NCBI GenBank assembly: GCA_937775205.1
Contig: CALKBX010000008.1
Coordinates: forward strand, 1-64,000
Reading direction: 5' to 3'
Source: an uncultured Verrucomicrobiae bacterium
GTDB taxonomy: Bacteria; Verrucomicrobiota; Verrucomicrobiia; Limisphaerales; UBA1100
Length of the DNA stretch: 64,000 nucleotides
Positions 1 through 64,000 of this stretch are shown piece after piece. The notes under the pieces are model-generated. The model saw only the letters and a list, made by a program, of their open reading frames with translations. It made no database searches and was not told the origin of the DNA. The translations under genes were made by a program, and so were the position numbers. Each line of letters opens with the position of its first letter. Within the stretch, counting starts at the first letter, position 1.

Positions 1-26
1 GTATTTTCATAATAATTTATTGAGTG

Positions 27-1979
27 CTATTTAAAGCGAGCGGCGAGGAAACTCATTTGTTGGTTCACCTTGGCCTGTGATTGCTCCATCGCCACGAAGC
101 CGCGGATGAGCTGATCGCGGTTGGATTGCACCACCCGTTCATGATCGGCGATTTGCTTGGTGATGTCGGTCACCTGATCGGCCATGTTTTTCTGCGTAGT
201 GGCCATGGCGCCGTCGTCATCCAGCACGTTGTCCAGATAATCGTACAGCGCGATGCCCACGCCGTAGGTTTCGGTGGTAAAGAGGCTTTTGATTTGGCCG
301 AGGTTATCGCGCAGGGCGCTGTCGAGTTTTTCCGAGTCGTTTAGCGTAATTTCGTTGGTGTAACCGGTGGAGGTGTAGCCAATGGATTCGAGGCGCTTGA
401 TGGTGCTGGTGATGCCGCTGACGTCGCCGGTGATTTTCGAGCGCAACTCGCGCCCGATTTCTGTCGGCAAGGTTTCCGAGGCGAGCACGCCCCGCGTGAT
501 CTTGCCGTCCGCGTCCGTGCTGCTGGCGATTTGCGAGGAGATGAGCGACTGCACTTTGTTCAGGCGCGTAATCAAATCGGAGATGGCGGTCTTGACGACT
601 TCCGTGTCGGATTGCACGGTAATCGTGGCTTTTTTTGGGTTGCTATCCAGAAAATAAACATCGCCGCTTTGGGCACTGGTGAGGTCCACCGCGCTGGTGC
701 CCGCCTCCGCATCGGCCTTGGTGGTGTGCAGGGTGAAAGCTGTTGTTGGCCGTGACTTTCACATAATAAGTGGTGCTGCCGGAAAGCCCGCCGGGCACGG
801 AGCCGGGGCTGTACATCGTCACAGCGTCGCCGGTGGAATAGTTGTGGCTTTCGGTGGTGGTCACGCTTTCGCCGGAGGTATCCACGCTGCTGATGCGCGA
901 GGCACCGCTGGCTTGGGTGGCGGTGACGGAGAGGCCCTGCACGCCCGAGCTGTTTTGGGTGATGGTGTTGCTGCGGCTCTCGAGCGGGCCGTTGTCATTC
1001 ACCATTGTAGAGCAAATTGTTGCCGCGTGAAAGGCTGCCGCTGTTGGCGGTGAGCAGGCGGGTCTTGGCCAGAAAATCTCCGCTCACATCTTCGAGTGTG
1101 ATGCCCACGTCGCCCTCGGTTTTGTTGGTGATGAGAAAGCGGTCGTTCACCGTGTCGTAGTTCGCGTACACGCCGGCCTCGGAGTTGTTGATGTTGTCGA
1201 GGATGTCCGTGATGTTGTCGGTGGCGGAATAGGTGATAGAGGTTTCGTTGATTTTGAACGAGCCGCTGGCGCTGCCCGCGCCGTCGGTAAAGTTGGCCGC
1301 GTCGACGGTTTTGGAAAGATCCATGCCGCCGATATTGGCGCCGCTGGTGATGCTGCTGGTGCCGTTGGCGTTCAGGCGCAGGGCTTGCAGCAGGTTGCTG
1401 GTGTCCGTGGCGCTGCCGAGCACCACGGTGCTCGAATCGGTGAAGGTGACTTTGTCGCTGGCTGATGGAGTAATCGAAGCTGCCGCCCACGGCTGTTTTG
1501 ATGGCGGCGAGCGTGGTGTCCAGCGAGTCGCTGGTGGACACGGTGATTTGTTTGCCCTGCACGGTGACCGTGCCTTCGGTGACGGCGATGGCGAATCCGG
1601 CGGAATCGAGTGCGGCGCTGGTGGTGACGCTTGCGCCCACGTCGGTATTGCCCAGTTGTTTGGCGGCGGTGGCGAGCTGGTAAATTTCAAACCGATAATC
1701 GCCCGAGGACGTGCCTTCCTTGGCGGTGGCGGTAGGTGTGCGATTGGTTGGAAGTGACCGAACGGCTGTCGTACAGGTCGGTTTCCTTGAGTGTTTTGGA
1801 ATTGGTTTTCAGCGTGGTTAGCTCATTCTTGAGCTTGGTGAGCGCGCTGTTTTTGCTGGCCAAGGGTCGCGTTGCTCCACGCGCATGCGCCGCTGGGGCG
1901 CCCGCTCCACGTTCGAGAGCTGGTCCACCATCGATTTCCAGTCAAAACCGGTAACTAAGCCTGCTACTTGTAAATCCAT
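27..1979 (-). CDS. fliD: Flagellar filament cap protein FliD (HAP2), frameshifted
   Basis: FliD caps the growing filament and folds exported flagellin. The N-terminus (LQVAGLVTGFDWKSMVDQL, from ATG 1979) and the C-terminal coiled region (MADQVTDITKQIADHERVV, then SQAKVNQQMSFLAARFK) are typical. The reading frame changes about five times (near 1875, 1725, 1460, 1003 and 745), yet each segment continues the protein sensibly and has no other damage, giving about 650 residues. This looks like sequencing indels more than decay. A central segment (about 850-690) holds a TGDxV...VPGGL...YYVKVT module that also occurs twice in FlgE of this window. A sigma-54 promoter lies 45-60 bases upstream. Identity is secure; the exact protein sequence is not. 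Confidence 0.9.
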
Positions 1980-1992
1980 TAGATTGTCTTCA

Positions 1993-2013
1993 CGGACACA
2001 GCACAAGTGTCCG
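1993..2013 (-). other. Hairpin at predicted 5' end of fliD mRNA
   Basis: A perfect 7-bp inverted repeat (CGGACAC at 2013-2007, GTGTCCG at 1999-1993) lies at the transcription start predicted from the sigma-54 promoter (about 2012). It may protect the 5' end or tune translation of fliD. The role is inferred. Confidence 0.4.
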
Positions 2014-2022
2014 GCTAAACAT

Positions 2023-2038
2023 AGCAAGTAAGATGCCA
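2023..2038 (-). promoter_or_regulatory. Sigma-54 promoter of fliD
   Basis: TGGCATC-TTAC-TTGCT matches the -24/-12 consensus TGGCACG-N4-TTGCW with exact GG-N10-GC spacing. The start is predicted near 2012, leaving a 33-base leader before fliD. Confidence 0.8.
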
Positions 2039-2051
2039 GAAATGGCGGAAA

Positions 2052-2486
2052 TTAGTAATCGCAGTCGAGCAGGATCGTCTCGCCGCAAGTGCAGCCCACG
2101 CGGATGCGCTTGATGATTTCATCCTCACGCTCGTACTCGATGGTGGCAAGTTTGGGCGCTTCCTCGCCTTCGCCGGCTGCTACGTCAGCTGGGATTGCGG
2201 GAGCCGTGATCTTGATTTCCGGCAACGCAACACGCGCGGGCGCAGCGGCCACGGCGGCTTCAATTTGGGTGATGGCCTTTTCTGCCGCTTCGCCGGTGAG
2301 CCCGCCTTCCTGAATTATTTGCCGGATGTGCCCGGCCAAATCCACCGCTTCGGCGGGGGTCACCGGACTGGGCGCGGGAGCGTCCAGCTCATCGGTCTCC
2401 AAGCCGGGAGCTTCGCGCCGCACAAATTTGGAGGCTTCCGAGGGCTCGGCCAGATCGCCGCCAAATGGAATGAATTCGCGTGCCAT
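2052..2486 (-). CDS. Unknown 144-residue protein between motB and fliD
   Basis: Not recognised. It is acidic, with a Pro/Ala-rich middle (residues 30-45 and 85-110), a predicted helix around 48-80 (AVDLAGHIRQIIQEGG) and a C-terminus containing GCTCGETILLDCDY. The three closely spaced Cys could bind metal or form a disulfide. It starts 3 bases after the motB stop, so it belongs to the fliA-motAB transcription unit, and its intact frame contrasts with its neighbours. A motor- or export-associated accessory role is guessed from position only. Confidence 0.7.
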   Translation of the reverse strand: MAREFIPFGGDLAEPSEASKFVRREAPGLETDELDAPAPSPVTPAEAVDLAGHIRQIIQEGGLTGEAAEKAITQIEAAVAAAPARVALPEIKITAPAIPADVAAGEGEEAPKLATIEYEREDEIIKRIRVGCTCGETILLDCDY

Positions 2487-2489
2487 GAT

Positions 2490-3213
2490 TTAGCGTTGGA
2501 TCCCCGCACGTACCATAATGGTCACGCGGTCGTGATGAGAATGGTTGAGGTCGTGCAAATAATTCCTGAGCGGTTTACTGCTGCTAAAGCCGGCCACCTT
2601 AATAAATTGCTCGGTCTTCATCGCTTTGCGATCCATAGCTCGCGGGCCACGAGTGCCCGGTCGGTGGAGAGCTCCCATGTGTTTACCGGCTCGCCATTCA
2701 GTTCCACATTACTCGCGGTGTGGCCCTCCACTTCCACGCGCGTGGATTGGTGCCGCGCCAGCACAAAAGATAGAATTTCAAACACAGTCTGCCCATATTT
2801 CGTGAGCTCTGCGGTTGGGCCCTCGAAAAGTCGCCGGTTCGGGTCGTTATAAAATTCGATCAACAATCCTTCACTGGTCATCTTTACTCGCATGGTTTTC
2901 ATGTCGATGAAGTTCGGGTTGTCTGCGAACACCTCGACGATGTCCTTGTTAATTCGGCGCATCATTTGCAGGTCAATGGCTGAGGCATTGTCGAACACCG
3001 AGCGCTTGGCTTCGATGAGATCCGCATTCTGGATGGGGATGATGCCCACCGACATTTTGGTGACACTCTTGAAGCGTGTATTGAAATACTGCTGCACTTC
3101 GCCCTTTACCTTTTCGTCCTGGTTCAGGATCCACAACAACATAAACAGCGCCATCATCGCGGTTACAAAGTCCGCGAACGCCACTTTCCATGCTCCTCCT
3201 CCGCTCCTGCCAT
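2490..3213 (-). CDS. motB: Flagellar stator protein MotB, frameshifted
   Basis: MotB anchors the stator to peptidoglycan. The single membrane helix with the proton-binding Asp is clear (WKVAFADFVTAMMALFMLL). The OmpA-like peptidoglycan domain is seen as VEGHTAS, WELSTDRALVAR and the C-terminal RNYLHDLNHSHHDRVTIMV. One base is missing in the first ten codons (the ATG at 3213 is out of frame with AWKVAFADF) and another shift lies near 2650. With these repaired the protein is about 240 residues, normal for MotB. It follows motA by 38 bases. Frameshifts are probably sequence errors; all functional motifs persist. Confidence 0.88.
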
Positions 3214-3251
3214 CGTTTATTTCTCCATCAAAAGTGTTTGGGTTGAGTCAT

Positions 3252-4153
3252 TTACCCTGCGGATTTCAGGGTGTCTTCCAGTTCGCCCGAGCCCATGCGA
3301 ACATCGGATGTCAGCTCGCGTCGGCCCACTTCGCAGGCCACCAGCGGCGGCAAGCCGTTGGCGAAGCTCACCACGCCGGATTTGATTGCCTTCATGTAAG
3401 CCATCTCCGCGTGGCCATTAAATTCTGCGCAGGTGGCAATCGGCCCCACCACGCAGTACGAGCCGAAGATACCAAAAAACGTTCCCGCCAACGCCGTGGC
3501 GATGCCTTGGCCCACGGCCTCACCGCCCTGGCCCAGCTTGTACATCATCACCACGATGATGCCCAACACCGCCGCCACAATACCAAATGCCGGTAGTCCG
3601 TCCGACACTTTGTTCATCACCAAAATGGGATCGTGGTGTTCCTCTTCCATCACGTGCAGGCTTTTGGACATCAGCGGCTCCAGTTGATCGGGCTTGATGC
3701 GGCCATCCACAATGGGTTTGAGCCCGTCGCACATAAATTCTACCGCATGATGGTTGGCGTGGAATTTAGGATATTTGGCAGAACAAACTGCTGGCTTCCG
3801 GATTCATCACGTGCTCCTCCAGCGCAATCATGCCGCCGCGGCGGCCGAGCTGGAACAGCTCATACATGCATTTGAAAAGCTCCTCGTAATCCGCCTTGCT
3901 GAAGGGCGCCCCTTTCAGAGTGCCAATGCCTGTGAGATCACGCCCTTGAGCACGGTCATCGGTGCCATCACCATCATCGCAGCCGATCACCATGCCGCCG
4001 AGGGCGATGAATTCGTTGGCGTGGACGAGGCTCATCGCCGCGCCCCATTCGGCTTTGGCAAACATTTCGCCGATGCCGTGGCCGCCGCCGGCCGCCATGG
4101 CAAAGCCGGTCAGCACGCCGATCAAAATTATAATATCCTACAATTACTAGCAT
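3252..4153 (-). CDS. motA: Flagellar stator protein MotA, frameshifted
   Basis: MotA forms the ion channel with MotB and pushes on FliG. The start (MLVIVG, ATG 4153) has a strong AGGAGG seven bases upstream. Family signatures include ANEFIALGGMVIG, GTLKGAPFSKADYEELF, the cytoplasmic EEEHHDPILVMNKVSD, and the last two membrane helices (LPAFGIVAAVLGIIVVMM; GTFFGIFGSYCVVGPIA). About four frame changes (near 4135, 3980, 3935 and 3760) interrupt the frame; two of them compensate each other around MMVMAPMTVLKGVIS. Repaired length is about 300 residues. It lies directly downstream of fliA. Confidence 0.88.
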
Positions 4154-4169
4154 TGTTTTCTCCTCCTTG

Positions 4170-4979
4170 TTACACACGCTCCTGTCGTTGCAGATAGGCA
4201 CGCAATGACAACACCGCCTCGGTGTTCACTTGGCAAACCCGGCCTTCGCTGATGTTCATCAGCTCCGCGATGTCTTTCATGCGCAATCCTTCGTAATAAA
4301 ACAAGAGTAAAACCTTCTGTTGCTGCCGCGAGAGCTGCAAAATTCGGTCCCGAATCATCGCGTGCAGCTCGTGCCGGCTGGCCTGATCGGATGGATCGGG
4401 CTGGGTGAGATCGGCCACATGCTGGTCGCCCGATCCAAATTCATCGTCGCTTTCGAGCATTTGATGCAGCGGCACAAAAATCACCGGGCGCAGTTGATCG
4501 AGCAAATCGCGGTAGCCATCCACCGTGGTGCCAATGCGCGTGGCGATTTCCTCCTCGGTGGGCTGGCGGTTGAGCTCAATGCGCAGGCTCTCGAGGCTGC
4601 TTTCCAACTCGCGGCGCCGCGAATACACCGAGCGCGAAAGCGGCTGCGACTTCCGTATCTCATCCAGGATCGCCCCGCGAATCCGCATCCGCGCGTACGC
4701 CTCGAAGACGACGCCCAAGCCGGGATCAAACGTGTGCGCGCTTTGGATGAGCGCGAGGCACGCGATATTTTTCAGGTCATCCACGTCCACCGTCACCCGC
4801 ACCAACGGCGCGAAGCGATGCACCATCTGGCTAATCACCGGCGCGTAGTTGACCAGTAATTCCTCTTCGGTCACTTCCGTGAGGTGCGTCTTTTGGTACG
4901 CCCGCGCCGCGGCTACGCGCTGCGGCTGGGGCGGCGGGCGATTTGTCTTCTGTTCCGGGTTGGTGGTGGCTTGAGCCAT
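4170..4979 (-). CDS. fliA: RNA polymerase sigma factor FliA (sigma-28)
   Basis: The flagellar class sigma factor is intact at 269 residues. Region 2 lies at about residues 42-112 (ISQMVHRFAP, DLKNIACLALIQSA, RIRGAILDEIRK). Region 3 is near 115-160 (LSRSVYSRRRELE). Region 4 is at the C-terminus (about 215-262), with the helix-turn-helix MKDIAELMNISEGRVCQV. An unusual Pro/Gln-rich N-terminal extension of about 30 residues precedes region 2. It sits between a small membrane protein gene and motA in an operon headed by a sigma-54 promoter, implying a sigma-54 to sigma-28 hierarchy. I found no convincing sigma-28 promoter in the window. Confidence 0.93.
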   Translation of the reverse strand: MAQATTNPEQKTNRPPPQPQRVAAARAYQKTHLTEVTEEELLVNYAPVISQMVHRFAPLVRVTVDVDDLKNIACLALIQSAHTFDPGLGVVFEAYARMRIRGAILDEIRKSQPLSRSVYSRRRELESSLESLRIELNRQPTEEEIATRIGTTVDGYRDLLDQLRPVIFVPLHQMLESDDEFGSGDQHVADLTQPDPSDQASRHELHAMIRDRILQLSRQQQKVLLLFYYEGLRMKDIAELMNISEGRVCQVNTEAVLSLRAYLQRQERV

Positions 4980-5000
4980 GGGTCAAAATTTCTTCTGCTA

Positions 5001-5283
5001 TTATGCCGGAGGTGCCTCCTGTTGGGCCTCGGCTTGGGCTCTGCTGCGCCTCGGCTTGGGCCTGTTGTTGTCGTTCCATTTCCGCCTGCGCCTTCTCTTG
5101 TTGGGCGCTCACCAAACTGGCCAACCACAGGCGCATCCACCAATGGCCCACCAGCCCAAATGCCAGCGCGGCGATGGCGGCACTGGTGAGCGTGCGATCC
5201 CAGCCGCGGCCTTGATAAAATCCCAGATCCGCAAATCAGGGCAAAGCCGATGCTTCCCGCGAGGGTGGTGACCAGTTGGGTCA
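5001..5283 (-). CDS. Small two-helix membrane protein, frameshifted
   Basis: The ATG at 5283 follows an AGGAGG by about ten bases. With two single-base corrections (near 5235 and 5035) the product is about 95 residues: a membrane helix (MTQLVTTLAGSIGFALI), a linker with FYQGRGWDRTL, a second helix (TSAAIAALAFGLVGHWWM), then a Gln/Ala/Glu-rich coiled coil of KAQAEMERQQQAQAEA type ending QQEAPPA. The stop at 5001-5003 is just before fliA. No known family is recognised. Its place before fliA-motAB suggests a motility-associated membrane protein. Confidence 0.5.
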
Positions 5284-8200
5284 TGGGCGTGCGTCCTCCT
5301 TTTGTGGCCACCTTTTGCAGCAGTTGGGGATGCCTTGTCGCCAGACACCTGCACTAATACCATAGCCGACCGTGCTTTGGCGAGCAGGTAAGCTTGTGAA
5401 TCAAAGTTGAGTTTCTCGCTCGCCGCCAGCTTGGGCAGCGCCGGCGGGCGCGTGTGGTAGCGCACATCGGGCAGGCGATTTAGGAAGGCAATCAAATGGT
5501 CCGTCTTCAAAACGTGTTTGTGATAGGAACTGAAATTCTGAAACACATCCGGCGTGCGACCCGTGTAGCTCGGGAAAAACATACCCACGGCTTGGCCCTG
5601 ATTATTGAGCAGCGCCGCGCCGCGGAAGCCCGGAGTGCGGCGGAGTATTTTGAACCGCGCGTCGCCCAGCGCTTTTTCCAGCGCGGTGAGGTCACTGTGT
5701 CAATCCATCAAACGGGCCCACCAAAGTTTCTGGTCCACCAGCTTGGCCAGCCGGATGGCGCTGTTCCCTGCGGGCGACTCACCATGCCGGGAATCACCGA
5801 GACCCGCAGCAACGCGCGGCCTTCTTCCACTTGGTCCAGCGGGGGAGCCGTTCGCGTATGCGTCGGCCATCGAGCATGACCCATTCGCCCTCGGCAAATT
5901 CTTTTGCCTGCGCCTGAGGTTTAGGGTTGTGCCAGCTTCGTTTCACGGCATCGTACCACAGTATTTTCTTTCAATAAATATCCGATGCGCAGGTCGGCGT
6001 TGCCTAGAAGATTGTGGGCGGCATGCAGCGCGGCTTTCAGGCGCTTGAGGCTTGAGGTTTGCAGGCGGTACAAGGTCGTCGCCGCTGCGGCATAGCCTAT
6101 TGGGCTGATCGCGTTGGGCGTGCCGGGGCTTGTCGAGGTAGGCTTTCGAAGGTAAACACCAGTCGATCGCCCAACGCGGGGTTGTGCAGCGTGAAAAAGC
6201 GCGGATCGGCCTGCGCCCCGAGGATGGCTGCGATGCGGGTATCGGCCAGAGCCGCGCGCGGGCCGGGGCCCTGGTTGGGCAAAGGTAAATTGATTGCCCA
6301 GCACCTGCACCGGCATCGCGTTGGCGCGCAGCCGTGGCTGTAGCTGAGCGAAAGCGCCGGGAATTGATAATTCCCACTCACCTTGAGTAGCAGATATTGA
6401 TCCAGATCGCCGTGCTCAAGATTCACTTCTTGCGCCGGGAACGCTCCATTTTCTGTCACCACCTGAAATCGTGTGCCGCTGAGTTTGAGGTGTTTGCCGG
6501 TGACGACATAGCCATTTTGGGAAACGAAAAATCCGGTGGACCAATCCCGCGCCGCGAATGATGCGCTTGATTGCGCGTCCACCATCGGGCTGGGCGCTTT
6601 GGGCGCGGTCAGCCTGGCTTGCAGTTGAGCGGCCAGCGTGCGTGCGTCGCGCAGTTGCTCAGGCGTGAGCAATCGTTGCAAAGTATCGCGGCCGCTGATG
6701 GCCGCCTGTTGGCGTTGGCGGGCGGCCAGCCACCACCATGCGTACGCGCGTACGGGATCGTTCCCGCCCAGCACTTCATGGGTGGGCTCGGACATTTCGC
6801 CCGGTTGCTCGGAATCATACCACTTGCCCAGCACCGCCGCCGCATGAAGCCCCTGGCCCACGGGCACCAGAAGTTCCAGCCGTTGCGTTTCGGAATTTCC
6901 GGGCACGGGCAAATAACGCGCGCGCGCGCTGGCCAGCACCGCACTGGCTTTGGCCAACTCGGCCGGCAGCGATGTCTGCCGGATGCGCCTCGGCAAAGGC
7001 GACGGGCACGCGCAATGTCACTTGCTCGCCGGCGCGGCGGCCCTGATAATAAAACAACTCCCAGATTGTATTGGCTAGGCGCATGCCCCATTCGGGCGGC
7101 CTCGCGATAGAGTATAAAGGCCCGCGGCAAATTGGGAGGCACGCCGAGGCCGTTTTCATGCAGCTGCGCGAGGTTGTAAAAGGAATCGGGCTGTTCGTGC
7201 TTGAACGGCTTCTTCCAGCCAATGACGCCGCGCGCGCTGAATCGATTTTGACGCCGTCGCCACGTTGATACATCACGCCCAGCGCATGCAGCGAGGGCCC
7301 GTAGCCTTGTTGGGCCGCCAGCAGAAAATGGTCGTGTGCATCCTGAAATAACCGATTTTCGGCGGACGTCAACTTGCCGTCGCCATTTTTATCCCAAATC
7401 TTGATCTGTTCCGGATTGAGCGCGGCGGGGTTCACGCGACCGCCCTGCGTGTGATAGAGAATGCCCAGTTGATGATACGCGGCCACCACGCCTTGCGCGG
7501 CGGCGCGTCGCAGGAATTGTTCGGCCAACGCGGGGTTGGGGGCAATGACCTGGTTGAGATGCTTGAGGCCGTTTTGATGTATGCGACCGAGATTGTATTG
7601 CGCCACCGAATGGCCTTGTTGGGCGGCGAGCTGGTAAAGTTCCAGCGCCTTCATCAGGTTGCGTTGAACGCCCTGGCCGGTTTCATAAAGATACGCGAGG
7701 CTCGCCTGCGCCATGGCGTGCCGCGAGCGGGTGGCGCGCTCGTACTCCACGGCGGCATCTGTGAAATTTCCAATTCGCTGAAACAACAGGCCGCGATTGT
7801 AAAAATCGGTGGCATCACTGGAGATCGCCGAGGGGTCGTATGGATTTTTCGGGCCACGAAATTGCTGGTGCCGAGGGTCGGGCGCGCCAAACTTGATGAG
7901 ATGCTCATATAAGATCCCATCGCGAAAATACTTGTCGCATGGCGGTTTCGTGAGCCGCCGGGGCCTGCATGCCGCGTTGTTCAAAAACGCGTGCAATATC
8001 GGCCAGGATTTTACCATAACGCGCGCGCTGCTGGTTGTTGGCATAAAGGCGCAGCCACTCCTCGGGATTAGGCCGCGCACCCGCGCCGGGCAATTGCGGA
8101 ACCAGATGATACGCCAAGGCGATCGGCCCGCACAAAGGCCGCTGAGTCCAGGGGGGGGAGATGGAAATGGCACCTTCTGCAGGCTGAGCTTCCGCCCCGC

Positions 8201-8447
8201 GCCCGGAATTGTTTCCTACAAATTGCGCGCCGCCCTTGAACCAACTCCGTATAACGGCCAGCCACTGTTCGGCCATTAAACGGCTGGCGGTTTGCTGAGG
8301 AGTTTCGGGCACAAACCCAGATGCCTTCGCCGGCGCCGTTACTTCGGCTCCGTGCCCGCGCGGGGGGAGGGCGCCCTGAAATATCAGTGCGCCGCCCAGC
8401 AGAGCGGTTACTTGAATGGCTCGCAGATTTATTCTCATCGGCTTCAT
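5281..8447 (-). CDS. Secreted Sel1-repeat protein with inactive trypsin-like domain, frameshifted
   Basis: The protein (about 1050 residues when repaired) begins with a signal peptide (MRINLRAIQVTALLGGALIF, cleavage after about residue 34). A Sel1/TPR-like array follows (AQASLAYLYETGQGV, AQYNLGRIHQNG, HALGVMYQRGDGVK; about 7830-7000), with a canonical EF-hand loop DKNGDGKLTSAE embedded near 7355-7400. The last third resembles an HtrA/trypsin fold: GFFVSQNGYVVTGKHL keeps the His and LDQYLLLKV keeps the Asp. The Ser motif GNSGGP is replaced by GFRGAA (about 5615-5640), so it should not be an active serine protease. At least six frame changes occur. It is first in the operon ending in motAB. The C-terminus is uncertain; one frame ends in an ATGA overlap with the next gene. 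Confidence 0.65.
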
Positions 8448-8505
8448 TCTCTGGGTTGCCCGGCCTTTTTCAAGTCAGGACAAGCAAGATTATCCGACAC
8501 CGAGC

Positions 8506-8521
8506 AGCAAATCTCGGGCCA
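8506..8521 (-). promoter_or_regulatory. Sigma-54 promoter of the fliA-motAB operon
   Basis: TGGCCCG-AGAT-TTGCT, with exact GG-N10-GC spacing and one departure from TGGCACG. The start is predicted near 8495, about 48 bases before the first gene. It is divergent from the flgB promoter. Confidence 0.75.
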
Positions 8522-8599
8522 ACTTTTTAAAAACCCTCATCAGACTCAAAAACGCTATTTTAAGCCAAAAATCACAAAAACATCTAATTTTAACCAAAA

Positions 8600-8612
8600 G
8601 GCAAAAAATGCC
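8600..8612. promoter_or_regulatory. Candidate activator-binding palindrome
   Basis: GGCAAAAAATGCC is a palindrome in the A/T-rich gap between two divergent sigma-54 promoters (8521 and 8712), at a distance typical of enhancer sites for sigma-54 activators. Similar GGC-A(5-6)-G/C elements lie near 25757, 54576 and 59442, each upstream of another sigma-54 site. The function is inferred. Confidence 0.35.
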
Positions 8613-8711
8613 AGAATTGCCAAGTTTATTAACTTCATAAAAATGGCCTAAAAACTCAAAAAACACGCAAAAAACGCACGTTTTGTGATAATTAGATTTT
8701 AGCCTCTATAG

Positions 8712-8727
8712 TGGCACGGGGCTTGCT
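8712..8727 (+). promoter_or_regulatory. Sigma-54 promoter of flgB cluster
   Basis: TGGCACGGGGCTTGCT is a perfect -24/-12 match. The predicted start (about 8738) falls next to the flgB ATG at 8739, so this message would be leaderless or nearly so. Confidence 0.88.
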
Positions 8728-8738
8728 GCACGCGGTGC

Positions 8739-9116
8739 ATGATTGATGCGCTTTTTAGCGGCGCCAACTACCAAGGCGTGAAGAAGATGCTCGATGCCAC
8801 CACGCTGCGGCAGGAGGCCATCGCAAGTAATTTGGCGAATATTGAGACGCCTCATTATAAGCGGATGGACGTGCAGGCCACGTTTGCCTCGGAGTTGTCG
8901 CGCGCCATTGGCACCGGCTCGGCGCATACCGTGCGTGGGGTGCAGGCGCGGATCACGGTGGACACTTCCGCCACAGCGCAGAATCGCGATGGCAACACGG
9001 TGCAACTCGAGAAGGAGCTAATGCTTTTACAGAAAAACATGGTGGCCCATCACATGCAGACTCAAATGATTTCCGGCACGTTCACTAAACTGCGTTCGGC
9101 CATTAAATCACGATAA
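8739..9116 (+). CDS. flgB: Flagellar proximal rod protein FlgB
   Basis: FlgB is the base rod subunit above the MS ring. It has 125 residues with the family N-terminus (LRQEAIASNLANIETPHYKR) and C-terminus (MLLQKNMVAHHMQTQMI), which pair as a coiled coil. The start gives the usual MIDALF opening and lies immediately after a sigma-54 promoter. There is no Shine-Dalgarno, in keeping with leaderless initiation. It heads an intact plus-strand cluster. Confidence 0.93.
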   Translation: MIDALFSGANYQGVKKMLDATTLRQEAIASNLANIETPHYKRMDVQATFASELSRAIGTGSAHTVRGVQARITVDTSATAQNRDGNTVQLEKELMLLQKNMVAHHMQTQMISGTFTKLRSAIKSR

Positions 9117-9136
9117 CAATTTTTCCAACCACGACT

Positions 9137-9562
9137 ATGAACATTAACATTTTACCCGGAGTTGACAGCGCCGCTTCCGCCTTGCAGGCGGAGAAGGTGC
9201 GGATGGAGGTGATTTCCCAAAACATCGCCAACGCCAACACCACCCGCACCGACAAGGGCGGCCCGTACCAACGCCAAGTCGTTCGCTTCGAAACGATCAT
9301 GGCCAATCAATTTGACCCCTACAGTGCCAAGGCCGAGGTGCGTGTGTCGGGGATTGAAATGGATAACCGCCCGTTCAAGATTATGCATCAACCCGGCCAT
9401 CCCGATGCGGATGCGGACGGCATGGTAAAATACCCGAACGTAAACGTCCACGAAGAGATGGCGGACTTGATCGCCTCGTCCCGCGCGATGGAGGCTAACC
9501 TTTCCATCATCCGTACCGCCCGCCAAATGGCTATGCAAACTCTGGCGATTGGTAAGAATTAA
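9137..9562 (+). CDS. flgC: Flagellar proximal rod protein FlgC
   Basis: FlgC assembles with FlgB and FlgF into the proximal rod. It has 141 residues. The N-terminal signature is EVISQNIANANTTRTDKGGP, and the C-terminal rod/hook motif is MADLIASSRAMEANLSIIRT. The conserved VKYPNVNVHEEM precedes it. It starts 20 bases after flgB and is followed by fliE, the standard flgB-flgC-fliE order. Confidence 0.94.
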   Translation: MNINILPGVDSAASALQAEKVRMEVISQNIANANTTRTDKGGPYQRQVVRFETIMANQFDPYSAKAEVRVSGIEMDNRPFKIMHQPGHPDADADGMVKYPNVNVHEEMADLIASSRAMEANLSIIRTARQMAMQTLAIGKN

Positions 9563-9588
9563 TTTAGTTAACTGAGAGACCGTATATA

Positions 9589-9963
9589 ATGGTACCCATA
9601 AATCCAGTAGCAGCGCAGGGGCTGGCGGACATCTACCGCCAGCAACGCGCGATTATGGATCGCAGCCGCGACATCACCGATGCCAGCAAGGTCGGCGCGG
9701 CCGTGGCGCCGGAGGGGGCGCAAGCGGCAGGCAAGCCGGAAGCGGTTGGCTTTGGCGGAGTGCTGGATAAATTTGTCAACGAGGTCAACACCAAGCAGAT
9801 GGACTCCACGCAGGCGGTCAACGATTTGCTCGCGGGCAAAGACATCCCGCTGCATCAGGTAATGATCACCATGCAGGAAGCCGGCGTGGCGTTCCAGCTG
9901 ATGGTGGAAGTGCGCAACAAACTGCTCGAAGGCTATCAGGAACTCATGCGCATGCAGATTTAG
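9589..9963 (+). CDS. fliE: MS ring-rod junction protein FliE
   Basis: FliE links the FliF ring to the rod. It has 124 residues, with a variable Ala-rich N-terminus and the conserved C-terminal half: FGGVLDKFVNEVNTKQM, then DIPLHQVMITMQEAGVAFQL and LEGYQELMRMQI. It is positioned between flgC and fliF as in most flagellar clusters. Confidence 0.93.
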   Translation: MVPINPVAAQGLADIYRQQRAIMDRSRDITDASKVGAAVAPEGAQAAGKPEAVGFGGVLDKFVNEVNTKQMDSTQAVNDLLAGKDIPLHQVMITMQEAGVAFQLMVEVRNKLLEGYQELMRMQI

Positions 9964-10005
9964 TGAACAGTGAACCCAATTTTGCAAACCCCAACAAACT
10001 GAATA

Positions 10006-11913
10006 ATGGATAAAATAAAAGCAATGGCGATGCAGCTCCTGACCATCTGGCAGCAGCTCGGCTTGAACCAAAAAGTAACCGTGGCCGCCTCCGGCCTACT
10101 CGTCGCAGGCGCGTTGTCGGTGGTGGTATTTTTCACCAGCAAAACGGATTTTGCATTGCTGTACGGCAATATGGATTCCAAGTCCGCCGGCGAAATCATC
10201 ACCGTGCTGGAGGAGCAAAACATTCCCTACGAAGCCGGCGCCGGAGGCACCAGCATCATGGTGCCACGCGAAAAAGTTTATAGCCTGCGGATGACGCTCG
10301 CCAGTCGCGGCCTGCCCAAGGCGGGCGATGTGGGTTGGGAATTGTTCGACAATAAAAACACCGTGAGCATGTCGGATTTTGTGCAGCAGCAAAACAAAGT
10401 GCGCGCGTTGCAGGGTGAAATGGCGCGGAGCATCGCGATGATTCAAGGCGTGAGCAGTGCCCGCGTGCACGTGGTGCTGCCCAAGACGCGGTTGATTGTG
10501 GATGACAGCAAAAAGGCGACGGCGGCCGTGCTTTTACGGCTCAGCAGTGCGGGCTCGATTCGGCCCGAGGCGGTGCATTCCATTCGCCATTTGGTGGCCG
10601 GAGGCATTGAGGGCTTGCAGCCCAATAACGTGATGGTCACGGATAATTACGGCAACACACTCACTGCTTCGGGGGAGGGAAATGGCTCCTTCGCGATGGC
10701 CAACAACCGACTTACAGTCCGGCGTAATTTTGAAAAATATCTCGCAGACCAAGTGCGGTCATTGCTCGATCCGGTTTTGGGGCCGGGCCAGGTAGTGGTC
10801 AAGGTGAGCGCGGAACTCAATCACGACCAAATCACGCACACTTCCATCGAGTTTGACCCCGATGGAGTGGTAACCAATAATTTTCAATCCACGATCGACA
10901 CTACTGGCAACACCACCCCGCGCCCCGGCGGAATTGCCGGAGCCTCGGCCAACACCAACACCAGCACCAACAACCCCGGAGGTGCCTTGGCCAACAACAC
11001 ACAAAACAAGGAAGAGAAAACCATTTCATTTAACAACAGCCAAAATACCACCAACACAGTGAAGGCCGTAGGCAAGCCCGAGCGCATTACCGCCACGGTG
11101 CTGGTGGCTCAGGGCGCGACTGCCCGGGATGGCGCTGCTATGTTGCAGCTCAAAGATATTGTGAAGAACGCCATCGGCCTCCACATCGATGGTGGCGCGG
11201 GCGCAGTACGGCCCGATGATGTTACAGTTGAGGAAATTTCGTTCAATGATGCCCACCTCACCGCCGCAAAGGAGGAGCTTGATTCCGCCGCTACAAAGGC
11301 CATGATTAGTGATCTTGTCCGCAACATCTTATATGTGTTGCTGGGCGCGGGCGCGCTGATGGCATTTGTGAAGCTCGTGAAACGCAGCGCCGATGAAGTG
11401 ATCCCCACCGGCGTGCCCGTGGGGCAATTGCTCGCCGGCACCGCGATGGTGGCCGCGCCCGCAGGGGCAATGGCCGGTGGTGCGATGATGGCGGCTTCCG
11501 CAGGGGGTGCGCCCGCTGCTGGAATCAATTCCGATGCGCAAATGGCCGCTTCGGCCAAGTCATTGGAAGATATTGAAGCTGCTTTGAAAGATCCATCCAA
11601 ACTCTCGACCGCCGAAATCCAGCAGCTCATGGACCGCCGCAAGGAAGAGAAAGAGCGCCGCAAGATGCTCGAAGCCATGGCGGATGAAGAAGACGAAGAG
11701 GATGTCGAAGTCATCGAGCAGGAGAAACAAAAACTGATTATGGACTTTGGAATCGGCAAGAAACAGCCCGAGCGCGTGAACATCGAGGTGCTCCGCGATA
11801 TGATTAAGGAAAGCCCCGAATCCATGGCCGTGGCCGCCCGCCGCTGGCTCGGGAGCGCCGGGGATGACAAGGATGATGATAGCGGCAACTCCAGCGACGG
11901 AGACGCAAGCTAA
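10006..11913 (+). CDS. fliF: Flagellar MS-ring protein FliF
   Basis: FliF builds the membrane ring that templates the basal body. It has 635 residues: membrane helix 1 at about 24-43, ring-building motif domains (DFALLYGNMDSKSAGEII, SMSDFVQQQNKVRALQGEM, SARVHVVLPK), a disordered Asn/Thr/Gly-rich segment near 300-330, and membrane helix 2 near 440-458. The Ala/Gly/Met-rich loop after helix 2 and the acidic linker are long. The C-terminal tail (IMDFGIGKKQPERVNIEV, then MAVAARRWLG) is the FliG-binding part. It precedes fliG directly. Confidence 0.95.
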   Translation: MDKIKAMAMQLLTIWQQLGLNQKVTVAASGLLVAGALSVVVFFTSKTDFALLYGNMDSKSAGEIITVLEEQNIPYEAGAGGTSIMVPREKVYSLRMTLASRGLPKAGDVGWELFDNKNTVSMSDFVQQQNKVRALQGEMARSIAMIQGVSSARVHVVLPKTRLIVDDSKKATAAVLLRLSSAGSIRPEAVHSIRHLVAGGIEGLQPNNVMVTDNYGNTLTASGEGNGSFAMANNRLTVRRNFEKYLADQVRSLLDPVLGPGQVVVKVSAELNHDQITHTSIEFDPDGVVTNNFQSTIDTTGNTTPRPGGIAGASANTNTSTNNPGGALANNTQNKEEKTISFNNSQNTTNTVKAVGKPERITATVLVAQGATARDGAAMLQLKDIVKNAIGLHIDGGAGAVRPDDVTVEEISFNDAHLTAAKEELDSAATKAMISDLVRNILYVLLGAGALMAFVKLVKRSADEVIPTGVPVGQLLAGTAMVAAPAGAMAGGAMMAASAGGAPAAGINSDAQMAASAKSLEDIEAALKDPSKLSTAEIQQLMDRRKEEKERRKMLEAMADEEDEEDVEVIEQEKQKLIMDFGIGKKQPERVNIEVLRDMIKESPESMAVAARRWLGSAGDDKDDDSGNSSDGDAS

Positions 11914-11933
11914 ACTGAAAACGGAATTGAACC

Positions 11934-12956
11934 ATGGCTGAAGCAAAGAAAAAAAGGAAAGGCGGCCCCAAGGGCTTGCAGTTGACCCAGTCGCAGAAGT
12001 TGGCGGCCTTCCTCATCGTCATGGGCGAGGATGCGGCGGCGGATATCATCAAGAATTTTGATGATAACGAGCGCGAACTGGTGTGCGCCGAGATGGCAAA
12101 CCTGCCGGTGCTCGACGCCGCCATGCAGGGCAGTGTGCTGCAGGAATTCACCGGCATGGCCGTGGAGGCACAATCGGGCATCAGCGGTTCCGTGGATTTT
12201 ACACGGGCAGTGCTGGAAAAATCTGTGGGGCTCTTTAAGGCGGCGGAAATCATCGGCCGCGTGGGCACCGCCCGCACAAGTGTGGCGACGATGCAGCAAA
12301 TCATCGATCTCGACTCCATGTCCATTTGTAATCTTCTCAATGAAGAAGACCCCCAAACCATCGCGTTGGTGGTCAGTTATTTGCCCGCGCTAAAAGGATC
12401 CGAAGTGCTGATGAGCATGCCCGATCGCGTGCGTGAAATGGTGGTGGAAAAACTTGCCACCCTCGAGTCCACCCCCATCGAAGTCGTGGAAACTCTGGGT
12501 GAAGTGCTCTCCGCCAAGGTGGGCGAGCGCGTCAGTCGCGCGTTGAACCAAACCGGTGGTGAGAAGTCCGCCGCTGCAGTGCTCAACGCCATGAACAAGG
12601 AAGAGCGCAAGAAGCTGCTCGACAACATGGACGAACGCGCCCCCGACCTCGTGCGTTCCATCCGCATGAAGATGTTCACCTTCGACGATTTGCAAACGCT
12701 CGACTTGAAGACCATCCAGAAAATCATGCGCGAAGTGGATGCCAGCAAACTGGCCATCGCCCTCAGCGCTGCCACCGATACGCTCAAGGATGCCATGCTC
12801 GGCTCGCTCTCCAAACGCGCCGCCGAGAATGTGCGCGAAGAAATCGACAACATGGGCAAAATTTCCCTGCGCGAAGTGGAGGTCAACCAAAACTCAATCA
12901 TCGACGTGGTGCGCCAACTGGAAACCGAAGGCGAAATCTCACTGGAAGGCGAGTAA
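11934..12956 (+). CDS. fliG: Flagellar motor switch protein FliG
   Basis: FliG couples stator movement to rotor torque and switching. It has 340 residues with three armadillo-like domains. The N-domain is LTQSQKLAAFLIVMGEDAAA. The EHPQ-type motif appears as NEEDPQTIALVVSYLP (about residue 135). The charged torque helix region is FTFDDLQTLDLKTIQKIMRE (about 247-268). It starts 20 bases after fliF. Confidence 0.95.
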   Translation: MAEAKKKRKGGPKGLQLTQSQKLAAFLIVMGEDAAADIIKNFDDNERELVCAEMANLPVLDAAMQGSVLQEFTGMAVEAQSGISGSVDFTRAVLEKSVGLFKAAEIIGRVGTARTSVATMQQIIDLDSMSICNLLNEEDPQTIALVVSYLPALKGSEVLMSMPDRVREMVVEKLATLESTPIEVVETLGEVLSAKVGERVSRALNQTGGEKSAAAVLNAMNKEERKKLLDNMDERAPDLVRSIRMKMFTFDDLQTLDLKTIQKIMREVDASKLAIALSAATDTLKDAMLGSLSKRAAENVREEIDNMGKISLREVEVNQNSIIDVVRQLETEGEISLEGE

Positions 12957-12971
12957 TAGGAAGAACAATTT

Positions 12972-13610
12972 ATGGTACAAGCCATCGACAACATTATAAC
13001 CGAAGCTCCGCTGCGCGGCATCCGGCTGGCCATTGGCCCCGCCGAGGCCTTGCTGCCCGAGGAACCCGCCGGCCCCACGCACGAGGAACAACTCGTCGAG
13101 CAGGAAACCGCCGGCCACCAACGCGGCCGAGACGAGGCTGCCGCCGAGTACGAACCGCAACTCGCCGCCCTGCGCGCGGAGTTGGAAGCCGCCAAGGCCG
13201 AAGGCGCCAACCAGCAATTGACGACCATCGAGGAAACCGTGCAGTCGCAACTCGCCGCGCGCCTCAACGAACTGGAGGCGGAGTTGATTGAATTTTCCAC
13301 TGAAGCCGCCATCCGCCTCGTGCATGGCTTGCCCATCAGCACCGGCGTCATCGAGGCCGCCATTCGCGAAACGCTCGAGCACTGCGAACAGGATGCCGAG
13401 GTGTCCGTCCATTTGCATCCCGAGGATTTGAAAATGCTGAAGAGTCATCAGAGTGAGTTGCTGCAGGATTCGCCCCACCAACGCCGCGTGCGGTATTTGG
13501 AGGGCACGGAAGTTTCCCGCGGAGGTTGCCTGGTGGAAACCCGCTGCGGCGTCATCGATGGCCGCCGCGAAACCCGCGAAGCGTTGTTGCGCGAAGCAGT
13601 GAGTGCCTAA
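12972..13610 (+). CDS. fliH: Flagellar export ATPase regulator FliH
   Basis: FliH binds FliI and holds it at the export gate. It has 212 residues with a Pro-rich N-terminus, a long Glu/Ala coiled coil (about 30-105) containing GHQRGRDEAAAEYEPQL, and a C-terminal FliH/HrpE domain with VSVHLHPEDLKMLKS and RGGCLVETRCGVIDG. Its place between fliG and fliI supports the call. Confidence 0.92.
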   Translation: MVQAIDNIITEAPLRGIRLAIGPAEALLPEEPAGPTHEEQLVEQETAGHQRGRDEAAAEYEPQLAALRAELEAAKAEGANQQLTTIEETVQSQLAARLNELEAELIEFSTEAAIRLVHGLPISTGVIEAAIRETLEHCEQDAEVSVHLHPEDLKMLKSHQSELLQDSPHQRRVRYLEGTEVSRGGCLVETRCGVIDGRRETREALLREAVSA

Positions 13611-13628
13611 TTTTTTTGATTTTTTGAA

Positions 13629-15107
13629 ATGATTGCCAACGAACAAAAAACCAGTTCCCGAACGAGCCAAGGCGTTCGGCAGGTGCGCTCGCGCCTGTCC
13701 AATACCCGCCTCGTCGAAAACCGTGGGCGCGTGACGCAGATGATCGGATTGGTCATCGAGTCGCAAGGCCCCATGGCGTCAGTTGGCGAAATCTGCCGCA
13801 TCGAGTCGCGCATCACCGGCCAAAAACTGCTGGCCGAAGTGGTGGGCTTCCGCGATCGCAATCTGCTGCTGATGCCGCTCGGCGACGTGCAGGGCATTTG
13901 TCCCGGCAGCGAAGTGGTGGCCACCGGCCATTCCCTGCGCGTGCCCGTGGGTGAGGAACTTTTGGGTCGCGTGATTGATGGCATGGGCCAGCCGCTTGAT
14001 GACTTGGGTGACATCCCGCATTTGCCACTCGCCGAGCTGGATCTGCAAACTCCGCACCCCCTCAAGCGCGGCCGCATTAATCAAACTTTTGAAACCGGCA
14101 TCAAAGCCATCGATACCTTTACGCCGCTCGGGCGCGGCCAACGCTTGGGCATCTTTGCCGGCAGCGGCGTGGGCAAATCAACTTTGATGGGCATGATGGC
14201 CAGCAAATCCGAGGCGGACGTGAACGTGATCGCGCTCATCGGTGAGCGGGGCCGTGAAGTCCGCGAATTTTTGGAACGCGATCTCGATGAAGCCGGCCGC
14301 GCAAAATCCGTGGTCGTCGTCGCCACCTCCAACGAACCGGCACTCGCCCGCGTGAAAGGCACTTTTTTGGCAATGACCATCGCCGAACATTTTCGCAGCC
14401 AAGGCAAAAACGTATTGTTGATGATGGATTCCATCACGCGCTTTGCGATGGCGCAGCGCGAAATTGGCCTGGCCATTGGCGAGCCGCCCAGTTCGCGAGG
14501 CTATACGCCCTCGGTTTTTTCGCTGCTGCCGCAGTTGCTCGAACGCGCGGGCAACAACGAGCACGGCTCAATCACCGGTTTGTTTAATGTGCTCGTGGAA
14601 GGCGATGACATGAATGATCCGGTGGCCGACGCCGCGCGGTCCATTCTCGACGGTCACCTCGTGCTCACGCGCGAGTTGGCCTCGCAAAATCATTATCCCG
14701 CCATTGATGTTTTGGAAAGTGTGAGCCGCCTCGCGCATGATTTGCTCTCGCCTGAGGAACGCGCCCACATGGGCCACGCCCGCGAATGCATGGCGGTGTA
14801 TCGCAAGAGCCAGGACTTGATTTCCATCGGCGCGTACCAGCCCGGCAGCAACCCGAAGATTGACGAAGCCATCAGCCTGCACGAACCGCTGCGCGCTTTT
14901 CTGCGGCAGGACACCACCGTGGGCAACGGCCGGAAGGAAAGCTGGGAACAGCTCATTCAAACCTTGCAGCAATCGCAATCCGCGCAAATGCCCGAACAGC
15001 CCGAGGCCCAATTTGCCCCGCAGCAATTTCAAGGGCAACCGCAGGCCGGTTTCCCCGCGCCCGAACAACAACCTCCACCCAGCGGCTCGCCGCCGATGAT
15101 GGCCTAA
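13629..15107 (+). CDS. fliI: Flagellar export ATPase FliI
   Basis: FliI is the ATPase of the type III export apparatus. It has 492 residues. Walker A is AGSGVGKST (residue about 177), Walker B is VLLMMDSITRFA (about 261), and the arginine region is YTPSVFSLLPQLLERAG. It is longer than the usual ~440 because of a Gln/Pro-rich tail of about 45 residues after QTLQQSQSAQMPE, which is unusual. It overlaps no neighbour; fliJ starts one base after its stop. Confidence 0.95.
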   Translation: MIANEQKTSSRTSQGVRQVRSRLSNTRLVENRGRVTQMIGLVIESQGPMASVGEICRIESRITGQKLLAEVVGFRDRNLLLMPLGDVQGICPGSEVVATGHSLRVPVGEELLGRVIDGMGQPLDDLGDIPHLPLAELDLQTPHPLKRGRINQTFETGIKAIDTFTPLGRGQRLGIFAGSGVGKSTLMGMMASKSEADVNVIALIGERGREVREFLERDLDEAGRAKSVVVVATSNEPALARVKGTFLAMTIAEHFRSQGKNVLLMMDSITRFAMAQREIGLAIGEPPSSRGYTPSVFSLLPQLLERAGNNEHGSITGLFNVLVEGDDMNDPVADAARSILDGHLVLTRELASQNHYPAIDVLESVSRLAHDLLSPEERAHMGHARECMAVYRKSQDLISIGAYQPGSNPKIDEAISLHEPLRAFLRQDTTVGNGRKESWEQLIQTLQQSQSAQMPEQPEAQFAPQQFQGQPQAGFPAPEQQPPPSGSPPMMA

Positions 15108-15108
15108 A

Positions 15109-15564
15109 ATGAAACCCTTTAAATTTTCACTCAAGACCGTGCTGGAAGTTCGTTCCAATGAGGAACAAATCGCCAGTGATGTCTACGCCCGGGCGCGTGG
15201 AGGGCTCGAAGCCGTGCAGCTGCACTGGCGCGCGCTGGATGAAGCGGTGGACGCGAATTTATCCGCCTGCCGCAGCGCCTTCGACGGCCAGGCGCAGAGC
15301 GGCGATTTGGCCCAGTTGCAAGGATCGCTGCGTTCGTTGCGCGCGCAGTTGGCGGAATTGGAACCAGAACTGCTACGCTTGCAGGGGGTGATGGATGAAA
15401 AATGGCAGTTGCTTTTGGAAGCGCGCCAACGCCGCGAGGCACTGGAAAAAATACGCGACAAAAAACAAACGTTGCACCAGTACGAAGCGCGCCGCACCGA
15501 GCAGAACGCTATCGACGAAATGGTGCTCCTACGCGAAGCCAACGGATTGGCCACGAAATTTTAA
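15109..15564 (+). CDS. fliJ: Flagellar export chaperone FliJ
   Basis: FliJ is a small coiled-coil stalk protein that links the FliI ring to FlhA. It has 151 residues, starts with the family-like FKFSLKTVLEVRSNEE, and is almost wholly helical with heptads (LEKIRDKKQTLHQYEARRTE). It follows fliI immediately. Confidence 0.88.
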   Translation: MKPFKFSLKTVLEVRSNEEQIASDVYARARGGLEAVQLHWRALDEAVDANLSACRSAFDGQAQSGDLAQLQGSLRSLRAQLAELEPELLRLQGVMDEKWQLLLEARQRREALEKIRDKKQTLHQYEARRTEQNAIDEMVLLREANGLATKF

Positions 15565-15576
15565 CGGAGGAATGAT

Positions 15577-16389
15577 ATGAAAAAGTTTTTGAAATCACGA
15601 TGGTTTGTCGCCTTGCTGGGAGGCATTTTGTTCATCGCCACGCTGGTGGGGTTGACGTTGAAATCAAAAGACATGTTGTTGCAGGCGGCGCTGGAATCTT
15701 CGGGTGCGACGCAGCAGGCCGAAAAGAAACAGGCCGTGGAAAAAGCGAAGGAATCCGAGAAATCCGAAACCATCGAAAATGTGGCCGAGACGCCCGAGTC
15801 CATCGCGCACAAGCAGGACAAGCCGGGGCGGGATCGCTCCTTCACGCGTCATTTCGCGAATCTCGACCGAGCCACTGCGGCGGGTAATTTTCCAATAACC
15901 GACCCCAGTTTGGGCGAACTCATTCAGGGTCTCCGGGCGCGCGAGAAACGTTTGATCAAACGCGAGACGGAACTGGAAGAATTGAACAGTCACGTTAACG
16001 AACAACTTAAGGAATTACAATTTCACACCAACAACATCGCGATGAACCGCGCGCATTTGGAAAAGTTGCTGGAGGGTAAAGTGGAAGAGATCCGCAAGAA
16101 CGAAACCAACAAGCTGATGCGTCTAGCGGTAATTTATCAAGATATCATGAACACCGGCGATGTGCTCAATCGTGAGGATAATCTTCGGAGTCTGCTGCGC
16201 GCTTCCCAAATTGATGAGCCCACGCTGAGCGCAAAGGTCTTTCAATTCATGGACCCGACGAATCAAGCCTCGCTCGCCCGAACACTGTTAGGTGGCGATG
16301 TCGAGGACGTGAAACTCTATAACAACATCATCAACGAATGGCGCCGAATCATGGTCAATCCCGATCCGTCGCCATCCAACACTCAATAA
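15577..16389 (+). CDS. MotE-like membrane coiled-coil protein
   Basis: It has 270 residues. A cytoplasmic start (MKKFLKSR) and one membrane helix (about 9-28, WFVALLGGILFIATLVGLTL) are followed by a Lys/Glu-rich linker. A coiled coil follows at about 110-185 (LRAREKRLIKRETELEELNS), then a helical domain with NKLMRLAVIYQDI and LARTLLGGD. This layout and the fliJ-x-fliK position match MotE-like proteins, which are stator/MotB partners in some groups. A good GGAGG site precedes the start. Function is inferred from architecture and context. Confidence 0.6.
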   Translation: MKKFLKSRWFVALLGGILFIATLVGLTLKSKDMLLQAALESSGATQQAEKKQAVEKAKESEKSETIENVAETPESIAHKQDKPGRDRSFTRHFANLDRATAAGNFPITDPSLGELIQGLRAREKRLIKRETELEELNSHVNEQLKELQFHTNNIAMNRAHLEKLLEGKVEEIRKNETNKLMRLAVIYQDIMNTGDVLNREDNLRSLLRASQIDEPTLSAKVFQFMDPTNQASLARTLLGGDVEDVKLYNNIINEWRRIMVNPDPSPSNTQ

Positions 16390-17823
16390 ATGACACCTTT
16401 ATCCACACAATCTACCGCATCCACTACTTCCGATGTCTCGTCGGCGGACCCAATTTTGGGCCTGATGGCTTCCGCCGAACCGGCGGCGGATAATCAAGGC
16501 TTTGAAAAAGTATTTCGCGAAGCCGCCAATGAGGCTAAGGAAGCCGAAGAGGCCGCTGAGAAGGATTCCCAAACATCGGAACAAAACGAGGGCGAAGCGA
16601 AGGCTGAAGAGCAGAGGGCACATCATCAAGCCCGCCACGCCGAGGAAATGGCCGGGCTGGGCCATCCATCCTCCTTGCAGGCAAAACTCGCGAGCCAAGC
16701 TAAGGCCAACATAAACGCCAAGGCCGCCAAGCTCGATGGGAAACAAGCTTCCAATTCCGAGACGGTCAAAGTTGCCAAAGCCGGGGACAATCCGGCCGAA
16801 AAAATCGATGTGAAAACCGAAGTGAAAACCGAAGTGAAAACGGAGGTGAAAACCGATGTGGCCAAGGAAGCGCAAAAGGCATTGCAGACGCGCGATCAAG
16901 CTGCCGCTAAAAAAACCGGTCAATTGAAAAAACAACAGGTCGTGCGCGCGCAATTGAAGACTGAAGATTCCAAGCACGCTCAAGCCAAGGCCGAATTAGA
17001 AGGCGTGCGGCAAAATTTACCCCCTACCGCGCTCGCCAAAGGCGCGTTGGCTAACCCCGCGCCATCGGCTGATAAAACCGGTAATTTGCCCGAAGGCGAA
17101 TGGGAAATCATGAACGGCACGCAATTTGCTCAGCACAACTCTAAGATGGCCATGATGGCAAAAACAACCACCCCCGCACCGGAAGGATCCGTAGCGAGAT
17201 GGGAAGAGCTGCGCCCGGCGACCAGTGCCGAGCTCGGCGGCGGTGCGTCCAGCCAACAACAGGATTTGCCGCGCGAACAAGCCAAGGAATTTACCGCGCC
17301 GATTCAAGCAACCTCTGCTCCCGCCGCCACTGGCACCGCAGCCACGCAGGCGTTCACTCCGGTGCCCGGGCAGATTTCGGCCACGCTTGAGAAAATTTGG
17401 AATGCCGTCACCACCTTCCGCGCCAAGGGCGCTGACCAGTTGACGGTGAAGTTGCAGACGGAAAATCAGCAAATGGAGTTGACCATTCGCTACAACCAAG
17501 GCGGCTTGGAAATCCAGGCGCGGTTGGGGCAGGGCGAGGGCCAACAGCTCGCCGGCCAATGGAATGAGCTGCAGCAATCCCTCGCTGAACGCGGTGTGAC
17601 CCTTCGCGACTTGGATCGCGAAGAGGCCGAATTGCCCCGTTTTTCCGAGGATTTAGACGATTCTAACTCTGCCGAAAGCCGCCGCCACGCGGCAGCCGGG
17701 GAAGATGATGACGAGCCACTCAACTGGGGTGGACTGGAAAATAACCGCGAGGAGGACGAACAAACCGCCCCGCGCCGCGCCACCGCGCGCACTGAAAATG
17801 CCACTTGGGAAAGCTGGGCATAA
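16390..17823 (+). CDS. fliK: Hook-length control protein FliK
   Basis: FliK measures the hook and switches export specificity. It has 477 residues. The long N-terminal ruler region is rich in Lys/Glu/Ala and contains a short tandem repeat (VKTE four times; 12-base units at about 16810-16857). The C-terminal Flg_hook domain lies at about 325-415 (GADQLTVKLQTENQQMELTI, LQQSLAERGVTLRDL). The ATG directly follows the previous stop codon. An acidic, Arg-rich tail ends the protein. Confidence 0.88.
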   Translation: MTPLSTQSTASTTSDVSSADPILGLMASAEPAADNQGFEKVFREAANEAKEAEEAAEKDSQTSEQNEGEAKAEEQRAHHQARHAEEMAGLGHPSSLQAKLASQAKANINAKAAKLDGKQASNSETVKVAKAGDNPAEKIDVKTEVKTEVKTEVKTDVAKEAQKALQTRDQAAAKKTGQLKKQQVVRAQLKTEDSKHAQAKAELEGVRQNLPPTALAKGALANPAPSADKTGNLPEGEWEIMNGTQFAQHNSKMAMMAKTTTPAPEGSVARWEELRPATSAELGGGASSQQQDLPREQAKEFTAPIQATSAPAATGTAATQAFTPVPGQISATLEKIWNAVTTFRAKGADQLTVKLQTENQQMELTIRYNQGGLEIQARLGQGEGQQLAGQWNELQQSLAERGVTLRDLDREEAELPRFSEDLDDSNSAESRRHAAAGEDDDEPLNWGGLENNREEDEQTAPRRATARTENATWESWA

Positions 17824-17838
17824 CACGAGGAACGAACC

Positions 17839-18288
17839 ATGATTGTAAACTCTACACAAATAACCGGATTCAAAGCCGAAGCGCCGGAGGCGGTTGAGCG
17901 CGTACCGGTGAAGATGCTTGGCCAGAATGAATTTTTGAAATTGCTCGTCACACAGATGCGCAATCAGGACCCGATGGAGCCGGTGAGCGATACGGAGTTT
18001 ATCGCGCAAATGGCGCAGTTCAGCAGCTTGGAGCAAACCAAGAGCATGGGCGCCGAGATCACCAAGCTGCGCCAAGGCAACGACTTCCTGCAGGCCACCA
18101 ACCTGTTGGGCAAGGAAGTACGCCTCCTCACCGGGGATTTGGAATTTACGAAAGGAATCGTGACCGACCTCAACGTCAAGGATGGCGAAGCGAGGATTAT
18201 TGTGGGCAACAAAACCTACACTCTGGACCAAGTGAACTCCGTCAGCTCGGAGGCTCCGGAAACCAAAGAAAATACAACCACGGAATAA
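17839..18288 (+). CDS. flgD: Hook scaffolding protein FlgD
   Basis: FlgD is the hook cap. It has 149 residues, shorter than the ~220 of enteric FlgD, and appears to lack the Fn3/Tudor C-terminal domain. The conserved core is present (LGQNEFLKLLVTQMRNQDP, EFIAQMAQFSSLEQ), followed by a short beta segment LLGKEVRLLTGDLEF. It lies between fliK and flgE. Confidence 0.92.
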   Translation: MIVNSTQITGFKAEAPEAVERVPVKMLGQNEFLKLLVTQMRNQDPMEPVSDTEFIAQMAQFSSLEQTKSMGAEITKLRQGNDFLQATNLLGKEVRLLTGDLEFTKGIVTDLNVKDGEARIIVGNKTYTLDQVNSVSSEAPETKENTTTE

Positions 18289-18291
18289 GTT

Positions 18292-19719
18292 ATGATTCGA
18301 TCACTCAATACCGGCGTACTCGGCATCAAGCAGTTTCAAACTAGCCTCGATGCCATTGGTAATAACCTGGCCAACATCAACACCATCGGCTTTAAGAGTG
18401 CCCGCGTCGATTTCTCGGACACCCTCGCGCAGACCATGCGAGCCCCCACGCCCGACACCGCCACCACCAGTGGCGCCGCCGGCATGCAAGTGGGCAATGG
18501 TGTCACCGTCTCGGCCATCAAGAACCAATTCACCCAAGGCGCCATCAAGCAAACCGGCGTGCGCACGGATATGGCGATCACCGGCGAAGGGTTTTTTATG
18601 GTGAAAGACGCCACCACCAACGAGTTGTTTGTCACCCGCGCGGGCGATTTCCGCGAAGACAAGAATGGATATTTGGTCACCAATGACGGCTTCCGCGTGC
18701 AGGGCCTCAACAAGCAGGCACCCGCCAATACAGCGGCGGAAAAACTGGAAATTGGCGATCTCAAGCTCGATGTGGGCAAGTACACCGAGGATCGTTCCAG
18801 CGTATCGCTGGATTCCTCCACCAATATTTTCACCAAAACCGCCCATGCGTATACCACGGGCAATCAGGTGAAATTCAGCAGCACCGTGCCCAATGTGGCC
18901 GGTGGAACAGCCAGCACGTCCACGGTTTATTTTGTGGCAAAAGTTACCGATGACACTTTCAGTTTGCACAACACCGCGGCCGATGCTGCATCCAGCGCGA
19001 ACAAAGTGAACCATACCGTCGCCAGCCCAGCGGAGGTCACCGTGAGCAGCGTTACTTACGCCAGCGATTTTTTGACCCTCGCCGGCGGCCACGGGATGAC
19101 GACGGGTGATACGTTTTATGTAACCGGCGGCACCATGCCCGGCGGGTTAATCGACGGCAAATCGTACCACGCTCGAGTGTCTACTAATAATATTTATTTT
19201 CACACCACCGCTGCCGATGCTACGGCTGGGACTAATACGGTGGACATCACCACAGGGGGCACCGGATTCAAGTTTTACAAAGACACTGGCACTGTCTCTT
19301 CACTCACTCTCACCGGTGGTGCGAGCATCAGCTCCTACAGCATGGGCGCCGATGGCAAGGTGAATATGCTGCTTACCGACGGCTCACAATACTCACGCGC
19401 GCAGTTGTTACTACAAAACTTTCAAAACCCTCAGGCGCTGCTCAAGCAGGGAGCTAACCTGTACGGCAACCTCGCCACGGCGGGCCCGGCTGGTATCACC
19501 ACTTCCAGTGCCGGCGCTACGGAAATTCTCAAAAACGCCAAGGCCCCCGGATCCTCCGGCATGGGCCGCATCGCGTCGGGTTCTCTGGAGCTCTCCAACG
19601 TTGACATGGCGCGGGAATTCTCTAACATGATTACCACGCAACGAGCTTTCCAGGCTAACGCCCGGGTGATCTCCACCAGTGACGAGATCCTCAAGGAAAT
19701 GATGGCCCTTAAACGTTAA
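18292..19719 (+). CDS. flgE: Flagellar hook protein FlgE with two inserted beta modules
   Basis: FlgE forms the universal joint. It has 475 residues with the rod/hook N-terminus (FQTSLDAIGNNLANINTIGF) and C-terminus (LSNVDMAREFSNMITTQRAF). Between them are two copies of a ~60-residue module. One is at about 181-243 (HAYTTGNQVKF ... VYFVAKVTDDTFSLHNTAAD); the other is at about 259-324 (HGMTTGDTFYVTGGTMPGGL ... YHARVSTNNIYFHTTAAD). A third copy is in FliD. The module resembles repeats I know from tail-fibre and adhesin-like proteins, so these are probably surface-exposed domains. Confidence 0.93.
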   Translation: MIRSLNTGVLGIKQFQTSLDAIGNNLANINTIGFKSARVDFSDTLAQTMRAPTPDTATTSGAAGMQVGNGVTVSAIKNQFTQGAIKQTGVRTDMAITGEGFFMVKDATTNELFVTRAGDFREDKNGYLVTNDGFRVQGLNKQAPANTAAEKLEIGDLKLDVGKYTEDRSSVSLDSSTNIFTKTAHAYTTGNQVKFSSTVPNVAGGTASTSTVYFVAKVTDDTFSLHNTAADAASSANKVNHTVASPAEVTVSSVTYASDFLTLAGGHGMTTGDTFYVTGGTMPGGLIDGKSYHARVSTNNIYFHTTAADATAGTNTVDITTGGTGFKFYKDTGTVSSLTLTGGASISSYSMGADGKVNMLLTDGSQYSRAQLLLQNFQNPQALLKQGANLYGNLATAGPAGITTSSAGATEILKNAKAPGSSGMGRIASGSLELSNVDMAREFSNMITTQRAFQANARVISTSDEILKEMMALKR

Positions 19720-19767
19720 TAAACAGGCATTAAACACAGATTTTTAACCCAAAAACGGAGGTAAACA

Positions 19768-20520
19768 ATGGCTGAAGAAGAAGCAAAAGCACCCGAAGAA
19801 AACGCCGCCGCCGAAGGCGAAGCTCAAGCTCCCGAAGGCGAGGCCGCGCAAGCGCCCGAAGAGGCCGCACCTAAACCGCCCAGCATGCTGGTGCCTATGC
19901 TCCTCACCTCGGTGTTGAGCATCGGCGGAGCCTACGCGATATTTCAATTTGCGGTGGTTCCCTCACTGGTGGGCGGATTCAAAAAAGTAATTGAAGATTC
20001 CAACGGCACCCTGACCTTTCAGCTCGTGCAAAGTGGCGGTGGCGGTGGCGGCGATGCCCACGCCGAAGGCGGCGATGCCCACGCCGAAGGCGGCGATGCT
20101 CATGCCGAAGGCGGCGATGCCCACGGCGATGGTGGCGACGGCCACGGCGATGAAGGCAAAGACGGCGGTGATACGGCCAAAGGCGAAACGGACGCGGGTG
20201 CGGAAGTGCCGATCGTGGAAGATGGCGATTTTATCGTGATCAATCCTTCCGGTGCCGGAAACCGAACTTTCTTGATGGTGGAAATTTATTTGGTCCGCCT
20301 GAAGGCTGATGACAATGGGTTTCCTGAAGCGGTGAAAAAAAACCGGAAACGCTTGCAAGCACTCATAATCACCGAACTTTCGGCGATGACTGTTGAAGTG
20401 ATGTCCGATAGTAGCACCCGGGGCGGAATGTCCACCGAATTAAAGGGGCTATTTGGAACCATCCTGGGCAAAGCGCATCCAATTAAAGAAGTCGTCATCT
20501 CCAAGTGGGTGATGCAGTAA
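19768..20520 (+). CDS. fliL: Basal-body protein FliL with His-rich linker
   Basis: FliL surrounds the stator and aids torque. It has 250 residues: an acidic Ala/Pro/Glu N-terminus, a membrane helix at about 41-62 (VPMLLTSVLSIGGAYAIF), then the FliL stomatin-like domain (TFLMVEIYLVRLKAD, LIITELSAMTVEVM). Between them lies a Gly/His/Asp repeat, GGDAHAE three times plus GGDAHGD and GGDGHGD, encoded by 21-base tandem units at 20046-20154. This linker could bind divalent metal in the periplasm. A GGAGG site precedes the start. Confidence 0.92.
   Translation: MAEEEAKAPEENAAAEGEAQAPEGEAAQAPEEAAPKPPSMLVPMLLTSVLSIGGAYAIFQFAVVPSLVGGFKKVIEDSNGTLTFQLVQSGGGGGGDAHAEGGDAHAEGGDAHAEGGDAHGDGGDGHGDEGKDGGDTAKGETDAGAEVPIVEDGDFIVINPSGAGNRTFLMVEIYLVRLKADDNGFPEAVKKNRKRLQALIITELSAMTVEVMSDSSTRGGMSTELKGLFGTILGKAHPIKEVVISKWVMQ
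20046..20154 (+). repeat. 21-base tandem repeat inside fliL
   Basis: About five in-frame units of GGCGGCGATGCCCACGCCGA type encode GGDAHAE or GGDAHGD. Drift increases toward the 3' end. Confidence 0.85.
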
Positions 20521-20541
20521 AACGCGATTGAAAAAAGAATT

Positions 20542-21612
20542 ATGAGCTGGCGTATCGAACCCAATTCGGAAGTGCGGCTGTTCCGGGACATGACCTCCCC
20601 GGTCGGCGCACCCGTCCGCTTCGCCGATGATCCCGCCGGCGAAGGCGGCGAGGCACCCGAGGGCGGTTCCCCCGAGGAATCCATCCCCTTGCACCGCCCC
20701 AACGGCACACTCGAAGACGTGCCCGCCAGCGCCATCCACACCTTTACCGTAGGCAAACAAGCCTCGATGTCCTCCACCGAGGTGCATCGGTTCCAAAAAC
20801 AAAACGCTCTGCTATTGCGGTCACTGAGCTCGCGTTTATCCCTGTTTTTGCGGAGTGAACTGATGCTCGAGCAAACTTCGCTGGAGATCACCGACCTCAC
20901 CCAGTTCGCCAAGCAAATTGGGCCCGACCGCCACATGGTCCTCTTCAAACTCCACCCGTTCGAGGCCATCGGCGCGTTCGACATCGCCAAGCCCCTCGGC
21001 CTCACCATCGCCGATCGTATGCTCGGCGGCAAAGGCTTCGCCGTCAATCCTGACCGCGTCATCCGCGAAGTGGAAACCGCTCTCATCGATCAAGTCGCCC
21101 AAATCTTCCTGCGCGAATGGGCCAAGTTCTGGAATTTCGAGGAACCTCTCCGCGCCACTCTGCTTGGCCACGAAAGCGATCCCACCCACATCCCCGCCGC
21201 CAGCATGGAGGAAACTTTTTACCACATCTCCATTGATGCCGAGATGGGAGATTGCATGGATCAAATGCAAATGCTGCTCCCCGTCCGCGGCCTGGAGCCT
21301 TTGCTGCGCCATCTCGCCCAGCAAACCCACAGTAGCACCGAGGATGACGAGGAAGAAGTTTATGAAGTCGAGCACGTCAAGTGGAAGCATATGTACGACA
21401 AAGTGAAGGTGCCGCTGGTCGCCCAATGGAGCGACCTCACCATCCTTACCGGCGATCTGCTGCACCTCAAGGAAGGCGACATCATACCGATTGACCCCAA
21501 ACGCCTTAACCAAGTGGAAGTGCAACTCGCCGGCCTCACCAAATACACCGGCAGCCTCGGCAGCTTTGACAAAAAAACTGCCGTGCAAATCAGAGATACT
21601 TTTAAATCCTAA
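20542..21612 (+). CDS. fliM: Flagellar motor switch protein FliM
   Basis: FliM forms the C-ring wall and receives the switching signal. It has 356 residues. The N-terminus is atypical, with no recognisable LSQxEIDALL CheY-binding peptide, beginning instead MSWRIEPNSEVRLF. The middle domain (LSSRLSLFLRSELMLEQTSL, IADRMLGGKGFAV) and C-terminal SpoA domain (WSDLTILTGDLLHLKEGDII) are clear. An acidic insert EDDEEEVYE lies near residue 268. Confidence 0.9.
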   Translation: MSWRIEPNSEVRLFRDMTSPVGAPVRFADDPAGEGGEAPEGGSPEESIPLHRPNGTLEDVPASAIHTFTVGKQASMSSTEVHRFQKQNALLLRSLSSRLSLFLRSELMLEQTSLEITDLTQFAKQIGPDRHMVLFKLHPFEAIGAFDIAKPLGLTIADRMLGGKGFAVNPDRVIREVETALIDQVAQIFLREWAKFWNFEEPLRATLLGHESDPTHIPAASMEETFYHISIDAEMGDCMDQMQMLLPVRGLEPLLRHLAQQTHSSTEDDEEEVYEVEHVKWKHMYDKVKVPLVAQWSDLTILTGDLLHLKEGDIIPIDPKRLNQVEVQLAGLTKYTGSLGSFDKKTAVQIRDTFKS

Positions 21613-21632
21613 CCCAAAAAGGGAACCAAGCC

Positions 21633-21974
21633 ATGAGTGATACCGAGACAACCGAAGAGACAACCGCAACTAAAGCCACTGAAGCTGCGGCGGAAACCGC
21701 CAAGGCGGCCGGCGATGCCGCCGTGCCATCCAATCTGGATTTCCTGCTCGATGTGCCCGTGAAGCTTTCCGCCGAGCTGGGTAGTTGCAAAATGACCATG
21801 CAGGAATTGCTCGATTTAGACCTCGGCACCGTGGTGCAGCTGGACAAACCCGCTAACGCCAACGTGGACGTGTACGTGAACCAAAAACTCGTCGCCCGCG
21901 GCGAAGTGGTGGTGGCGGAAGACAATTTTGGCATTCGCATCAAGGAAATCGTTGCCAAATCTGCTGGGCCGTAA
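21633..21974 (+). CDS. fliN: Flagellar motor switch protein FliN
   Basis: FliN is the base of the C-ring. It has 113 residues: an acidic Thr/Ala-rich leader of about 30, then the SpoA domain (LDVPVKLSAELGSCKMTM, LDLGTVVQLDKPANANVDVY, ARGEVVVAEDNFGIRIKEI). It follows fliM by 20 bases and ends the transcription unit before a hairpin. Confidence 0.94.
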   Translation: MSDTETTEETTATKATEAAAETAKAAGDAAVPSNLDFLLDVPVKLSAELGSCKMTMQELLDLDLGTVVQLDKPANANVDVYVNQKLVARGEVVVAEDNFGIRIKEIVAKSAGP

Positions 21975-22028
21975 AAGGAGTGTTTTTCTAGTAAAACAGG
22001 AAAAACAACACAACTAAGCTTCAAAACG

Positions 22029-22049
22029 GGTGTTTTTTAACAAAACACC
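22029..22049 (+). terminator. Weak hairpin terminator after fliN
   Basis: GGTGTTTT-ttaac-AAAACACC is an 8-bp stem about 55 bases past the fliN stop and before the fliO promoter. There is no long U-tract after it, so it is at best a weak terminator. Confidence 0.35.
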
Positions 22050-22072
22050 TGATTATTTCCATTTTCAAAAAG

Positions 22073-22088
22073 TGGCACGCCATGTGCT
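22073..22088 (+). promoter_or_regulatory. Sigma-54 promoter of fliOPQR-flhB
   Basis: TGGCACG-CCAT-GTGCT has a perfect -24 element and exact GG-N10-GC spacing; the -12 element is GTGC in place of TTGC. The start is predicted near 22099. Confidence 0.7.
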
Positions 22089-22212
22089 GCTCTGTGGGTG
22101 TGTTGGCAATGAATGCCGGTCCCCTCGGGTGCGAGGAGCCGCCAAGGAAGGCGGGGCCGGAATGGGCTAACGCATTGAAAGCAACGGAATGCACCAACCC
22201 CAAGGGTTGAAA

Positions 22213-22776
22213 ATGGAATACAATCGCACAAGACAAGGGTGGTTTGCCGGCTTACTGGCCTGCGCTCTGCTCGTAATGCCCGCCCCGGCGGCGCAATCCG
22301 CCCCCGCTTCCGTCTCCGCCAAGCCGGAGGTTAAGGCGACCAACTCTCCCCCGCGTGAAACCTCCGCCGCCAATCGCCCGGTGTATGGCATCCAACAACC
22401 CGATGAAACTTATGAGCCCAAGTCCAGTGGCGTCACCGGCGTGTTCATGCGTTTGTTGGGGGCGATGGTGATCGTGATTAGCCTGTTGCTGCTCGGCGCA
22501 TGGTGGTTCCGCAAATCGCGCCTCATCGGGCTGGTGCCCGCCGCGCAGGCCAATCTCAAAATTATTGAAACCCGCTCGCTCGCCTCCCGCCACGCATTAC
22601 ACGTGGTGGAATATGGCGAGCAGCGGTTCCTAATTGCCGACTCGCCCGCCGGCACAAGCTTCCTCACTCACCTCGATGAGGTGGCGGAAGCGGCGGACGA
22701 CGATGCGGACAACGAACCCAAGCCCGGTTCGTTTGCCGCCAAGCTAAAAGGTTTTCTGGATCGGAAGAAGTCATGA
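22213..22776 (+). CDS. fliO: Flagellar export protein FliO
   Basis: FliO helps assemble the FliP ring. It has about 187 residues from the ATG at 22213, chosen for the AAGGG six bases upstream; an in-frame ATG at 22189 is possible. A signal-like segment (WFAGLLACALLVMPAPAA) is followed by a Pro/Ser linker, a membrane helix at about 82-103 (MRLLGAMVIVISLLLLGAWW) and a cytosolic part with the FliO pattern ANLKIIETRSLASRHALHVV. It overlaps the fliP start by 4 bases. Confidence 0.85.
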   Translation: MEYNRTRQGWFAGLLACALLVMPAPAAQSAPASVSAKPEVKATNSPPRETSAANRPVYGIQQPDETYEPKSSGVTGVFMRLLGAMVIVISLLLLGAWWFRKSRLIGLVPAAQANLKIIETRSLASRHALHVVEYGEQRFLIADSPAGTSFLTHLDEVAEAADDDADNEPKPGSFAAKLKGFLDRKKS

Positions 22777-23591
22777 ACACATACCCTAATGATTATATCG
22801 TGACTACCCGGCCGGAACCTCCCCGACCGCGACCCCGCCGCTGGGCTTGGCTTGTTCCAGTGCTCCTGCTGGCGGGCGCGAGTGGGCTGTGGGCTCAAGC
22901 GGGCGGCGGCACTAATGATGCGTTCAACCTGAATATCGGCATCGGCGGTCTCACCGAGCCGGGCAAAATTAACATCGCCATTCGCATTGTGTTTTTGATG
23001 ACGCTGCTGACGGTGGCGCCTTCGCTGATTATGTTGATGACCTGTTTCACGCGGATCGTCATTGTGTTTTCCTTTCTGCGCAACGCCCTCTCTCTGCAGG
23101 GCGTGCCGGCTAACCAAATCATGGTGGGGTTCGCGTTGTTCATGACGTTTTTTATCATGCAACCGGTCTACCAAAAAATTGATGCCGAGGCTATCCAGCC
23201 CTATTCGCAGGGCCAGCTGTCCGGCGGCGCGGCACTGGAAGTGGCCAAAGGGCACTTGAAAGGTTTCATGCTGCGCCAGGCCCGCCCGCGGGATGTGGAG
23301 TTTTTCGTGGGGCTGGCCAAGATGGGCCCCACTGAGGTGAAAGATCTGCCGATGACGGTGGTGATTCCCGGCTTCATCCTCAGCGAATTGCGCACGGGAT
23401 TCCAGATGGGATTCCTGTTGTTCATTCCGTTTATCCTAATTGATTTCGTGGTGGCGATTGTGTTGATGAGCCTCGGCCTGCTGTTTCTGCCGCCGGTGAC
23501 GATCTCTATGCCGCTGAAAATTCTCCTGTTCGTTTTGGTTGATGGCTGGACTTTGGTGGTCCGCTCACTCGCCTTGAGCTTCGGGACGTGA
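22773..23591 (+). CDS. fliP: Flagellar export gate protein FliP
   Basis: FliP is the core of the export gate. It has 272 residues with an Arg/Pro-rich N-terminus and signal-like helix (about 24-42). Family signatures are TCFTRIVIVFSFLRNALSLQ, GVPANQIMVGFALFMTFFIM, LPMTVVIPGFILSELRTGFQ and LPPVTISMPLKILLFVLVDG. ATGA overlap with fliO indicates translational coupling. Confidence 0.95.
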   Translation: MNTYPNDYIVTTRPEPPRPRPRRWAWLVPVLLLAGASGLWAQAGGGTNDAFNLNIGIGGLTEPGKINIAIRIVFLMTLLTVAPSLIMLMTCFTRIVIVFSFLRNALSLQGVPANQIMVGFALFMTFFIMQPVYQKIDAEAIQPYSQGQLSGGAALEVAKGHLKGFMLRQARPRDVEFFVGLAKMGPTEVKDLPMTVVIPGFILSELRTGFQMGFLLFIPFILIDFVVAIVLMSLGLLFLPPVTISMPLKILLFVLVDGWTLVVRSLALSFGT

Positions 23592-23609
23592 ACAAGTGAA
23601 AGGAAAATT

Positions 23610-23879
23610 ATGAATCCAGATTATACTGTTGAAATATTGAAGGGGTTGATGACCCATGTGCTGATGATCGCCGGCCCGCTGCTGCTCACCGGCTTGTGCG
23701 TGGGACTGACGGTGAGTTTGTTTCAGGCGGTTACCTCGCTGCAGGAACAAACGCTTACCTTCGTGCCTAAGGCGCTGGCGGTGAGCGCGCTGTTGTTTCT
23801 CATCATGCCGTGGATGGTGCGCACGGTGATGGATTACACCGTCGAAATCATTGAGAAAATGCCAGCCATGGCCGGGTGA
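23610..23879 (+). CDS. fliQ: Flagellar export gate protein FliQ
   Basis: It has 89 residues with two membrane helices (HVLMIAGPLLLTGLCVGLTV; LAVSALLFLIMPWMV) separated by the conserved FQAVTSLQEQTLTFVPK loop. The gene order fliP-fliQ-fliR is standard. Confidence 0.95.
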   Translation: MNPDYTVEILKGLMTHVLMIAGPLLLTGLCVGLTVSLFQAVTSLQEQTLTFVPKALAVSALLFLIMPWMVRTVMDYTVEIIEKMPAMAG

Positions 23880-24649
23880 TGGTTGAACTTTTTCTAGTCT
23901 GGTTTTTGATATTCGTGCGGGCGGGCGCGATGCTTTTCATTTTTCCGATTTTCGCCGCCGCCGCTATGCCCGTTCGGCTGCGTCTTGCCGTTGCGGGTTT
24001 CCTTGCGTTGCTGACGCTTCCGGGAGTGCTGCTGCCGCCGGATATCATCCAATTCACGCTGTTCCAATTTGTGCTGTTGGTGGGCAACGAAGTGATGGTC
24101 GGGTTGATGCTTGGGTTTGTGGTGCGGCTCATTATGTTTTCCGTGGCCTTGGCCGGTCATTACATCGGCACCGAAATGGGCCTGCAACTTTCGAGCCTCA
24201 TCGCCCCGGGCGAAACGGAACCTTCACCCACGCCCAGCGCGATTCTTTCGCTGCTGGCGGTGATGCTAATGTTCGCGCTGGACGTGCACTTTGAATTGCT
24301 GCTGGGGTTCCAGCAATCTTACGGGGTGTTGCCCATTGGCGGGGGGCAGCTTTCGGGCCCGCTTTTTAACGCGGTGACTGCCATGTGCGCGCACACCTTT
24401 GTGGTAGCCGTGCGCATCGCGGCGCCGGTGATCGCCGTGGGCATCGTGGTGAGTTTGCTGTTGATGGTGCTGGCGAAAACTATTCCGCAAATCAACGTGT
24501 TCATTGAGAGCTTTTCTGTGCGTATTATGGTGGGCGTGTTTCTGTTTGGATTCACGCTCTCCATGGCGGCGCGGCAAATCACCGAGTACCTGCACAAACT
24601 GCCGGACGATTTTGTGGTGGCCACGCGGCTCATGGGATTGGGAGGATAA
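23879..24649 (+). CDS. fliR: Flagellar export gate protein FliR
   Basis: It has about 256 residues with six membrane helices, including LVWFLIFVRAGAMLFIFPIF, VLLVGNEVMVGLMLGFVVRL and VVSLLLMVLAKTIPQINVF. The ATG at 23879 shares its A with the fliQ TGA; a GTG one codon earlier is the alternative. FliR closes the FliPQR helical gate. Confidence 0.94.
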   Translation: MVELFLVWFLIFVRAGAMLFIFPIFAAAAMPVRLRLAVAGFLALLTLPGVLLPPDIIQFTLFQFVLLVGNEVMVGLMLGFVVRLIMFSVALAGHYIGTEMGLQLSSLIAPGETEPSPTPSAILSLLAVMLMFALDVHFELLLGFQQSYGVLPIGGGQLSGPLFNAVTAMCAHTFVVAVRIAAPVIAVGIVVSLLLMVLAKTIPQINVFIESFSVRIMVGVFLFGFTLSMAARQITEYLHKLPDDFVVATRLMGLGG

Positions 24650-24652
24650 ATC

Positions 24653-25753
24653 ATGGCGGAAAACGATCAAGGCCAGGAGAAAACCGAACAGCCCACCGCA
24701 AAAAAAATGCAGGAGCTGGTCGAAGGCGGCCAGTTCGCGAAGAGCCAGGAGGTGTCAACGCTGGTGCTGCTGTCGCTGGCGCTGATGGTGTTCACGATTA
24801 TGGCACCCAAAATGGTGGCAACCTTTCAGCTTTACCTCGTGAGCACCATCCAGCAAATGAGCACGCTGCGTATGACCGTTGAGTCGTTTCCAGGATTCTT
24901 CAACCAGTTTATGAGAGTGGCCGGCAGTTTGATTTTGCCGGTGATGTTCGCGGGTGTGATGGCCGGCATCATCGGCGCGGGCAGCCAAAGTAAATTCAAA
25001 CTAACGCCCAAGGCCATCGAGCCCAAATTTTCAAAGCTCAGTCCATTGAAGGGCTTTAAAAATATCTTCAGCAGCAAATCGGTTGCAAAGTTGTTTGTGA
25101 GCCTTGCCAAGTTTGTGGTCATTTTTGGGTTCACGTATCCGGTGTTGAAAGATGTGCTGGATGACCCGGTTTTTTATTCGGCCATCGACGTGAAACATCT
25201 GTTGCTCTTCATGGGCCAAACCGCGCAGAGCGTGGGTTTGCGCGTGGTGGCGGGGATGGTGGTGATCGCTGCGGCGGACTACGCTTTTCAAGTTTGGAAA
25301 AATGAAAAGGATAGCCTGATGACTAAACAGGAGGTGAAAGACGAAACGAAACAGGCCGACGGCAACGCCCAAGTCAAGGGCGAACAAAAACGCCGCCGAC
25401 GGCAAATGCTCATGGATTCAATGCAGGAGGAAATCCCGCAGGCGGATGTCATCGTCACCAATCCCACGCACTTGGCCATCGCGCTCAAGTACGACCGCGA
25501 CGATATGGCCGCGCCGCGCGTGGTGGCCAAGGGCGCGCGCTACAATGCCCTGCGCATCCGCGAGATCGCCAAGCAACACGACGTGCCCATTGTGGAGAAT
25601 AAACCGGTGGCGCGGCTGCTCTTCAAGCACTGCAAAGTGGGCCGCGAGATTATTCCCGAGATGTTCGCCGCCGTGGCTGAGATTTTGGCTTACGTGTACC
25701 GCACCAACCGTTATCGGTATTACACCCGCGGACAACGGGTGCCGACGGATTAA
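24653..25753 (+). CDS. flhB: Flagellar export switch protein FlhB
   Basis: FlhB controls export specificity. It has 366 residues: an N-terminal KTEQPTAKKMQELVEGGQFA motif, four membrane helices, then a cytosolic domain with the autocleavage site NPTH at residues 270-273 inside DVIVTNPTHLAIALKYDRDD. The C-terminal tail (VYRTNRYRYYTRGQRVPTD) is basic. It ends the fliOPQR unit. Confidence 0.96.
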   Translation: MAENDQGQEKTEQPTAKKMQELVEGGQFAKSQEVSTLVLLSLALMVFTIMAPKMVATFQLYLVSTIQQMSTLRMTVESFPGFFNQFMRVAGSLILPVMFAGVMAGIIGAGSQSKFKLTPKAIEPKFSKLSPLKGFKNIFSSKSVAKLFVSLAKFVVIFGFTYPVLKDVLDDPVFYSAIDVKHLLLFMGQTAQSVGLRVVAGMVVIAAADYAFQVWKNEKDSLMTKQEVKDETKQADGNAQVKGEQKRRRRQMLMDSMQEEIPQADVIVTNPTHLAIALKYDRDDMAAPRVVAKGARYNALRIREIAKQHDVPIVENKPVARLLFKHCKVGREIIPEMFAAVAEILAYVYRTNRYRYYTRGQRVPTD

Positions 25754-25804
25754 ATTGGCAAAAAAGCTGAAAAATGACAAATTTCTCCCAAAAATTACAA
25801 AAAC

Positions 25805-25820
25805 TGGCATCTCATTTGCT
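25805..25820 (+). promoter_or_regulatory. Sigma-54 promoter of flhA-flhF
   Basis: TGGCATC-TCAT-TTGCT has exact GG-N10-GC spacing. The predicted start is near 25831, giving an 89-base leader. A GGCAAAAAAGC element lies about 40 bases upstream of the -24 box. Confidence 0.8.
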
Positions 25821-25919
25821 GCGTGATGGGGTGTGCGCACGGATGCGCGCTTTGACGGATTATCCGAAAATGACTGAAAATCAGCCAGCAACCCACGCCC
25901 CGGGAGGGCGCCTCGCGGT

Positions 25920-28037
25920 ATGAGCAACGGCCAGGCATCCAAAAACATGCCTTGGGCCGATATCGGCTTGGTGGCCTTTGTGTTCAGCGTCCTGCTGTGG
26001 ATGGTGCTGCCTCTTCGCCCGTGGATGCTCGACCTGCTGCTGGCGGTCAGTATTTCTTCCGGTTTGCTGGTGATGCTGGTCATCATTTATGTGCGCGAGC
26101 CTTCCGAGTTCACTGCCTTCCCCACGCTGCTACTGATCATCACGTTATTTAGATTGGGGATTAACGTCGCCTCAACGCGCCTCATTTTGGGCGAGGCGCA
26201 GGCGGGCGAGATTATCCAAAAATTCGGTGAAGTGGTCGTGCAAAATAATTACGTAGTTGGTTTCGTGGTGTTCATTATTCTCACGCTGATCAACTTCGTG
26301 GTCATCACCAAAGGCGCCGGCCGCATCGCGGAAGTGGCGGCGCGATTTACGTTGGACGCCATGCCCGGCAAACAAATGGCGATTGACGCGGAGTTGAACG
26401 CCGGCCTCATCAAGGAAGATCAAGCCCGCACGCGGCGCGAGGAGCTGGCGAAGGAAACAGATTTTTATGGTTCGATGGACGGTGCCAGCAAGTTTGTGCG
26501 CGGCGATGCCATCGCGGGCATTATCATCACGTTGGTCAACGTCATCGGCGGCATCGGCATTGGCGTCATCCAGCGCGACATGGGCGTGGGGCAGGCGATG
26601 CAAACTTACACGATCCTGAGTATCGGTGATGGACTGGTCTCGCAGATTCCCGCGTTGGTGATTTCCACGGCGGCGGGTATTTTGGTGACGCGCACGGCGG
26701 ACAAAGCAAGCCTCGGCCAAACGCTGGCCACGCAGCTTTTTCTGCAACCGAATGTGTTGCGAATCCTTTCGATCACGCTTTTCATCCTCGCTGCCTTTGC
26801 GTTGGTAACTGGCATTTTGCCTTGGTTCCCCTTCACGGTGATGGGCGGCGTGTTTTATTTCATGAACACTAATTTTGAAGAAAAGGGCATGATTATGGAG
26901 CGCCCCGCCGACGGCGGAACTACGCCCGGATTGCCTGATGGCGGCGGAGCCGATGGCGATGGCGGCGGTGAAGGTGCCGAACCTTCCGGGCCGGAGAAGC
27001 TCGAGGAGTTGCTGCACTTGGATACGTTGCAAATTGAACTGGGCTACGGACTGCTGGCGCTGGCGGATCCGAAAAAGGGCGGCGATGTGCTGGAGCGCGT
27101 GACGAGTGTGCGCCGCAATTTTGTTCAGGATATGGGCTTCATCATTCCCGCCGTGCGGTTGCGGGATAATTTGGAACTGCAGCCCAATGAATATCGGTTT
27201 ATTTTCCGTGGCCAAATGATTTCCAGCGGCGAGGTGATGCCGGGCTATTGGCTGGCGATGAATACGAATAACAGCACCGAGGTGCTACCGGGCGTGCAGA
27301 CGACCGAGCCGGTGTTCGGCTTGCCGGCGACGTGGATCACCGAGGTGGAACGCAAGAACGCCGAGGTGTCGGGCTACACGGTGGTGGATCCGGCGTCGGT
27401 GTTGGTGACGCATTTCAGCGAGACGATCAAGCGCAGTTGCCACCAGATTCTCAGTCGACAGGACGTGCAGGTGTTGCTGGATAATTTGAAGGAAGATCAC
27501 CCCGCGCTGGTGAATGAGCTGGTGCCGAATTTGCTTTCGGTGGGCCAAGTGCAGCGCGTGCTGCAAAATCTGCTGGCCGAGGGTGTGTCCATCCGCAACA
27601 TGGTGGGCATCCTCGAGCGCGTGTCCGACTACGCGGCCACCACGAAAAACCCCGACGAACTTTCCGAACAAGCCCGCCGTTCCATCGGCGTGCAGGTGGT
27701 GAAGCCGTACCTCGACGAATCAGGCAATCTGCCGTCCATCACGCTGGATCCTTGGCTCGAAGAGGAAATGGTGAAAGGCATCCGGCCATCGCAAAACGAA
27801 ATGCAACTGCTGATCGATCCGAAGATCGCCGAACACCTTTCGCATCAACTGCATCAGGCCATTCAGCCGATGATTGCCGAGGGCAAACCGCCGGTGATTA
27901 TTTGTTCGGCAATGATTCGGGCTGGACTCCGCAAGTTCTTTGCGGCGAAGTTCCCCGAGCTGGCGTTCCTCAGCTACGAGGAGCTGCCGCCGAAGATTGA
28001 GATTGTGCCCGTGGCGTCAATCCCGGCCATTCAATAG
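25920..28037 (+). CDS. flhA: Flagellar export gate protein FlhA
   Basis: FlhA is the nonameric export channel and substrate dock. It has 705 residues, with eight membrane helices in the first ~320. The FHIPEP-family signature LFRLGINVASTRLILGEAQA lies near residue 76, and the loop GAGRIAEVAARFTLDAMPGK near 130. A Gly-rich linker (GGGADGDGGGEGAEP) leads to the cytosolic domain, which contains VVVDPASVLVTH-like sequence and LLDNLKEDHPALVNELVP. It has its own sigma-54 promoter. Confidence 0.96.
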   Translation: MSNGQASKNMPWADIGLVAFVFSVLLWMVLPLRPWMLDLLLAVSISSGLLVMLVIIYVREPSEFTAFPTLLLIITLFRLGINVASTRLILGEAQAGEIIQKFGEVVVQNNYVVGFVVFIILTLINFVVITKGAGRIAEVAARFTLDAMPGKQMAIDAELNAGLIKEDQARTRREELAKETDFYGSMDGASKFVRGDAIAGIIITLVNVIGGIGIGVIQRDMGVGQAMQTYTILSIGDGLVSQIPALVISTAAGILVTRTADKASLGQTLATQLFLQPNVLRILSITLFILAAFALVTGILPWFPFTVMGGVFYFMNTNFEEKGMIMERPADGGTTPGLPDGGGADGDGGGEGAEPSGPEKLEELLHLDTLQIELGYGLLALADPKKGGDVLERVTSVRRNFVQDMGFIIPAVRLRDNLELQPNEYRFIFRGQMISSGEVMPGYWLAMNTNNSTEVLPGVQTTEPVFGLPATWITEVERKNAEVSGYTVVDPASVLVTHFSETIKRSCHQILSRQDVQVLLDNLKEDHPALVNELVPNLLSVGQVQRVLQNLLAEGVSIRNMVGILERVSDYAATTKNPDELSEQARRSIGVQVVKPYLDESGNLPSITLDPWLEEEMVKGIRPSQNEMQLLIDPKIAEHLSHQLHQAIQPMIAEGKPPVIICSAMIRAGLRKFFAAKFPELAFLSYEELPPKIEIVPVASIPAIQ

Positions 28038-28070
28038 CCGGAGATCGACCGGTCACTTGCCACTTGTTAA

Positions 28071-29207
28071 ATGAATGTTGTTAAACTTATCGCCGATTCG
28101 CCCCAGGACGCGCTGGAAAAAGTGCGCGACGAATTGGGCGTCGACGCCGTAATCCTTAATGTGCGCCCCGTACAGGCCGGGGTCCTCAAGCGGATGTGGA
28201 ACGGCAAACAAGTAGAGGTGCTGGCCACGAAATCCACCCCCGAACGCTCCGAAAAAGAAGCGATGCTACAACTGGCCACCCGCGTGGGCGAGTTGGAAGA
28301 GGAACTCACCGAGCGCGTCGGCACCGCTGTGCTGCAAGGCCGCGCCCCCAACGCGGACACCAAGCTGCCGGCCAAGCTCGCGCAAATGATCGCCCAAGCC
28401 CAAGGCGGCCGCCCCGAGGTGGTGGCCTTGCCGGCGGTGCAGGTTTTGGAGGAATTGGGTTTGCTGCCTTCGCACGCCCGTTGGCTTTCGGCGCAGGCGC
28501 GCAATTTTCTGGGCGGCACCAAGCCGCGCAATCTCATCGAAGAAATGGAGTTGCTGCGCGATGTGCTCTCGGAATATTGGAATCAAATCGCCCGGCGCGT
28601 GGAGAAGCCCGGCAATCCGGTGCGCGTGTTGGTGGGCCCGCCCGGCACGGGCAAAACCACCGCGCTCTGCAAATGGATGACGCAGGAAGCGCTGGTGAAC
28701 CGCAAGCCCGTGCGCGTGTGGCGGCTGGATGGCGATCGCGGCAACACGGCGGAATTTCTCAGCCTACACGGCGAGCTGATGCAGATTCCGGTGGAACGGT
28801 TTTGGGATGACAACGATCAGCCGCCGGAAGACACGATGCGTTTTGTGGATCTCCCCGGCGTGGCGACCAACAGCCCCGACGCGCTGGAAGCCCTCGCGCG
28901 CGGCTTGGCGGATATGCCGCCCATGGAAATTCAACTGGTGCTCAACGCCTCGTACGATTTGGGTTTGCTGCTGCGGCAGGCCCGCGCGTTTTCGCATCTG
29001 CCGCTCGCGGGCATTTTGCTGACGCACATTGACGAAGCCGAGCGCTGGAGCAAAGTGTGGAACGTGATGCTGGCGACGCAGTTGCCCATTTCGTTTCTCT
29101 CGGGGGGACAGGATATTCCGGGCGACTTTCACCGCGCCATTCCGGAGAATCTTTTCGACGCCTTCGTCAACGCCGGCCTGCAAACGCCCTCGCCCGCAGC
29201 GGGTTGA
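28071..29207 (+). CDS. flhF: Flagellar SRP-family GTPase FlhF
   Basis: FlhF sets flagellar position and number. It has 378 residues: a B-domain start (MNVVKLIADSPQDALEKVRD), an N-domain, then the G-domain with P-loop GPPGTGKTT (about residue 188) and DLPG. The guanine-specificity motif is THID, where family members usually have TKxD. That is worth noting but it lies in an intact frame. It lies 33 bases after flhA. No flhG follows; a minus-strand glycosyltransferase gene converges on it. Confidence 0.9.
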   Translation: MNVVKLIADSPQDALEKVRDELGVDAVILNVRPVQAGVLKRMWNGKQVEVLATKSTPERSEKEAMLQLATRVGELEEELTERVGTAVLQGRAPNADTKLPAKLAQMIAQAQGGRPEVVALPAVQVLEELGLLPSHARWLSAQARNFLGGTKPRNLIEEMELLRDVLSEYWNQIARRVEKPGNPVRVLVGPPGTGKTTALCKWMTQEALVNRKPVRVWRLDGDRGNTAEFLSLHGELMQIPVERFWDDNDQPPEDTMRFVDLPGVATNSPDALEALARGLADMPPMEIQLVLNASYDLGLLLRQARAFSHLPLAGILLTHIDEAERWSKVWNVMLATQLPISFLSGGQDIPGDFHRAIPENLFDAFVNAGLQTPSPAAG

Positions 29208-29226
29208 TTTTGTAGCCCGGCCCAAG

Positions 29227-30660
29227 CTACATTGCAGTTTCTACTACGCCTCCGGCGAGTTCTGAAGTGCGCAGTTCCGCGCCGTAATTCAAGAGGCAAT
29301 GCTGGATTTCTTCCATCACATCGTCCCACTGATTGGTTTGGCTTTGGCGGAAGAGGCGCATGGTGGGATACCACGGGGTGTCGTTGCGATGCAACCGCCA
29401 GCGCCAATCAGCGGCGTGGGGCAGAAGCGTCCACGCGGGGCGGCCAAGCGCGCCGGCGAGATGGGCGGTGGCGGTGTCCACGGAGATGACGAGGTCGGTC
29501 TGGCTGAGGATGGCGGCGGTATCGGCAAAGTCGCCGATGTGATCGCGCAGGTCGTGGACGTTTGAGCGGCGGTTCATATCGGCCACGGCGTCGTTGTCGG
29601 CATTGATTTGCATGCTATAAAACTGGCAGCCGGGGGTATCAAAAAGATTGCGGAACAGCGTGTAGGGGATGGATTTTTTTTCGGTGATTTCGCTGTGCGG
29701 GGCACTGCTCCAAGTGACGGCGATGTGTTTGTAGCCGGGTTTGTAGCCGGGGAGTTTTGACGCGGAAGCTTCGATGGGGCTTAGGTAAGCGGGGCTGTGG
29801 TGATCGGTTTCGCGTTGGAGCTTGAGCAGTTTGGGGAGGCTCATCAGGGGCGCGTGCACGTCGAAGGCGGGCAGGGCATCGCCGGGGGCGACGACGGAAT
29901 CGAGCTCGGGCACACCGGCGAATAGGCGTTTGAGCTGGGGCTGGCACTGGAGGGAAATGCGGTTGCGGGCGCGGGCGAGTTGGCGGGCGAAGCGCAGGAA
30001 CATTATGGAATCGCCAAAGCCCTGTTCGGTGTGGAGCAAGAGGCTTCGTCCTTCGAGGGGATCGCCGCGCCATTCGGGGGCGTTAAATTCGGGTTTTTTC
30101 TTTTGGCGGGCTTTCCAGCGGAATTCGTAATCGCGCCAACCTTTGGCGAAGTCACCGAGCATGAGGCAGGCGAGGCCGTGGTTCCAGCGGAGATTGGGGT
30201 TGTTGGGCTCGTAGTACAGCGCTTTGCGATATTCCATGAGCGCCTCGGGCACGCGATTTTGTTCCTCCAAAATCCAGCCAAGATTTACGGCGGCGTCTGC
30301 GGCTTCGGGATTGATGAGCAGTTCCTGCTTGAGGCAAGCCTCAGCGGCGGTGACGTCGCCGAGGAGTTGGTGGGAACTAGCCATGCCGAGGTGGATGCCT
30401 TGGGCGGAGGGTTCGCGGCGGGCGGCGGCTTTGAAATGTTCGAGGGCTTCGGTGGGGCGAATTTGTTTGAGGCGTGCGGCGCCGAAGTTGTAGCGCAGCT
30501 CGGGGGAATCGGCGCCGAGATCGAGCACGCGTGAGTACACAGACACAGCGAGATCCAGCTCGCCCATCTTCTGAAAGAAGAGGCCGAATTTCTTGAGCGT
30601 CTCGGCGTGACTTAGGTCACGCGCGGAACTGCTATTTTCAACTTCCGTGTTGATTTTCAT
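29227..30660 (-). CDS. TPR protein with GT9-like glycosyltransferase domain
   Basis: About 477 residues from the ATG at 30660 (an upstream in-frame ATG at 30699 is less likely). Residues ~14-215 are TPR repeats (FFQKMGELDLAVSVYSRVLD, AAVNLGWILEEQNRVPEALM). The C-terminal half resembles heptosyltransferase-like family 9 proteins (LLHTEQGFGDSIMFLRFARQ; DLVISVDTATAHLAGALGRP; TLLPHAADWRWRL). Such TPR-GT9 proteins often occur beside flagellin modification genes, and its position next to flhF fits that. The acceptor is unknown. Confidence 0.8.
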   Translation of the reverse strand: MKINTEVENSSSARDLSHAETLKKFGLFFQKMGELDLAVSVYSRVLDLGADSPELRYNFGAARLKQIRPTEALEHFKAAARREPSAQGIHLGMASSHQLLGDVTAAEACLKQELLINPEAADAAVNLGWILEEQNRVPEALMEYRKALYYEPNNPNLRWNHGLACLMLGDFAKGWRDYEFRWKARQKKKPEFNAPEWRGDPLEGRSLLLHTEQGFGDSIMFLRFARQLARARNRISLQCQPQLKRLFAGVPELDSVVAPGDALPAFDVHAPLMSLPKLLKLQRETDHHSPAYLSPIEASASKLPGYKPGYKHIAVTWSSAPHSEITEKKSIPYTLFRNLFDTPGCQFYSMQINADNDAVADMNRRSNVHDLRDHIGDFADTAAILSQTDLVISVDTATAHLAGALGRPAWTLLPHAADWRWRLHRNDTPWYPTMRLFRQSQTNQWDDVMEEIQHCLLNYGAELRTSELAGGVVETAM

Positions 30661-30672
30661 AATACCACTTAA

Positions 30673-30689
30673 CGAGCAGCAACTGCTCG
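30673..30689 (-). other. Hairpin before the TPR-GT9 gene start
   Basis: A perfect 7-bp stem CGAGCAG/CTGCTCG with a 3-base loop lies 13-29 bases upstream of the ATG at 30660, where it could affect ribosome access. No sigma-54 site accompanies it. Confidence 0.35.
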
Positions 30690-30806
30690 GTGAGTCCATC
30701 CTTGGACGTGGTTGACAGCGTTAATGGCTGTTAATGTCGCTATACTATATGTCGGCAAAAGAGGGGGGTGACTTTAGGAAAATTTTTGCCTAATTTGGGA
30801 AAAACC

Positions 30807-30845
30807 AAAAAAAAAGCGCCCGACCGGTGAAGAACGGCCGGGCGC
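30807..30845 (-). terminator. Rho-independent terminator of the 30.9-32.7 kb lipoprotein gene
   Basis: On the minus strand GCGCCCGGCCG-8 bases-CGGTCGGGCGC forms an 11-bp GC-rich stem followed by nine T. This is a textbook terminator. The remaining ~110 bases up to 30700 hold no gene and no promoter I can defend. Confidence 0.9.
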
Positions 30846-30866
30846 GTGAAAAAATGCAGTTTTAGG

Positions 30867-32687
30867 CTACTTTTCGCGGGGGATGGCCTCTTCCGCCACA
30901 GGCCCAAGCACTTCGGCTTCTACGACGACCTCGGGCTCGGCTTCGTTGCCGATTCCAAATTCTCCCGCCATTTCGGCTAATTCAACGGATAAATCGACCA
31001 ATTGCTTCAAGCCGTTGGTTTTCTTGTCCTTGAACGTGAGCTTGCCTTTCATGGAGAGCATATTGCTGGTGAAGGAGGCTTCGTCGAAAACGCGAAGAAC
31101 TTCGACGATTTTGTCGGCTTCCTCATCGCCTTCAGCCATGATTTCCACCACATCGGCCACGCGATCGAAGCGGATGAAGCCGCCGGCCACGTGTTTGCCG
31201 AGCAGATTGTGCCGAGCGCCCTTGATGGGGTTGACGGTAGTGCCTTCGGCCACTGCGGCGGCGTGTTTGTCGGTGGTGATGAAAAGCGCCTTTTGGTTTT
31301 GAGCAAACTGAATTCCCGCCATCGCTTTGAGCATCGTCATTCCCTGTTGGAGTTCGGGATTGTTGATGAGCTTATTGGCGGCTACCCAGTTTTCCACCGT
31401 GAAGCCAAATACAAAGCCGACTTTCGGTTGGGGGCCAAAATCGCCTTCGGCCATTTCGAGGCTGTCCCAGCTGAGCACCATATCGCCCTTGGGAATGGAG
31501 AGCAGCTCTTTGAGCGAGAGGCCGAGATTTTCCTCGATCAATTCCAGCACCTCGCCGAATTCGTCATTGTCTTCGAGTAAGGGCAGGATGTCTTCGTTGA
31601 ACATCTTCCGGACCGCCTTCATGTTCACCGACTCGGCGAAGGCCAGAATGGAATCATCCGGCACCATGTTCAGCAATGAGGCATCCGCGCCCTTGCCAGC
31701 CATGTTGGCAAATTTCTCGTTTTCCTTTTTGCCAAAGCTGCCGGAGAAATCCACCGTCACCGCGCCCGCATCAAAGCTGACCGTGGAGGAGTAAGTGAGA
31801 TCTTTGTACAAATTCATCATCAACACCGCCGCTGGATCTTCCTCGCCCACGACCTCGCCAATCATCTCCATCAACTGGGCGTAATCAAACCATGCCGCGA
31901 CATCGTATTTTTTCTTCAAGTGCACGCTCAGGCTTGCGTTCGGCTTGGGTTTGCCCGTCATGCGCGCCTTGAGCATCGCTGGCACGCGCCCCACCTTGGT
32001 TTCGTCGCTGGTGCCCACGACCACGAAAACTTTATCCGTGAAGCCCAACGCCACGGGCATTCCCTGCATCGCCACCTGTTTGTATCCATTGGCATCGGTC
32101 ACCCGAAACGGCATGCCGGTAGCGGCGATGATTTTGTTGAGGGTTTTCTCCAGCGTGGCGGCATCCTTCACCGCCATTACCAATCCGCCGGTTACGGTGG
32201 GTTCGCCAAATTCTTCGGCGGGCGGTTGCACATTCATGAACACATGCGCCGGCCGGGCGATATTCAACCCGCTCGCGGCGGGGTCTTTGAGGATCGCAAT
32301 TGCTAGCTCGTCATCAACCTCGTTCATGAGTTGCTCGAATAAATCCGACTCGAGCAAATCCTTGTACCCGCCCTTATCCAGCAATTGCTTAAGGTTGGCG
32401 GAGAAGACCATCGTCGTTTTCTTGGGTAAATGCGAAGCAAGCGAACGCGCGCCCGCAGCGGGCTTGTCCGCCGGATCGGCGATCAACTCGGTATGCTCGG
32501 GCTCGGCCTCGGGGTTGGCGATTGTCTCGGTGTTGCCCGGCTCGGCCTCGGATGGGGCGGCGGGGGCATCTCCTCCGGTATCCGCGGCCGGAGCTGCGGG
32601 CGCCGAATTCACCTGCTGGCCGCAGCCGAGCCAAAGGCCGGCCATCACCAACAGCGTGGGGATCCAAAGAAAAAGTTTGCGGGCCAT
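30867..32687 (-). CDS. Large putative lipoprotein of unknown function
   Basis: About 606 residues from the ATG at 32687 (MARKLFLWIPTLLVMAG). The signal peptide ends in the lipobox LWLGC, so the product is probably outer-membrane or periplasmic. A Pro/Ala/Glu linker with two similar segments (NTETIANPEAEPEHTELIAD) precedes a long alpha/beta body (about 90-590). It recalls DUF3352/DUF4836-type large surface proteins by composition, but I cannot assign a family. It stands alone with its own terminator and a divergent neighbour 110 bases upstream. Confidence 0.75.
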   Translation of the reverse strand: MARKLFLWIPTLLVMAGLWLGCGQQVNSAPAAPAADTGGDAPAAPSEAEPGNTETIANPEAEPEHTELIADPADKPAAGARSLASHLPKKTTMVFSANLKQLLDKGGYKDLLESDLFEQLMNEVDDELAIAILKDPAASGLNIARPAHVFMNVQPPAEEFGEPTVTGGLVMAVKDAATLEKTLNKIIAATGMPFRVTDANGYKQVAMQGMPVALGFTDKVFVVVGTSDETKVGRVPAMLKARMTGKPKPNASLSVHLKKKYDVAAWFDYAQLMEMIGEVVGEEDPAAVLMMNLYKDLTYSSTVSFDAGAVTVDFSGSFGKKENEKFANMAGKGADASLLNMVPDDSILAFAESVNMKAVRKMFNEDILPLLEDNDEFGEVLELIEENLGLSLKELLSIPKGDMVLSWDSLEMAEGDFGPQPKVGFVFGFTVENWVAANKLINNPELQQGMTMLKAMAGIQFAQNQKALFITTDKHAAAVAEGTTVNPIKGARHNLLGKHVAGGFIRFDRVADVVEIMAEGDEEADKIVEVLRVFDEASFTSNMLSMKGKLTFKDKKTNGLKQLVDLSVELAEMAGEFGIGNEAEPEVVVEAEVLGPVAEEAIPREK

Positions 32688-32797
32688 AGGCCCATCGGAT
32701 GTTTTGCAGGGGGTTTGCATCGGGAAAGTCTACCTTTTGGGCGTCATCCGTCCAGTTTTTTTTTGCCAACTCGGGCTGGGCTGGGCTAAGGTGTCGC

Positions 32798-33853
32798 ATG
32801 CGTGAGCGTACGGCATGGATTATGGGCGGCATTGCAGCCGCATTGCCCGTGGTGGGATTGTTGATTTGGCTTAACTTGGATGGCGGCGGTAGTGCCATCG
32901 AGATTCCGTTATTGCCCGCATCACCATCCGAGCCGAGCCATCCGCGACTCAAGGTATTGGAGGAGCCCGGCAAATGGGAACTGGTGAGCACGGCTAAAAG
33001 CGTTACCTCCACCAACACCAACACTGGCACCCTCCATGCATACTGGGGACTCAACGGTCATTGTCTGATTCTGGAAGCGGAGATGACCAATCCCGCCGGC
33101 GAAATCACCTATGATTTGTCGGTGAAACATTTCAATGATCAGATTGATCACTACCATTACACACTCATTCAGGACGACGGCTATGTGCGGGGCCTCATCG
33201 GCAAGTGGAAAACCCAGTCAACGCGGATGGATTGGTGGTCAGTTTATCTTCCCGGCGCGCCCAGCGGAGTGAGCCAGCGCATAGTCGAGCAGCAACTCAC
33301 CCCGAGCGAAAGAAAAACCAACATCGATATCGTAAATAATAATCAAGTGGAATTAGCCGGCTCAGTCGAATCCAAGCGCGTGGGCGAGCGCGAGGCAGCG
33401 CCGGCGACCCAACCGGCCACGCCGGAATTGGCGCGGCTGGGCACTGCCGGGGTTTGGCAAGAAGTCGAGTCGGTGATGGAGGAGGGCAAGCTCATCACCA
33501 ACCGCATCAACGGACGTTCCCGCTGGACGCGCGGGGGTCGTGCGCTGATCTATGAAGGCGTCATCGATAACAACGGGGAAGGCGTCTATTTTATGTGGGT
33601 GAAAACCTATGACCGAATGGATGGCATTTACCGGTTTGTTTACTTTTTCAAGGACGGCCCGGTGGATCATTTCGTTGGCAAATGGGATGAAGCGACCAAG
33701 ACTATTGTGTGGCGATCCATTCAGCCGCCGGGCAACCGGGTCATCCACGAAACCTTCACGAGCCCCACTCATCGCACTTGGCGCGTGGAATTTTTTGACA
33801 ACGAACGCAAGCTCGTTTCTTCCAGCGATGGCGAGAGCCGGCTAAAGGAGTAA
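32798..33853 (+). CDS. Membrane-anchored protein with duplicated DUF1579-like halves
   Basis: About 351 residues from ATG 32798. The N-terminal membrane helix (WIMGGIAAALPVVGLLIWL) suggests an anchored periplasmic protein. Two similar beta-rich halves follow. The first is about 50-160 (PGKWELVSTAKS ... HYTLIQDDGYVRGLIGKWK). The second is about 225-345 (AGVWQEVESVMEEGKLI ... YFFKDGPVDHFVGKWDEATK). The pattern GxW...L.Y.G..D..G..Y..K..D resembles lipocalin-like DUF1579. Function unknown; there is no obvious link to flagella. Confidence 0.75.
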   Translation: MRERTAWIMGGIAAALPVVGLLIWLNLDGGGSAIEIPLLPASPSEPSHPRLKVLEEPGKWELVSTAKSVTSTNTNTGTLHAYWGLNGHCLILEAEMTNPAGEITYDLSVKHFNDQIDHYHYTLIQDDGYVRGLIGKWKTQSTRMDWWSVYLPGAPSGVSQRIVEQQLTPSERKTNIDIVNNNQVELAGSVESKRVGEREAAPATQPATPELARLGTAGVWQEVESVMEEGKLITNRINGRSRWTRGGRALIYEGVIDNNGEGVYFMWVKTYDRMDGIYRFVYFFKDGPVDHFVGKWDEATKTIVWRSIQPPGNRVIHETFTSPTHRTWRVEFFDNERKLVSSSDGESRLKE

Positions 33854-33857
33854 ACCG

Positions 33858-36800
33858 TTAAGACGCCAGCGCGGCTTCGGCCAACACTTGGCCCGCGGTG
33901 GGCAGCGTGGCGGTGATGGTTTCCAGATTTTCTGTGAGTTTCCGCACCGGCTCTTCCTGGCCGCGCTCGAGCAGCCGCCGTGTCCATTCCACAAACGCCA
34001 TGCTGACAGCTTTTTCGTGGTCGGGATCGGTCAGTCGGGTGGGTTGGCTGAGGGCGAATCGGCAAAGCAAACGCGCCGCTTCATTCGCCGGATGTTTCGG
34101 CAATGCCTCAAACAAAGGCAGCGCTACTTTGAATTGGCCCGCCGTGAGCAGCGCGATGCCGCGTTGCTTGGTGATCTCCGGGTGATCCGGGTGGTCCTGC
34201 GCCGCGCAATCAGTCCAGTGCAGCGCGATCTCGGTGTCGTTCAGATGCCCGTTCACGATGTTGCAGCCGAGGCTCCACAGCGAGGGCGTCATCAAATCTT
34301 TTTCAATCGCCTCGAACAACAACTGCACCGCCTCGTCGGCGCGATCGTTCTTCACGAGAAACGTGCCCACCCCGTGACGCACGCCGGCGGCATCCGGCGA
34401 AATCTCCAGTGCTTTCCGGAAGGCTTCCTCGGCGCCTTCGGGGTCGCCCGTTTTGGCCAAACTATCGGCCAGCAAATGATACGGCCCGTGCGCTTCCACG
34501 CCGCGGAAGCGCGGGGTGAATGTCTGTTCATCACTTTTCTTGATGCACTCGCGCAGCTCCGGGATGGCCTCGGCGTGTCGCCCTTGCTTGATGAGCCCCA
34601 GCGCGGCCACGTAGTGGATGGACGCGGTGGGCCCGCAATCTTTCGCCAACTGGCTGTGGGCTACTTCCAAAAGTTCCTCGAATTTTTCTGCCTGCAAAAG
34701 GTGGAAGCAGAACATGCTCACCAATCGCTCGCGCACCTCGGGCATTACGTGCTCCGCCTTGTGCTGCGCCAGCATTTTCATCGCGTGGCGATTCTGCGTG
34801 ATCGCCTCGTCGATGCGGCCGTCATTAAATAAATCCAGCGCGTAGTTCATCAGCAACGCCGGTTCGTCGGGCATTTCCTCCACGGCTTTATCCAATAGCC
34901 GGAGGTTGCGCTTCACTTTATCGCGCGAAATTTTCACCGAGGGGTCGTACCCGAAATGCAGCAACCGCGTGCGGCCGATGCCTGAGTCCATCCCCCAATG
35001 CCCTTGACGCACCACGATGGATGAAAAAATCTGTTCGTGCACGATCCCCACAAAGTGCAGCCCCGGCGCATTGCGGAACAGGCGCGGCACATAAGTCACG
35101 CCGTCGCCGGTTTGCTCCAGGGTGTGGTCCTCCGTCCGCATAAAATTCGCCAGCGGAATGCGGAAGCCAAGTTGGTTTTCCGAATACAAATCGCGCGCGA
35201 GATCTTCATTGCCTTTCGGATCTAGAATTTCGTCCGCATCGAGAATCAAAACCCAATCGCCGGTGACGTGTTCGAGCGAATAATTTCGGGCATCGGAAAA
35301 GTTATCATTCCACTCAAAGTGATGCACCTCCGCGCCGAGCGATTCGGCCAGTGCCACGGTGCGGTCGGTGGAGCCGGTGTCCACCACCACCACTTGATAG
35401 GCGAGGGCTTTGACGGATTCAATGGCTTGAAGGATAAATTCCTCTTCGTCCTTCACAATCATGCAAACCGAAAGCCGCGGCGTATCGCTGGCGGCGGGCG
35501 GCTCGGGCCACGCGATGTCCGTGGTGGTGAGCGCTGGCTTTTGCTTGAGGTTGGCGCGCACGCCGATTGGTACATCCCATTTAGGGGAGAGCGCCAGCAG
35601 GCGGTCGAGGCACTGCAGCGCGCGCGCTTCATCGCCGGCGTCCAGCGCTATCTCGGTGAGATGCAGCCATGCCTCGGGATGGAACGGCCGTCGCGCCAAA
35701 CATTCCAGCGCGTCATTCCACGCTTCAAGATGTTGGCCTTGTTTCAAAAAATCCTGCGAGGCATCGAGGCTGCCCACCAACGCCGCCGCGGGTAGATCGT
35801 CATCGTTTTCTTTGGAAACTGTTTCGCGTTGAAGCTGTTGGATCGTCTCCGCTTTCACCGTGCCATTGCTGGAAGGGATGGCGGGTTCCTCCGGTTGGGA
35901 TTCCTCCTTCGGCTCTGTCAGAGCTTTCAGATTGCTGGCGGCGGTGGCGTTGTAGGGGTCAATCTCCAACGCGCGCCGGAAGCACGAGACGGCCAGTTCG
36001 TTGTCGTTCAATTTATGAAAACACATTCCCAGCGCGAGGGTGGATTCCACTTCCTCCGGGTTCGCCTCCAGCACGCGAGCGTAAAGCTTGGCGGCTTCGG
36101 GGAATTCGCCAATCCGAAATTTCGCCGTGGCCATCAGCTTGAGGCCGGTGTTGTGGTTCGGATCAATCTCGAGCAATCGACTGACGTGCTCGTTGAATAG
36201 TTGGACATTGGCATCGAACAGTGCCGAGGTGGCCGCTTGTGAATGCGGCGCGGGATCGTCCGGAGTTAGCTCGGTCAATCGATGATAAATCCCCGCTGCT
36301 TCCGCGTAGCGTTTCTCGCGGAAAAATAAATTCCCAATTGCATTGAGCAGCACGCAGTCATTCGGGTGCGACACAAGCCCTTCCTCGAGCGCCAAGCGCG
36401 TGCCTTCCACGTCGCCGGTTTCCAGTGTTTGATGCGCGTGGATGAGGATGCGTTCTACATCGGACTCAACCGCATCCAAAGCATCGTAGGGCGATTCTTT
36501 GGGTTCCGATTCAGCTTTCGTTTCCGTGGCCGGTTCGTTTTCCATCTGCGAAAGATTGGTGAGGGCCAGGGTGTTTTCGGGGTCCAACTGCAGCACGCGC
36601 TCGAATGTTTCGCGTGCGATTTCAGCTTGGCCTCCACGGAAAAGGCACACGCCCATCGCGAGCAGATTATCTGGGTTTTCCGGTTCCAATTCCGCCAGCC
36701 GAGCGAAAGTGCGGCCCGCTTCATAATAGCGTTCCTGCTCGAGATTTAGTTTGCCGAGGTAGCGCAGCATCTCGGGATTGTCCGGGTCAATTTCCATTGC

Positions 36801-39800
36801 CAGCCCGAGCGCGGATTCAAATTCATCGTTGCGTTCCGTCGCCTCCGCCGCCATCGCGAGGCGGGTGTAGGCGGCGGCATTGCGGGGTTGCAGCTCAATG
36901 AGTTTGCGGAATTTCACACGCGCTTCCTCAAAGCGTTCGAGTTGAAACAATTGCGAGCCAAGCGCGTCGATGAGCACGGGATTGTCCGGCTCCGCGAGCA
37001 CGGCGCGTTCGAGCTCGGCAATCGCGGCTTCCGGGTTGCCCGCGTCCAGGAAAAAATCCGCCTGCTCCACCGCGTTATTGGGTGCGGGTGGGGCCGGTTT
37101 TATTTCTGGCTTGGCTTCGACGATGGGTTCCGGAGCAGCTTCAGCGGTGGCCGCGGGTGCGCCCTGTTCAATCACTTGCAAGTTTTCGCGGGCGAGTTGG
37201 TCTTCTGAATCAAACTCCAGCAACTGCCGGTAAGTGTTGGCCGCCTGTTCGGCGTTGCCCGTTTCGTATTGGCAAACCGCCAGTGCGTGCAGCAAGCCGG
37301 ATGTCACTCCGCCATCGGCAGCGATTCGGCCATAAATTTTCTTCGCCGAAACACGGTCGCCAGTGAGGAAAGTATAATCGCCAAGCAACTGCATCGCCTC
37401 GCGGTTATCCGGCTCCAAATCCAGCGCCGTGACGAGGCACGCCTCGAAGGTCTCGCGGTCATCCGTGTGGAATGCCGCCAGCCCCAGCTGCAAATGCGCC
37501 ACCACATCCTCGGGGCACACCTCCGCCAGCGCGGCAAAATTCGCTCGCGCTTCGGCGAATTGCCCGGCGGCAAACTGCTGGGCACCCAGCGCGCGCAGCA
37601 GCATCGGATGCCGGTCACCCAGCTTCAGCGCCTGCGTCAACGCGGCAATGGCGCCGGGCACATCTTTTTGTTCGTGGCACTGCTCGGCTTGGTCCAGCCA
37701 TTTTTCCAGTGTGCCTTCGGGTAGTTGAGGGGTTCCGTTTGTATCGTTCATTGTAGAATCAGGGGTAATGGATTCGTTGGGTTGGTTAAACTGATTTTCG
37801 GTTTTGAAATCGCCTTCTCCATAATCGGGCTCATCACCGCGCGCCAGCCAGTCGAGCACCTGCCGCATTCGCACCTCGGCGGTGTGATGCCGCAGCACTT
37901 TTGCGCGCGCGCTTTCCGCCATTTGCTGAGCGGCTTCGGGATTTTCCTGCAACCGCAAAATGGCTTGCGCCAGCCCGCGCGCATCTTCGCGGTCAAACAA
38001 TTCAATCTCCTGCCCCGGCGCAAACAGCGCGCGTGTGCGTGCGCGGGGTGGGTCCCACGAAATCACCGGCCGACCCGCCGCCATGCTCTCCACCACGCGC
38101 CCGGCGTAGCATTTGAAAATGGAAGGCAAATTCACCTGCGCGTAGCTTTGCTGCAGGCCCTCCATCCAGAGGTCGTTCAGGCGACGGCGCAGGCGGCGCA
38201 GGTTTATGAGATATTCATCCAGCCAATCCGGCTCGACCACGTCGTAGAGGCTCACGCGATTGAGCGAGTTAATTTGCAGCACATCAAATTGCCGCGGGAA
38301 ACCGGAGCCAATCTCGGGCAAGGGCGGCTGCGTTACCAACCCCGCGCCAATGGCGGATTCGAGCAGCCCTTTCCGTTCCAGGTTATAAATCGTGCCATGA
38401 AACGCCGCTGGCCCCGGCTCGGGCAAAGCCACCGAATCGCACACCTCGCGCCAAGTGACCACCGGCGGGCACCACATCGTGGGAATGTTCAATTCCTCCG
38501 CCAGCGTTTCCGCATCGCGATCATCAAAAGTGAGCGCGTGCGTGCAATGCTGCAGGTGGCCCTTCACCTTGTCGCGTCGGCTGCCAAGATTGGAGTGTTG
38601 TTCCTCCTCCTCCGGCGTGTGCTCCAGCGATTCCATAATCACGCCCACGCGCACGTCGGTTTTGCTCTTTATCCAATCCAAAAATTCTGGGTCATAATCA
38701 TTGTGCGTAATCCAAATCCAAGCTTGGTCAAATTCCTCATGCAAAAACATATACTTCGCCTGACCCAACCACGAAGCCGGATGATCCGAAGGCACCCCCG
38801 CCAGCGCCGGCAACGTCCGGAACTCCACCTCATTCGCCGCCAACCCTTCTTCCAGCGCATAAAACCCATTATACGACCACGCCTTGGCGTTCTGCCAATT
38901 GCCGCACTCGAAGCCCACTAACAAAATTTTCTTCTTCGGCCGCGCGCCCGTCGGCCGCACCAAATGCGCCGCCCGATCGCTGTCCACCCGCACCGGTTCG
39001 TTGGCCTCCGTGCCGAAGGGATCCGCCGCCAGTGGCAGCGCTTCCTGCCCGGGGAGTTTCACCAAATCCACTTTGTCGTACTCGCTCGACGAATACGAAC
39101 TGCACACCGAACCCTTTTGCATCCGCCGGTAGCGGCTTTCCAATTCATCCAGACCCGGCACCGGTTCGCCCAGCAACTCGTGGCATTTCACCAACAACAA
39201 AAATGCAGGCTCCAAAATAATGCTGCGACGCGCAAGTTGATCCAGCAACACCACCGCCCTCGCCACATCGTCCGGCTCACGCCGATGCAATAGCGCGCGC
39301 GCCAGTGCGTAACGGTAATATGGGAAATCCGGATTCCAATCCACAGCCTGCTCCAGCGGCGCCACCTCGCCGGTGTATTGGCCGAGATAATGCGCGAGTG
39401 AAGCTCGGATCAAATTGGCCAGCGGCTTACTCTCCACCACGCCTTTGCCGAGCGCCTCGGTGAGCGTGTCGAAATAACTGCGATAATCAAAACACGTGCT
39501 GTGATAATCCCACGGCATCACGTCCTCTTCCGCATACACGCTGCCAGTGGTCGGCCGGTTGGGTGAGCAATTCGCGGGTGATCACCAGCGCCTTCTCCAC
39601 GCCTTCCGGATCGCCCAAGTGGAATGCGTGCCGCAGCGCGTTAAACCGCAACACCAGCGAATGCGGATGCTGTTTCCAGCCGTCCTCGTAAATTTCCCGC
39701 GCCACGTTGTGGAGCAATTCGTTTTCACGCTCAAACGCCTGCACCATGTCCAGCCGCTCAGAACGATCCACCAAATCCGGCATGTCCTCGGTCATATAAA

Positions 39801-39903
39801 GATCCAGCTCGCGCGCGGCGTTGATGGCTGGAGCGGCGTGTTCGGTTTTGCCGTGTTGTTCCTTTGCCTCCCGCAGGTTGTGCTTGATGTGGGCGTAGTT
39901 CAC
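33858..39903 (-). CDS. Giant TPR / GT-B / GT2 bifunctional glycosyltransferase
   Basis: About 2015 residues, with one frame change near 39540 joining an N-terminal 120-residue helical part (GTG 39903) to the main frame. Order: helical/TPR start; a CgeB-like GT-B domain at about 325-720 (KKILLVGFECGNWQNAKAWS, AGRVVESMAAGRPVISWDPP); a TPR array at about 745-1420 with a Pro/Ala linker; and a family 2 GT-A domain at about 1475-1720 (LSVCMIVKDEEEFILQAI, VVDTGSTDRT, DWVLILDADEIL). More TPRs end the protein. Such fusions act as protein O-glycosyltransferases or glycan assemblers. It shares a sigma-54 operon with the next gene, so flagellin is the likely acceptor (inference). Confidence 0.8.
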
Positions 39904-39935
39904 TGTGGGGGGGTAAGTCCAGCCGCGCGAAGTTA

Positions 39936-41237
39936 TTACGCGTTTCTGATGCGGCTGCGCTTCAGCGCGTCCGCTCGCGCTCCCTTGGCGATTGCTGCGC
40001 GTACAGTGAGAAAACGCAGGAATTGAGAACCACAAATGGATTGAGCAAACTGTGTGCGCACCAATGCGCGCCCGCGTTGTGCAGCGTCCCGATATTTTTC
40101 CCAGTTGCCTGTTATCTTTTGCAGGCTATCCATCAGGTCATCCCGCTCCGTGTGGTACACCACCACGCCTTCGTTTTCGCCGGCGAACAATCGCAACGCA
40201 CTTTCCTCTTGCGTCAGCACCGCGCACCCCATCGCCAGCGACTCGATACCGCGCGAAGGCATACTGCCCGGATGCCGCACATAGGTGAAGGATGCCTTGG
40301 CTCGGGCCATCTCGGCGTAATATTCTGCCGGCGCTAAAAATCCATCAATGTGCCGAATTTGAGCACAGTCTTCATCAATCCATTGTTGTAGTAACCGCGC
40401 CTTGTCCGGGTGATACGGACTGCGCATTGTGCCGGAGATGAACAAATCCACGTCGCGCACACAGTTCTCATCAAGGATAGGCAGGCACTTTAAATCGAGC
40501 CCGAAGAGTTTTGGAAAAGTGCAAACCGGCCCCGGTCGCAATGCGGACGCCTTGGCCCATTCCTCCGCGCCCACGGTGATGACCTCGTCGAACACCGGCA
40601 GCACCGGTGCGTTATTTTGGATGTGCAAGTCCAAGTCCGAGGTGGTGCCGAAAACGGGGAAGGGTAGCTCGCCCAAGTCGTTGGGCAGAAACTGCCACTC
40701 AATCATGTGGGCAAAATAAAAGTCCGGGGTGCCTTTGATGGAATCCGCCGCTTTCAAAAATGGCTTCACCGGACGGCAATCCAAAATGATGTTTCCATTT
40801 TCATCGCGCCGAGTGCGATTTAGCCCAATGCGTTGCAGCGAAAATTTGTCATCCGTGAAATCCCCGTCCTCCCAAACCGTTTGTGCCACCACCTCAATGC
40901 GTTCCTTGCTGATGAGCCGCAGCAATTCAGCCGCCTCCGGCAAATCCAGTTCGCGTAAAACTTCCTTCGCCTCGTCCTCGCGCTTGGCCATCCACAACGC
41001 CGCCGCAAAATAAAATCGGGCTTCGGGATCGGTCTCGTTTTCCAGCACATCGAGGGCGAGATCCATCCGCCCCACCAAACCCAACGCCGCGGCCTGGCGC
41101 CAACCGGCTTCGCCCTGTTCGCCCGCCGCGCCACAGAAATTGCCCGCGCGGAACCAGTCCGCAGCAGGCCCGAGCGTAACGGGGGGCAGCGAGTAATGAC
41201 CCGCCTCCCGGGGGGGGGATGGCTTTGCAACATCCAT
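39936..41237 (-). CDS. CgeB/GT4-like glycosyltransferase with helical N-terminus
   Basis: It has 433 residues. The first ~115 residues are helical repeats (EAGWRQAAALGLVGRMDLAL). The rest is a GT-B-like domain with a C-terminal nucleotide-sugar motif (YVRHPGSMPSRGIESLAMGC). The ATG at 41237 lies about 4 bases from the start predicted for the sigma-54 promoter, so the message may be almost leaderless. It is followed after 32 bases by the giant glycosyltransferase. Donor and acceptor are unknown. Confidence 0.75.
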   Translation of the reverse strand: MDVAKPSPPREAGHYSLPPVTLGPAADWFRAGNFCGAAGEQGEAGWRQAAALGLVGRMDLALDVLENETDPEARFYFAAALWMAKREDEAKEVLRELDLPEAAELLRLISKERIEVVAQTVWEDGDFTDDKFSLQRIGLNRTRRDENGNIILDCRPVKPFLKAADSIKGTPDFYFAHMIEWQFLPNDLGELPFPVFGTTSDLDLHIQNNAPVLPVFDEVITVGAEEWAKASALRPGPVCTFPKLFGLDLKCLPILDENCVRDVDLFISGTMRSPYHPDKARLLQQWIDEDCAQIRHIDGFLAPAEYYAEMARAKASFTYVRHPGSMPSRGIESLAMGCAVLTQEESALRLFAGENEGVVVYHTERDDLMDSLQKITGNWEKYRDAAQRGRALVRTQFAQSICGSQFLRFLTVRAAIAKGARADALKRSRIRNA

Positions 41238-41251
41238 GTCGCCACCACAGC

Positions 41252-41267
41252 AGCAATTTTCGGGCCA
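41252..41267 (-). promoter_or_regulatory. Sigma-54 promoter of the glycosyltransferase operon
   Basis: TGGCCCG-AAAA-TTGCT has exact GG-N10-GC spacing and is nearly identical to the site at 8506-8521. The start is predicted near 41241. The ~90 bases between this site and the end of the next gene (41355) are A/T-rich without other signals. Confidence 0.78.
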
Positions 41268-41354
41268 ACTTTACGGGCTCAAAAGCAGAAAATAAAAAAC
41301 CGAAGAATTGGGATTATTTCAAAAACCCAAAAAACACTGAAAAACATCAAATCT

Positions 41355-42447
41355 TTAACGATAACTACAATTGTAATGCGGCTTCAAGAGTGCTCGAAAA
41401 GTTGCTTTTTGGATGGCTTTGGGTGGCGCTTCGGGCGGTGTGGGATCTTGGGAATGGCGCTTTGTGTCCTCGGCTGGTTTTCCAAGCAGATCGGCCAATT
41501 GCTTTTTGGCGATGAGGTTTTTGGGAAGCGTTCATTGAGTTCGCGGAATTCTCGAATGGCGTCCTCTTCGTTTCCAGTTTCCAACGCGCCTTGGGCGGTC
41601 GCCAGTAAGGATTTGTTCCATTTCCGCCGCGGTGGGTTTCACGCAGGATTGAGATTGCGGGTCACCGGCGGCCTGAATATTCAGCGCCACATTGCGGGCC
41701 TGATTTTGCACCATCGTGCGATAAAAATCGCTGGCGATGAATTCAAAGTTGATGCGGCGATCGGTGTCCCAGCGATCCGATTCGCGGGTGTCCACTTCAT
41801 CGTGCAGCACGCGGTACACTTGGGGTTGATCCAAAAAGCGCGTGCGATTGAGTCCGTGATCCTGCATAGAGATACCATTGGATGACCAATGACCACGCAT
41901 CAGTAAAGGACACGTGGCCGAGGCCGCCGCAAATCTCAAGCAGCTTTCCGACTCCAGAATGGCCCTTCATCAATGATCGCCAATGCGTCCATATGATCGA
42001 GATTGTAGTGCGGGTAAAAAGGCTGCTCATTAAAGTGCGGTCGATAAAAGCACGGGTGCGGCCGTTGATGAATCATATAAATATCATCCTCAAAATGAGT
42101 GGTCTCGGCCAACACAGTGGTGTCCCAATTTGGCTGCGTGACCACGAAATCATCCGCGAAGGCGCCCATCACAATGGATCGATCATCGGCCAGCATCATG
42201 GCGCGGGTGTAGCCGATGTGGATGTCGATGTACCCGCGGCCTCGCGGTTCGACAATGTGTTTCACCGCGAAGGGATAATTTTTTAACTGTGGGAGATAGT
42301 CGGGCACCTTGGGATCACAAGTGTCGAACTTCACCAGCACTTCAAAATTATTATGATCGGCGCTGTAGTCGACAAGCTTTGCAGCAGATTTGGCAAACCC
42401 CAGTTGGGATTGCTCTCGATGCGGGAGGTAATGAGTAGGCTGATCAT
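41355..42447 (-). CDS. Glycosyltransferase-like protein with short TPR tail, frameshifted
   Basis: It starts at ATG 42447 in an ATGA overlap with the previous gene: MISLLITSRIESNPNWGLPN is a family 2-like opening. After a shift near 42365 it continues NNFEVLVKFDTCDPKVPDYL, then MLADDRSIVMGAFADDFVVT. Further shifts near 41950 and 41880 lead through RTRFLDQPQVYRVLHDEVDT to a helical tail (EEDAIREFRELNERFPK, then LADLLGKPAED). It is the last gene of the long operon. At least four frame changes make the exact C-terminus (41355-41384) uncertain. Probably a glycosyltransferase; specificity unknown. Confidence 0.5.
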
Positions 42448-43255
42448 GCTTGTACAGTGTTGAGGTTTCGTTTGCCGAGCAAGTCGCCCAGTTTTTCCCG
42501 CGCGGAATTTCGGCGGCGGATTTGTAGCGGGCGTGGGTGCGTGCCCATTCGCCATTGGATTCATAATCCCATTGGCGCATTACGCCGCCTAATCCCTTGT
42601 GGAATTTCAGCGCCACGTCGCCATCAAATTGATTGGCCCAGTCGCCGGAAATGCCTTTGCGGAACATGTACTGCGTGCGCACGGTTTCCCCCATTTGGCC
42701 GCGCCGGCGTTGGGTGACTTTTTCAAAACTGTGCCGCGCGCACGATTCTTGCAGAGCGGCGTCGGTGGCCGGCACTTCGGCAAAATCCAAAATGCGCCGT
42801 AATCCGGCGGGAATATTTCGCTTCAATTCCTCAAACGTGAGGTTCATCACATTGGCCTGCTCAAGTGCCCGCCAAGAATTTGCATCGTCAAATAAATCAA
42901 GAAAATTAGATTCTTTATCCACATATTCGAGATACAATTCGATTTCGGTTTTATCCTCATCACACAACCCTCGATGAATGGCGTCTTTAACGTGCGACAC
43001 CAGCACATCACGTGGGTCGCGTGTGAGGCAGATAAACCGAAAATCATCCCGTGCCACGAAATCGCCAAAGAGCTCCGGCCCGCTGTGCGTCCAGTGGAAT
43101 GCGCGTTTGCCTGCGGCGACATCTGCCGCCAACTTTTCCAGTTCCGTAGGGCCGGAGAAAAATTCGCAGCCCGCCGCCTTCGCGAATTCCTCCAGTACCG
43201 GCATCACAATGGACGCCCCGGCGTTGGGTAGATTGTAAAAAACAACGTGTTTCAT
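42444..43255 (-). CDS. Sulfotransferase-fold protein, candidate phosphoramidate transferase
   Basis: About 270 residues from ATG 43255. The 5' loop appears as [20 protein letters not shown] and the 3'-phosphate-binding motif as [18 protein letters not shown], both marks of enzymes using 3'-phosphonucleotide donors such as PAPS. It is closely similar to the C-terminal domain of the kinase fusion encoded at 44009-45455. With one shift near 42500 it ends KLGDLLGKRNLNTVQA in an ATGA overlap. Given the adjacent CDP-phosphoramidate kinase, I infer transfer of phosphoramidate rather than sulfate. True sulfotransfer remains possible. Confidence 0.65.
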
Positions 43256-43260
43256 AAAAA

Positions 43261-44007
43261 TCAATCCTTCAATTGTGCGGCCCACAGGCGCGTGGTATAG
43301 CCCACCCCCAGCACTTTGCCGTGTGCCGCGGTGATCGCTTCGATGCCGCCGATGATGCCCGCGAAAGCTTCGCCGGCCTGGCGTTGCAGCGTGCCGTGCG
43401 AGCGCCACGCTTCCACGTAAGCCTCCGCCGGAACGCGTGCCACATACGAGGCTTCGATGAAAATCGGTTCTCCAAAAAGGCCGCTTTCACGGATGACTTC
43501 CGTTTGATCTTCGCGTCGCGTGCCGTAGCCGTAGCCGTCGATGCGGCTCTTGATGTAATCTTCCACCTCGGCCTGCAGCGAGTGGTTCAGATCACGGTGG
43601 TTCCACAAACAGGCGAACCAACCATTCGGCCGCAGGATGCGTTGCGTTTCGCGCAGGGCTTCCGGGCGGTCGGTGGTATTAAAGGATGACCCGAATGTCA
43701 CCGCATCAAAAGCGTTATCCGGTTGGCCGGTGGCTTCGCCGGTGCCCACGTGCCATTGCACGGGTTTGTTGGCGGTGACGCGCATACCCACCGCGCGCAT
43801 TGCGTCATTGGGTTCCACGGCGGCGACATTGCAGCCGCGCGCCATGAGTAACTTGGTGAGATGCGCGGAGCCCGCACCCACGTCGCACACGGCAGCATCC
43901 TGTCGCAGCTCGGCGAGGTCACAAAAACGCACCACCGCTTCCACGGCATAGTCCGGCCGATTCAAATAATGCGGCGCCAGTTCAGTATAGTCCCATTCTG
44001 TTTTCAT
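43261..44007 (-). CDS. Class I SAM-dependent methyltransferase
   Basis: It has 248 residues and an intact frame. SAM motif I is AAVCDVGAGSAHLTKLL (about residue 37), the acidic motif II is AAVEPNDAMRAVG, and post-motif FDAVTFGSSF is present. It is related to ubiE/Methyltransf_11-type enzymes. It starts one base after the kinase-transferase fusion gene. In C. jejuni a methyltransferase caps the phosphoramidate as its O-methyl ester; this gene is a candidate for the same step or for sugar methylation. The substrate is not deducible from sequence. Confidence 0.75.
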   Translation of the reverse strand: MKTEWDYTELAPHYLNRPDYAVEAVVRFCDLAELRQDAAVCDVGAGSAHLTKLLMARGCNVAAVEPNDAMRAVGMRVTANKPVQWHVGTGEATGQPDNAFDAVTFGSSFNTTDRPEALRETQRILRPNGWFACLWNHRDLNHSLQAEVEDYIKSRIDGYGYGTRREDQTEVIRESGLFGEPIFIEASYVARVPAEAYVEAWRSHGTLQRQAGEAFAGIIGGIEAITAAHGKVLGVGYTTRLWAAQLKD

Positions 44008-44008
44008 A

Positions 44009-45455
44009 TTAGTTTAGATCAATTCTGGGTTTGGATTGGAAAAGGTTTTTAATTTGTTGATCCGGGTTAAAGCGCGACGACGCGGTGAGCCCGTTGATGC
44101 GCGCGGTCATTTGTTCCAGTTGCAACATACTGGCGAACAGAGTGCCATCGAACTGCGAACTGGGGCGTTCCTCGCGGCAACGCTGACGTGGGCCTCGGCC
44201 CATTGGCCGGTGGGCTCGTGGCCCCAGGCGCGTAGGTATCGGCCGAAGCGGCGTTGGAATAGCCGCGCGGTTTGGCCGTCGAAATGATTGGCCCAATCGC
44301 CGGTGATGCCTTTGCGGTACAGGAATTGGCCGCGCAGGGTGTGACCGTTTTCCCCACGCGCCCGCCCGGTGATTTGCTCGAAGCTGTGTTTTTGGCAAAG
44401 CGCATTTTGGGCCGTGGGGCTGGCGGGAATGCCGGTGAATTCCAATAGTTGCCGCACGGTGGCCGGGACATCCGTTTTCATTGCCTCAAAATCCAGTTGA
44501 AAAACATTGGTCTGCTCCAGCGCGCGCCAGGCGTGGGCTTGCTCGAACCACTGATTGAAGCCAGATCGAATGGCTTCCTGGAAAAGTTGCTGCTCGGGTT
44601 TGCCTTCGTGCAGCCCGGCTTGGATGATGTCTTTTATGTAAGACACCAACACATCGCGCGGATCGCGGGTGAGGCAAATAAAGCGGACATCCTCGCGGTC
44701 GAGTTCGGCGGCGAATGTTTCCAGTGGATGATGGGTCCAGTGGAAAACGGGGTCGCCCGATTCCAGCAGCGGATGGAAACGATGCGTCTCGGCGGGGCTG
44801 GCGAGGTTGGCGTAGCCGTGGGCTTCGGCGAGGGTTTCGAGGATGGGCACCAGTGCGGAGGCACCGGAGTTGGGGAGGTTGTAAAATACCACGTGCGGTC
44901 GTTGCGAAAGCGAATGCAGGCCGAGGGCGGAACGCAGGAGTTCATTTGCCAGTTCGGTTGCCGACCGCAGTGGTGGGTTATTGTTCAGCACTAAATCGGG
45001 TTGGGCGGGGCGATCGTATTCGAGGTCGAAGCCGGCCACGTTTTTGACTTCCCCGCGGGCGGCGCGGCTGTAAAGGCCGCGGGCATCGCGTTCGCATAAT
45101 TCGGCCCAGTCGACATCCACCCAGATTTCAAAATAATTCGGCAAGTGCGCGCGGTTCCATTCGTGGATTTCACGAAAGAGCGACATCGTGGGCACGATGA
45201 CAGTTTGCCCTTGCTCGGCGAGCAAGCTGCGCTAGGCGGCTGATGCGGTACGCGTTGGCAAGGCGGCTGGTGGCGTCGTGGCCGGTTTTGGAATCGGCGA
45301 TTGCCGCGCGCACGGCATCGCCATCGAGCACCACGGGGCGCTCGCCACGCGCGCGCAATTGCTCGGCGGCGGCGGCGGCGATGGTACTTTTGCCGGAGCC
45401 GGAAAGTCCGGTAATCCAAAGCACGCGGCCGGTCGTTGTTTAAGTTTTCGGTCAT
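44009..45455 (-). CDS. CDP-phosphoramidate kinase (APS-kinase-like) fused to sulfotransferase-fold domain
   Basis: About 480 residues, interrupted by three single-base shifts (near 45430, 45233 and 44165). N-terminal ~170 residues: APS-kinase fold with P-loop [40 protein letters not shown] and [20 protein letters not shown]. This corresponds to C. jejuni Cj1415, which phosphorylates the 3'-OH of CDP-phosphoramidate. C-terminal ~290 residues: sulfotransferase fold ([36 protein letters not shown]) ending near 44009. The fusion suggests that the 3'-phospho donor made by the first domain is used by the second. A normal PAPS-making kinase plus sulfotransferase is the alternative, but the three upstream genes argue against it. 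Confidence 0.75.
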
Positions 45456-45469
45456 GCGGTTACAGCAGC

Positions 45470-46231
45470 TCAGCGGCTTCCCAGCGCCAATCGTGTTCCC
45501 AATTGGGACGGCCGAGGCGGTTCTTCGTACAGGCGCAGATCGGTTTCGCTATCCACCTCGCACCATCGGCCTCGGGTGGGGGTGGCGTTGATTTCCGCGC
45601 CGTCTTCCAGCAATAGCTGGAGCAGCGAAGTCATATCCAGCCGGTCGCGCCGCGCCTTGGGCAGGTCGTCGAGGATCACCTCGATGCGGCGCCAACCGGC
45701 TGGAGAAATTTTGAGCAGGCCCATGTATTGGCCTTCGATGTCGGTGACTTCGGCCGCACGATCGCCGATGGATTGCAGCGCGCCGTTGTCGCGCAGGCGA
45801 AAAGTCTCGGCATCTTCGAGCGGATCGGCAAAGCGATCGCGCCAGAGCGGCAGCCATTCCTGATCGTAGCTGATGACCAATTCGCCGGGGTTAAAAATAA
45901 GCTGCTCAAGAATGGCGGGGTGATAAACGATATCGGAATAAGACACGATGCAGTCATCGCGCTGCAGCCATTGGCTGGCGCAGGCGAGGGTGCTGACCAT
46001 ATTGGTGCGGGCCCAGTCGGGGTTTTCAAACCAAATGCAATCGGCGGGGTTAAGCGACTCGGCAAGATACCCGCGCACGATGGCGATGTCGCGAATGCCG
46101 GCGGCGCGCAGTGCTCCCAGTTGCCACTCGAGCAACGTGCGCCCGGCAAATGGTGTGAGGCATTTCGGGTGATCTTCGGTGAGCCCTCCCATACGGGAGC
46201 CGCGTCCGGCTGCTAAAATGATTGCGCGCAT
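45470..46231 (-). CDS. CTP:phosphoglutamine cytidylyltransferase (Cj1416-like)
   Basis: It has 253 residues, a single nucleotidyltransferase domain: AIILAAGRGSRMGGLTEDHP with PKCLTPF, and the metal-binding SYSDIVYHP. The length equals that of Cj1416 as I remember it. In that pathway the enzyme couples CTP to L-glutamine phosphate. By itself the sequence could be read as a LicC- or MobA-type cytidylyltransferase; its neighbours decide the call. It starts 4 bases after the hydrolase gene. Confidence 0.72.
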   Translation of the reverse strand: MRAIILAAGRGSRMGGLTEDHPKCLTPFAGRTLLEWQLGALRAAGIRDIAIVRGYLAESLNPADCIWFENPDWARTNMVSTLACASQWLQRDDCIVSYSDIVYHPAILEQLIFNPGELVISYDQEWLPLWRDRFADPLEDAETFRLRDNGALQSIGDRAAEVTDIEGQYMGLLKISPAGWRRIEVILDDLPKARRDRLDMTSLLQLLLEDGAEINATPTRGRWCEVDSETDLRLYEEPPRPSQLGTRLALGSR

Positions 46232-46235
46232 TTTT

Positions 46236-46880
46236 TTATTTCTTCCAACCTAAAGTGGTGCACAGCAGGTTCTGGTCCAGTTGCGCCTGCAAGTTATCCC
46301 CATCGCGTTCGGGATGCCATTGCACGGCGGCGATGGGCGCGGCACGGTGGCGCACTGCCTCCACGCAGCCATCATCGCTGGCGGCCAGCAGTTCGAGCGA
46401 TGGAGCCAGTGTGTTCGCGGGCACGGCCCAGTTGTGAAATGAATTAACCGTGGCGCGTCCGGGCGCATCGAATTCCAGCAAATCTGTTCGCAAATGCACG
46501 GTGTGTTTTTGGGCCAAATGTGTTTTGGGCTCGCACCGGCGCAGTGCGCCGCCGCCGCGTTGTTGCAGCAATTGCATCCCGCGGCATACGCCGAAGACCG
46601 GCAGCGCGTGGCGCACGGCGTGATCGATCACGGTGTTCTCGGTTTTGTCGCGGATGGGACAGTTGCCGAGGTCATTGCCGCCGGATAAAATAAATCCATC
46701 GAGCTGCCAGTGCTGGATAAACTCCGCCACCGCCGCGCCAAGGTTGGGGATGGGCACCCACGCCACATCCGGTGCGAGCGCGGCCATATAGCGCGCCCAA
46801 TCCTGAGCCAAGCAATCGCGCGATTCACCGGAACCGGCGGCTTGTCCCACTCTCATTGTGATGCCAATACGTTCAGCCAT
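46236..46880 (-). CDS. Gamma-glutamyl-CDP-amidate hydrolase (Cj1417-like, peptidase C26)
   Basis: About 214 residues from ATG 46880 (MAERIGITMRV), overlapping the previous gene by 8 bases. Class I amidotransferase fold: GFILSGGNDLG, nucleophile Cys in VFGVCRGMQLL, and His/Glu in AVQWHPER. Cj1417-type enzymes release glutamate to give CDP-phosphoramidate. PuuD-like gamma-glutamyl-GABA hydrolase is the family alternative, but no polyamine genes are nearby. Confidence 0.75.
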   Translation of the reverse strand: MAERIGITMRVGQAAGSGESRDCLAQDWARYMAALAPDVAWVPIPNLGAAVAEFIQHWQLDGFILSGGNDLGNCPIRDKTENTVIDHAVRHALPVFGVCRGMQLLQQRGGGALRRCEPKTHLAQKHTVHLRTDLLEFDAPGRATVNSFHNWAVPANTLAPSLELLAASDDGCVEAVRHRAAPIAAVQWHPERDGDNLQAQLDQNLLCTTLGWKK

Positions 46881-49350
46881 AAATTGGTCGGAGTAATTTT
46901 GCCGCGCCATCGAGCTCCACCCGGTTGGCGGCGGCAATACGTTCAAAAGTTTGTTCGCCCACGCCAATAGCCGCGGGCAGGCCGAGCTCGGCGCAGCGGA
47001 TGGTCATGTGGCTGTTGGCACCGCCGAACTTGCTGACAAGCCCAGCGATGTTGCGCGTGAAAATCCAGTCGAATCCCGGATCGGCATTTTCGATGCAAAT
47101 GATGCGCCCGCTCAGTTGGCCGTGGCCGCGGGATTGATTGCCCAGCCGTAGTGGCTCACCTTCCACGTGGCGGTTGCCGACAAAGTTGGGCGCGCTACGG
47201 TGCAGCGGCACTACATAGAAATCACCCGGATCTCGGATGAGATAGCCCAGCCGAATGCCATCCACGTTTTCCTGTTCGCGTCGGCGCTGTTCGACGAGAT
47301 CCTCAAAGTACAGCTCGGGATCGTTGAGCACCGGGCTGACGAGGTGATTGAGCAAATCCTGCACCGTGAGATGCGAGAGCGCGTCGCGGTCCAGCCGCGT
47401 GTCGCTGCCCCAATGCGCGATCAGCTCCAGCGCATCGGAAAGGTGCCGCGTGAAAATGAACTTGGCGCGTTCGCGCTCGGTGATGGCTTGGCGCGCGTAC
47501 TCGATGAATTGCCCCGGCTCCACGTCCGGCATCCCCGCCTCGGAAAAAAGTTCCTGGAACAACTGCGCCTCCTCACGGGTGAGCGGGAAAATGGCATCAC
47601 TGGTGGCCGGCTCGGGCTGGGCGGTGGCGGCAAACAAATCATCGCGTTGATCGTAACGCGGCGAGGTGATGTCATACGTGCCCGGGCGCAGATGGCCGTA
47701 CTTGGCGAGAAACTCCGGACGCCGGCGCGGTTGCGCAAGGGCTTCAGCAAAGTCGCCGGTGAAATCCGCCGTCACTGTGCGCAGAGTGCGCTTGAAGGCC
47801 GCCAGCCGTTTGCCCGAAAGTGCGTCGCGTGTTACCGCCGAACGTAGAATGGCCTCCGCCATAAATGCGTGCCGCGCGATGACCGAAAATGGACGTGTGC
47901 CCAGCGCGCGGCATTCTTCGAGCAACACCGGCAAATGCGCCAAGTCGTTGAGCGGGCGGCGCTGGGTTTGCAGTGCCTCGAGCTGATGGATTTTTTCCAG
48001 GGCTACCGGTAACGAAGCGCCGGGCACAAGGCTGAGGTTGGTGGCGGTGAGTTTCGAAAGTTGATTGCGGTAATCGAGATACTCATCCGGCTCGAGCACA
48101 TCGTCGTAGCGGTTTTGGAAATCTTCGTCGAAATTAAAATCCAACACCGTCTGCGCCACTTCAAACTCCACCTTGTCGTGCAGTTTCGGGTTGGCCTCCA
48201 AACGGTCAAGCCACGCATCGACCAGTCGTTCGCGTGTTTTGATAGGCAATCCGGCGGGCAGAAACGAATTAAAACTCGCGCGCACATCGATGTACGGCTG
48301 GCCGCCGAGCGTGAGCATCAGCGGCGTATGCGGCACTGGCTGGTAACCCATCTCCGCGCGGGCCTCCTGCCAAATGGAATCGGTGATGAGATGCCGGTAC
48401 AGCGAAACTGCCAGCGGTCGCGGGCGGGTGCCGATAATCTCAGCGGGATTCCAGTCGGGCATCTGCCCAAGAATAGTGCGCGCTCCGGCCAGTCCCGCGT
48501 GCGGTTGGGCATGGCGCGTGAAAAATTCGCCCGCCTGAAACAGCACTTCGCCGACGTGACGGCTGATGCGGCGGTTCCAGTTTTCCTGCACCGTGATGCG
48601 CCGCACCTGCAGCAAATGCAACTGCCCGTCGCGCGTTTTGGCAAATTCAATATCCAGCGGCGTGCCGCGATCGCACAGGCTTTCCAACTCGCGCGTCAAC
48701 TCCAGCAACTCCGCCACGCGCGGTGAATCCACGTGATCGGTCACATAATCACGATGTACCAAAACTGTTTTATTGACCACACTGCCGCCGGTGATGGTGT
48801 CGGTCTTGCCGGTTTCATCATCGTAATTCAGCACGTAATACGGCGCGCCAGTGTCCAGCTCGTGCGTCATAATTACGCCGCTCAAAGTCACGTCCGTCAC
48901 CATCGTCATCACCAGCACCTGATTTTCCGGGCAATCATCCATCGACCCGATGACTTCCTCCACCGCGCTCCACACCGCGCGTGGTTGACTGCTGTCCACG
49001 TCCAGGCAGGAGGCAAATGCGCCGGCTTGAGAGTGCTGTTCGCCGTCTTCGTTTACCGCGCTGCTGCGGAACACCACTTGTCCGCCGCCAAATCGCTCGT
49101 TTATTTCCTGAGTGATTTCCACCGGCAACGCCGACCACTCGGCTACGGTAAAACTAATCAACTTCGGCACCGCCGCTTTTTTCACCAACGGCTGCAACGC
49201 CGCGAGTGTGTCCGATTTTGTTCCAAAACTTCCCAACACCGTCGGCATCACCGCCGCCGTTGTGCAGGGCGCGGACACCGCGAAATCCTCAAGCAAATCT
49301 GCGCTTGAGGACTCGCTCTCCGTGTGGAGGTCTTGGCAGGCGATGGTCAT
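46873..49350 (-). CDS. L-glutamine kinase (Cj1418-like, PEP-synthase family)
   Basis: About 825 residues from ATG 49350, which overlaps the radical SAM stop as TAATG. N-terminal ATP-grasp PPDK domain: VVFRSSAVNEDGEQHSQAGA, VLVMTMVTDVTLSGVIMTHE, HLLQVRRITVQENW. The C-terminal swivelling domain carries the catalytic His: GGANSHMTIRCAELGLPAAI. The size and domain order fit Cj1418, which phosphorylates the glutamine side-chain amide as the first committed step of phosphoramidate synthesis. A pyruvate-using PEP synthase would have an additional PEP-binding barrel, not evident here. Confidence 0.75.
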   Translation of the reverse strand: MTIACQDLHTESESSSADLLEDFAVSAPCTTAAVMPTVLGSFGTKSDTLAALQPLVKKAAVPKLISFTVAEWSALPVEITQEINERFGGGQVVFRSSAVNEDGEQHSQAGAFASCLDVDSSQPRAVWSAVEEVIGSMDDCPENQVLVMTMVTDVTLSGVIMTHELDTGAPYYVLNYDDETGKTDTITGGSVVNKTVLVHRDYVTDHVDSPRVAELLELTRELESLCDRGTPLDIEFAKTRDGQLHLLQVRRITVQENWNRRISRHVGEVLFQAGEFFTRHAQPHAGLAGARTILGQMPDWNPAEIIGTRPRPLAVSLYRHLITDSIWQEARAEMGYQPVPHTPLMLTLGGQPYIDVRASFNSFLPAGLPIKTRERLVDAWLDRLEANPKLHDKVEFEVAQTVLDFNFDEDFQNRYDDVLEPDEYLDYRNQLSKLTATNLSLVPGASLPVALEKIHQLEALQTQRRPLNDLAHLPVLLEECRALGTRPFSVIARHAFMAEAILRSAVTRDALSGKRLAAFKRTLRTVTADFTGDFAEALAQPRRRPEFLAKYGHLRPGTYDITSPRYDQRDDLFAATAQPEPATSDAIFPLTREEAQLFQELFSEAGMPDVEPGQFIEYARQAITERERAKFIFTRHLSDALELIAHWGSDTRLDRDALSHLTVQDLLNHLVSPVLNDPELYFEDLVEQRRREQENVDGIRLGYLIRDPGDFYVVPLHRSAPNFVGNRHVEGEPLRLGNQSRGHGQLSGRIICIENADPGFDWIFTRNIAGLVSKFGGANSHMTIRCAELGLPAAIGVGEQTFERIAAANRVELDGAAKLLRPIYG

Positions 49351-50918
49351 TAGCAATTCAAACGAGGCAGGTTTCTGGTGCGGCAGTTTCCAGCAACTGA
49401 CGGGGCAGGGGCACTTTGGCTCATGTCCTCCACGTTCAGGCGCTGGGCGCGGCCGAATTTTTTCTCAACTAAATTGAGATAATCGGGGTTGGTAAAATAA
49501 GTCTGCCAAGCGTCATCGCGGAAGCGCACCACTTCGGCGGCGCTCAAATGCTTGGTGGGCAGCGGCTGGCTTTCGTATGACAAGAATGCGTAGCCCTCAT
49601 AGTTGGTTGGCAGCGGCCAGCCGTTTTGCTTGGCCTCGTAATACAACGGACTGCCGGGCAGGGCTTGGCACGGATACATATTGGCCATCTCGGTGTTCAG
49701 CTCCAGCGCGAGGTCGAGCGTTTGTTGCATCGTCTCGTGGGTGTCATCCGGGAAACCGTAAATGTAATTGGAAATGATGTTCACGTCCGCCTCGCGAATT
49801 TCGCGTGCTACTTCGCGGATGTTGATGTCCTTAAACGACCCTTTCGATACTTCGCGCCGTACTGCTTGGTTGCCGGCCTCGACTCCGAGCGCCAGCCAGC
49901 CGATGCCCGCACGCTTAAACAGATCGAGATACTTCGGGCGTACCGTATCGATGCGCGAGTACGCCCACATCCGCAGCGATAGCTCACGGTCGATGATGTT
50001 GTTGAGCAACGGTTCGAAATACCGTTTGTCCAAGAAAAACATTTCATCCGAAATCCGCAACGTCTCCACGCCGAGGTTGGCAAGCGTCTCGAATTCTTTC
50101 GTGATAAAGTCCGGCGACCAATACCGCATTTTGCGCGAGTCCGACGAGTTGATGCCATCGCCGTTGTCCTCGCGGTTCACGATATTGATCATACAAAAAT
50201 TGCAGGCAAACCGGCAGCCGAGCGAAGTATAAATCGCCGCAAACGGCGTGCGCTTGGCGTGATCAAACTCCGCGTGCCAAAAATGCGCGCGGTACAAATC
50301 CAAGGGCTGCTTGTCGTACGGCAGCAAATCCCACGCGTAGCCCGGCAGATCGATGTCCATCCGTTCCTGCGGCACCACGTGCTCCGGCGCATTCAGCCAC
50401 GGCCGCCCGTGCAGCTTGTGGCCGATGCCCTTCACCTTCCCTACCTCGTCATCGAGATTGGAGCGCAACAAATTTTGCACCGCATAAACGCCTTCATTCA
50501 ACAGCACATAATCAATGCTATCCTCCGTCAACACTTCCAACGGCAGCGCGCTCGTGTGCGAACCGACGATTGCGATTTTGTATTCCGGATAAGCCGCTTT
50601 CAACCCGCGCGCCAACGCGATGGCACCGATCATATTGGTCGTGCCGGAGTTCGGGTTCTGTCCATAAACTGTCAGGCAAACGAGGCGCGGGTTGGCCTCG
50701 TCGATGCGCCGCACCGATTGCTCCAGCGTGAGTCGCTCTGCGCCGGTGTCCAAAATCGCCGCCTCAAAACCATTGCTCCGGCAGGCCTGCGCGAGCAGCA
50801 GCGACCACGTGGGCGTCTCGATGGCCGAATATTTTTGGGCCAATTCCTGATACGCCTTCGCCGAGGAATCGGGCGAGACGAACAGCACGTCGAGTTGTTT
50901 GTTCAAAGATTTAATCAT
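49350..50918 (-). CDS. B12-binding-domain radical SAM enzyme
   Basis: It has 522 residues. Residues ~10-150 are a cobalamin-binding-like Rossmann fold (LVCLTVYGQNPNSGTTNMIG, KIAIVGSHTSALP). The DxHxxG His is not seen (ILDTGAERLT), as in many class B members. The radical SAM core has SLGCRFACNFCMINI (CxxxCxxC) near residue 235, plus GWLALGVEAGNQAVRREVSK. It lies two bases after the ColD-like gene in the operon. A methylation or rearrangement of the sugar or of the phosphoramidate precursor is possible; the reaction is unknown. Confidence 0.75.
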   Translation of the reverse strand: MIKSLNKQLDVLFVSPDSSAKAYQELAQKYSAIETPTWSLLLAQACRSNGFEAAILDTGAERLTLEQSVRRIDEANPRLVCLTVYGQNPNSGTTNMIGAIALARGLKAAYPEYKIAIVGSHTSALPLEVLTEDSIDYVLLNEGVYAVQNLLRSNLDDEVGKVKGIGHKLHGRPWLNAPEHVVPQERMDIDLPGYAWDLLPYDKQPLDLYRAHFWHAEFDHAKRTPFAAIYTSLGCRFACNFCMINIVNREDNGDGINSSDSRKMRYWSPDFITKEFETLANLGVETLRISDEMFFLDKRYFEPLLNNIIDRELSLRMWAYSRIDTVRPKYLDLFKRAGIGWLALGVEAGNQAVRREVSKGSFKDINIREVAREIREADVNIISNYIYGFPDDTHETMQQTLDLALELNTEMANMYPCQALPGSPLYYEAKQNGWPLPTNYEGYAFLSYESQPLPTKHLSAAEVVRFRDDAWQTYFTNPDYLNLVEKKFGRAQRLNVEDMSQSAPAPSVAGNCRTRNLPRLNC

Positions 50919-50920
50919 CG

Positions 50921-52126
50921 TTACAGGGTGTTCAACAGTTCAGTCAGCAGCGTGATGCGTTCGGGCTCAAGGTCGGGATAGTTCCCAATGTACCAGCCGT
51001 AAAAGTGGACGTGATTTGTAAAGGGATAATTTTTGTACTCATCGCCAAACCGCTCGCGGGCATAAGGCTGCCGCAGTTGATTGCCGCCACCGGCGGTGCC
51101 GCGGCGAAATTCCACTTTCCATTCACGCAACGTGCTTTCCACGCGATCGCGCAGGGCATCGTCCGGACTGCGCAAAATCAATGTGAACGCGTAATTGCTG
51201 CTGCCTTCCACGGCGAAATCGGTTTGGAATTTCGAGGAGTCCAAGCCATTTAAGAAGCGCTTCAAGTTACGCGTGCGAATGGCATTGTTGTCGTCCAAAC
51301 GCTTCAGTTGATGGCGCCCAATCACTGCGTTGAGTTCGGTGCCGCGCACGTTGTAAGCGGGATAAGCAAAAATAAATTCCGGATTCAAATCCGGATGCTT
51401 GGATTGGTAACGTTCCTTCGTTGATTGCTCCGACGCTTCGCGCACCATTCCGTGCGAACGATAGATGCGGATGGCTTCGTAAAGTTCATCGTCATTTGTG
51501 CAAACCATCCCGCCCTCAACCGTGCTGAGATGGTGCGCGTAATAAAAAGAAAAGTTCGAAGCCCAACCCATACTGCCCACGCGCTGGCCGTTGAACGTCG
51601 CGCCGTGTGCTTCACAGCAATCTTCAACCAACGGAATGTTGCGCTTCTCAAGTTCATCGAGCAAACGCTGATCCAGTCCGTTGTACCCGAGCACGTGCGT
51701 CAGAAAAACGGCCTGCGTTTGGTCGTTCACTTTGTCGAGCACTTGCGAAATATCCATGCCGAGCGTGCGCGGATCAATGTCCACAAACACTGGCGTCAAG
51801 CCCGCGTGCAGCACCGAGGCGATGTCGCTCACCCACGTCAGCGTGGGCACAATCACTTCGCCTTCACCCTTGAGCTGGCGCAGCGCGGCCATCGTCACGA
51901 GGTTCGCTGCCGAGCCGGAATGCACAAACACACTGTGCTTCACGCCGAGCCACTCGCTCCATTCGCGTTCGAACTCGCGCACGTTTGTTGACTGTGTGAG
52001 AATCGGATCGTCCTGCTGCAAAAATTCAATAAGACAATCTAAATCCGCCCGCGTGATGTTATTGCGCATCAACGGCCACGGGCCGAGGGCGGTTTGCGGT
52101 TCAGCGATGGCGGCGCTATTTTTCAT
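50921..52126 (-). CDS. ColD-like PLP sugar 3-dehydratase (DegT family)
   Basis: 401 residues from ATG 52126, which overlaps the previous stop by 11 bases. DegT/DnrJ/EryC1 fold with VFVHSGSAANLVTMAAL and LVEDCCEAHGA. Where aminotransferases have the PLP-binding Lys, this protein reads SFYYAHHLSTVEGG. The His matches ColD and RfbH, which remove the sugar 3-OH. The [2Fe-2S] cysteines of RfbH are absent, favouring the glutamate-coupled ColD type. The substrate is likely an NDP-4-keto-6-deoxy sugar, probably GDP-linked given the neighbours (inference). Confidence 0.78.
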   Translation of the reverse strand: MKNSAAIAEPQTALGPWPLMRNNITRADLDCLIEFLQQDDPILTQSTNVREFEREWSEWLGVKHSVFVHSGSAANLVTMAALRQLKGEGEVIVPTLTWVSDIASVLHAGLTPVFVDIDPRTLGMDISQVLDKVNDQTQAVFLTHVLGYNGLDQRLLDELEKRNIPLVEDCCEAHGATFNGQRVGSMGWASNFSFYYAHHLSTVEGGMVCTNDDELYEAIRIYRSHGMVREASEQSTKERYQSKHPDLNPEFIFAYPAYNVRGTELNAVIGRHQLKRLDDNNAIRTRNLKRFLNGLDSSKFQTDFAVEGSSNYAFTLILRSPDDALRDRVESTLREWKVEFRRGTAGGGNQLRQPYARERFGDEYKNYPFTNHVHFYGWYIGNYPDLEPERITLLTELLNTL

Positions 52127-52661
52127 TATAAAAATCTCCGTATTCCACGAGAATCGTACTCTTGCCATCCTCCCGCGTGCGGGCTTTTTCGTAGGCGGGG
52201 AAAACCTCATTCGCTTCTTCAAGCCGAATAACCTCCACGTTTTTCAACATCGAGCGGTAGGCATCGGTGTAATCGCCGATGTGCTGATGGCCCGGATGCA
52301 GTGGGCGTTGCGAGCCGATGCTGGTGCGGATGATGGCTTTAGGCTGGTAACCGCCCGCGGACATCTCGCTAAATTTATCGAGGTGATTGACTAGTTGATT
52401 GGTGGCGAGCAGCAGAAAATTCCAGCGCGGGAAAATGCTGACCGGCAGTTTTCCCTGCAGCGCGAGGCCATTGGTCATTCCCATTTGCATGTCCTCATCT
52501 ACGGGCAGCTCCACTTTGCGGTCGTTGGAAATTTCCTTGAGCGTGTTGCTCATCGCCGTGCCGGGGCAGGCAACGGCTTGGCCGATGAACACCGTGGCCG
52601 GATCTTCGGCGAGGTATTCCATCGAGCGTTTTAGTTCATCAAAATATTTCAGCAGTTTCAT
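52116..52661 (-). CDS. ThDP-dependent enzyme, beta (Pyr) subunit
   Basis: 181 residues from ATG 52661. Transketolase/E1-beta pyrimidine domain: TVFIGQAVACPGTAMSNTLK, with the ThDP-activating Glu region VELPVDEDMQMGMTNGLALQ. It is only about half the length of a usual E1-beta and lacks the C-terminal transketolase domain. It pairs with the alpha subunit 11 bases upstream. Split, short E1-like pairs are known for two-carbon branch formation on sugars, as in avilamycin AviB1/B2. That role here is inference. Confidence 0.72.
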   Translation of the reverse strand: MKLLKYFDELKRSMEYLAEDPATVFIGQAVACPGTAMSNTLKEISNDRKVELPVDEDMQMGMTNGLALQGKLPVSIFPRWNFLLLATNQLVNHLDKFSEMSAGGYQPKAIIRTSIGSQRPLHPGHQHIGDYTDAYRSMLKNVEVIRLEEANEVFPAYEKARTREDGKSTILVEYGDFYNEK

Positions 52662-52672
52662 GGCGTTCGTGC

Positions 52673-53341
52673 TTAAAATTGTACGCGCTGGCCAGCGCCG
52701 GCGTGCGGGTATTTGGTTTCGTATTGGTAATAGGTGACGTACGGGTTGTCGGCGTTCTCGTAAGTGAGCGTGTCCACGCCCCAAGTTTCGCGGGTGTCGG
52801 TGCAAACGCTTTTGCCGTTGTCCTCAATCACAAAGTGCACCGGCAGCTCATGGTTTTGTACATACTTGATGCACTCATGAGCTGAGCCGGTTTCGGAAGT
52901 CATATCGCCAAGGAAACACCACACGCGTTCCTTGCCGCCCTCGCGCTGGATGCCGAGGCCGAGCCCAACGGCGATGGGGAGCACGCCGGTGACGATGGCG
53001 GAACTCAACACGCGGTGCTCGGGAAAATTCAAGGTGATGGAATGACCGGCCATAATTTCGGTCTTCACTTCATCAGTCGGCACGCCTTTGAGCAGGCATT
53101 GATAATGACTGCGCCACGAGCACAGCACCCAATCATCCGCGCGCACGCGGTCGAACATATCAATCATCTCGCGCTCGTTGCCGGAATAAAGATGCACCGG
53201 CGCCTTAATTTTTGAGGCGTTAAATTCGTCGGCGATGTCGTCCTCGAAAGCAATTAGCTCCTCGGGCGTCCAACGCGGCAAACCGCCCGCGGTTAATTCG
53301 TCGGCGGCGGTTTCGGGTTCGCAAATGAATGGGGGTCTCAT
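52673..53341 (-). CDS. ThDP-dependent enzyme, alpha (PP) subunit
   Basis: 222 residues. E1-alpha-type ThDP-binding domain with the GD...N motif: WCFLGDMTSETGSAHECIKY followed by HFVIEDNGKSVCTDT. It also has the E1-like VLCSWRSHYQCLLKG and SAIVTGVLPIAVGLGLG. It is shorter than dehydrogenase E1-alpha (~330), and no E2 or E3 gene is present, so it is not a 2-oxoacid dehydrogenase complex. It begins 3 bases after the GHMP kinase gene. Confidence 0.74.
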   Translation of the reverse strand: MRPPFICEPETAADELTAGGLPRWTPEELIAFEDDIADEFNASKIKAPVHLYSGNEREMIDMFDRVRADDWVLCSWRSHYQCLLKGVPTDEVKTEIMAGHSITLNFPEHRVLSSAIVTGVLPIAVGLGLGIQREGGKERVWCFLGDMTSETGSAHECIKYVQNHELPVHFVIEDNGKSVCTDTRETWGVDTLTYENADNPYVTYYQYETKYPHAGAGQRVQF

Positions 53342-53344
53342 GAT

Positions 53345-54436
53345 TTAGGCAAAATTAGCGAGTGCTTCGGCGGTGGCCTCCACGTCATCGAGTTCACGGA
53401 ATTCGGCCAATTGTCGGGATTTATTGTCGGCCTCGGCGGCTGAGTAGTCCTGATCGCGGTCGTAAAAAATCACCTGACTTCCAGCTGTTTCAAAATTGAA
53501 CGGCACGTGAATGAGGCGATTGAGTTTCTCACGCACCGCTGGTTGGAACTGCGGCGGCACGAACAGGAGCATAAATCCTCCCCCGCCCGCGCCGGTGATC
53601 TTGCCGCCGATGGCGCCTGAATCACGAGCGGCGTTATATAGTTCACTGATGGCATCGTTGGAAATTTTTTCACTGATCGCCTGTTTGGTCAGCCAACTTT
53701 CGTGCAGTAACTCGCCGTATTCCTTAATCGGCCCGTGACCGCACAGGACGGCGAGGGCTTCTTCCACCATATCGCGCAGGATGCGAAGTTGGCGGCGTTT
53801 CTTTTCAAGTGAGGGCACATAGCTGCCGGCCACCTTGTCGGCGGTGCGCTTGATGCCCGTATAAAAAAGCATGAGATGCGACGTGAGTTCATTGAGCCGA
53901 TCGGGCGGGATGATCACCGGTCGCACCGAAATTTCTCCGGAAGTGTGGAAGGTAATGTGGTTGAATCCGCCGTACGCCGCGTTGACTTGATCCTGCGAGC
54001 CGACGGTTTCTTTCAACAAATCCTGTTCCAAATGAATGCTCTCATTGGCGAGTTGTTCCTTCGTGGCCATGTGGCCCTTGAGGGCGTAGAGAGCGTTGAG
54101 GAGACCGACCGTGAAGGCGGAGCTGCTGCCCATTCCGCTGCGGGCGGGGAGGTCGCCGTCGTGATGAATCTCAATCCCGCGATTGAGGTTCATAAATTTC
54201 AGCGTGGCGCGCACCGAGGGATGCTGTATTTCTTCAATAGTATTAGTGCTCTCGATTTGCGAATACACCACGCGAAATTGATGGTCGAAAAACGGCGGCA
54301 AATGGCGCGCGTTAATGTAGCAGTACTTGTCGATGGTGGAGGAAAGCACCGCGCCGCCGTGCTCGCGGTACCAGCCCGGATAGTCCGTGCCGCCGCCAAA
54401 CATCGAGATGCGATAGGGGGTTCGAGTAATTATCAT
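53345..54436 (-). CDS. GHMP sugar kinase, heptose-7-phosphate kinase (HddA)-like
   Basis: 363 residues. N-terminal TRTPYRISMFGGGTDYPGWY is typical of HddA-like D-glycero-D-manno-heptose 7-phosphate kinases; the GHMP ATP loop is DLPARSGMGSSSAFTVGLLN; motif 3 is GGKITGAGGGGFMLLFV. It is the first gene of a twelve-gene operon with a perfect sigma-54 promoter 70-85 bases upstream. The leader contains an inverted repeat GGCAGG/CCTGCC at its 5' end (54473-54494). With the HddC-like gene upstream it would supply GDP-heptose. gmhA and gmhB are not in the window. Confidence 0.75.
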   Translation of the reverse strand: MIITRTPYRISMFGGGTDYPGWYREHGGAVLSSTIDKYCYINARHLPPFFDHQFRVVYSQIESTNTIEEIQHPSVRATLKFMNLNRGIEIHHDGDLPARSGMGSSSAFTVGLLNALYALKGHMATKEQLANESIHLEQDLLKETVGSQDQVNAAYGGFNHITFHTSGEISVRPVIIPPDRLNELTSHLMLFYTGIKRTADKVAGSYVPSLEKKRRQLRILRDMVEEALAVLCGHGPIKEYGELLHESWLTKQAISEKISNDAISELYNAARDSGAIGGKITGAGGGGFMLLFVPPQFQPAVREKLNRLIHVPFNFETAGSQVIFYDRDQDYSAAEADNKSRQLAEFRELDDVEATAEALANFA

Positions 54437-54472
54437 TTCCTGCCCTTTGTGATCATATTTAGACCTTTTTCT

Positions 54473-54494
54473 GGCAGGAAAAAATGAACCTGCC
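54473..54494 (-). other. Hairpin at the 5' end of the glycan operon leader
   Basis: GGCAGG-10 bases-CCTGCC begins within one base of the predicted sigma-54 transcription start (54495), as the fliD hairpin does. Confidence 0.35.
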
Positions 54495-54505
54495 CACGTG
54501 CGAGC

Positions 54506-54521
54506 AGCAAATGGCGTGCCA
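54506..54521 (-). promoter_or_regulatory. Sigma-54 promoter of the phosphoramidate/glycan operon
   Basis: TGGCACG-CCAT-TTGCT matches the consensus at every position, with exact spacing and an AGT preceding it as at the flagellar sites. It has the same -24 box and 4-base spacer as the fliO promoter. A GCCAAAAAACCGCC element lies ~55 bases upstream. Confidence 0.87.
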
Positions 54522-54617
54522 CTCTTTAGTGCCGGGCTAGATTTGAAGAAAAACGGCTTAAATTGCCGGTTTTATGCCAAAAAACCGCCTTGAAGCTTTG
54601 GACGGTTTTAGGAGGTT

Positions 54618-55346
54618 TCAGGCGAATTGGGCCTGATTTTCAGTCACAAAAGCCTCCGCTTGAGGCAATGTTTCCGGTGTGCCGATGTCGAGGAAAGCCG
54701 CTTCCACGGGATGGGCGCGGAGGCCGCCTTTTTCGCTTAATAGATTGGGAAACACTTCGCGCTCCAAACTCAACGGGCGTGTTTCCGGAAAACTTTCCAG
54801 CACCGAATGGCGAAGCAGATAAATGCCGCCGTTGATGTGGCCTGCGCCGGGTTGTTTTTCTTCGAAAGCGGTGATGCGTCCGTTGGCGTCGGCGCGCACG
54901 CTTCCGTAGCGAGCGGTGTCGGGCACGGCGCGGGTGACCATCACGCCATCGGCTTCGCCGAGGTCATTGCACAACTCAGCGACGTTAGCGAAAATAAGTG
55001 AGTCGCCATTTAACACCAGCCACGCTTCCGGTGATGCGCCGCATTGAGCGGCAGCATAGGCGAGGCCGCCGCCGGTTCCCATCGGCTGGAGTTCGGCAAC
55101 GCATTGCACGTTCATATCCGAAACCGGTTGCGTAGAAAAATGGTTCACCACATATTCAGATCCGTAGCCGGTGGAGATGACCACATCGCGAACGCCTTGA
55201 GATTTTAGCCAGCGGACAATCCATTCGACGAAGGGTTTGCCGTTGACGGGCGCCATTGGTTTGGGGAGATCGCCGAGCAAATCCTTCACGCGCGTGCCGA
55301 AGCCGCCAGCAAGAATGAGCGCGGTGATGTTCCCGGGCGCGGGCAT
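54618..55346 (-). CDS. Sugar-phosphate nucleotidyltransferase, HddC-like
   Basis: 242 residues. Nucleotidyltransferase signature ALILAGGFGTRVKDLLGDLP with PKPMAPVNGKPFVEWIVRWL; metal-binding WLVLNGDSLIF; GHINGGIYLLR. It resembles heptose-1-phosphate guanylyltransferase HddC/RmlA-like short enzymes. It overlaps the upstream epimerase gene by one base. The kinase following it across the sigma-54 promoter fits a GDP-heptose route. Confidence 0.75.
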   Translation of the reverse strand: MPAPGNITALILAGGFGTRVKDLLGDLPKPMAPVNGKPFVEWIVRWLKSQGVRDVVISTGYGSEYVVNHFSTQPVSDMNVQCVAELQPMGTGGGLAYAAAQCGASPEAWLVLNGDSLIFANVAELCNDLGEADGVMVTRAVPDTARYGSVRADANGRITAFEEKQPGAGHINGGIYLLRHSVLESFPETRPLSLEREVFPNLLSEKGGLRAHPVEAAFLDIGTPETLPQAEAFVTENQAQFA

Positions 55347-56278
55347 TATACGTTGGAATAAATTGTGTTGCGGATGATGGTGTAGCCTTTGATCAATTCA
55401 GTGATGCCACGGTCGAGATCCCATTCAGTATTGAAACCGGTGCCGAGTAGGCGTTGGTTGGACACGATGTAATCGCGCTTGTCGGGGTCTTCGCCGACCT
55501 CGGCTTCCACATACACAAACTTTGGTAAGTGCTCTTGGATCTTGGCGCACAGTTCGAGCTTGGAGAGATTGGCTTCCTCGAGACCGGCGTTGTAAGGGCG
55601 GCCCTTCATCGCGTCGAAATTATCGATGGCGTGCTGGAACACGCGGGCGATGTCGCGCACGTGAATGAAGTTGCGCTTGAAATGCCCCTCAAAAATCAGC
55701 AGCGCGCGGTCGTTCACGGCGCGGTAAACAAAGTCGTTCACCAGCAAATCCAGCCGCATTCGCGGGGCCATTCCGAAGACGGTGGCGAGGCGGAAGCTGA
55801 CGCTATTATCGCGCGCGAGCACTTCGGCTTCGGCGGCGACTTTGGTTTTTCCGTACAGCGTGATAGGGCGGAGCGGGGTTTCTTCGGTGCAAAATTTGCC
55901 TTCTTCGCCCACGCCGTAGCCGCTGTTGGTGATGGGCATAATGATGCGTTGATCGGTGCTGGCGAGATTGCAAATGAGTTTCACCGCGCCGTGGTTCACG
56001 CTTTCAGCGGCGGCTTTGTCGTCATTGCACAACGGCGCGCCCACGAGTGCGGCGAGGGGGATGATGACGTCGGCGTCTTTGAGCAGCGGTTTGACGACTT
56101 CGGCGTCGCGACAGTCGCCACGGACGATGTTGAAGGTGTTGTGATGGCAACAATCGCCGAGGCTGTTTTGGCGGAACAAAAAATTGTCCAACACAGTCAC
56201 CTCGTGGCCGAGGCCGAGGAGGTGAGGGGTCATAACAGAGCCGAGATAGCCGGCGCCGCCAGTGATAAGGATTTTCAT
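55346..56278 (-). CDS. NAD-dependent sugar epimerase/dehydratase (extended SDR)
   Basis: 310 residues. The Rossmann motif ITGGAGYLGSVMTPHLLGLG is followed by an acidic VLDN, the catalytic Tyr/Lys is in LYGKTKVAAEAEVLA, and RNFIHVRDIARVFQHAI is family-typical. It acts on a nucleotide sugar, as an epimerase or 4,6-dehydratase; sequence alone does not say which. It lies 9 bases after the oxidoreductase gene. Confidence 0.8.
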   Translation of the reverse strand: MKILITGGAGYLGSVMTPHLLGLGHEVTVLDNFLFRQNSLGDCCHHNTFNIVRGDCRDAEVVKPLLKDADVIIPLAALVGAPLCNDDKAAAESVNHGAVKLICNLASTDQRIIMPITNSGYGVGEEGKFCTEETPLRPITLYGKTKVAAEAEVLARDNSVSFRLATVFGMAPRMRLDLLVNDFVYRAVNDRALLIFEGHFKRNFIHVRDIARVFQHAIDNFDAMKGRPYNAGLEEANLSKLELCAKIQEHLPKFVYVEAEVGEDPDKRDYIVSNQRLLGTGFNTEWDLDRGITELIKGYTIIRNTIYSNV

Positions 56279-56287
56279 AGTTCGTTT

Positions 56288-57481
56288 TTAGTTGAATTCA
56301 AGTTGGTTGATTATTTCTGTGCCGATGGCGAGGGAGGCGGTGGCGGCGGGGCTGGGGGCGTTGAGGACGTGCAGGGCGCGGGTGCCGCGGGCGAAATGGA
56401 AATCCTGCACGAGGCCGCCTTCGGGGGACATCGCCTGGGCGCGCACGCCGGCGCCGCCGGATTCCAAATCGGAGGGTTGGATTTCGGGCACGAGCTTTTG
56501 CAATTGTTTGCAGAAATATTTTTTGCTGAATGAACCGCGCAATTCGTTCACGCACATTTTTGGATATTTGAATGCGAACCGCCACAGGCCGGAATAGGTG
56601 AGGGCGTCAAAGAGATCGCGGAGATTCACATTTGTTTTGCGATAGCCTTCGCGGGCAAAAGCGAGCACGGCGTTAGGGCCGGCTTCGATGCCGCCGTTGA
56701 TGAGGCGGGTGAAGTGGACGCCGAGGAATGGAAATTCGGGATCGGGCACGGGGTAAATTAGATGGCGGACGAGGTGCTGCGATTCGGGTTTGAGGCGGAA
56801 ATATTCGCCGCGAAAGGGGACGATGCGGAGGTCGCGCTTTTGGCCGGCGAGTTGGCTGACGCGGTCGCAGTGGAGGCCGGCGCAGTTGATAATCCAATCG
56901 GCGGAGAAGTCGCCGGCGGGGGTTTCGACGGTCCATTGTTCGCTTTCGTGGAAACGGGTGGCGCGGGCGTTGGTGATGACTTTTCCGCCTGTTTTTTCGA
57001 TTTCTTGCGTCAGCGCCACGATTACTGCGGGGTAATCGACGATTCCTTCCTGGGGCACTTTGAGGGCGGCGATGCCGCCGACGTGCGGCTCGATTTCGCG
57101 CATTTGGTCGCGGTTTAATTTCTCGATGCCTTCGAGGCCGTTGGCTTGGCCGCGTTCAAAAAGTTTTTCCATTCGGGCCACCTCGGCGGTGTTGGTGGCT
57201 ACGACGAGTTTGCCACAAATCTCGTGCGGCACTTTGTGTTCATCGCAAAATTCCGCCATCTCGCGGATGCCTTCGACGGCGAGGCGCGCCTTGAGCGAGC
57301 CGGGGGTGTAATAAAGTCCGCAGTGGAGGACGCCGCTGTTGTGGGCGGTTTGGTGTTGGCCGGGCGCGGGTTCTTTTTCCAGCACGGTGACGTCCGCGCC
57401 GGGATGTTGGCGCAGCAATTGCCGCGCGGTGGCGAGGCCCACAATGCCGCCGCCGATGATGAGAATGGATGGGGTGTCCAG
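56288..57481 (-). CDS. L-2-hydroxyglutarate oxidase-like FAD enzyme (LhgO family)
   Basis: About 397 residues. FAD-binding start SILIIGGGIVGLATARQLLR, then HQTAHNSGVLHCGLYYTPGS and DWIINCAGLHCDRVSQLAG, are characteristic of LhgO/L2HGDH. An AAGGAGG lies six bases before an in-frame CTG at 57481, just ahead of DTPSILII. No ATG, GTG or TTG fits this site, so CTG initiation or a local error is implied. In this operon it more likely oxidises a hydroxy-acid or sugar intermediate than serves central metabolism, though the latter is possible. Confidence 0.78.
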   Translation of the reverse strand: MDTPSILIIGGGIVGLATARQLLRQHPGADVTVLEKEPAPGQHQTAHNSGVLHCGLYYTPGSLKARLAVEGIREMAEFCDEHKVPHEICGKLVVATNTAEVARMEKLFERGQANGLEGIEKLNRDQMREIEPHVGGIAALKVPQEGIVDYPAVIVALTQEIEKTGGKVITNARATRFHESEQWTVETPAGDFSADWIINCAGLHCDRVSQLAGQKRDLRIVPFRGEYFRLKPESQHLVRHLIYPVPDPEFPFLGVHFTRLINGGIEAGPNAVLAFAREGYRKTNVNLRDLFDALTYSGLWRFAFKYPKMCVNELRGSFSKKYFCKQLQKLVPEIQPSDLESGGAGVRAQAMSPEGGLVQDFHFARGTRALHVLNAPSPAATASLAIGTEIINQLEFN

Positions 57482-57559
57482 CGTTTGCCTCCTTGAGCGG
57501 AGGCTATCAGAGAAAAGGGTTTTTGGAAAGACCGCTGAATGAGCCGGTGGAGAGACCGA

Positions 57560-57594
57560 CTGGCCGGGGGTTCGTTTCCGAACCCCGCGGCCAG
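57560..57594 (-). terminator. Long hairpin downstream of flagellin 1
   Basis: CTGGCCGGGGGTTCG pairs with CGAACCCCGCGGCCAG around a short loop (one bulge). There is no U-tract, so it may act as a 3' stabiliser or partial terminator between the flagellin and oxidoreductase genes. Nothing else is visible in 57482-57677. Confidence 0.45.
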
Positions 57595-57677
57595 CGGTAA
57601 AACCCGACAACTTCAAACAAGTTCCTTGGTTGACGGTGCCGTCCATGGCGATGTCTTCAAGGTTACCTCGGTGGCGT

Positions 57678-58490
57678 TTAGCCGCGGAGGAGTTGCAATG
57701 CCGCTTGGGGCAATTGGTTGGCTTGAGTGAGCATCTGCGTACCGGACTGCACGAGGATTTGGTAACGCGCATAGGAGGTGGCCTCCTCGGCGACATCCAC
57801 GTCGGCAATACGGCTAATGGCGGAGGAGAGATTCTCCTTCGTCACCGAGAGCTGATCGTTGGTAAAGTTCAGGCGGGATTGGACAGCGCCGAGTTGGGCA
57901 CGGTCAATCGCCACGCGACTGATTGCTTCCGACACCTTGGAGAGTGCATCGGCGGCAAAGGAGGTGCTAGTGAGTCCCACACCGGTGTCGATGGCGTTCG
58001 CGTAGCTGGCGGTGGTGAGGTCGATGCCGGGCATGGCAAAGGTGTCACCCTCGGAATCGATGGTCACGTCAATGGCATCCGCCGTGAAGAGGTCCACACC
58101 GTTGAACTCCTTGCCGGTAGTGTCATCGATATAATCCTTCAGCTGCTGGAATTCCTTGTCGTACAAGTTGCGGTCATCCGAGGACTTGGTGGCATCCCGG
58201 GCTAGCATGGCGAGCTCGCCCATCCGTCGGAGGGCTTTGTCGACCGTCTTCAAGAAGCCGTCTTGCGTTTGGGTAAACGAGACGCCGTTGATGACGTTGG
58301 AGAGAGCGGAGTCGAGCCGCTTAATCTGCGCTTTCAACCGCGAACTCACTGCCAAACCGGCAGCATCATCGGACGGGTTGATGATTTTCTGACCCGAACT
58401 CAATCGGCTCAGTGATTTGGCCAAATTGCTTTGGCTCACGTTCAAGTTGTTGGCCGTTCGGGCGGCTTCAACGTTAGTATTAATAACCAT
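57678..58490 (-). CDS. fliC: Flagellin 1
   Basis: 270 residues, intact. N-terminal D0/D1: MVINTNVEAARTANNLNVSQ and LSSGQKIINPSDDAAGLAVS. C-terminal D1/D0: LSSAISRIADVDVAEEATSY and QMLTQANQLPQAALQLL. The variable centre is short (TADAIDVTIDSEGDTFAMPG), so there is no D2/D3. Ser/Thr are common in the centre, possible O-glycosylation sites. It follows csrA by 79 bases; the leader has AAGGA before the ATG and a second AACGGA, both possible CsrA contacts. Confidence 0.95.
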   Translation of the reverse strand: MVINTNVEAARTANNLNVSQSNLAKSLSRLSSGQKIINPSDDAAGLAVSSRLKAQIKRLDSALSNVINGVSFTQTQDGFLKTVDKALRRMGELAMLARDATKSSDDRNLYDKEFQQLKDYIDDTTGKEFNGVDLFTADAIDVTIDSEGDTFAMPGIDLTTASYANAIDTGVGLTSTSFAADALSKVSEAISRVAIDRAQLGAVQSRLNFTNDQLSVTKENLSSAISRIADVDVAEEATSYARYQILVQSGTQMLTQANQLPQAALQLLRG

Positions 58491-58569
58491 GGTTCGTTCC
58501 TTCTATTTGGTTGTTCTTGGTTGTGGGTTAAATTCCGTTCTAACCGGGATTTAATTGTTTTCTAATTGT

Positions 58570-58788
58570 CTAGTTGTTTACGAGTTGTTTGACTCTTTGC
58601 TTGGCCGATCCGGCGGCCTGTTCGTTGTTCGATTTAATTTCTTCGTAGATTTCTTTTCGCATTACCGGGATTTCTAACGGGGCTTCCACTCCGATTCGGA
58701 CGTTATCATTGTCCACACGCAGCACGCTCACCGTTATATTTCCGTTGATAATAATGCTTTCGTTCGTTTTTCTCGATAGCACTAACAT
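58570..58788 (-). CDS. csrA: Carbon storage regulator CsrA
   Basis: 72 residues: MLVLSRKTNESIIINGNITV, then VRIGVEAPLEIPVMRKEIYE, with the RNA-contacting Arg retained in RKEIY. CsrA represses flagellin translation in systems with FliW. Here it sits between fliW and a flagellin gene. A Lys/Gln/Asn-rich tail follows residue 57. Confidence 0.95.
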   Translation of the reverse strand: MLVLSRKTNESIIINGNITVSVLRVDNDNVRIGVEAPLEIPVMRKEIYEEIKSNNEQAAGSAKQRVKQLVNN

Positions 58789-58818
58789 GGGAATTTTTTC
58801 CTTTCACGGTTCGCTTCG

Positions 58819-59259
58819 TCAGTTCCCCATCGGGTGGGCGAGGCTTAGCTCAGCCGCATTACGCGGCACCACCTGGCGAGCCTTCTGTGTGCTTTTGTTG
58901 TACACAATGGGGCCCTTGAGGTTCACGGTTACAGTTTCATCCGCGTGATATGTGGCGATATTTAGCACCACGGCATCCTCGGAGTTTTCTAGCCCAATCA
59001 GGGCTACATCTTCATCGGCCAACTCGATGCTGTAGTGTTCGACCACGTAGCCGGGGGGGATGACTAGAAATGACTGGTCGGCATCCTTGCCCCTAAGCCA
59101 CTGGTATGGTGCTAACTCAGGGTCTGTAATCAGCTCAAAATCTTTATTGAGCTCAAACCCGAGCAGTCCAGAGGCGAAGTACAGGTCAAGCCCACTAATC
59201 TCGGCGCTGGCTTCCGCCTGGGGCGCGACCTCTGTACTTTTATTTTCGATAGTCAACAT
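58819..59259 (-). CDS. fliW: Flagellar assembly factor FliW
   Basis: About 146 residues from ATG 59259 (MLTIENKS); the in-frame ATG at 59286 lies upstream of the predicted transcription start and is rejected. FliW signatures: ASGLLGFELNKDFELIT, SFLVIPPGYVVEHYSIEL, VVLNIATYHADETVTVNLKG. FliW antagonises CsrA and binds flagellin, giving homeostatic control. It is the first gene of fliW-csrA-fliC. Confidence 0.93.
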   Translation of the reverse strand: MLTIENKSTEVAPQAEASAEISGLDLYFASGLLGFELNKDFELITDPELAPYQWLRGKDADQSFLVIPPGYVVEHYSIELADEDVALIGLENSEDAVVLNIATYHADETVTVNLKGPIVYNKSTQKARQVVPRNAAELSLAHPMGN

Positions 59260-59286
59260 AGCGACAGTTGTTTTCGGAGGTAACAA

Positions 59287-59302
59287 AGCAATGCCCGTGC
59301 CA
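59287..59302 (-). promoter_or_regulatory. Sigma-54 promoter of fliW-csrA-flagellin
   Basis: TGGCACG-GGCA-TTGCT is a perfect match. The start is predicted near 59276, about 17 bases before the fliW ATG. The next ~200 bases upstream (59303-59500) are A/T-rich with a GGCAAAAACGGCC element at 59442-59454 and no gene. Confidence 0.87.
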
Positions 59303-59501
59303 ACTTTGTGGATAAGCCGACTGTTGCAATAAAGTGCAGATTTTCAGAAAAAATTAAGAAAAACACCGAAACATAAGCCTGAAAAGTGAAGTATTCAGAA
59401 AAAACAGGAAAATAGCCAAAATTCACCCAGCCCTTTTTAGCGGCAAAAACGGCCAATCGGCACTTTTTACCTCCTTCGATCGCGAATGCGGGGGTGCTTT
59501 G

Positions 59502-59603
59502 AACCGCTAAGGCGCTAAGACGCCAAGATTTTGGTAGGGGCGCGCTGTCCCAGCGCGCCGCGGCGATTTCGGAGAAACCGCCCTACCCGGGCCACCGGCC
59601 CGG
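59502..59603. repeat. REP-like intergenic palindromic element
   Basis: An AACCGCTAAGGCGCTAAGA-type stretch is followed by a unit bounded by GGTAGGG (59533) and CCCTACC (59587), with an internal 9-bp hairpin GGCGCGCTG/CAGCGCGCC. A further hairpin CCGGGCC/GGCCCGG follows (59587-59603). It has the look of a dispersed chromosomal repeat; only one copy lies in this window. Confidence 0.55.
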
Positions 59604-59629
59604 ACTACATCCCCATCAACCACCAACTA

Positions 59630-59989
59630 TCAACCCTCCGGACTCGGGTCCACCCGCAAGGTTGTTTCCCCAATCTCCACCAAATCGCCCGCTTGCAACT
59701 GCACGCGGCCGGTGATTTGCGCGCCATTCACTTGCGTGCCGTAGCGGCTGCCTAGGTCCTCCAGCCAGCACACGCTATTTTCCAGCCACACCCGTGCGTG
59801 CAGCCGGCTTACGGTGGTATCCGGGCTGAGGTCGATGTGAATGCCCTCGCGATTATTTGGTCGCCCCACCGTCACCACTTCAGCCGAGAGCTGTTTGATG
59901 TGCCACTTGCCCTGATATTGATAGCTGATTTGCATACCGTTGAATATCGCCGCCCCTTTTTCTTCGCAAATAAATTGGCAAAAAGGCAA
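59630..59989 (-). CDS. FHA-domain protein
   Basis: 119 residues; a start at Met19 (59935) is possible. It is a single forkhead-associated domain: VVTVGRPNNREGIHIDL, then VSRLHARVWLE and DLGSRYGTQVNG, with the phosphothreonine-contacting Arg/Ser kept. It is divergent from a Ser/Thr kinase gene 21 bases away, so kinase and reader probably work together. Confidence 0.85.
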   Translation of the reverse strand: MPFCQFICEEKGAAIFNGMQISYQYQGKWHIKQLSAEVVTVGRPNNREGIHIDLSPDTTVSRLHARVWLENSVCWLEDLGSRYGTQVNGAQITGRVQLQAGDLVEIGETTLRVDPSPEG

Positions 59990-60010
59990 TCCTCAAATAG
60001 AACTTCCCCC

Positions 60011-61072
60011 GTGATTCCCACTGCGCCGCAATCGCCCCAAACACCGCAGCCGCCCGAACTGGTCCCCGGCCAACTCGTTGGCGCCGGTCGTTACACGTTG
60101 CGCTGGATGCTTGCCGCCGGCGGCACTTGCCGCGTGTGGCTCGCGCGCGATGAACGCCTTGGCGACACCGTGGCGCTCAAGTTCCTCCAGCCGCATCTCG
60201 CGCAAGACCCCACCCTCATCGCCGAGCTGCGCAAAGAAGCCGCCGCCAACCGCCAGCTCACCCACCAAAACATCGTCCAACTTTACGACATTTACGAAAG
60301 CCCAGCCGAAGCGCCTTTTCTGGTAATGGAATTTGTCGAAGGCGCGTCCCTCCACACTTTGCGCCAGCAAAAGGAAAATGAAATTTACCGCTGGCCCGAA
60401 CTGCGCCCCATCCTGCTCCAACTTTGCAGCGCGCTCGATCACGCCCACGGCGTGCAGCTCATCCATCGCGACCTCAAGCCCGCCAACATTCTCATCGACC
60501 TCACCGGCCGCGTGAAGCTTGCCGACTTCGGCATCTCCGCCTCCCTTGCCGATGCTTACGTGGAACTCCTCGGCCAACGCGACACCCGCGGCACCGTCAC
60601 CTTCATGAGCCCGCAACAAATGGACGGCGAACCCCCCGCCGTGGCCGATGACCTTTACGCCCTCGGCTCCACCCTTTACGAACTGCTCACCGGCGAGCCC
60701 CCCTTCCACACCGGCGATCTCAGCCACCAAGTCCAAGCCGTGCCCCCCAACCCATCGCCGCGCGCTTGCGCGAAAAACAAATCGAAAGCGACACCCCCGA
60801 ACCCATCGCGCAGCTCATCATCAATTGCCTCGAAAAAGATCCGAGCAAACGCCCCGCCTCCATCCGCGCCATCGCCCACGCCGTGGATCCGGTCGCCGCC
60901 ACGCAACCGCTCTTCATTACACCTCCGCCCGCCACCGCTCGCCCCACCGGCCGCAAAACCGCCGCCATCGCCGCGCCGCAAATTCTCAGCTGAATTTTAC
61001 ATCGTGATGACCCTCATGGCCGCGTTGCTGGTCATTGCGGCGGTGACGTTATGGACGGTGTTCGAAAATTGA
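60011..61072 (+). CDS. Hanks-type Ser/Thr protein kinase with C-terminal membrane helix, frameshifted
   Basis: About 350 residues from GTG 60011. Kinase core: ATP loop LAAGGTCRVWLA, Lys in VALKFL, catalytic HRDLKPANIL (residue 152), DFG at 172 in KLADFGISAS, and the APE-like region TVTFMSPQQMDG. Two shifts (near 60750 and 60985) divert the frame; the middle piece REKQIESDTPEPIAQLIINC and DPSKRPASIRAIAHAVD is normal kinase lobe. The C-terminal YIVMTLMAALLVIAAVTLW is a membrane anchor. The frame upstream of 60011 overlaps the FHA gene and is not coding. Confidence 0.82.
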   Translation: MIPTAPQSPQTPQPPELVPGQLVGAGRYTLRWMLAAGGTCRVWLARDERLGDTVALKFLQPHLAQDPTLIAELRKEAAANRQLTHQNIVQLYDIYESPAEAPFLVMEFVEGASLHTLRQQKENEIYRWPELRPILLQLCSALDHAHGVQLIHRDLKPANILIDLTGRVKLADFGISASLADAYVELLGQRDTRGTVTFMSPQQMDGEPPAVADDLYALGSTLYELLTGEPPFHTGDLSHQVQAVPPNPSPRACAKNKSKATPPNPSRSSSSIASKKIRANAPPPSAPSPTPWIRSPPRNRSSLHLRPPPLAPPAAKPPPSPRRKFSAEFYIVMTLMAALLVIAAVTLWTVFEN

Positions 61073-61118
61073 TTTGACGGCCGTGACAGAAACTAGGCAT
61101 TTCCACCCCATAAAAGTT

Positions 61119-61156
61119 CAACCGGCCGGGAGCAGTAGTTGCTTCCCGACCGGTTG
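61119..61156. terminator. Bidirectional terminator between kinase and flagellin 2
   Basis: CAACCGGCCGGGAGCA pairs with TGCTTCCCGACCGGTTG across a 5-base loop (one mismatch, one bulge). GTTTTG follows on the plus strand and CTTTTA on the minus strand. It lies between convergent genes. Confidence 0.8.
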
Positions 61157-61220
61157 TTTTGCTTCCCCCAACTGAAAACCATTAAAGATTGGGGAGGGCG
61201 TTTATTTGGAGAGATTCAGT

Positions 61221-62593
61221 TTATCGCAGGAGTTCCAATGCCGTCCGGGGGAGGCGGTTGGCTTCGCGCAGCATTTGCGTGCCGGACTGCACGAGGATTT
61301 GCTGGCGGGCGTATTCGGTGCTCTCCGAAGCCACGTCCACATCGGTGATGCGGCTCTTGGCTTGGCTGAGATTTTGTTTGCTCGTGGTGAGCTGGCCATT
61401 GGTAAATTCAATCCGCGATTGAATCGCGCCCAAACCGGCACGATCCAAATGCAGTTGGCTCAATGCGTCAACAATCTTGGTGAGCGCAGTTTGTGCGCCG
61501 GCAACCGTGTTGATCTTCACCCCGCCTTGATCCGTGGCAACCGCCGAGAGATCCTGCAGAGTGGAAATCGTGGAACCGGAGCCAATCACCGTAGCCGCCG
61601 CGTCCTCGCCGCTGGAGATGGGGCTGACACTGACGTAGTACCCTTTGCTGACGGCTTTACGGTGCTGGTTTTCTAAGTCACCGTTGCCCACCGGTTCACT
61701 GCCAATAAAGCTGTCTTTGACGATGGCCTGTGTAGTTGGATCCTGTAAATCCACCATTGCCATTTGCGGCAACGGTGAGATCCACTGTGGTGAAATCGCC
61801 GGCATTAAACGTGGTCGAGTTAGCCGAGGGCGGGGCTTCCTTTACCGGGCCAGCGCCACCAGCAAATGTTCCGCCCGCATCAACACGAACAAACGTGCCG
61901 GCCAGTAGCTTGGTGCCGCTGTTATCCGAGGTGGACCAACGGTTACCCGCAGTCAGCGCGTCGTTGTAATACATATCCTGATTCAGTTTGTTTGCATCGG
62001 TATTCAGCTTCCAAACGTCGGAGTTGACCACATAACCGGCCTTGCTGGTCTGGTAAATATCGCTTGCAGCCGACTTTCCAGGATTGTTCCTTGAGCGCAT
62101 CGGAGTACACCGAGGCTCCCAAATCCACGCCACCGATGGTAAACGTGTTGCCATCGGCATCGATGGTGATATCCACGGAAGACCCGTCGAACAGTGGCAC
62201 GCCATTGAAATCTTTGTCTTTGGAGTCGCGCACATACGCCATGAGCTGCTGAAATTCCTCGTTATACAAGGCACGATCAGACGACTGCTTGGTGTTATCC
62301 TGCGCCATCATGGCCAGCTCACTCATGCGGGTAAACGCGCTATCAATCGACTTGATGTAGCCGTCCTGCGTTTGCGTGAGGCTCATCGCGTTGCCAAGGT
62401 TGTTTAGCACCGAATCGAGCCGCCGAATTTGTGATTCCAGCCGCGCGCTCACCGCGAGGCCCGCAGCGTCATCGGAGGGATTGATAATCTTCGAGCCGGA
62501 GCTCAACCGCGCCAGCGACTTCGCCAGTGCATTCTGGCTGACCATCAAATGAGAGGCCGTCCGCTGCGCTTCAACATTAGTATTAATAACCAT
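61221..62593 (-). CDS. Flagellin 2, large, frameshifted
   Basis: About 457 residues when repaired. N-terminus: MVINTNVEAQRTASHLMVSQ and LSSGSKIINPSDDAAGLAVS. C-terminus: LSQAKSRITDVDVASESTEY and QMLREANRLPRTALELL. After ALKEQ a shift (near 62085) leads into a Ser/Thr/Asn-rich central domain of about 180 residues (YVVNSDVWKLNTDANKLNQD, NSGTKLLAGTFVRVDAGGTF). A second shift lies near 61755. This central domain is absent from flagellins 1 and 3. It has its own sigma-54 promoter. Confidence 0.9.
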
Positions 62594-62651
62594 ATGCCTG
62601 TTCCTTCAGTTAGGTTCTCTATTCTATAAAAACCGTTTCGGGAACCAGAGG

Positions 62652-62667
62652 AGCAACCGCCGTGCCA
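62652..62667 (-). promoter_or_regulatory. Sigma-54 promoter of flagellin 2
   Basis: TGGCACG-GCGG-TTGCT is a perfect match. The start is predicted near 62641, giving a 48-base leader with AAGGA close to the ATG. The rest of the 62594-62901 gap is A/T-rich with no gene seen. Confidence 0.87.
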
Positions 62668-62901
62668 ACTTTTGGGAATAAGTCAAATTCCCGCATTATT
62701 TTCCATAAAACAAACAAAAACACCCAAAATAATCACACAAAAACTGCATTTATTTAGATGAAACAAGAGAAAACAGCGATTTTCAGTGGAGCCCAAGAAA
62801 GGCAGGAATTGCCGTTACAGATTCTGAAAGGGGCAAATGTGCCGGTTAGCGGTGACCCAATGTAGCCCGTGCCGGTGGCCCGAGTGGTTTCTCCATCACC
62901 C

Positions 62902-63721
62902 TTAGCCCAAAGGCCGAAGAAGCTCCAAAACCATCCCCTGCCGCGCATTCGCCTGTCGCAATGCGTGCACGGCGCTTTGGGCGCGGATTTGTTCGGAAGC
63001 GAGGCGGGTGCTTTCCTGCGCCACATCGGTATCGCGGATGCGGCTGGCGGCGGCGGTCATACTTTCGCGTTGGGAAGTGAGCTGGGCGCTGGCGGCTTCC
63101 AAGCGGCTGAGCGTGGAGCCGATGTCCGCGCGCTCGATGGAAACGCTGGCCCCCGCTGCCGAAGTGGCATCGAGCGCGGCGCGCGCGCCTTCCATTGAGG
63201 TCAGCCGCGTGGTGTTGGCGGTGAGCACATTAAATTCATCGGTAAACAAATCCACGTCACCCATCGTCACCGAGTCGCCTTCGGGGCTGACCGTAACCTC
63301 GCGCGCTTGGCCGTCGAAGAGGTTCACGTCATTGAGCTGCGCGGTGCGCACGTCGTTCACCATTTCCTTGAGCTGTTGAAACTCCGTGTCGTACAGCGCG
63401 CGGATGTCATCAGGCATCGTGCCGTCCTGCGCCGAGCACCGCGAGCTCGCCCATCCGGCTCACGATTCCGTCCAGCCCGCGCAAGTGCGCGTCCTGCGTT
63501 TGCGCAAACGAACCGGCGCTGGAAACATTGCGACTCGCCGCATCCAGCCGCGCCAACTGCGCATCCAACCGTGTGGCCACCGCTAAACCGGCGGCATCAT
63601 CCTGCGGCGCGAGCAATTTGTTGCCGCTCGAAAGCCGCAACGACGATTGCGCCACGCCGCTGATATGTTGCGAAAGCAAATCCGCAAAGCGCACACCCTC
63701 GTTGTTGTTAACGGAAACCAT
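62902..63721 (-). CDS. Flagellin 3, divergent, frameshifted
   Basis: About 273 residues with one shift near 63420. The N-terminus departs from the others (MVSVNNNEGVRFADLLSQHI) but keeps LSSGNKLLAPQDDAAGLAVA. The C-terminus ends with AASRIRDTDVAQESTRLASE and ANARQGMVLELL. The centre is short. It is the most divergent paralogue and lacks a recognisable sigma-54 promoter, so it may be differently expressed or a minor filament component. Confidence 0.85.
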
Positions 63722-63842
63722 AATTTACCTGCAGCAATCTTACCCGAAAATTGAGTTTACGCAAGGCGCGGGACTTGGGTCTCACCGTGATTGATGATTT
63801 ACTTGAGATGACCGGGTGGATGAAGGGAAAAGGGGTTATTTT

Positions 63843-63947
63843 CTATTCCTTTGCGTTGCTCTTGATTTTGCACTTCGGCAATGCTTTTCCTTGTGAATCT
63901 TCACGCTGGGATTCAGTCTCCCCGCCAACCCGGTTATGCCATTTCAT
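63843..63947 (-). CDS. Possible 34-residue small ORF
   Basis: The ATG directly follows a TAG stop and has AAAAGG five bases upstream. The product is polar (MKWHNRVGGETESQ...). No family is recognised; it may be non-coding. Confidence 0.2.
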   Translation of the reverse strand: MKWHNRVGGETESQREDSQGKALPKCKIKSNAKE

Positions 63948-64000
63948 CTACCTTTTAATAATCGCCGTCAATTCCTCAAGACACTTGGAGGAATCCTCAT
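63948..64000 (-). CDS. Possible 3' end of a gene entering from the right edge
   Basis: A frame open to the window edge ends EDSSKCLEELTAIIKR followed by TAG. It reads like an amphipathic C-terminal helix. Only 16 codons are visible, so identity cannot be judged. Confidence 0.3.
   Translation of the reverse strand, partial: EDSSKCLEELTAIIKR

Follow-up and report, generated by a model that had tools for sequence, protein, structure and literature searches.

What would an operon with the enzymes of phosphoramidate activation do beside flagellar genes? The O-methyl phosphoramidate (MeOPN) pathway of the Campylobacter jejuni capsule consists of Cj1418 to Cj1415 together with the transferases Cj1421 and Cj1422. 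A comparable set of four genes lies inside a flagellum-coregulated sugar operon in a stretch of 64,000 nucleotides from a marine Verrucomicrobiota genome (hereafter "the window"; Table 1). These genes, KIN, GAT, CYT and an APS-kinase-like gene, are neighbors on the minus strand in the order and shared direction that a first-pass annotation had given them, and the product of CYT does have the 253 residues stated there. The same annotation had called the pathway complete, but the locus is larger, with genes for a methyltransferase and for another sulfotransferase-fold protein downstream; heptose-type sugar genes lie upstream of the module. It had also placed the fourth gene correctly in the APS-kinase-like family, but the frame is not open in this assembly and the encoded protein carries a C-terminal sulfotransferase-fold domain. 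The fused transferase, methyltransferase, heptose genes, frameshifts and wide distribution of the module had all gone unmentioned.

Table 1. Features of the module, its operon and the flagellar neighborhood (window positions)
Feature	Position	Strand	Basis
TPR protein with GT9 (heptosyltransferase-family) domain, adjoining a run of flagellar genes	29227..30699	-	TPR models, PF01075
CgeB-type glycosyltransferase with TPRs and GT2, 1893 aa, candidate flagellin glycosyltransferase	33858..39539	-	PF13524, TPR models, PF00535
CgeB-type glycosyltransferase	39936..41237	-	PF13524
Second sulfotransferase-fold protein, candidate second phosphoramidate transferase	42513..43258	-	PF00685, 81 bits
Class-I SAM methyltransferase, candidate phosphoramidate O-methyltransferase	43261..44007	-	PF08241
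Fusion gene: CDP-phosphoramidate-kinase-like domain (APS kinase fold) and sulfotransferase-fold domain	44009..45455	-	Frames, Pfam, models, clade
CYT, CTP:phosphoglutamine cytidylyltransferase-like nucleotidyltransferase (Cj1416-type)	45470..46231	-	PF12804
GAT, class-I glutamine amidotransferase-like gamma-glutamyl-CDP-amidate hydrolase (Cj1417-type)	46236..46967	-	PF07722/PF00117
KIN, L-glutamine kinase-like (Cj1418-type)	46873..49356	-	NF004508
B12-binding radical SAM protein	49350..50918	-	PF02310, PF04055
DegT-type sugar aminotransferase	50921..52222	-	PF01041
Thiamine-dependent enzyme, two subunits (E1 alpha and beta)	52116..53341	-	PF00676, PF02779
HddA-like heptose 7-phosphate kinase, first gene of the operon	53345..54436	-	NF049969, 135.8 bits, below cut-off
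Sigma-54 promoter, TGGCACG-N4-TTGCT	54506..54521	-	Perfect match; the hddA-like gene follows after 70 bp
HddC-like sugar-1-phosphate nucleotidyltransferase	54618..55346	-	NF049965, 144.8 bits, below cut-off; PF00483
NAD-dependent sugar epimerase/dehydratase	55346..56278	-	PF01370
Flagellin	57678..58490	-	PF00669, PF00700
FliW	58819..59286	-	PF02623; perfect sigma-54 site before the gene (59287-59302)

In the module, KIN scores 894 bits against NF004508 (cut-off 501), a model of which we take Cj1418 to be a member, while PEP synthase models stay below 60 bits in the same profile search. Its candidate phospho-histidine, H783, is invariant in an alignment of 83 sequences, and no close relative of KIN was found among solved structures. 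GAT carries the catalytic residues C128, H218 and E220, a triad that is invariant, and its translation probably begins at an internal ATG close to 46880. The top NCBIfam match of GAT is NF045546 (gamma-glutamyl-CDP-amidate hydrolase) at 99.9 bits, below the cut-off of 250; this model was matched by 24/24 module hydrolases tested and ranked first wherever a ranking was shown, likewise below cut-off. For CYT, with the invariant residues G9, G11, R13, K23 and D100, the assignment is made at the level of the nucleotidyltransferase family, and the best PDB match of a profile of module cytidylyltransferases is CTP:phosphocholine cytidylyltransferase. The C-terminal tail of CYT differs from that of congeners because of indels at about 45520 and 45468. 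The scores of KIN, the hydrolase and the kinase support the Cj1418-1415-type phosphoramidate activation that had been proposed, in a comparison made through family models. At the level of families, these scores also speak against a closer kinship with PEP synthase, PuuD or CysC, any of which had been named beforehand as grounds for giving up the assignment. For CYT, the match to CTP:phosphocholine cytidylyltransferase keeps LicC, the fourth family named there, as a candidate relative. As a reading of sequence, it is thus largely supported that the four genes form a glutamine-kinase/CDP-phosphoramidate module.

The fusion gene is spread over three frames in this assembly (kinase N-terminus, kinase C-terminus with transferase, and tail) by single-base indels near 45432, 45226 and 44185 that are private to the window genome, and the frame of the second transferase is broken at its 3' end (42513, 42376). 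Were these frameshifts real, the pathway of this strain would be decaying and its product no longer made, as the concentration of private one-base indels at 41.6-45.5 kb might suggest. We judge this quite improbable, however, given that flanking genes are intact and that the congeners L022, L026 and L087 retain both the fusion as a single open reading frame and the second transferase as a separate one. Moreover, synonymous and nonsynonymous differences from L087 in the kinase part stand at 18:7, which resembles values between intact copies, so that the breaks more probably reflect an assembly error or a very recent event than a long-standing decay. A different objection concerns the chemistry, as both domains of the fusion have folds of PAPS synthesis and use and could form a PAPS synthase-sulfotransferase that sulfates a flagellar glycan while KIN, GAT and CYT serve something else. 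The genome does encode CysDN and CysH and makes APS, and a family search of the genome found no separate CysC or other APS kinase; an argument that the sulfotransferases could have no PAPS for want of APS was therefore rejected. Nevertheless, this sulfation reading is highly unlikely in our view. The intact kinase scores above the cut-off of PRK05541 (169.7 versus 127) but below that of the apsK equivalog (123.2 versus 138.7), and where CysC typically has two phenylalanines, it has His and Val; module kinases in general replace both residues. In the tree, module kinases separate from CysC on a branch with support of 92/81, and their clade tracks linkage to KIN rather than to CysDN, which in this genome sits on another contig (C10) than the module. 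Finally, the usual lysine of the PKSGT 5'-phosphosulfate loop is missing from the transferase domain, with LPNSGA or LPNAGA in the window and its relatives.

A further alternative accepts phosphoramidate activation but takes a capsule, LPS or exopolysaccharide as the acceptor, with the flagellar position being incidental. In C. jejuni, the group decorates the capsule (PMC3907429), and elsewhere most modules sit in other, general surface-glycan loci, with flagellin no more than 10 kb from KIN in 4 of 38 flagellated genomes (ca. 0.8 expected; a pair among these four genomes is closely related). We nonetheless consider such an acceptor unlikely here on account of the promoter and the neighborhood. 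The window contains four perfect sigma-54 sites where 0.01 would be expected, and four of only six in the entire genome lie upstream of flgB, fliW, a flagellin and the module operon. The promoter of the operon is kept in L021, L022, L023, L026 and L141, synteny with flagellar genes is found in congeners (L026), and at L024, in a second genus, the C-terminus of a flagellin lies directly upstream of KIN. In addition, TPR glycosyltransferases were found among the island proteins scanned, which are part of the window's open reading frames, and capsule export genes were not. Promoter site and neighborhood thus confirm the sigma-54 operon beside flagellar genes that the first-pass annotation had described, and co-regulation and synteny lend good support to the flagellin-glycan target that it had suggested, though the glycan itself is deduced from sequence.

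The C-terminal domain of the fusion points to how the group may be handed on. Its predicted model resembles SULTs with a Z of 17.1 and an rmsd of 4.1 over 219 residues, while that of the kinase domain resembles APS kinases with a Z of 25; one row from a plasmid collection was left out of this structure work. The domain keeps the catalytic histidine and both 3'-phosphate-binding motifs (RDPRDVLVS and RKGISGDW), and the fusion and the second transferase are the only PF00685 proteins in the whole genome. We think it likely that the operon makes activated phosphoramidate and decorates a flagellin-linked glycan with it. Families, gene order, fusion, fold, co-occurrence and promoter are the evidence in hand, and from these we infer the identity of the substrates, the role of the transferases, methylation and the flagellin target. 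CYT would convert N-phospho-glutamine and CTP to CDP-glutamine, from which GAT would hydrolyse off glutamate to leave CDP-phosphoramidate. The kinase half of the fusion would phosphorylate this at the 3' position, and the resulting 3'-phospho-CDP-phosphoramidate is structurally analogous to PAPS. C. jejuni is known to carry out the first four reactions of the scheme. Transfer of phosphoramidate to a sugar, in the way that sulfate is transferred from PAPS, would then fall to the fused sulfotransferase-fold domain and the second one, and the methyltransferase would probably cap the group. The acceptor is probably a heptose or amino sugar from the HddA, HddC, DegT and thiamine-dependent enzymes, which the TPR-type glycosyltransferases would put on flagellin, with transcription of the operon from the flagellar sigma-54 promoter class.

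Compared with known systems, the locus shares with the MeOPN pathway, as described in the literature and general knowledge of Campylobacter, the four enzyme families and their order including the glutamine kinase and an APS-kinase-like final kinase, as well as a methyltransferase and heptose genes nearby. It differs in phylum, in its flagellar sigma-54 operon as opposed to a capsule locus, in the fusion of the kinase to a sulfotransferase-fold domain and in a hydrolase below the curated cut-off. With PAPS synthesis and sulfotransfer (CysC/NodQ and SULT-type enzymes) it has in common both folds, the 3'-phosphate-binding motifs and the logic of a 3'-phosphorylated nucleotide donor, but not the kinase clade, the two phenylalanines, an apsK-level score, linkage to ATP sulfurylase or the lysine of the PSB loop. 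In flagellin glycosylation islands, too, flagellin has genes for sugar nucleotides and TPR glycosyltransferases next to it, under the flagellar promoter class; however, phosphoramidate on flagella is undescribed in the literature searched, where this surface modification is described for Campylobacter only. The present locus suggests that phosphoramidate groups may be placed on bacterial flagella.

While a 2022 review called the glutamine kinase specific to C. jejuni (PMC9561416), we find the module in many phyla and, in the window genus, in a flagellum-coregulated operon. It also occurs in cultured bacteria that are not pathogens, such as Methylotenera oryzisoli La3113 (L033), where it lies near flagellin. 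The enzymology of methyl phosphoramidate decoration of the C. jejuni capsule was in 2025 still future work (PMC12409886), and the natural kinase-sulfotransferase-fold fusion offers a direct, testable explanation both of the transfer step and of the 3'-phosphate on the donor. The chances seem even to us that sulfotransferase-fold enzymes are phosphoramidate transferases using 3'-phospho-CDP-phosphoramidate as a PAPS analogue, in a modification that is widespread and on flagella in several lineages; if true, this would explain the addition of the 3'-phosphate in the Campylobacter-type pathway. Of the 43 independent loci in which 6 kb of sequence flank KIN on either side, 35 have all three partners (GAT, CYT and the APS-kinase-like gene, APSK) nearby, more often than by chance, and 40 have CYT. 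A methyltransferase of the family seen here accompanies KIN in 21 of 74 loci other than the window's, and sulfotransferase-like genes occur in 20 module loci. The viral contigs searched held no relative of KIN or CysC. Partners are also fused in various ways, as KIN-GAT in L120, CYT-APSK in L082 and APSK-sulfotransferase in the window genus. In Azospirillum (L122), one protein combines APSK with a sulfotransferase-like domain recognised by eye from motifs, as its N-terminal half had no Pfam sulfotransferase match. Locus L120 comes from a record named 'Bacteriophage sp.', which we considered and rejected as a Campylobacter contig; its neighbors TrxB, Prs, MurC and DnaD/DnaC-like proteins, recognised by eye, resemble those of a Clostridia-type chromosome.

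The first-pass annotation had described KIN as the PEP-synthase-like kinase of a Campylobacter jejuni Cj1418-Cj1415-type phosphoramidate pathway, and profile searches bear this out: KIN reaches 894 bits on NF004508 (cut-off 501) but stays below 60 bits on genuine PEP synthase models. For GAT, the top model is gamma-glutamyl-CDP-amidate hydrolase at 99.9 bits (cut-off 250; runner-up 67.9), which is also matched by 24/24 GATs of module loci. Profile comparison places CYT among the nucleotidyltransferases, at family level only, and no specific model was found among its profile matches. The final kinase, taken from an intact congener copy, passes PRK05541 (169.7 vs. 127) but not apsK (123.2 vs. 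138.7). The fourth gene is APS-kinase-like in its kinase part, as had been proposed, but it is a sulfotransferase fusion that is broken in this assembly. H783 is invariant across 83 aligned KINs, as are the catalytic residues C128/H218/E220 across 49 GATs. We consider it likely that the four genes belong to the phosphoramidate pathway.

A tree of 47 sequences gathers 34 module kinases in a single group (92/81), separate from the CysC references. Two kinases from module neighborhoods (L036 5439 and L097) branch with CysC and are taken as ordinary CysC; locus L036 encodes a further kinase, of the module type. Two long branches, L039 and the reference L152, are unplaced. CysC proteins carry Phe at the LGF position (10/10) and before TG (9/10), and these two residues sandwich the adenine of APS in APS kinase structures. 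Module kinases instead have Tyr or His (33/37) and Val (27/37), which makes an altered nucleobase preference plausible. The L152 sequence comes from contig C64 of a congener genome (G003, 59% complete), where an additional CysC and ATP-sulfurylase, absent from its relatives, are possibly contamination.

In principle, the fusion could make PAPS and serve sulfation instead. Contig C10 of the same genome encodes CysD, CysN without an APS-kinase domain, CysH, and a sulfite-reductase-like gene together (named by eye except CysD), so that APS is present and probably undergoes direct reduction. The residue pattern of its kinase, the kinase clade, and the linkage to KIN speak against PAPS synthesis by the fusion.

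The genome holds exactly one APS-kinase homologue and exactly two PF00685 proteins, all at this locus. When the intact fusion is modelled with AlphaFold2 (mean pLDDT 82), residues 8-181 match APS kinases (Z 25, rmsd 1.6) and residues 182-414 match PAPS sulfotransferases (Z 17, rmsd 4.1, 219 residues). The transferase domain keeps the catalytic His and two 3'-phosphate motifs but lacks the PSB-loop Lys (LPNSGA), and an iterated profile finds sulfotransferase-like ORFs in 20 module loci. Because the Cj1415 product is a 3'-phosphorylated nucleotide formally like PAPS (PMC6429109), this fold would be a natural phosphoramidate transferase, a role that we give even chances or slightly better.

Pfam orders the fourth gene as APS kinase end, then Sulfotransfer_1, with the kinase P-loop in a different frame. 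Three congeners (L022, L026, L087) have a single ORF of 481-493 aa, and three one-base indels in the fusion and two beyond it are window-only (see table). These indels cluster, with intact genes on either side. Against L087, the kinase part shows 18 synonymous and 7 nonsynonymous codon differences, much as between two intact copies (29 and 11), and we therefore favor an assembly error or very recent breakage over long-standing decay. Divergence is far greater in the transferase half (90 synonymous and 99 nonsynonymous of 306 codons vs. L026), which would fit a variable acceptor specificity.

Coordinates of features in the window and in comparison loci
Feature	Sequence	Position	Strand
Flagellar basal-body gene run, flank of island	window	8.7-29 kb	
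Gene island between basal-body genes and flagellin/FliW	window	33.9-57.8 kb	minus
Flagellin/FliW, other flank of island	window	57.7-59.3 kb	
Cluster of window-only one-base indels	window	41600-45520	
One-base indels in fusion	window	45432, 45226, 44185	
One-base indels beyond fusion	window	42513, 42376	
B12-dependent radical SAM gene	window	49350-50918	
Sigma-54 site, first gene of KIN operon	window	54506	
Sigma-54 sites ahead of prepilin-like genes	L173; L174	1198; 2869	
Domain without Pfam assignment	L050	8641-9984	
Domain without Pfam assignment	L081	6395-7021	
Domain without Pfam assignment	L066	6702-7784	
Domain without Pfam assignment	L090	7402-8463	
KIN-GAT fusion locus	L120 (MT837632)	1-9540	
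KIN homologue beside nif genes	L125	14810-17307	
KIN, GAT, CYT, phosphatidyltransferase	L126	11911-17000	

The window comes from contig C8 of a 3.25 Mb verrucomicrobial MAG (92% complete), and in the island core the module is joined by a methyltransferase gene and another sulfotransferase-like gene. The window holds four copies of the perfect sigma-54 motif TGGCACG-N4-TTGCT (0.01 expected), out of six genome-wide; its reversed control is absent from both. The window sites precede flgB, fliW, a second flagellin, and the KIN operon, confirming the proposed sigma-54 operon beside flagellar genes, and the operon site is kept in congeners. The other two genomic sites lie ahead of prepilin-like genes. 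At L024, from another genus of the family, a flagellin C-terminus ends directly upstream of KIN. Of 38 flagellated proteobacterial genomes, four place flagellin or FlgL no more than 10 kb from KIN (ca. 0.8 expected by our estimate from counts; two of the four are closely related), and two others have it 27 and 34 kb away. Elsewhere the module mostly occupies glycan loci of other kinds; flagellar use is thus a recurrent but minority context. That flagellin is the target here seems probable; the open-access literature yielded no report of phosphoramidate on flagella, nor of surface phosphoramidate outside the Campylobacter capsule.

HddA-like, HddC-like, and GT9 domains encoded near the module hint at heptose, though the HddA/HddC scores are below curated cut-offs; in C. 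jejuni 11168, heptose carries the MeOPN (PMC3907429). As in the window, the module of Azospirillum lipoferum lies near DegT and two-subunit thiamine-enzyme genes. Between an aminotransferase gene and KIN, the window encodes a radical SAM protein whose weak NCBIfam matches include P-methyltransferases, so that it may act in methylation of sugar or phosphorus.

We sampled 79 KIN loci from GTDB genomes, with record titles including Verrucomicrobiota, Pseudomonadota, Desulfovibrio-type, Omnitrophota, Acidobacteriota, Planctomycetota, Chlorobiaceae, Balneolaceae, Nanopelagicales, and Krumholzibacteriota. Among non-congeneric loci flanked by 6 kb on either side, 35 of 43 carry GAT, CYT, and APSK near KIN. 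Within Verrucomicrobiota the family is patchy (3/289 sampled genomes above cut-off). Neighboring steps are fused as KIN-GAT (L120), CYT-APSK (L082), and APSK-sulfotransferase (window genus). In Azospirillum L122, the kinase domain is the C-terminus of a long protein with sulfotransferase-like N-terminal motifs (recognized by eye only), and L172 has a similar protein judged from annotation of similar length. The L120 record with its 1011-aa fusion is labelled "Bacteriophage sp." and resembles a piece of bacterial chromosome (TrxB, Prs, MurC). In many proteobacteria, a domain without Pfam assignment lies between module kinase and KIN, joined to a formyltransferase-like domain (L050) or to the kinase (L066, L090). 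On the symbiotic plasmid of Cupriavidus taiwanensis, a KIN homologue preceded by a perfect sigma-54 site adjoins nif genes, with no GAT or CYT annotated nearby. In Agrobacterium vitis, a CDP-alcohol phosphatidyltransferase gene comes after KIN, GAT, and CYT, with no APS-kinase gene annotated beside them, which suggests another use of CDP-phosphoramidate.

Follow-up and report, generated by a model that had tools for sequence, protein, structure and literature searches.

The window, a stretch of 64,000 nucleotides from a contig of an uncultured Verrucomicrobiae bacterium, carries a glycan cluster flanked by genes for the flagellum. Flagellar assembly genes occupy 10006-29207 on the forward strand (FliF, an FlgE-like protein and FlhA are among those scanned, at about 10-29 kb), and at least two flagellins lie in 57678-63721 on the reverse strand. 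A flagellin gene was found in eight of the 100 sources searched, the window included. The cluster between the flanks is a flagellar glycosylation island. Within this island, a gene joining an APS-kinase-like domain to a sulfotransferase-fold domain sits in a phosphoramidate cassette, together with glutamine kinase, amidotransferase, nucleotidyltransferase and methyltransferase genes (Table 1).

Table 1. Genes and gene fragments of the island, with positions in the window and the matches that identify them.
Feature	Position	Strand	Basis
TPR-glycosyltransferase	33858-39539	-	TPR, PF00535, PF13524
Glycosyltransferase, same island	39936-41237	-	PF13524
Second sulfotransferase (start of ORF 41936-43408)	42416..43288	-	PF00685 1.2e-22; 46% identical to the fused one
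SAM methyltransferase (MKTxWDYT...)	43261..44007	-	PF08241 5.4e-16; recurs in 22 cassette loci
Fusion gene, C-terminal tail frame after the last frame break	44009..44398	-	third frame; no Pfam match
Fusion gene, C-terminal part of kinase and sulfotransferase-fold domain	44107..45225	-	PF01583 1.7e-14; PF00685 6.7e-25
Fusion gene (broken), N-terminal part of kinase domain	45170..45424	-	P-loop GLSGSGKS; PF01583 8.3e-15
NTP transferase, in the place of phosphoglutamine cytidylyltransferase (Cj1416-like)	45470..46231	-	PF12804 5e-21; 67 loci have this cluster
Glutamine amidotransferase fold	46236..46967	-	best NCBIfam match gamma-glutamyl-CDP-amidate hydrolase NF045546, 99.9 bits, under cut-off 250
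Glutamine kinase (Cj1418-like)	46873..49356	-	NF004508 (PRK05849) 894.2 bits, cut-off 501
B12-binding radical SAM protein	49350..50918	-	PF04055, PF02310
Sugar biosynthesis: DegT aminotransferase, TPP-dependent dehydrogenase E1 alpha, GHMP kinase	50921..54436	-	PF01041, PF00676, PF00288
Flagellins bounding the island	57678-58490, 61943-62593	-	PF00669 4e-27, 8e-26

The model matched by the glutamine kinase, NF004508/PRK05849, is one that we take to stand for Cj1418. The methyltransferase is a candidate for O-methylation of the phosphoramidate. Proteins of the B12-binding radical SAM family also lie upstream of cassettes in loci L110, L116, L121, L126 and L134.

The window has in common with the Campylobacter jejuni O-methyl phosphoramidate pathway (Cj1415-Cj1418) a glutamine kinase, an amidotransferase, a nucleotidyltransferase and an APS-kinase-like CDP-amidate kinase. 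It differs in that its kinase is joined in one protein to a sulfotransferase-fold domain, that a second such gene is present in the cluster and that the whole lies in a flagellar island. The C. jejuni transferases Cj1421 and Cj1422 are known by knockout. In the available text of one report, the C. jejuni gene set makes 3'-phospho-CDP-phosphoramidate, which is named there as the likely donor of the methyl phosphoramidate group (PMC11800397).

The fusion gene in the window differs from its relative in G003 by a single-base indel at each of three places, near 45.43, 45.23 and 44.19 kb; the window sequence was left as it is, and no base was restored. The genus is marine, and of its six other genomes four have the fusion intact and in one frame (G001, 490 aa; G003, 481 aa; G004, 493 aa; G005, 493 aa), and its tail is in the same frame as the rest in locus L052 and other relatives. 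The gene is cut by a contig end in G002, and no match to it was found in G006, a genome that is 73% complete. Two of the intact fusions (L052 and L054) match PF01583 (8.9e-33, 7.2e-35) and PF00685 (4.2e-26, 5.8e-21), and a local model finds kinase and sulfotransferase domains in all four. Among the four, dN/dS runs from 0.15 to 0.28 when the whole gene is taken and from 0.15 to 0.31 in its sulfotransferase half, with each half below 0.32.

The fusion, intact in four relatives and with a low dN/dS, is a genuine gene that is being maintained, with purifying selection on both domains. The frame breaks in the window were considered as the sign of a pseudogene; in view of the same two observations, an error in sequencing or a break of recent date is more probable. 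A reading made earlier from the sequence alone had taken the kinase to be continuous with the sulfotransferase domain after single-base repairs. Both points hold: the two domains share one open frame in G001, G003, G004 and G005, and the differences from G003 are indeed single-base indels. The motif that this reading quoted from the sulfotransferase domain is present, as given, in 44107-45225. Furthermore, these four open frames contain no stops, which for the relatives rules out a real stop between the domains.

The fused kinase, scored on the intact copy from L052, passes the NF004041/PRK05541 model (169.7 bits, cut-off 127) and fails the apsK equivalog TIGR00455 (123.2 bits, cut-off 138.7); the C-terminal kinase part in the window (44107..45225) scores 99.5 bits with NF004041. 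Three other cassette kinases that were scanned (L075, L078 and Azospirillum) likewise pass PRK05541 and fail apsK, and two real APS kinases give the reverse pattern. A kinase tree of 74 rows divides 64 cassette-locus kinases, the fused one included, from 10 of APS type at a branch with support 98, the latter counting two L118 kinases that lie in a cassette locus though they were labelled APS-type beforehand from their look. In the alignment, the fused kinase has TGHD, NAYRI and SLF.EIH.WNR where APS kinases have DLGFS, ENIRR and SPY..DR, and the other cassette kinases have motifs like its own. By its relatives, the fused kinase groups with the kinases of the cassettes, putative CDP-amidate kinases, and not with APS kinases.

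The fused kinase has the same P-loop kinase fold as APS kinase (CysC, TIGR00455) and the same predicted 3'-phosphorylation of a nucleotide, but it lies under the apsK cut-off and has all three of the APS kinase motifs replaced. PAPS synthetases and CysNC likewise join an APS-kinase-fold domain to a pathway neighbour. In those proteins the partner is the upstream ATP sulfurylase, whereas in the genus fusion it is a putative downstream transferase.

The sulfotransferase domain of an intact fusion scores 92.3 bits with PF00685, against a cut-off of 22. In an AF2 model of the domain (seven sequences, pLDDT 71.9), residues 12-242 match cytosolic sulfotransferases. The best Foldseek match is SULT7A1 (8.4e-9), and VIA-align gives Z 16.7 with an rmsd of 4.4 over 216 residues for SULT7A1, and Z 15.2 for estrogen sulfotransferase bound to PAP and vanadate. 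The domain-only model was used because the sulfotransferase half of an AF2 model of the whole fusion was poor; in that model, which was set aside, the kinase half was good and the pTM was 0.41. As modelled, the fused C-terminal domain has the SULT fold.

A tree that includes 22 background sulfotransferases puts the fused domain in a clade of 13 domains (clade A; support 99/97), together with the second sulfotransferase of the island, the L075 gene and the first tandem domain of the gammaproteobacterium G451, and an Azospirillum gene. Each time, the genome and the glycan cluster have the cassette, in the genus, in G451 and on a plasmid of Azospirillum lipoferum. The L075 protein reaches 145 bits with the fused domain, as against 66 at most with background sequences; its gene is on the strand opposite to the cassette. 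Searched with a clade A model, the 387 genomes of the window's phylum gave only the window genome above the general-sulfotransferase level, and the 398 genomes of the G451 phylum gave only G451.

A second clade (clade B; four domains, support 100/99) contains domains from G234 (Verrucomicrobiota, of another class), Desulfovibrio and Azospirillum, and the second domain of a tandem protein of G451. In the first three the gene adjoins the cassette, and in Desulfovibrio about 25 bases separate it from the glutamine kinase downstream. The tandem protein of G451 (L185:8829-10823, + strand, running off the contig end) joins clade A and clade B in one chain and is on a different contig from the G451 cassette. 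Its second domain had previously been labelled clade A, and the tree places it in clade B. Next to the tandem gene are TPP-dehydrogenase, transketolase and DegT genes that resemble the window's.

A blind search of the fusion against 72,556 plasmid records gave as its best match a sulfotransferase on plasmid AZO_p6 of A. lipoferum 4B (33%, 117 bits). The neighbours of this gene are an NTP transferase, an amidotransferase, a PEP-utilising enzyme, a methyltransferase and an adenylyl-sulfate-kinase-like gene, and the cluster also has TPP-dehydrogenase, transketolase and DegT genes, as in the window; genes like the window's sugar set are also present on contig C110 of G451. Of 14 plasmid records with the glutamine kinase, nine were looked at, one of which (L182) has no annotation. 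Genes of both clade A and clade B are present in the A. lipoferum locus, and that of A. ramasamyi has one sulfotransferase-family-2 gene; the other annotated loci with glutamine kinase among the nine viewed have no gene annotated as a sulfotransferase. Phage records matched the kinase half only (five records).

The two clades share an altered active site. A Lys or Arg is present in the 5'-phosphosulfate loop of all 24 background sulfotransferases and of none of the 17 domains of clades A and B (0/13 and 0/4). Two residues ahead of the catalytic His, Trp stands in 17/17 of these domains and in 0/22 of the background, of which 14 have Lys there. In these counts related sequences are separate entries; counted by lineage, clade A has three and clade B four. 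The loop position is filled by Asn (10), His (2) or Tyr (1) in clade A and by Ala or Pro in clade B. Two of the 24 background sequences (L166 and L171) were under the score limit and stayed out of the trees; their loops were read, and both have Arg. For clade B and the second domain of G451 the loops were read from the translations, the automatic columns having misplaced some. The catalytic His and the Arg that binds the 3'-phosphate are kept in all 17 domains. In clade A, the His, Arg, Ser and RKG are kept in 13/13; in clade B, His and Arg are kept in 4/4, Ser in 3/4 and RKG only in L058.

The fused domain is like the cytosolic sulfotransferases (SULT, PF00685) in fold, in the 3'-phosphate motif RDPRDVLVS, in RKGxxGDW and in the catalytic His. 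It differs, with the rest of clade A, in the loop Lys, which is replaced by Asn, His or Tyr, and in the Lys two residues ahead of the His, which is replaced by Trp. In the vanadate complex, the corresponding Lys48 and Lys106 are in contact with the sulfuryl group being transferred. The accessible portions of two SULT1A1 reports count those lysines and the His among the active-site residues (PMC3206062, PMC6969939). As SULT2A1 has Ser, not Lys, at the second lysine position, loss of the loop lysine is the stronger sign of the two. The signature is absent in some cassette-locus sulfotransferase-like genes, namely L139 and those of the L128/L129 type. The genes of the latter type (L128:9009-9986, + strand; L129:17873-18862, - strand) belong to another sulfotransferase-like family near the glutamine kinase, and in L128 the gene lies directly upstream of it.

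It is proposed, with reasonable though not high confidence, that the fusion is a two-domain enzyme of an O-methyl-phosphoramidate-type pathway, in which the sulfotransferase fold moves phosphoramidate from 3'-phospho-CDP-amidate to a glycan. Judged from its sequence, the fused domain is a strong candidate for the transferase that places phosphoramidate on a surface sugar. The fusion, the cassette, the class of the kinase, the sulfotransferase fold, the kept and lost residues and the recurrence in other phyla were observed; the donor, the chemistry, the acceptor and the order of methylation we infer as follows. The upstream enzymes would form N-phosphoglutamine, link it to CMP and split off glutamate, yielding CDP-phosphoramidate (functions carried over from Cj1418, Cj1416 and Cj1417), and the N-terminal domain, as a CDP-amidate kinase, would add the 3'-phosphate (carried over from Cj1415). 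The C-terminal domain would then bind the 3'-phosphate of the donor as ordinary sulfotransferases bind that of PAPS. Its His would activate a sugar hydroxyl for attack on the terminal phosphorus, whereby phosphoramidate would be moved and 3'-phospho-CMP would leave. The exchange of the loop Lys for Asn, His or Tyr, and of the second Lys for Trp, may fit the site to phosphoramidate rather than sulfate. The second sulfotransferase might serve another position, and the methyltransferase would add the O-methyl group.

Phosphoramidate transfer is the simplest reading because these proteins, which lie beside the donor-making enzyme or are fused to it, have preserved the part of the donor site that takes the 3'-phosphate and altered the part that takes sulfate. 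In its favour, too, the cluster holds the sole APS-kinase-like gene and the sole two PF00685 genes of the window genome. Against it, the loss of the lysines could also mean that catalysis has been lost. To our knowledge, no sulfotransferase-fold enzyme transfers phosphoramidate. A search of the literature, with most subscription journals outside its scope, gave no link between phosphoramidate and sulfotransferases, the terms co-occurring only in a reference list. The sequence-only reading had argued that the kinase makes a 3'-phosphorylated nucleotide and that the fused fold uses this product; this is the best-supported explanation, made considerably more probable by independent evidence (the class of the kinase, the recurrence of the clades in other phyla and the loss of the lysines with the 3'-phosphate residues kept), but transfer is an inferred step that the fusion suggests and does not, as was written, imply. 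The donor is best given as 3'-phospho-CDP-amidate, the synthesis of which by Cj1415 was already known in C. jejuni, according to the text available from PMC11800397.

The claim that a sulfotransferase fold moves phosphoramidate has to be narrowed to certain lineages. The glutamine kinase is above its curated cut-off in four of 387 sampled genomes of the phylum, and from a scan of species genomes the best 80 of 527 relatives, from many phyla, were taken as loci. Locus maps show that the kinase, nucleotidyltransferase and amidotransferase recur and that their partners are lineage-specific. Of 94 cassette loci (with the duplicates L053, L056, L062, L065 and L099 left out), 68 have the kinase. Eight of these 68, from five lineages including the genus, have a sulfotransferase by model. 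The remaining 60 have no sulfotransferase-model match, and 21 of them have a CDP-glycerol-glycerophosphotransferase-like (Glyphos_transf-like) gene. The sulfotransferase fold is thus a minority solution and not a general one, and most kinase-bearing cassettes must use something else.

The kinase is present in 8/8 sulfotransferase loci and in 60/86 of the others, a difference that is not significant (Fisher, 0.10); if L139, which is under the score limit and on a 6.6-kb contig, is added, the kinase is present in 8/9. In the 50 cassette genomes searched, which stand for 50 of the 80 loci, there are 113 PF00685 matches in 199 Mb, from which about 0.5 would be expected in 1.03 Mb of loci. The loci of those genomes hold three, with L129 as a fourth, a modest enrichment near the glutamine kinase.

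Other genes accompany the cassette kinase elsewhere. In many proteobacteria a pair of genes, exemplified by L081:8687-9268 (+) and 9265-9999 (+), lies between the kinase and the glutamine kinase, and encodes a protein of about 190 aa without a Pfam match and a formyltransferase-like protein (PF00551). The pair is fused in L080 and L083, and its first member is apparently joined to the kinase in L088, L112 and L137. Azospirillum cassette kinases (L176:22146-24686, - strand, 846 aa; L180:8681-11197, + strand, 838 aa) have about 650 extra N-terminal residues, and the likeness of this extension to a sulfotransferase of a second type, fused in the reverse order, was seen by eye and found no support from Pfam, PDB sequences or hhalign, so that it is no more than a lead. 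In L109, L119, L123 and L124 a protein of about 410 aa directly follows the cassette kinase; the one member scanned has no Pfam match.

Glyphos_transf-like genes lie near the kinase in 23 of the 68 kinase-bearing loci, and two loci of the genus, L054 and L055, have both such a gene (L054:7273-9099, - strand; L055:7659-9461, - strand) and the sulfotransferase. Further examples are L178:15930-17012 (+) and genes upstream of the kinase in L069-L074, L081 and others, and in some Glyphos_transf-bearing cassettes no kinase was found in the sequence examined. These genes are likely to be another type of phosphoramidate transferase. Their presence near the kinase, two genus loci included, would suit a fused domain that only binds the 3'-phosphorylated donor or the spent product and hands over to a GT-B type, glycerophosphotransferase-like transferase, and the missing lysines could in that case reflect lost catalysis. 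Such a role is unlikely, however, as no Glyphos_transf-like gene lies within 8 kb in the window, in L052 or in four other loci with the domain. The conserved catalytic His and the purifying selection on the domain also speak against it, as does the fact that two divergent clades both keep Trp-x-His.

Both domains are named for the chemistry of ordinary sulfation, in which the kinase would turn APS into PAPS and the fused sulfotransferase would sulfate the glycan, with the cassette acting separately. APS can be made in the cell, since CysD is present in all seven genomes of the genus (370-378 bits, under the cut-off of 396.6), and the window genome has no APS kinase besides the fused one. Similarly, the sulfation cluster of C. 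jejuni HS:19, in the part of its description that is available, pairs cysC with a sulfotransferase, but it has cysD and cysN beside cysC (PMC8743553), whereas CysD of the window genome is on a different contig (C10) from the cluster. The ATP sulfurylase PF01747 is absent in six of the seven genomes, and G003, the only one to have it, owns a separate APS kinase and sulfotransferase beside that gene. With the fused kinase under the apsK cut-off and both sulfate-contacting lysines gone from the domain, ordinary sulfation is quite unlikely.

Some sulfotransferases act on protein side chains, and the position of the cluster between flagellar assembly and flagellin genes would also be compatible with transfer of phosphoramidate or methyl phosphoramidate to an acceptor other than a glycan, such as flagellin itself or a lipid carrier. 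This is improbable, given the abundance of glycosyltransferases and sugar genes in the cluster and the placement of the C. jejuni group on sugars in the available text of PMC11800397. With flagellar genes on one side of the cluster and flagellins on the other, the acceptor is probably the glycan of flagellin, rather than that of a capsule.

Phosphoramidate transfer by the fused domain may be one case of a wider family, a proposal to which we give nearly even chances. On this proposal, sulfotransferase-fold enzymes with Trp-x-His and no loop lysine would be phosphoramidate transferases that use 3'-phospho-CDP-amidate as the cytidine counterpart of PAPS. The family would comprise two clades in at least three phyla, presumably spread by gene transfer. 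One genus has a member joined to the kinase that makes the donor, another lineage has members of both clades joined together, and the targets would be flagellin or other surface glycans.

If true, this would give a molecular identity to the step that completes phosphoramidate decoration in these lineages, and that step would become a direct assay of one protein. The two-residue signature could stop annotation pipelines from naming such genes APS kinase and sulfotransferase. The phosphoramidate cassette is widespread, as judged from the best 80 of 527 relatives in one scan, and flagellar islands are among its settings. The sulfotransferase fold is usually seen as a machine for sulfate; if one of its branches moves phosphoramidate, the ATP spent on the 3'-phosphate would be accounted for, since it would make the donor a mimic of PAPS.
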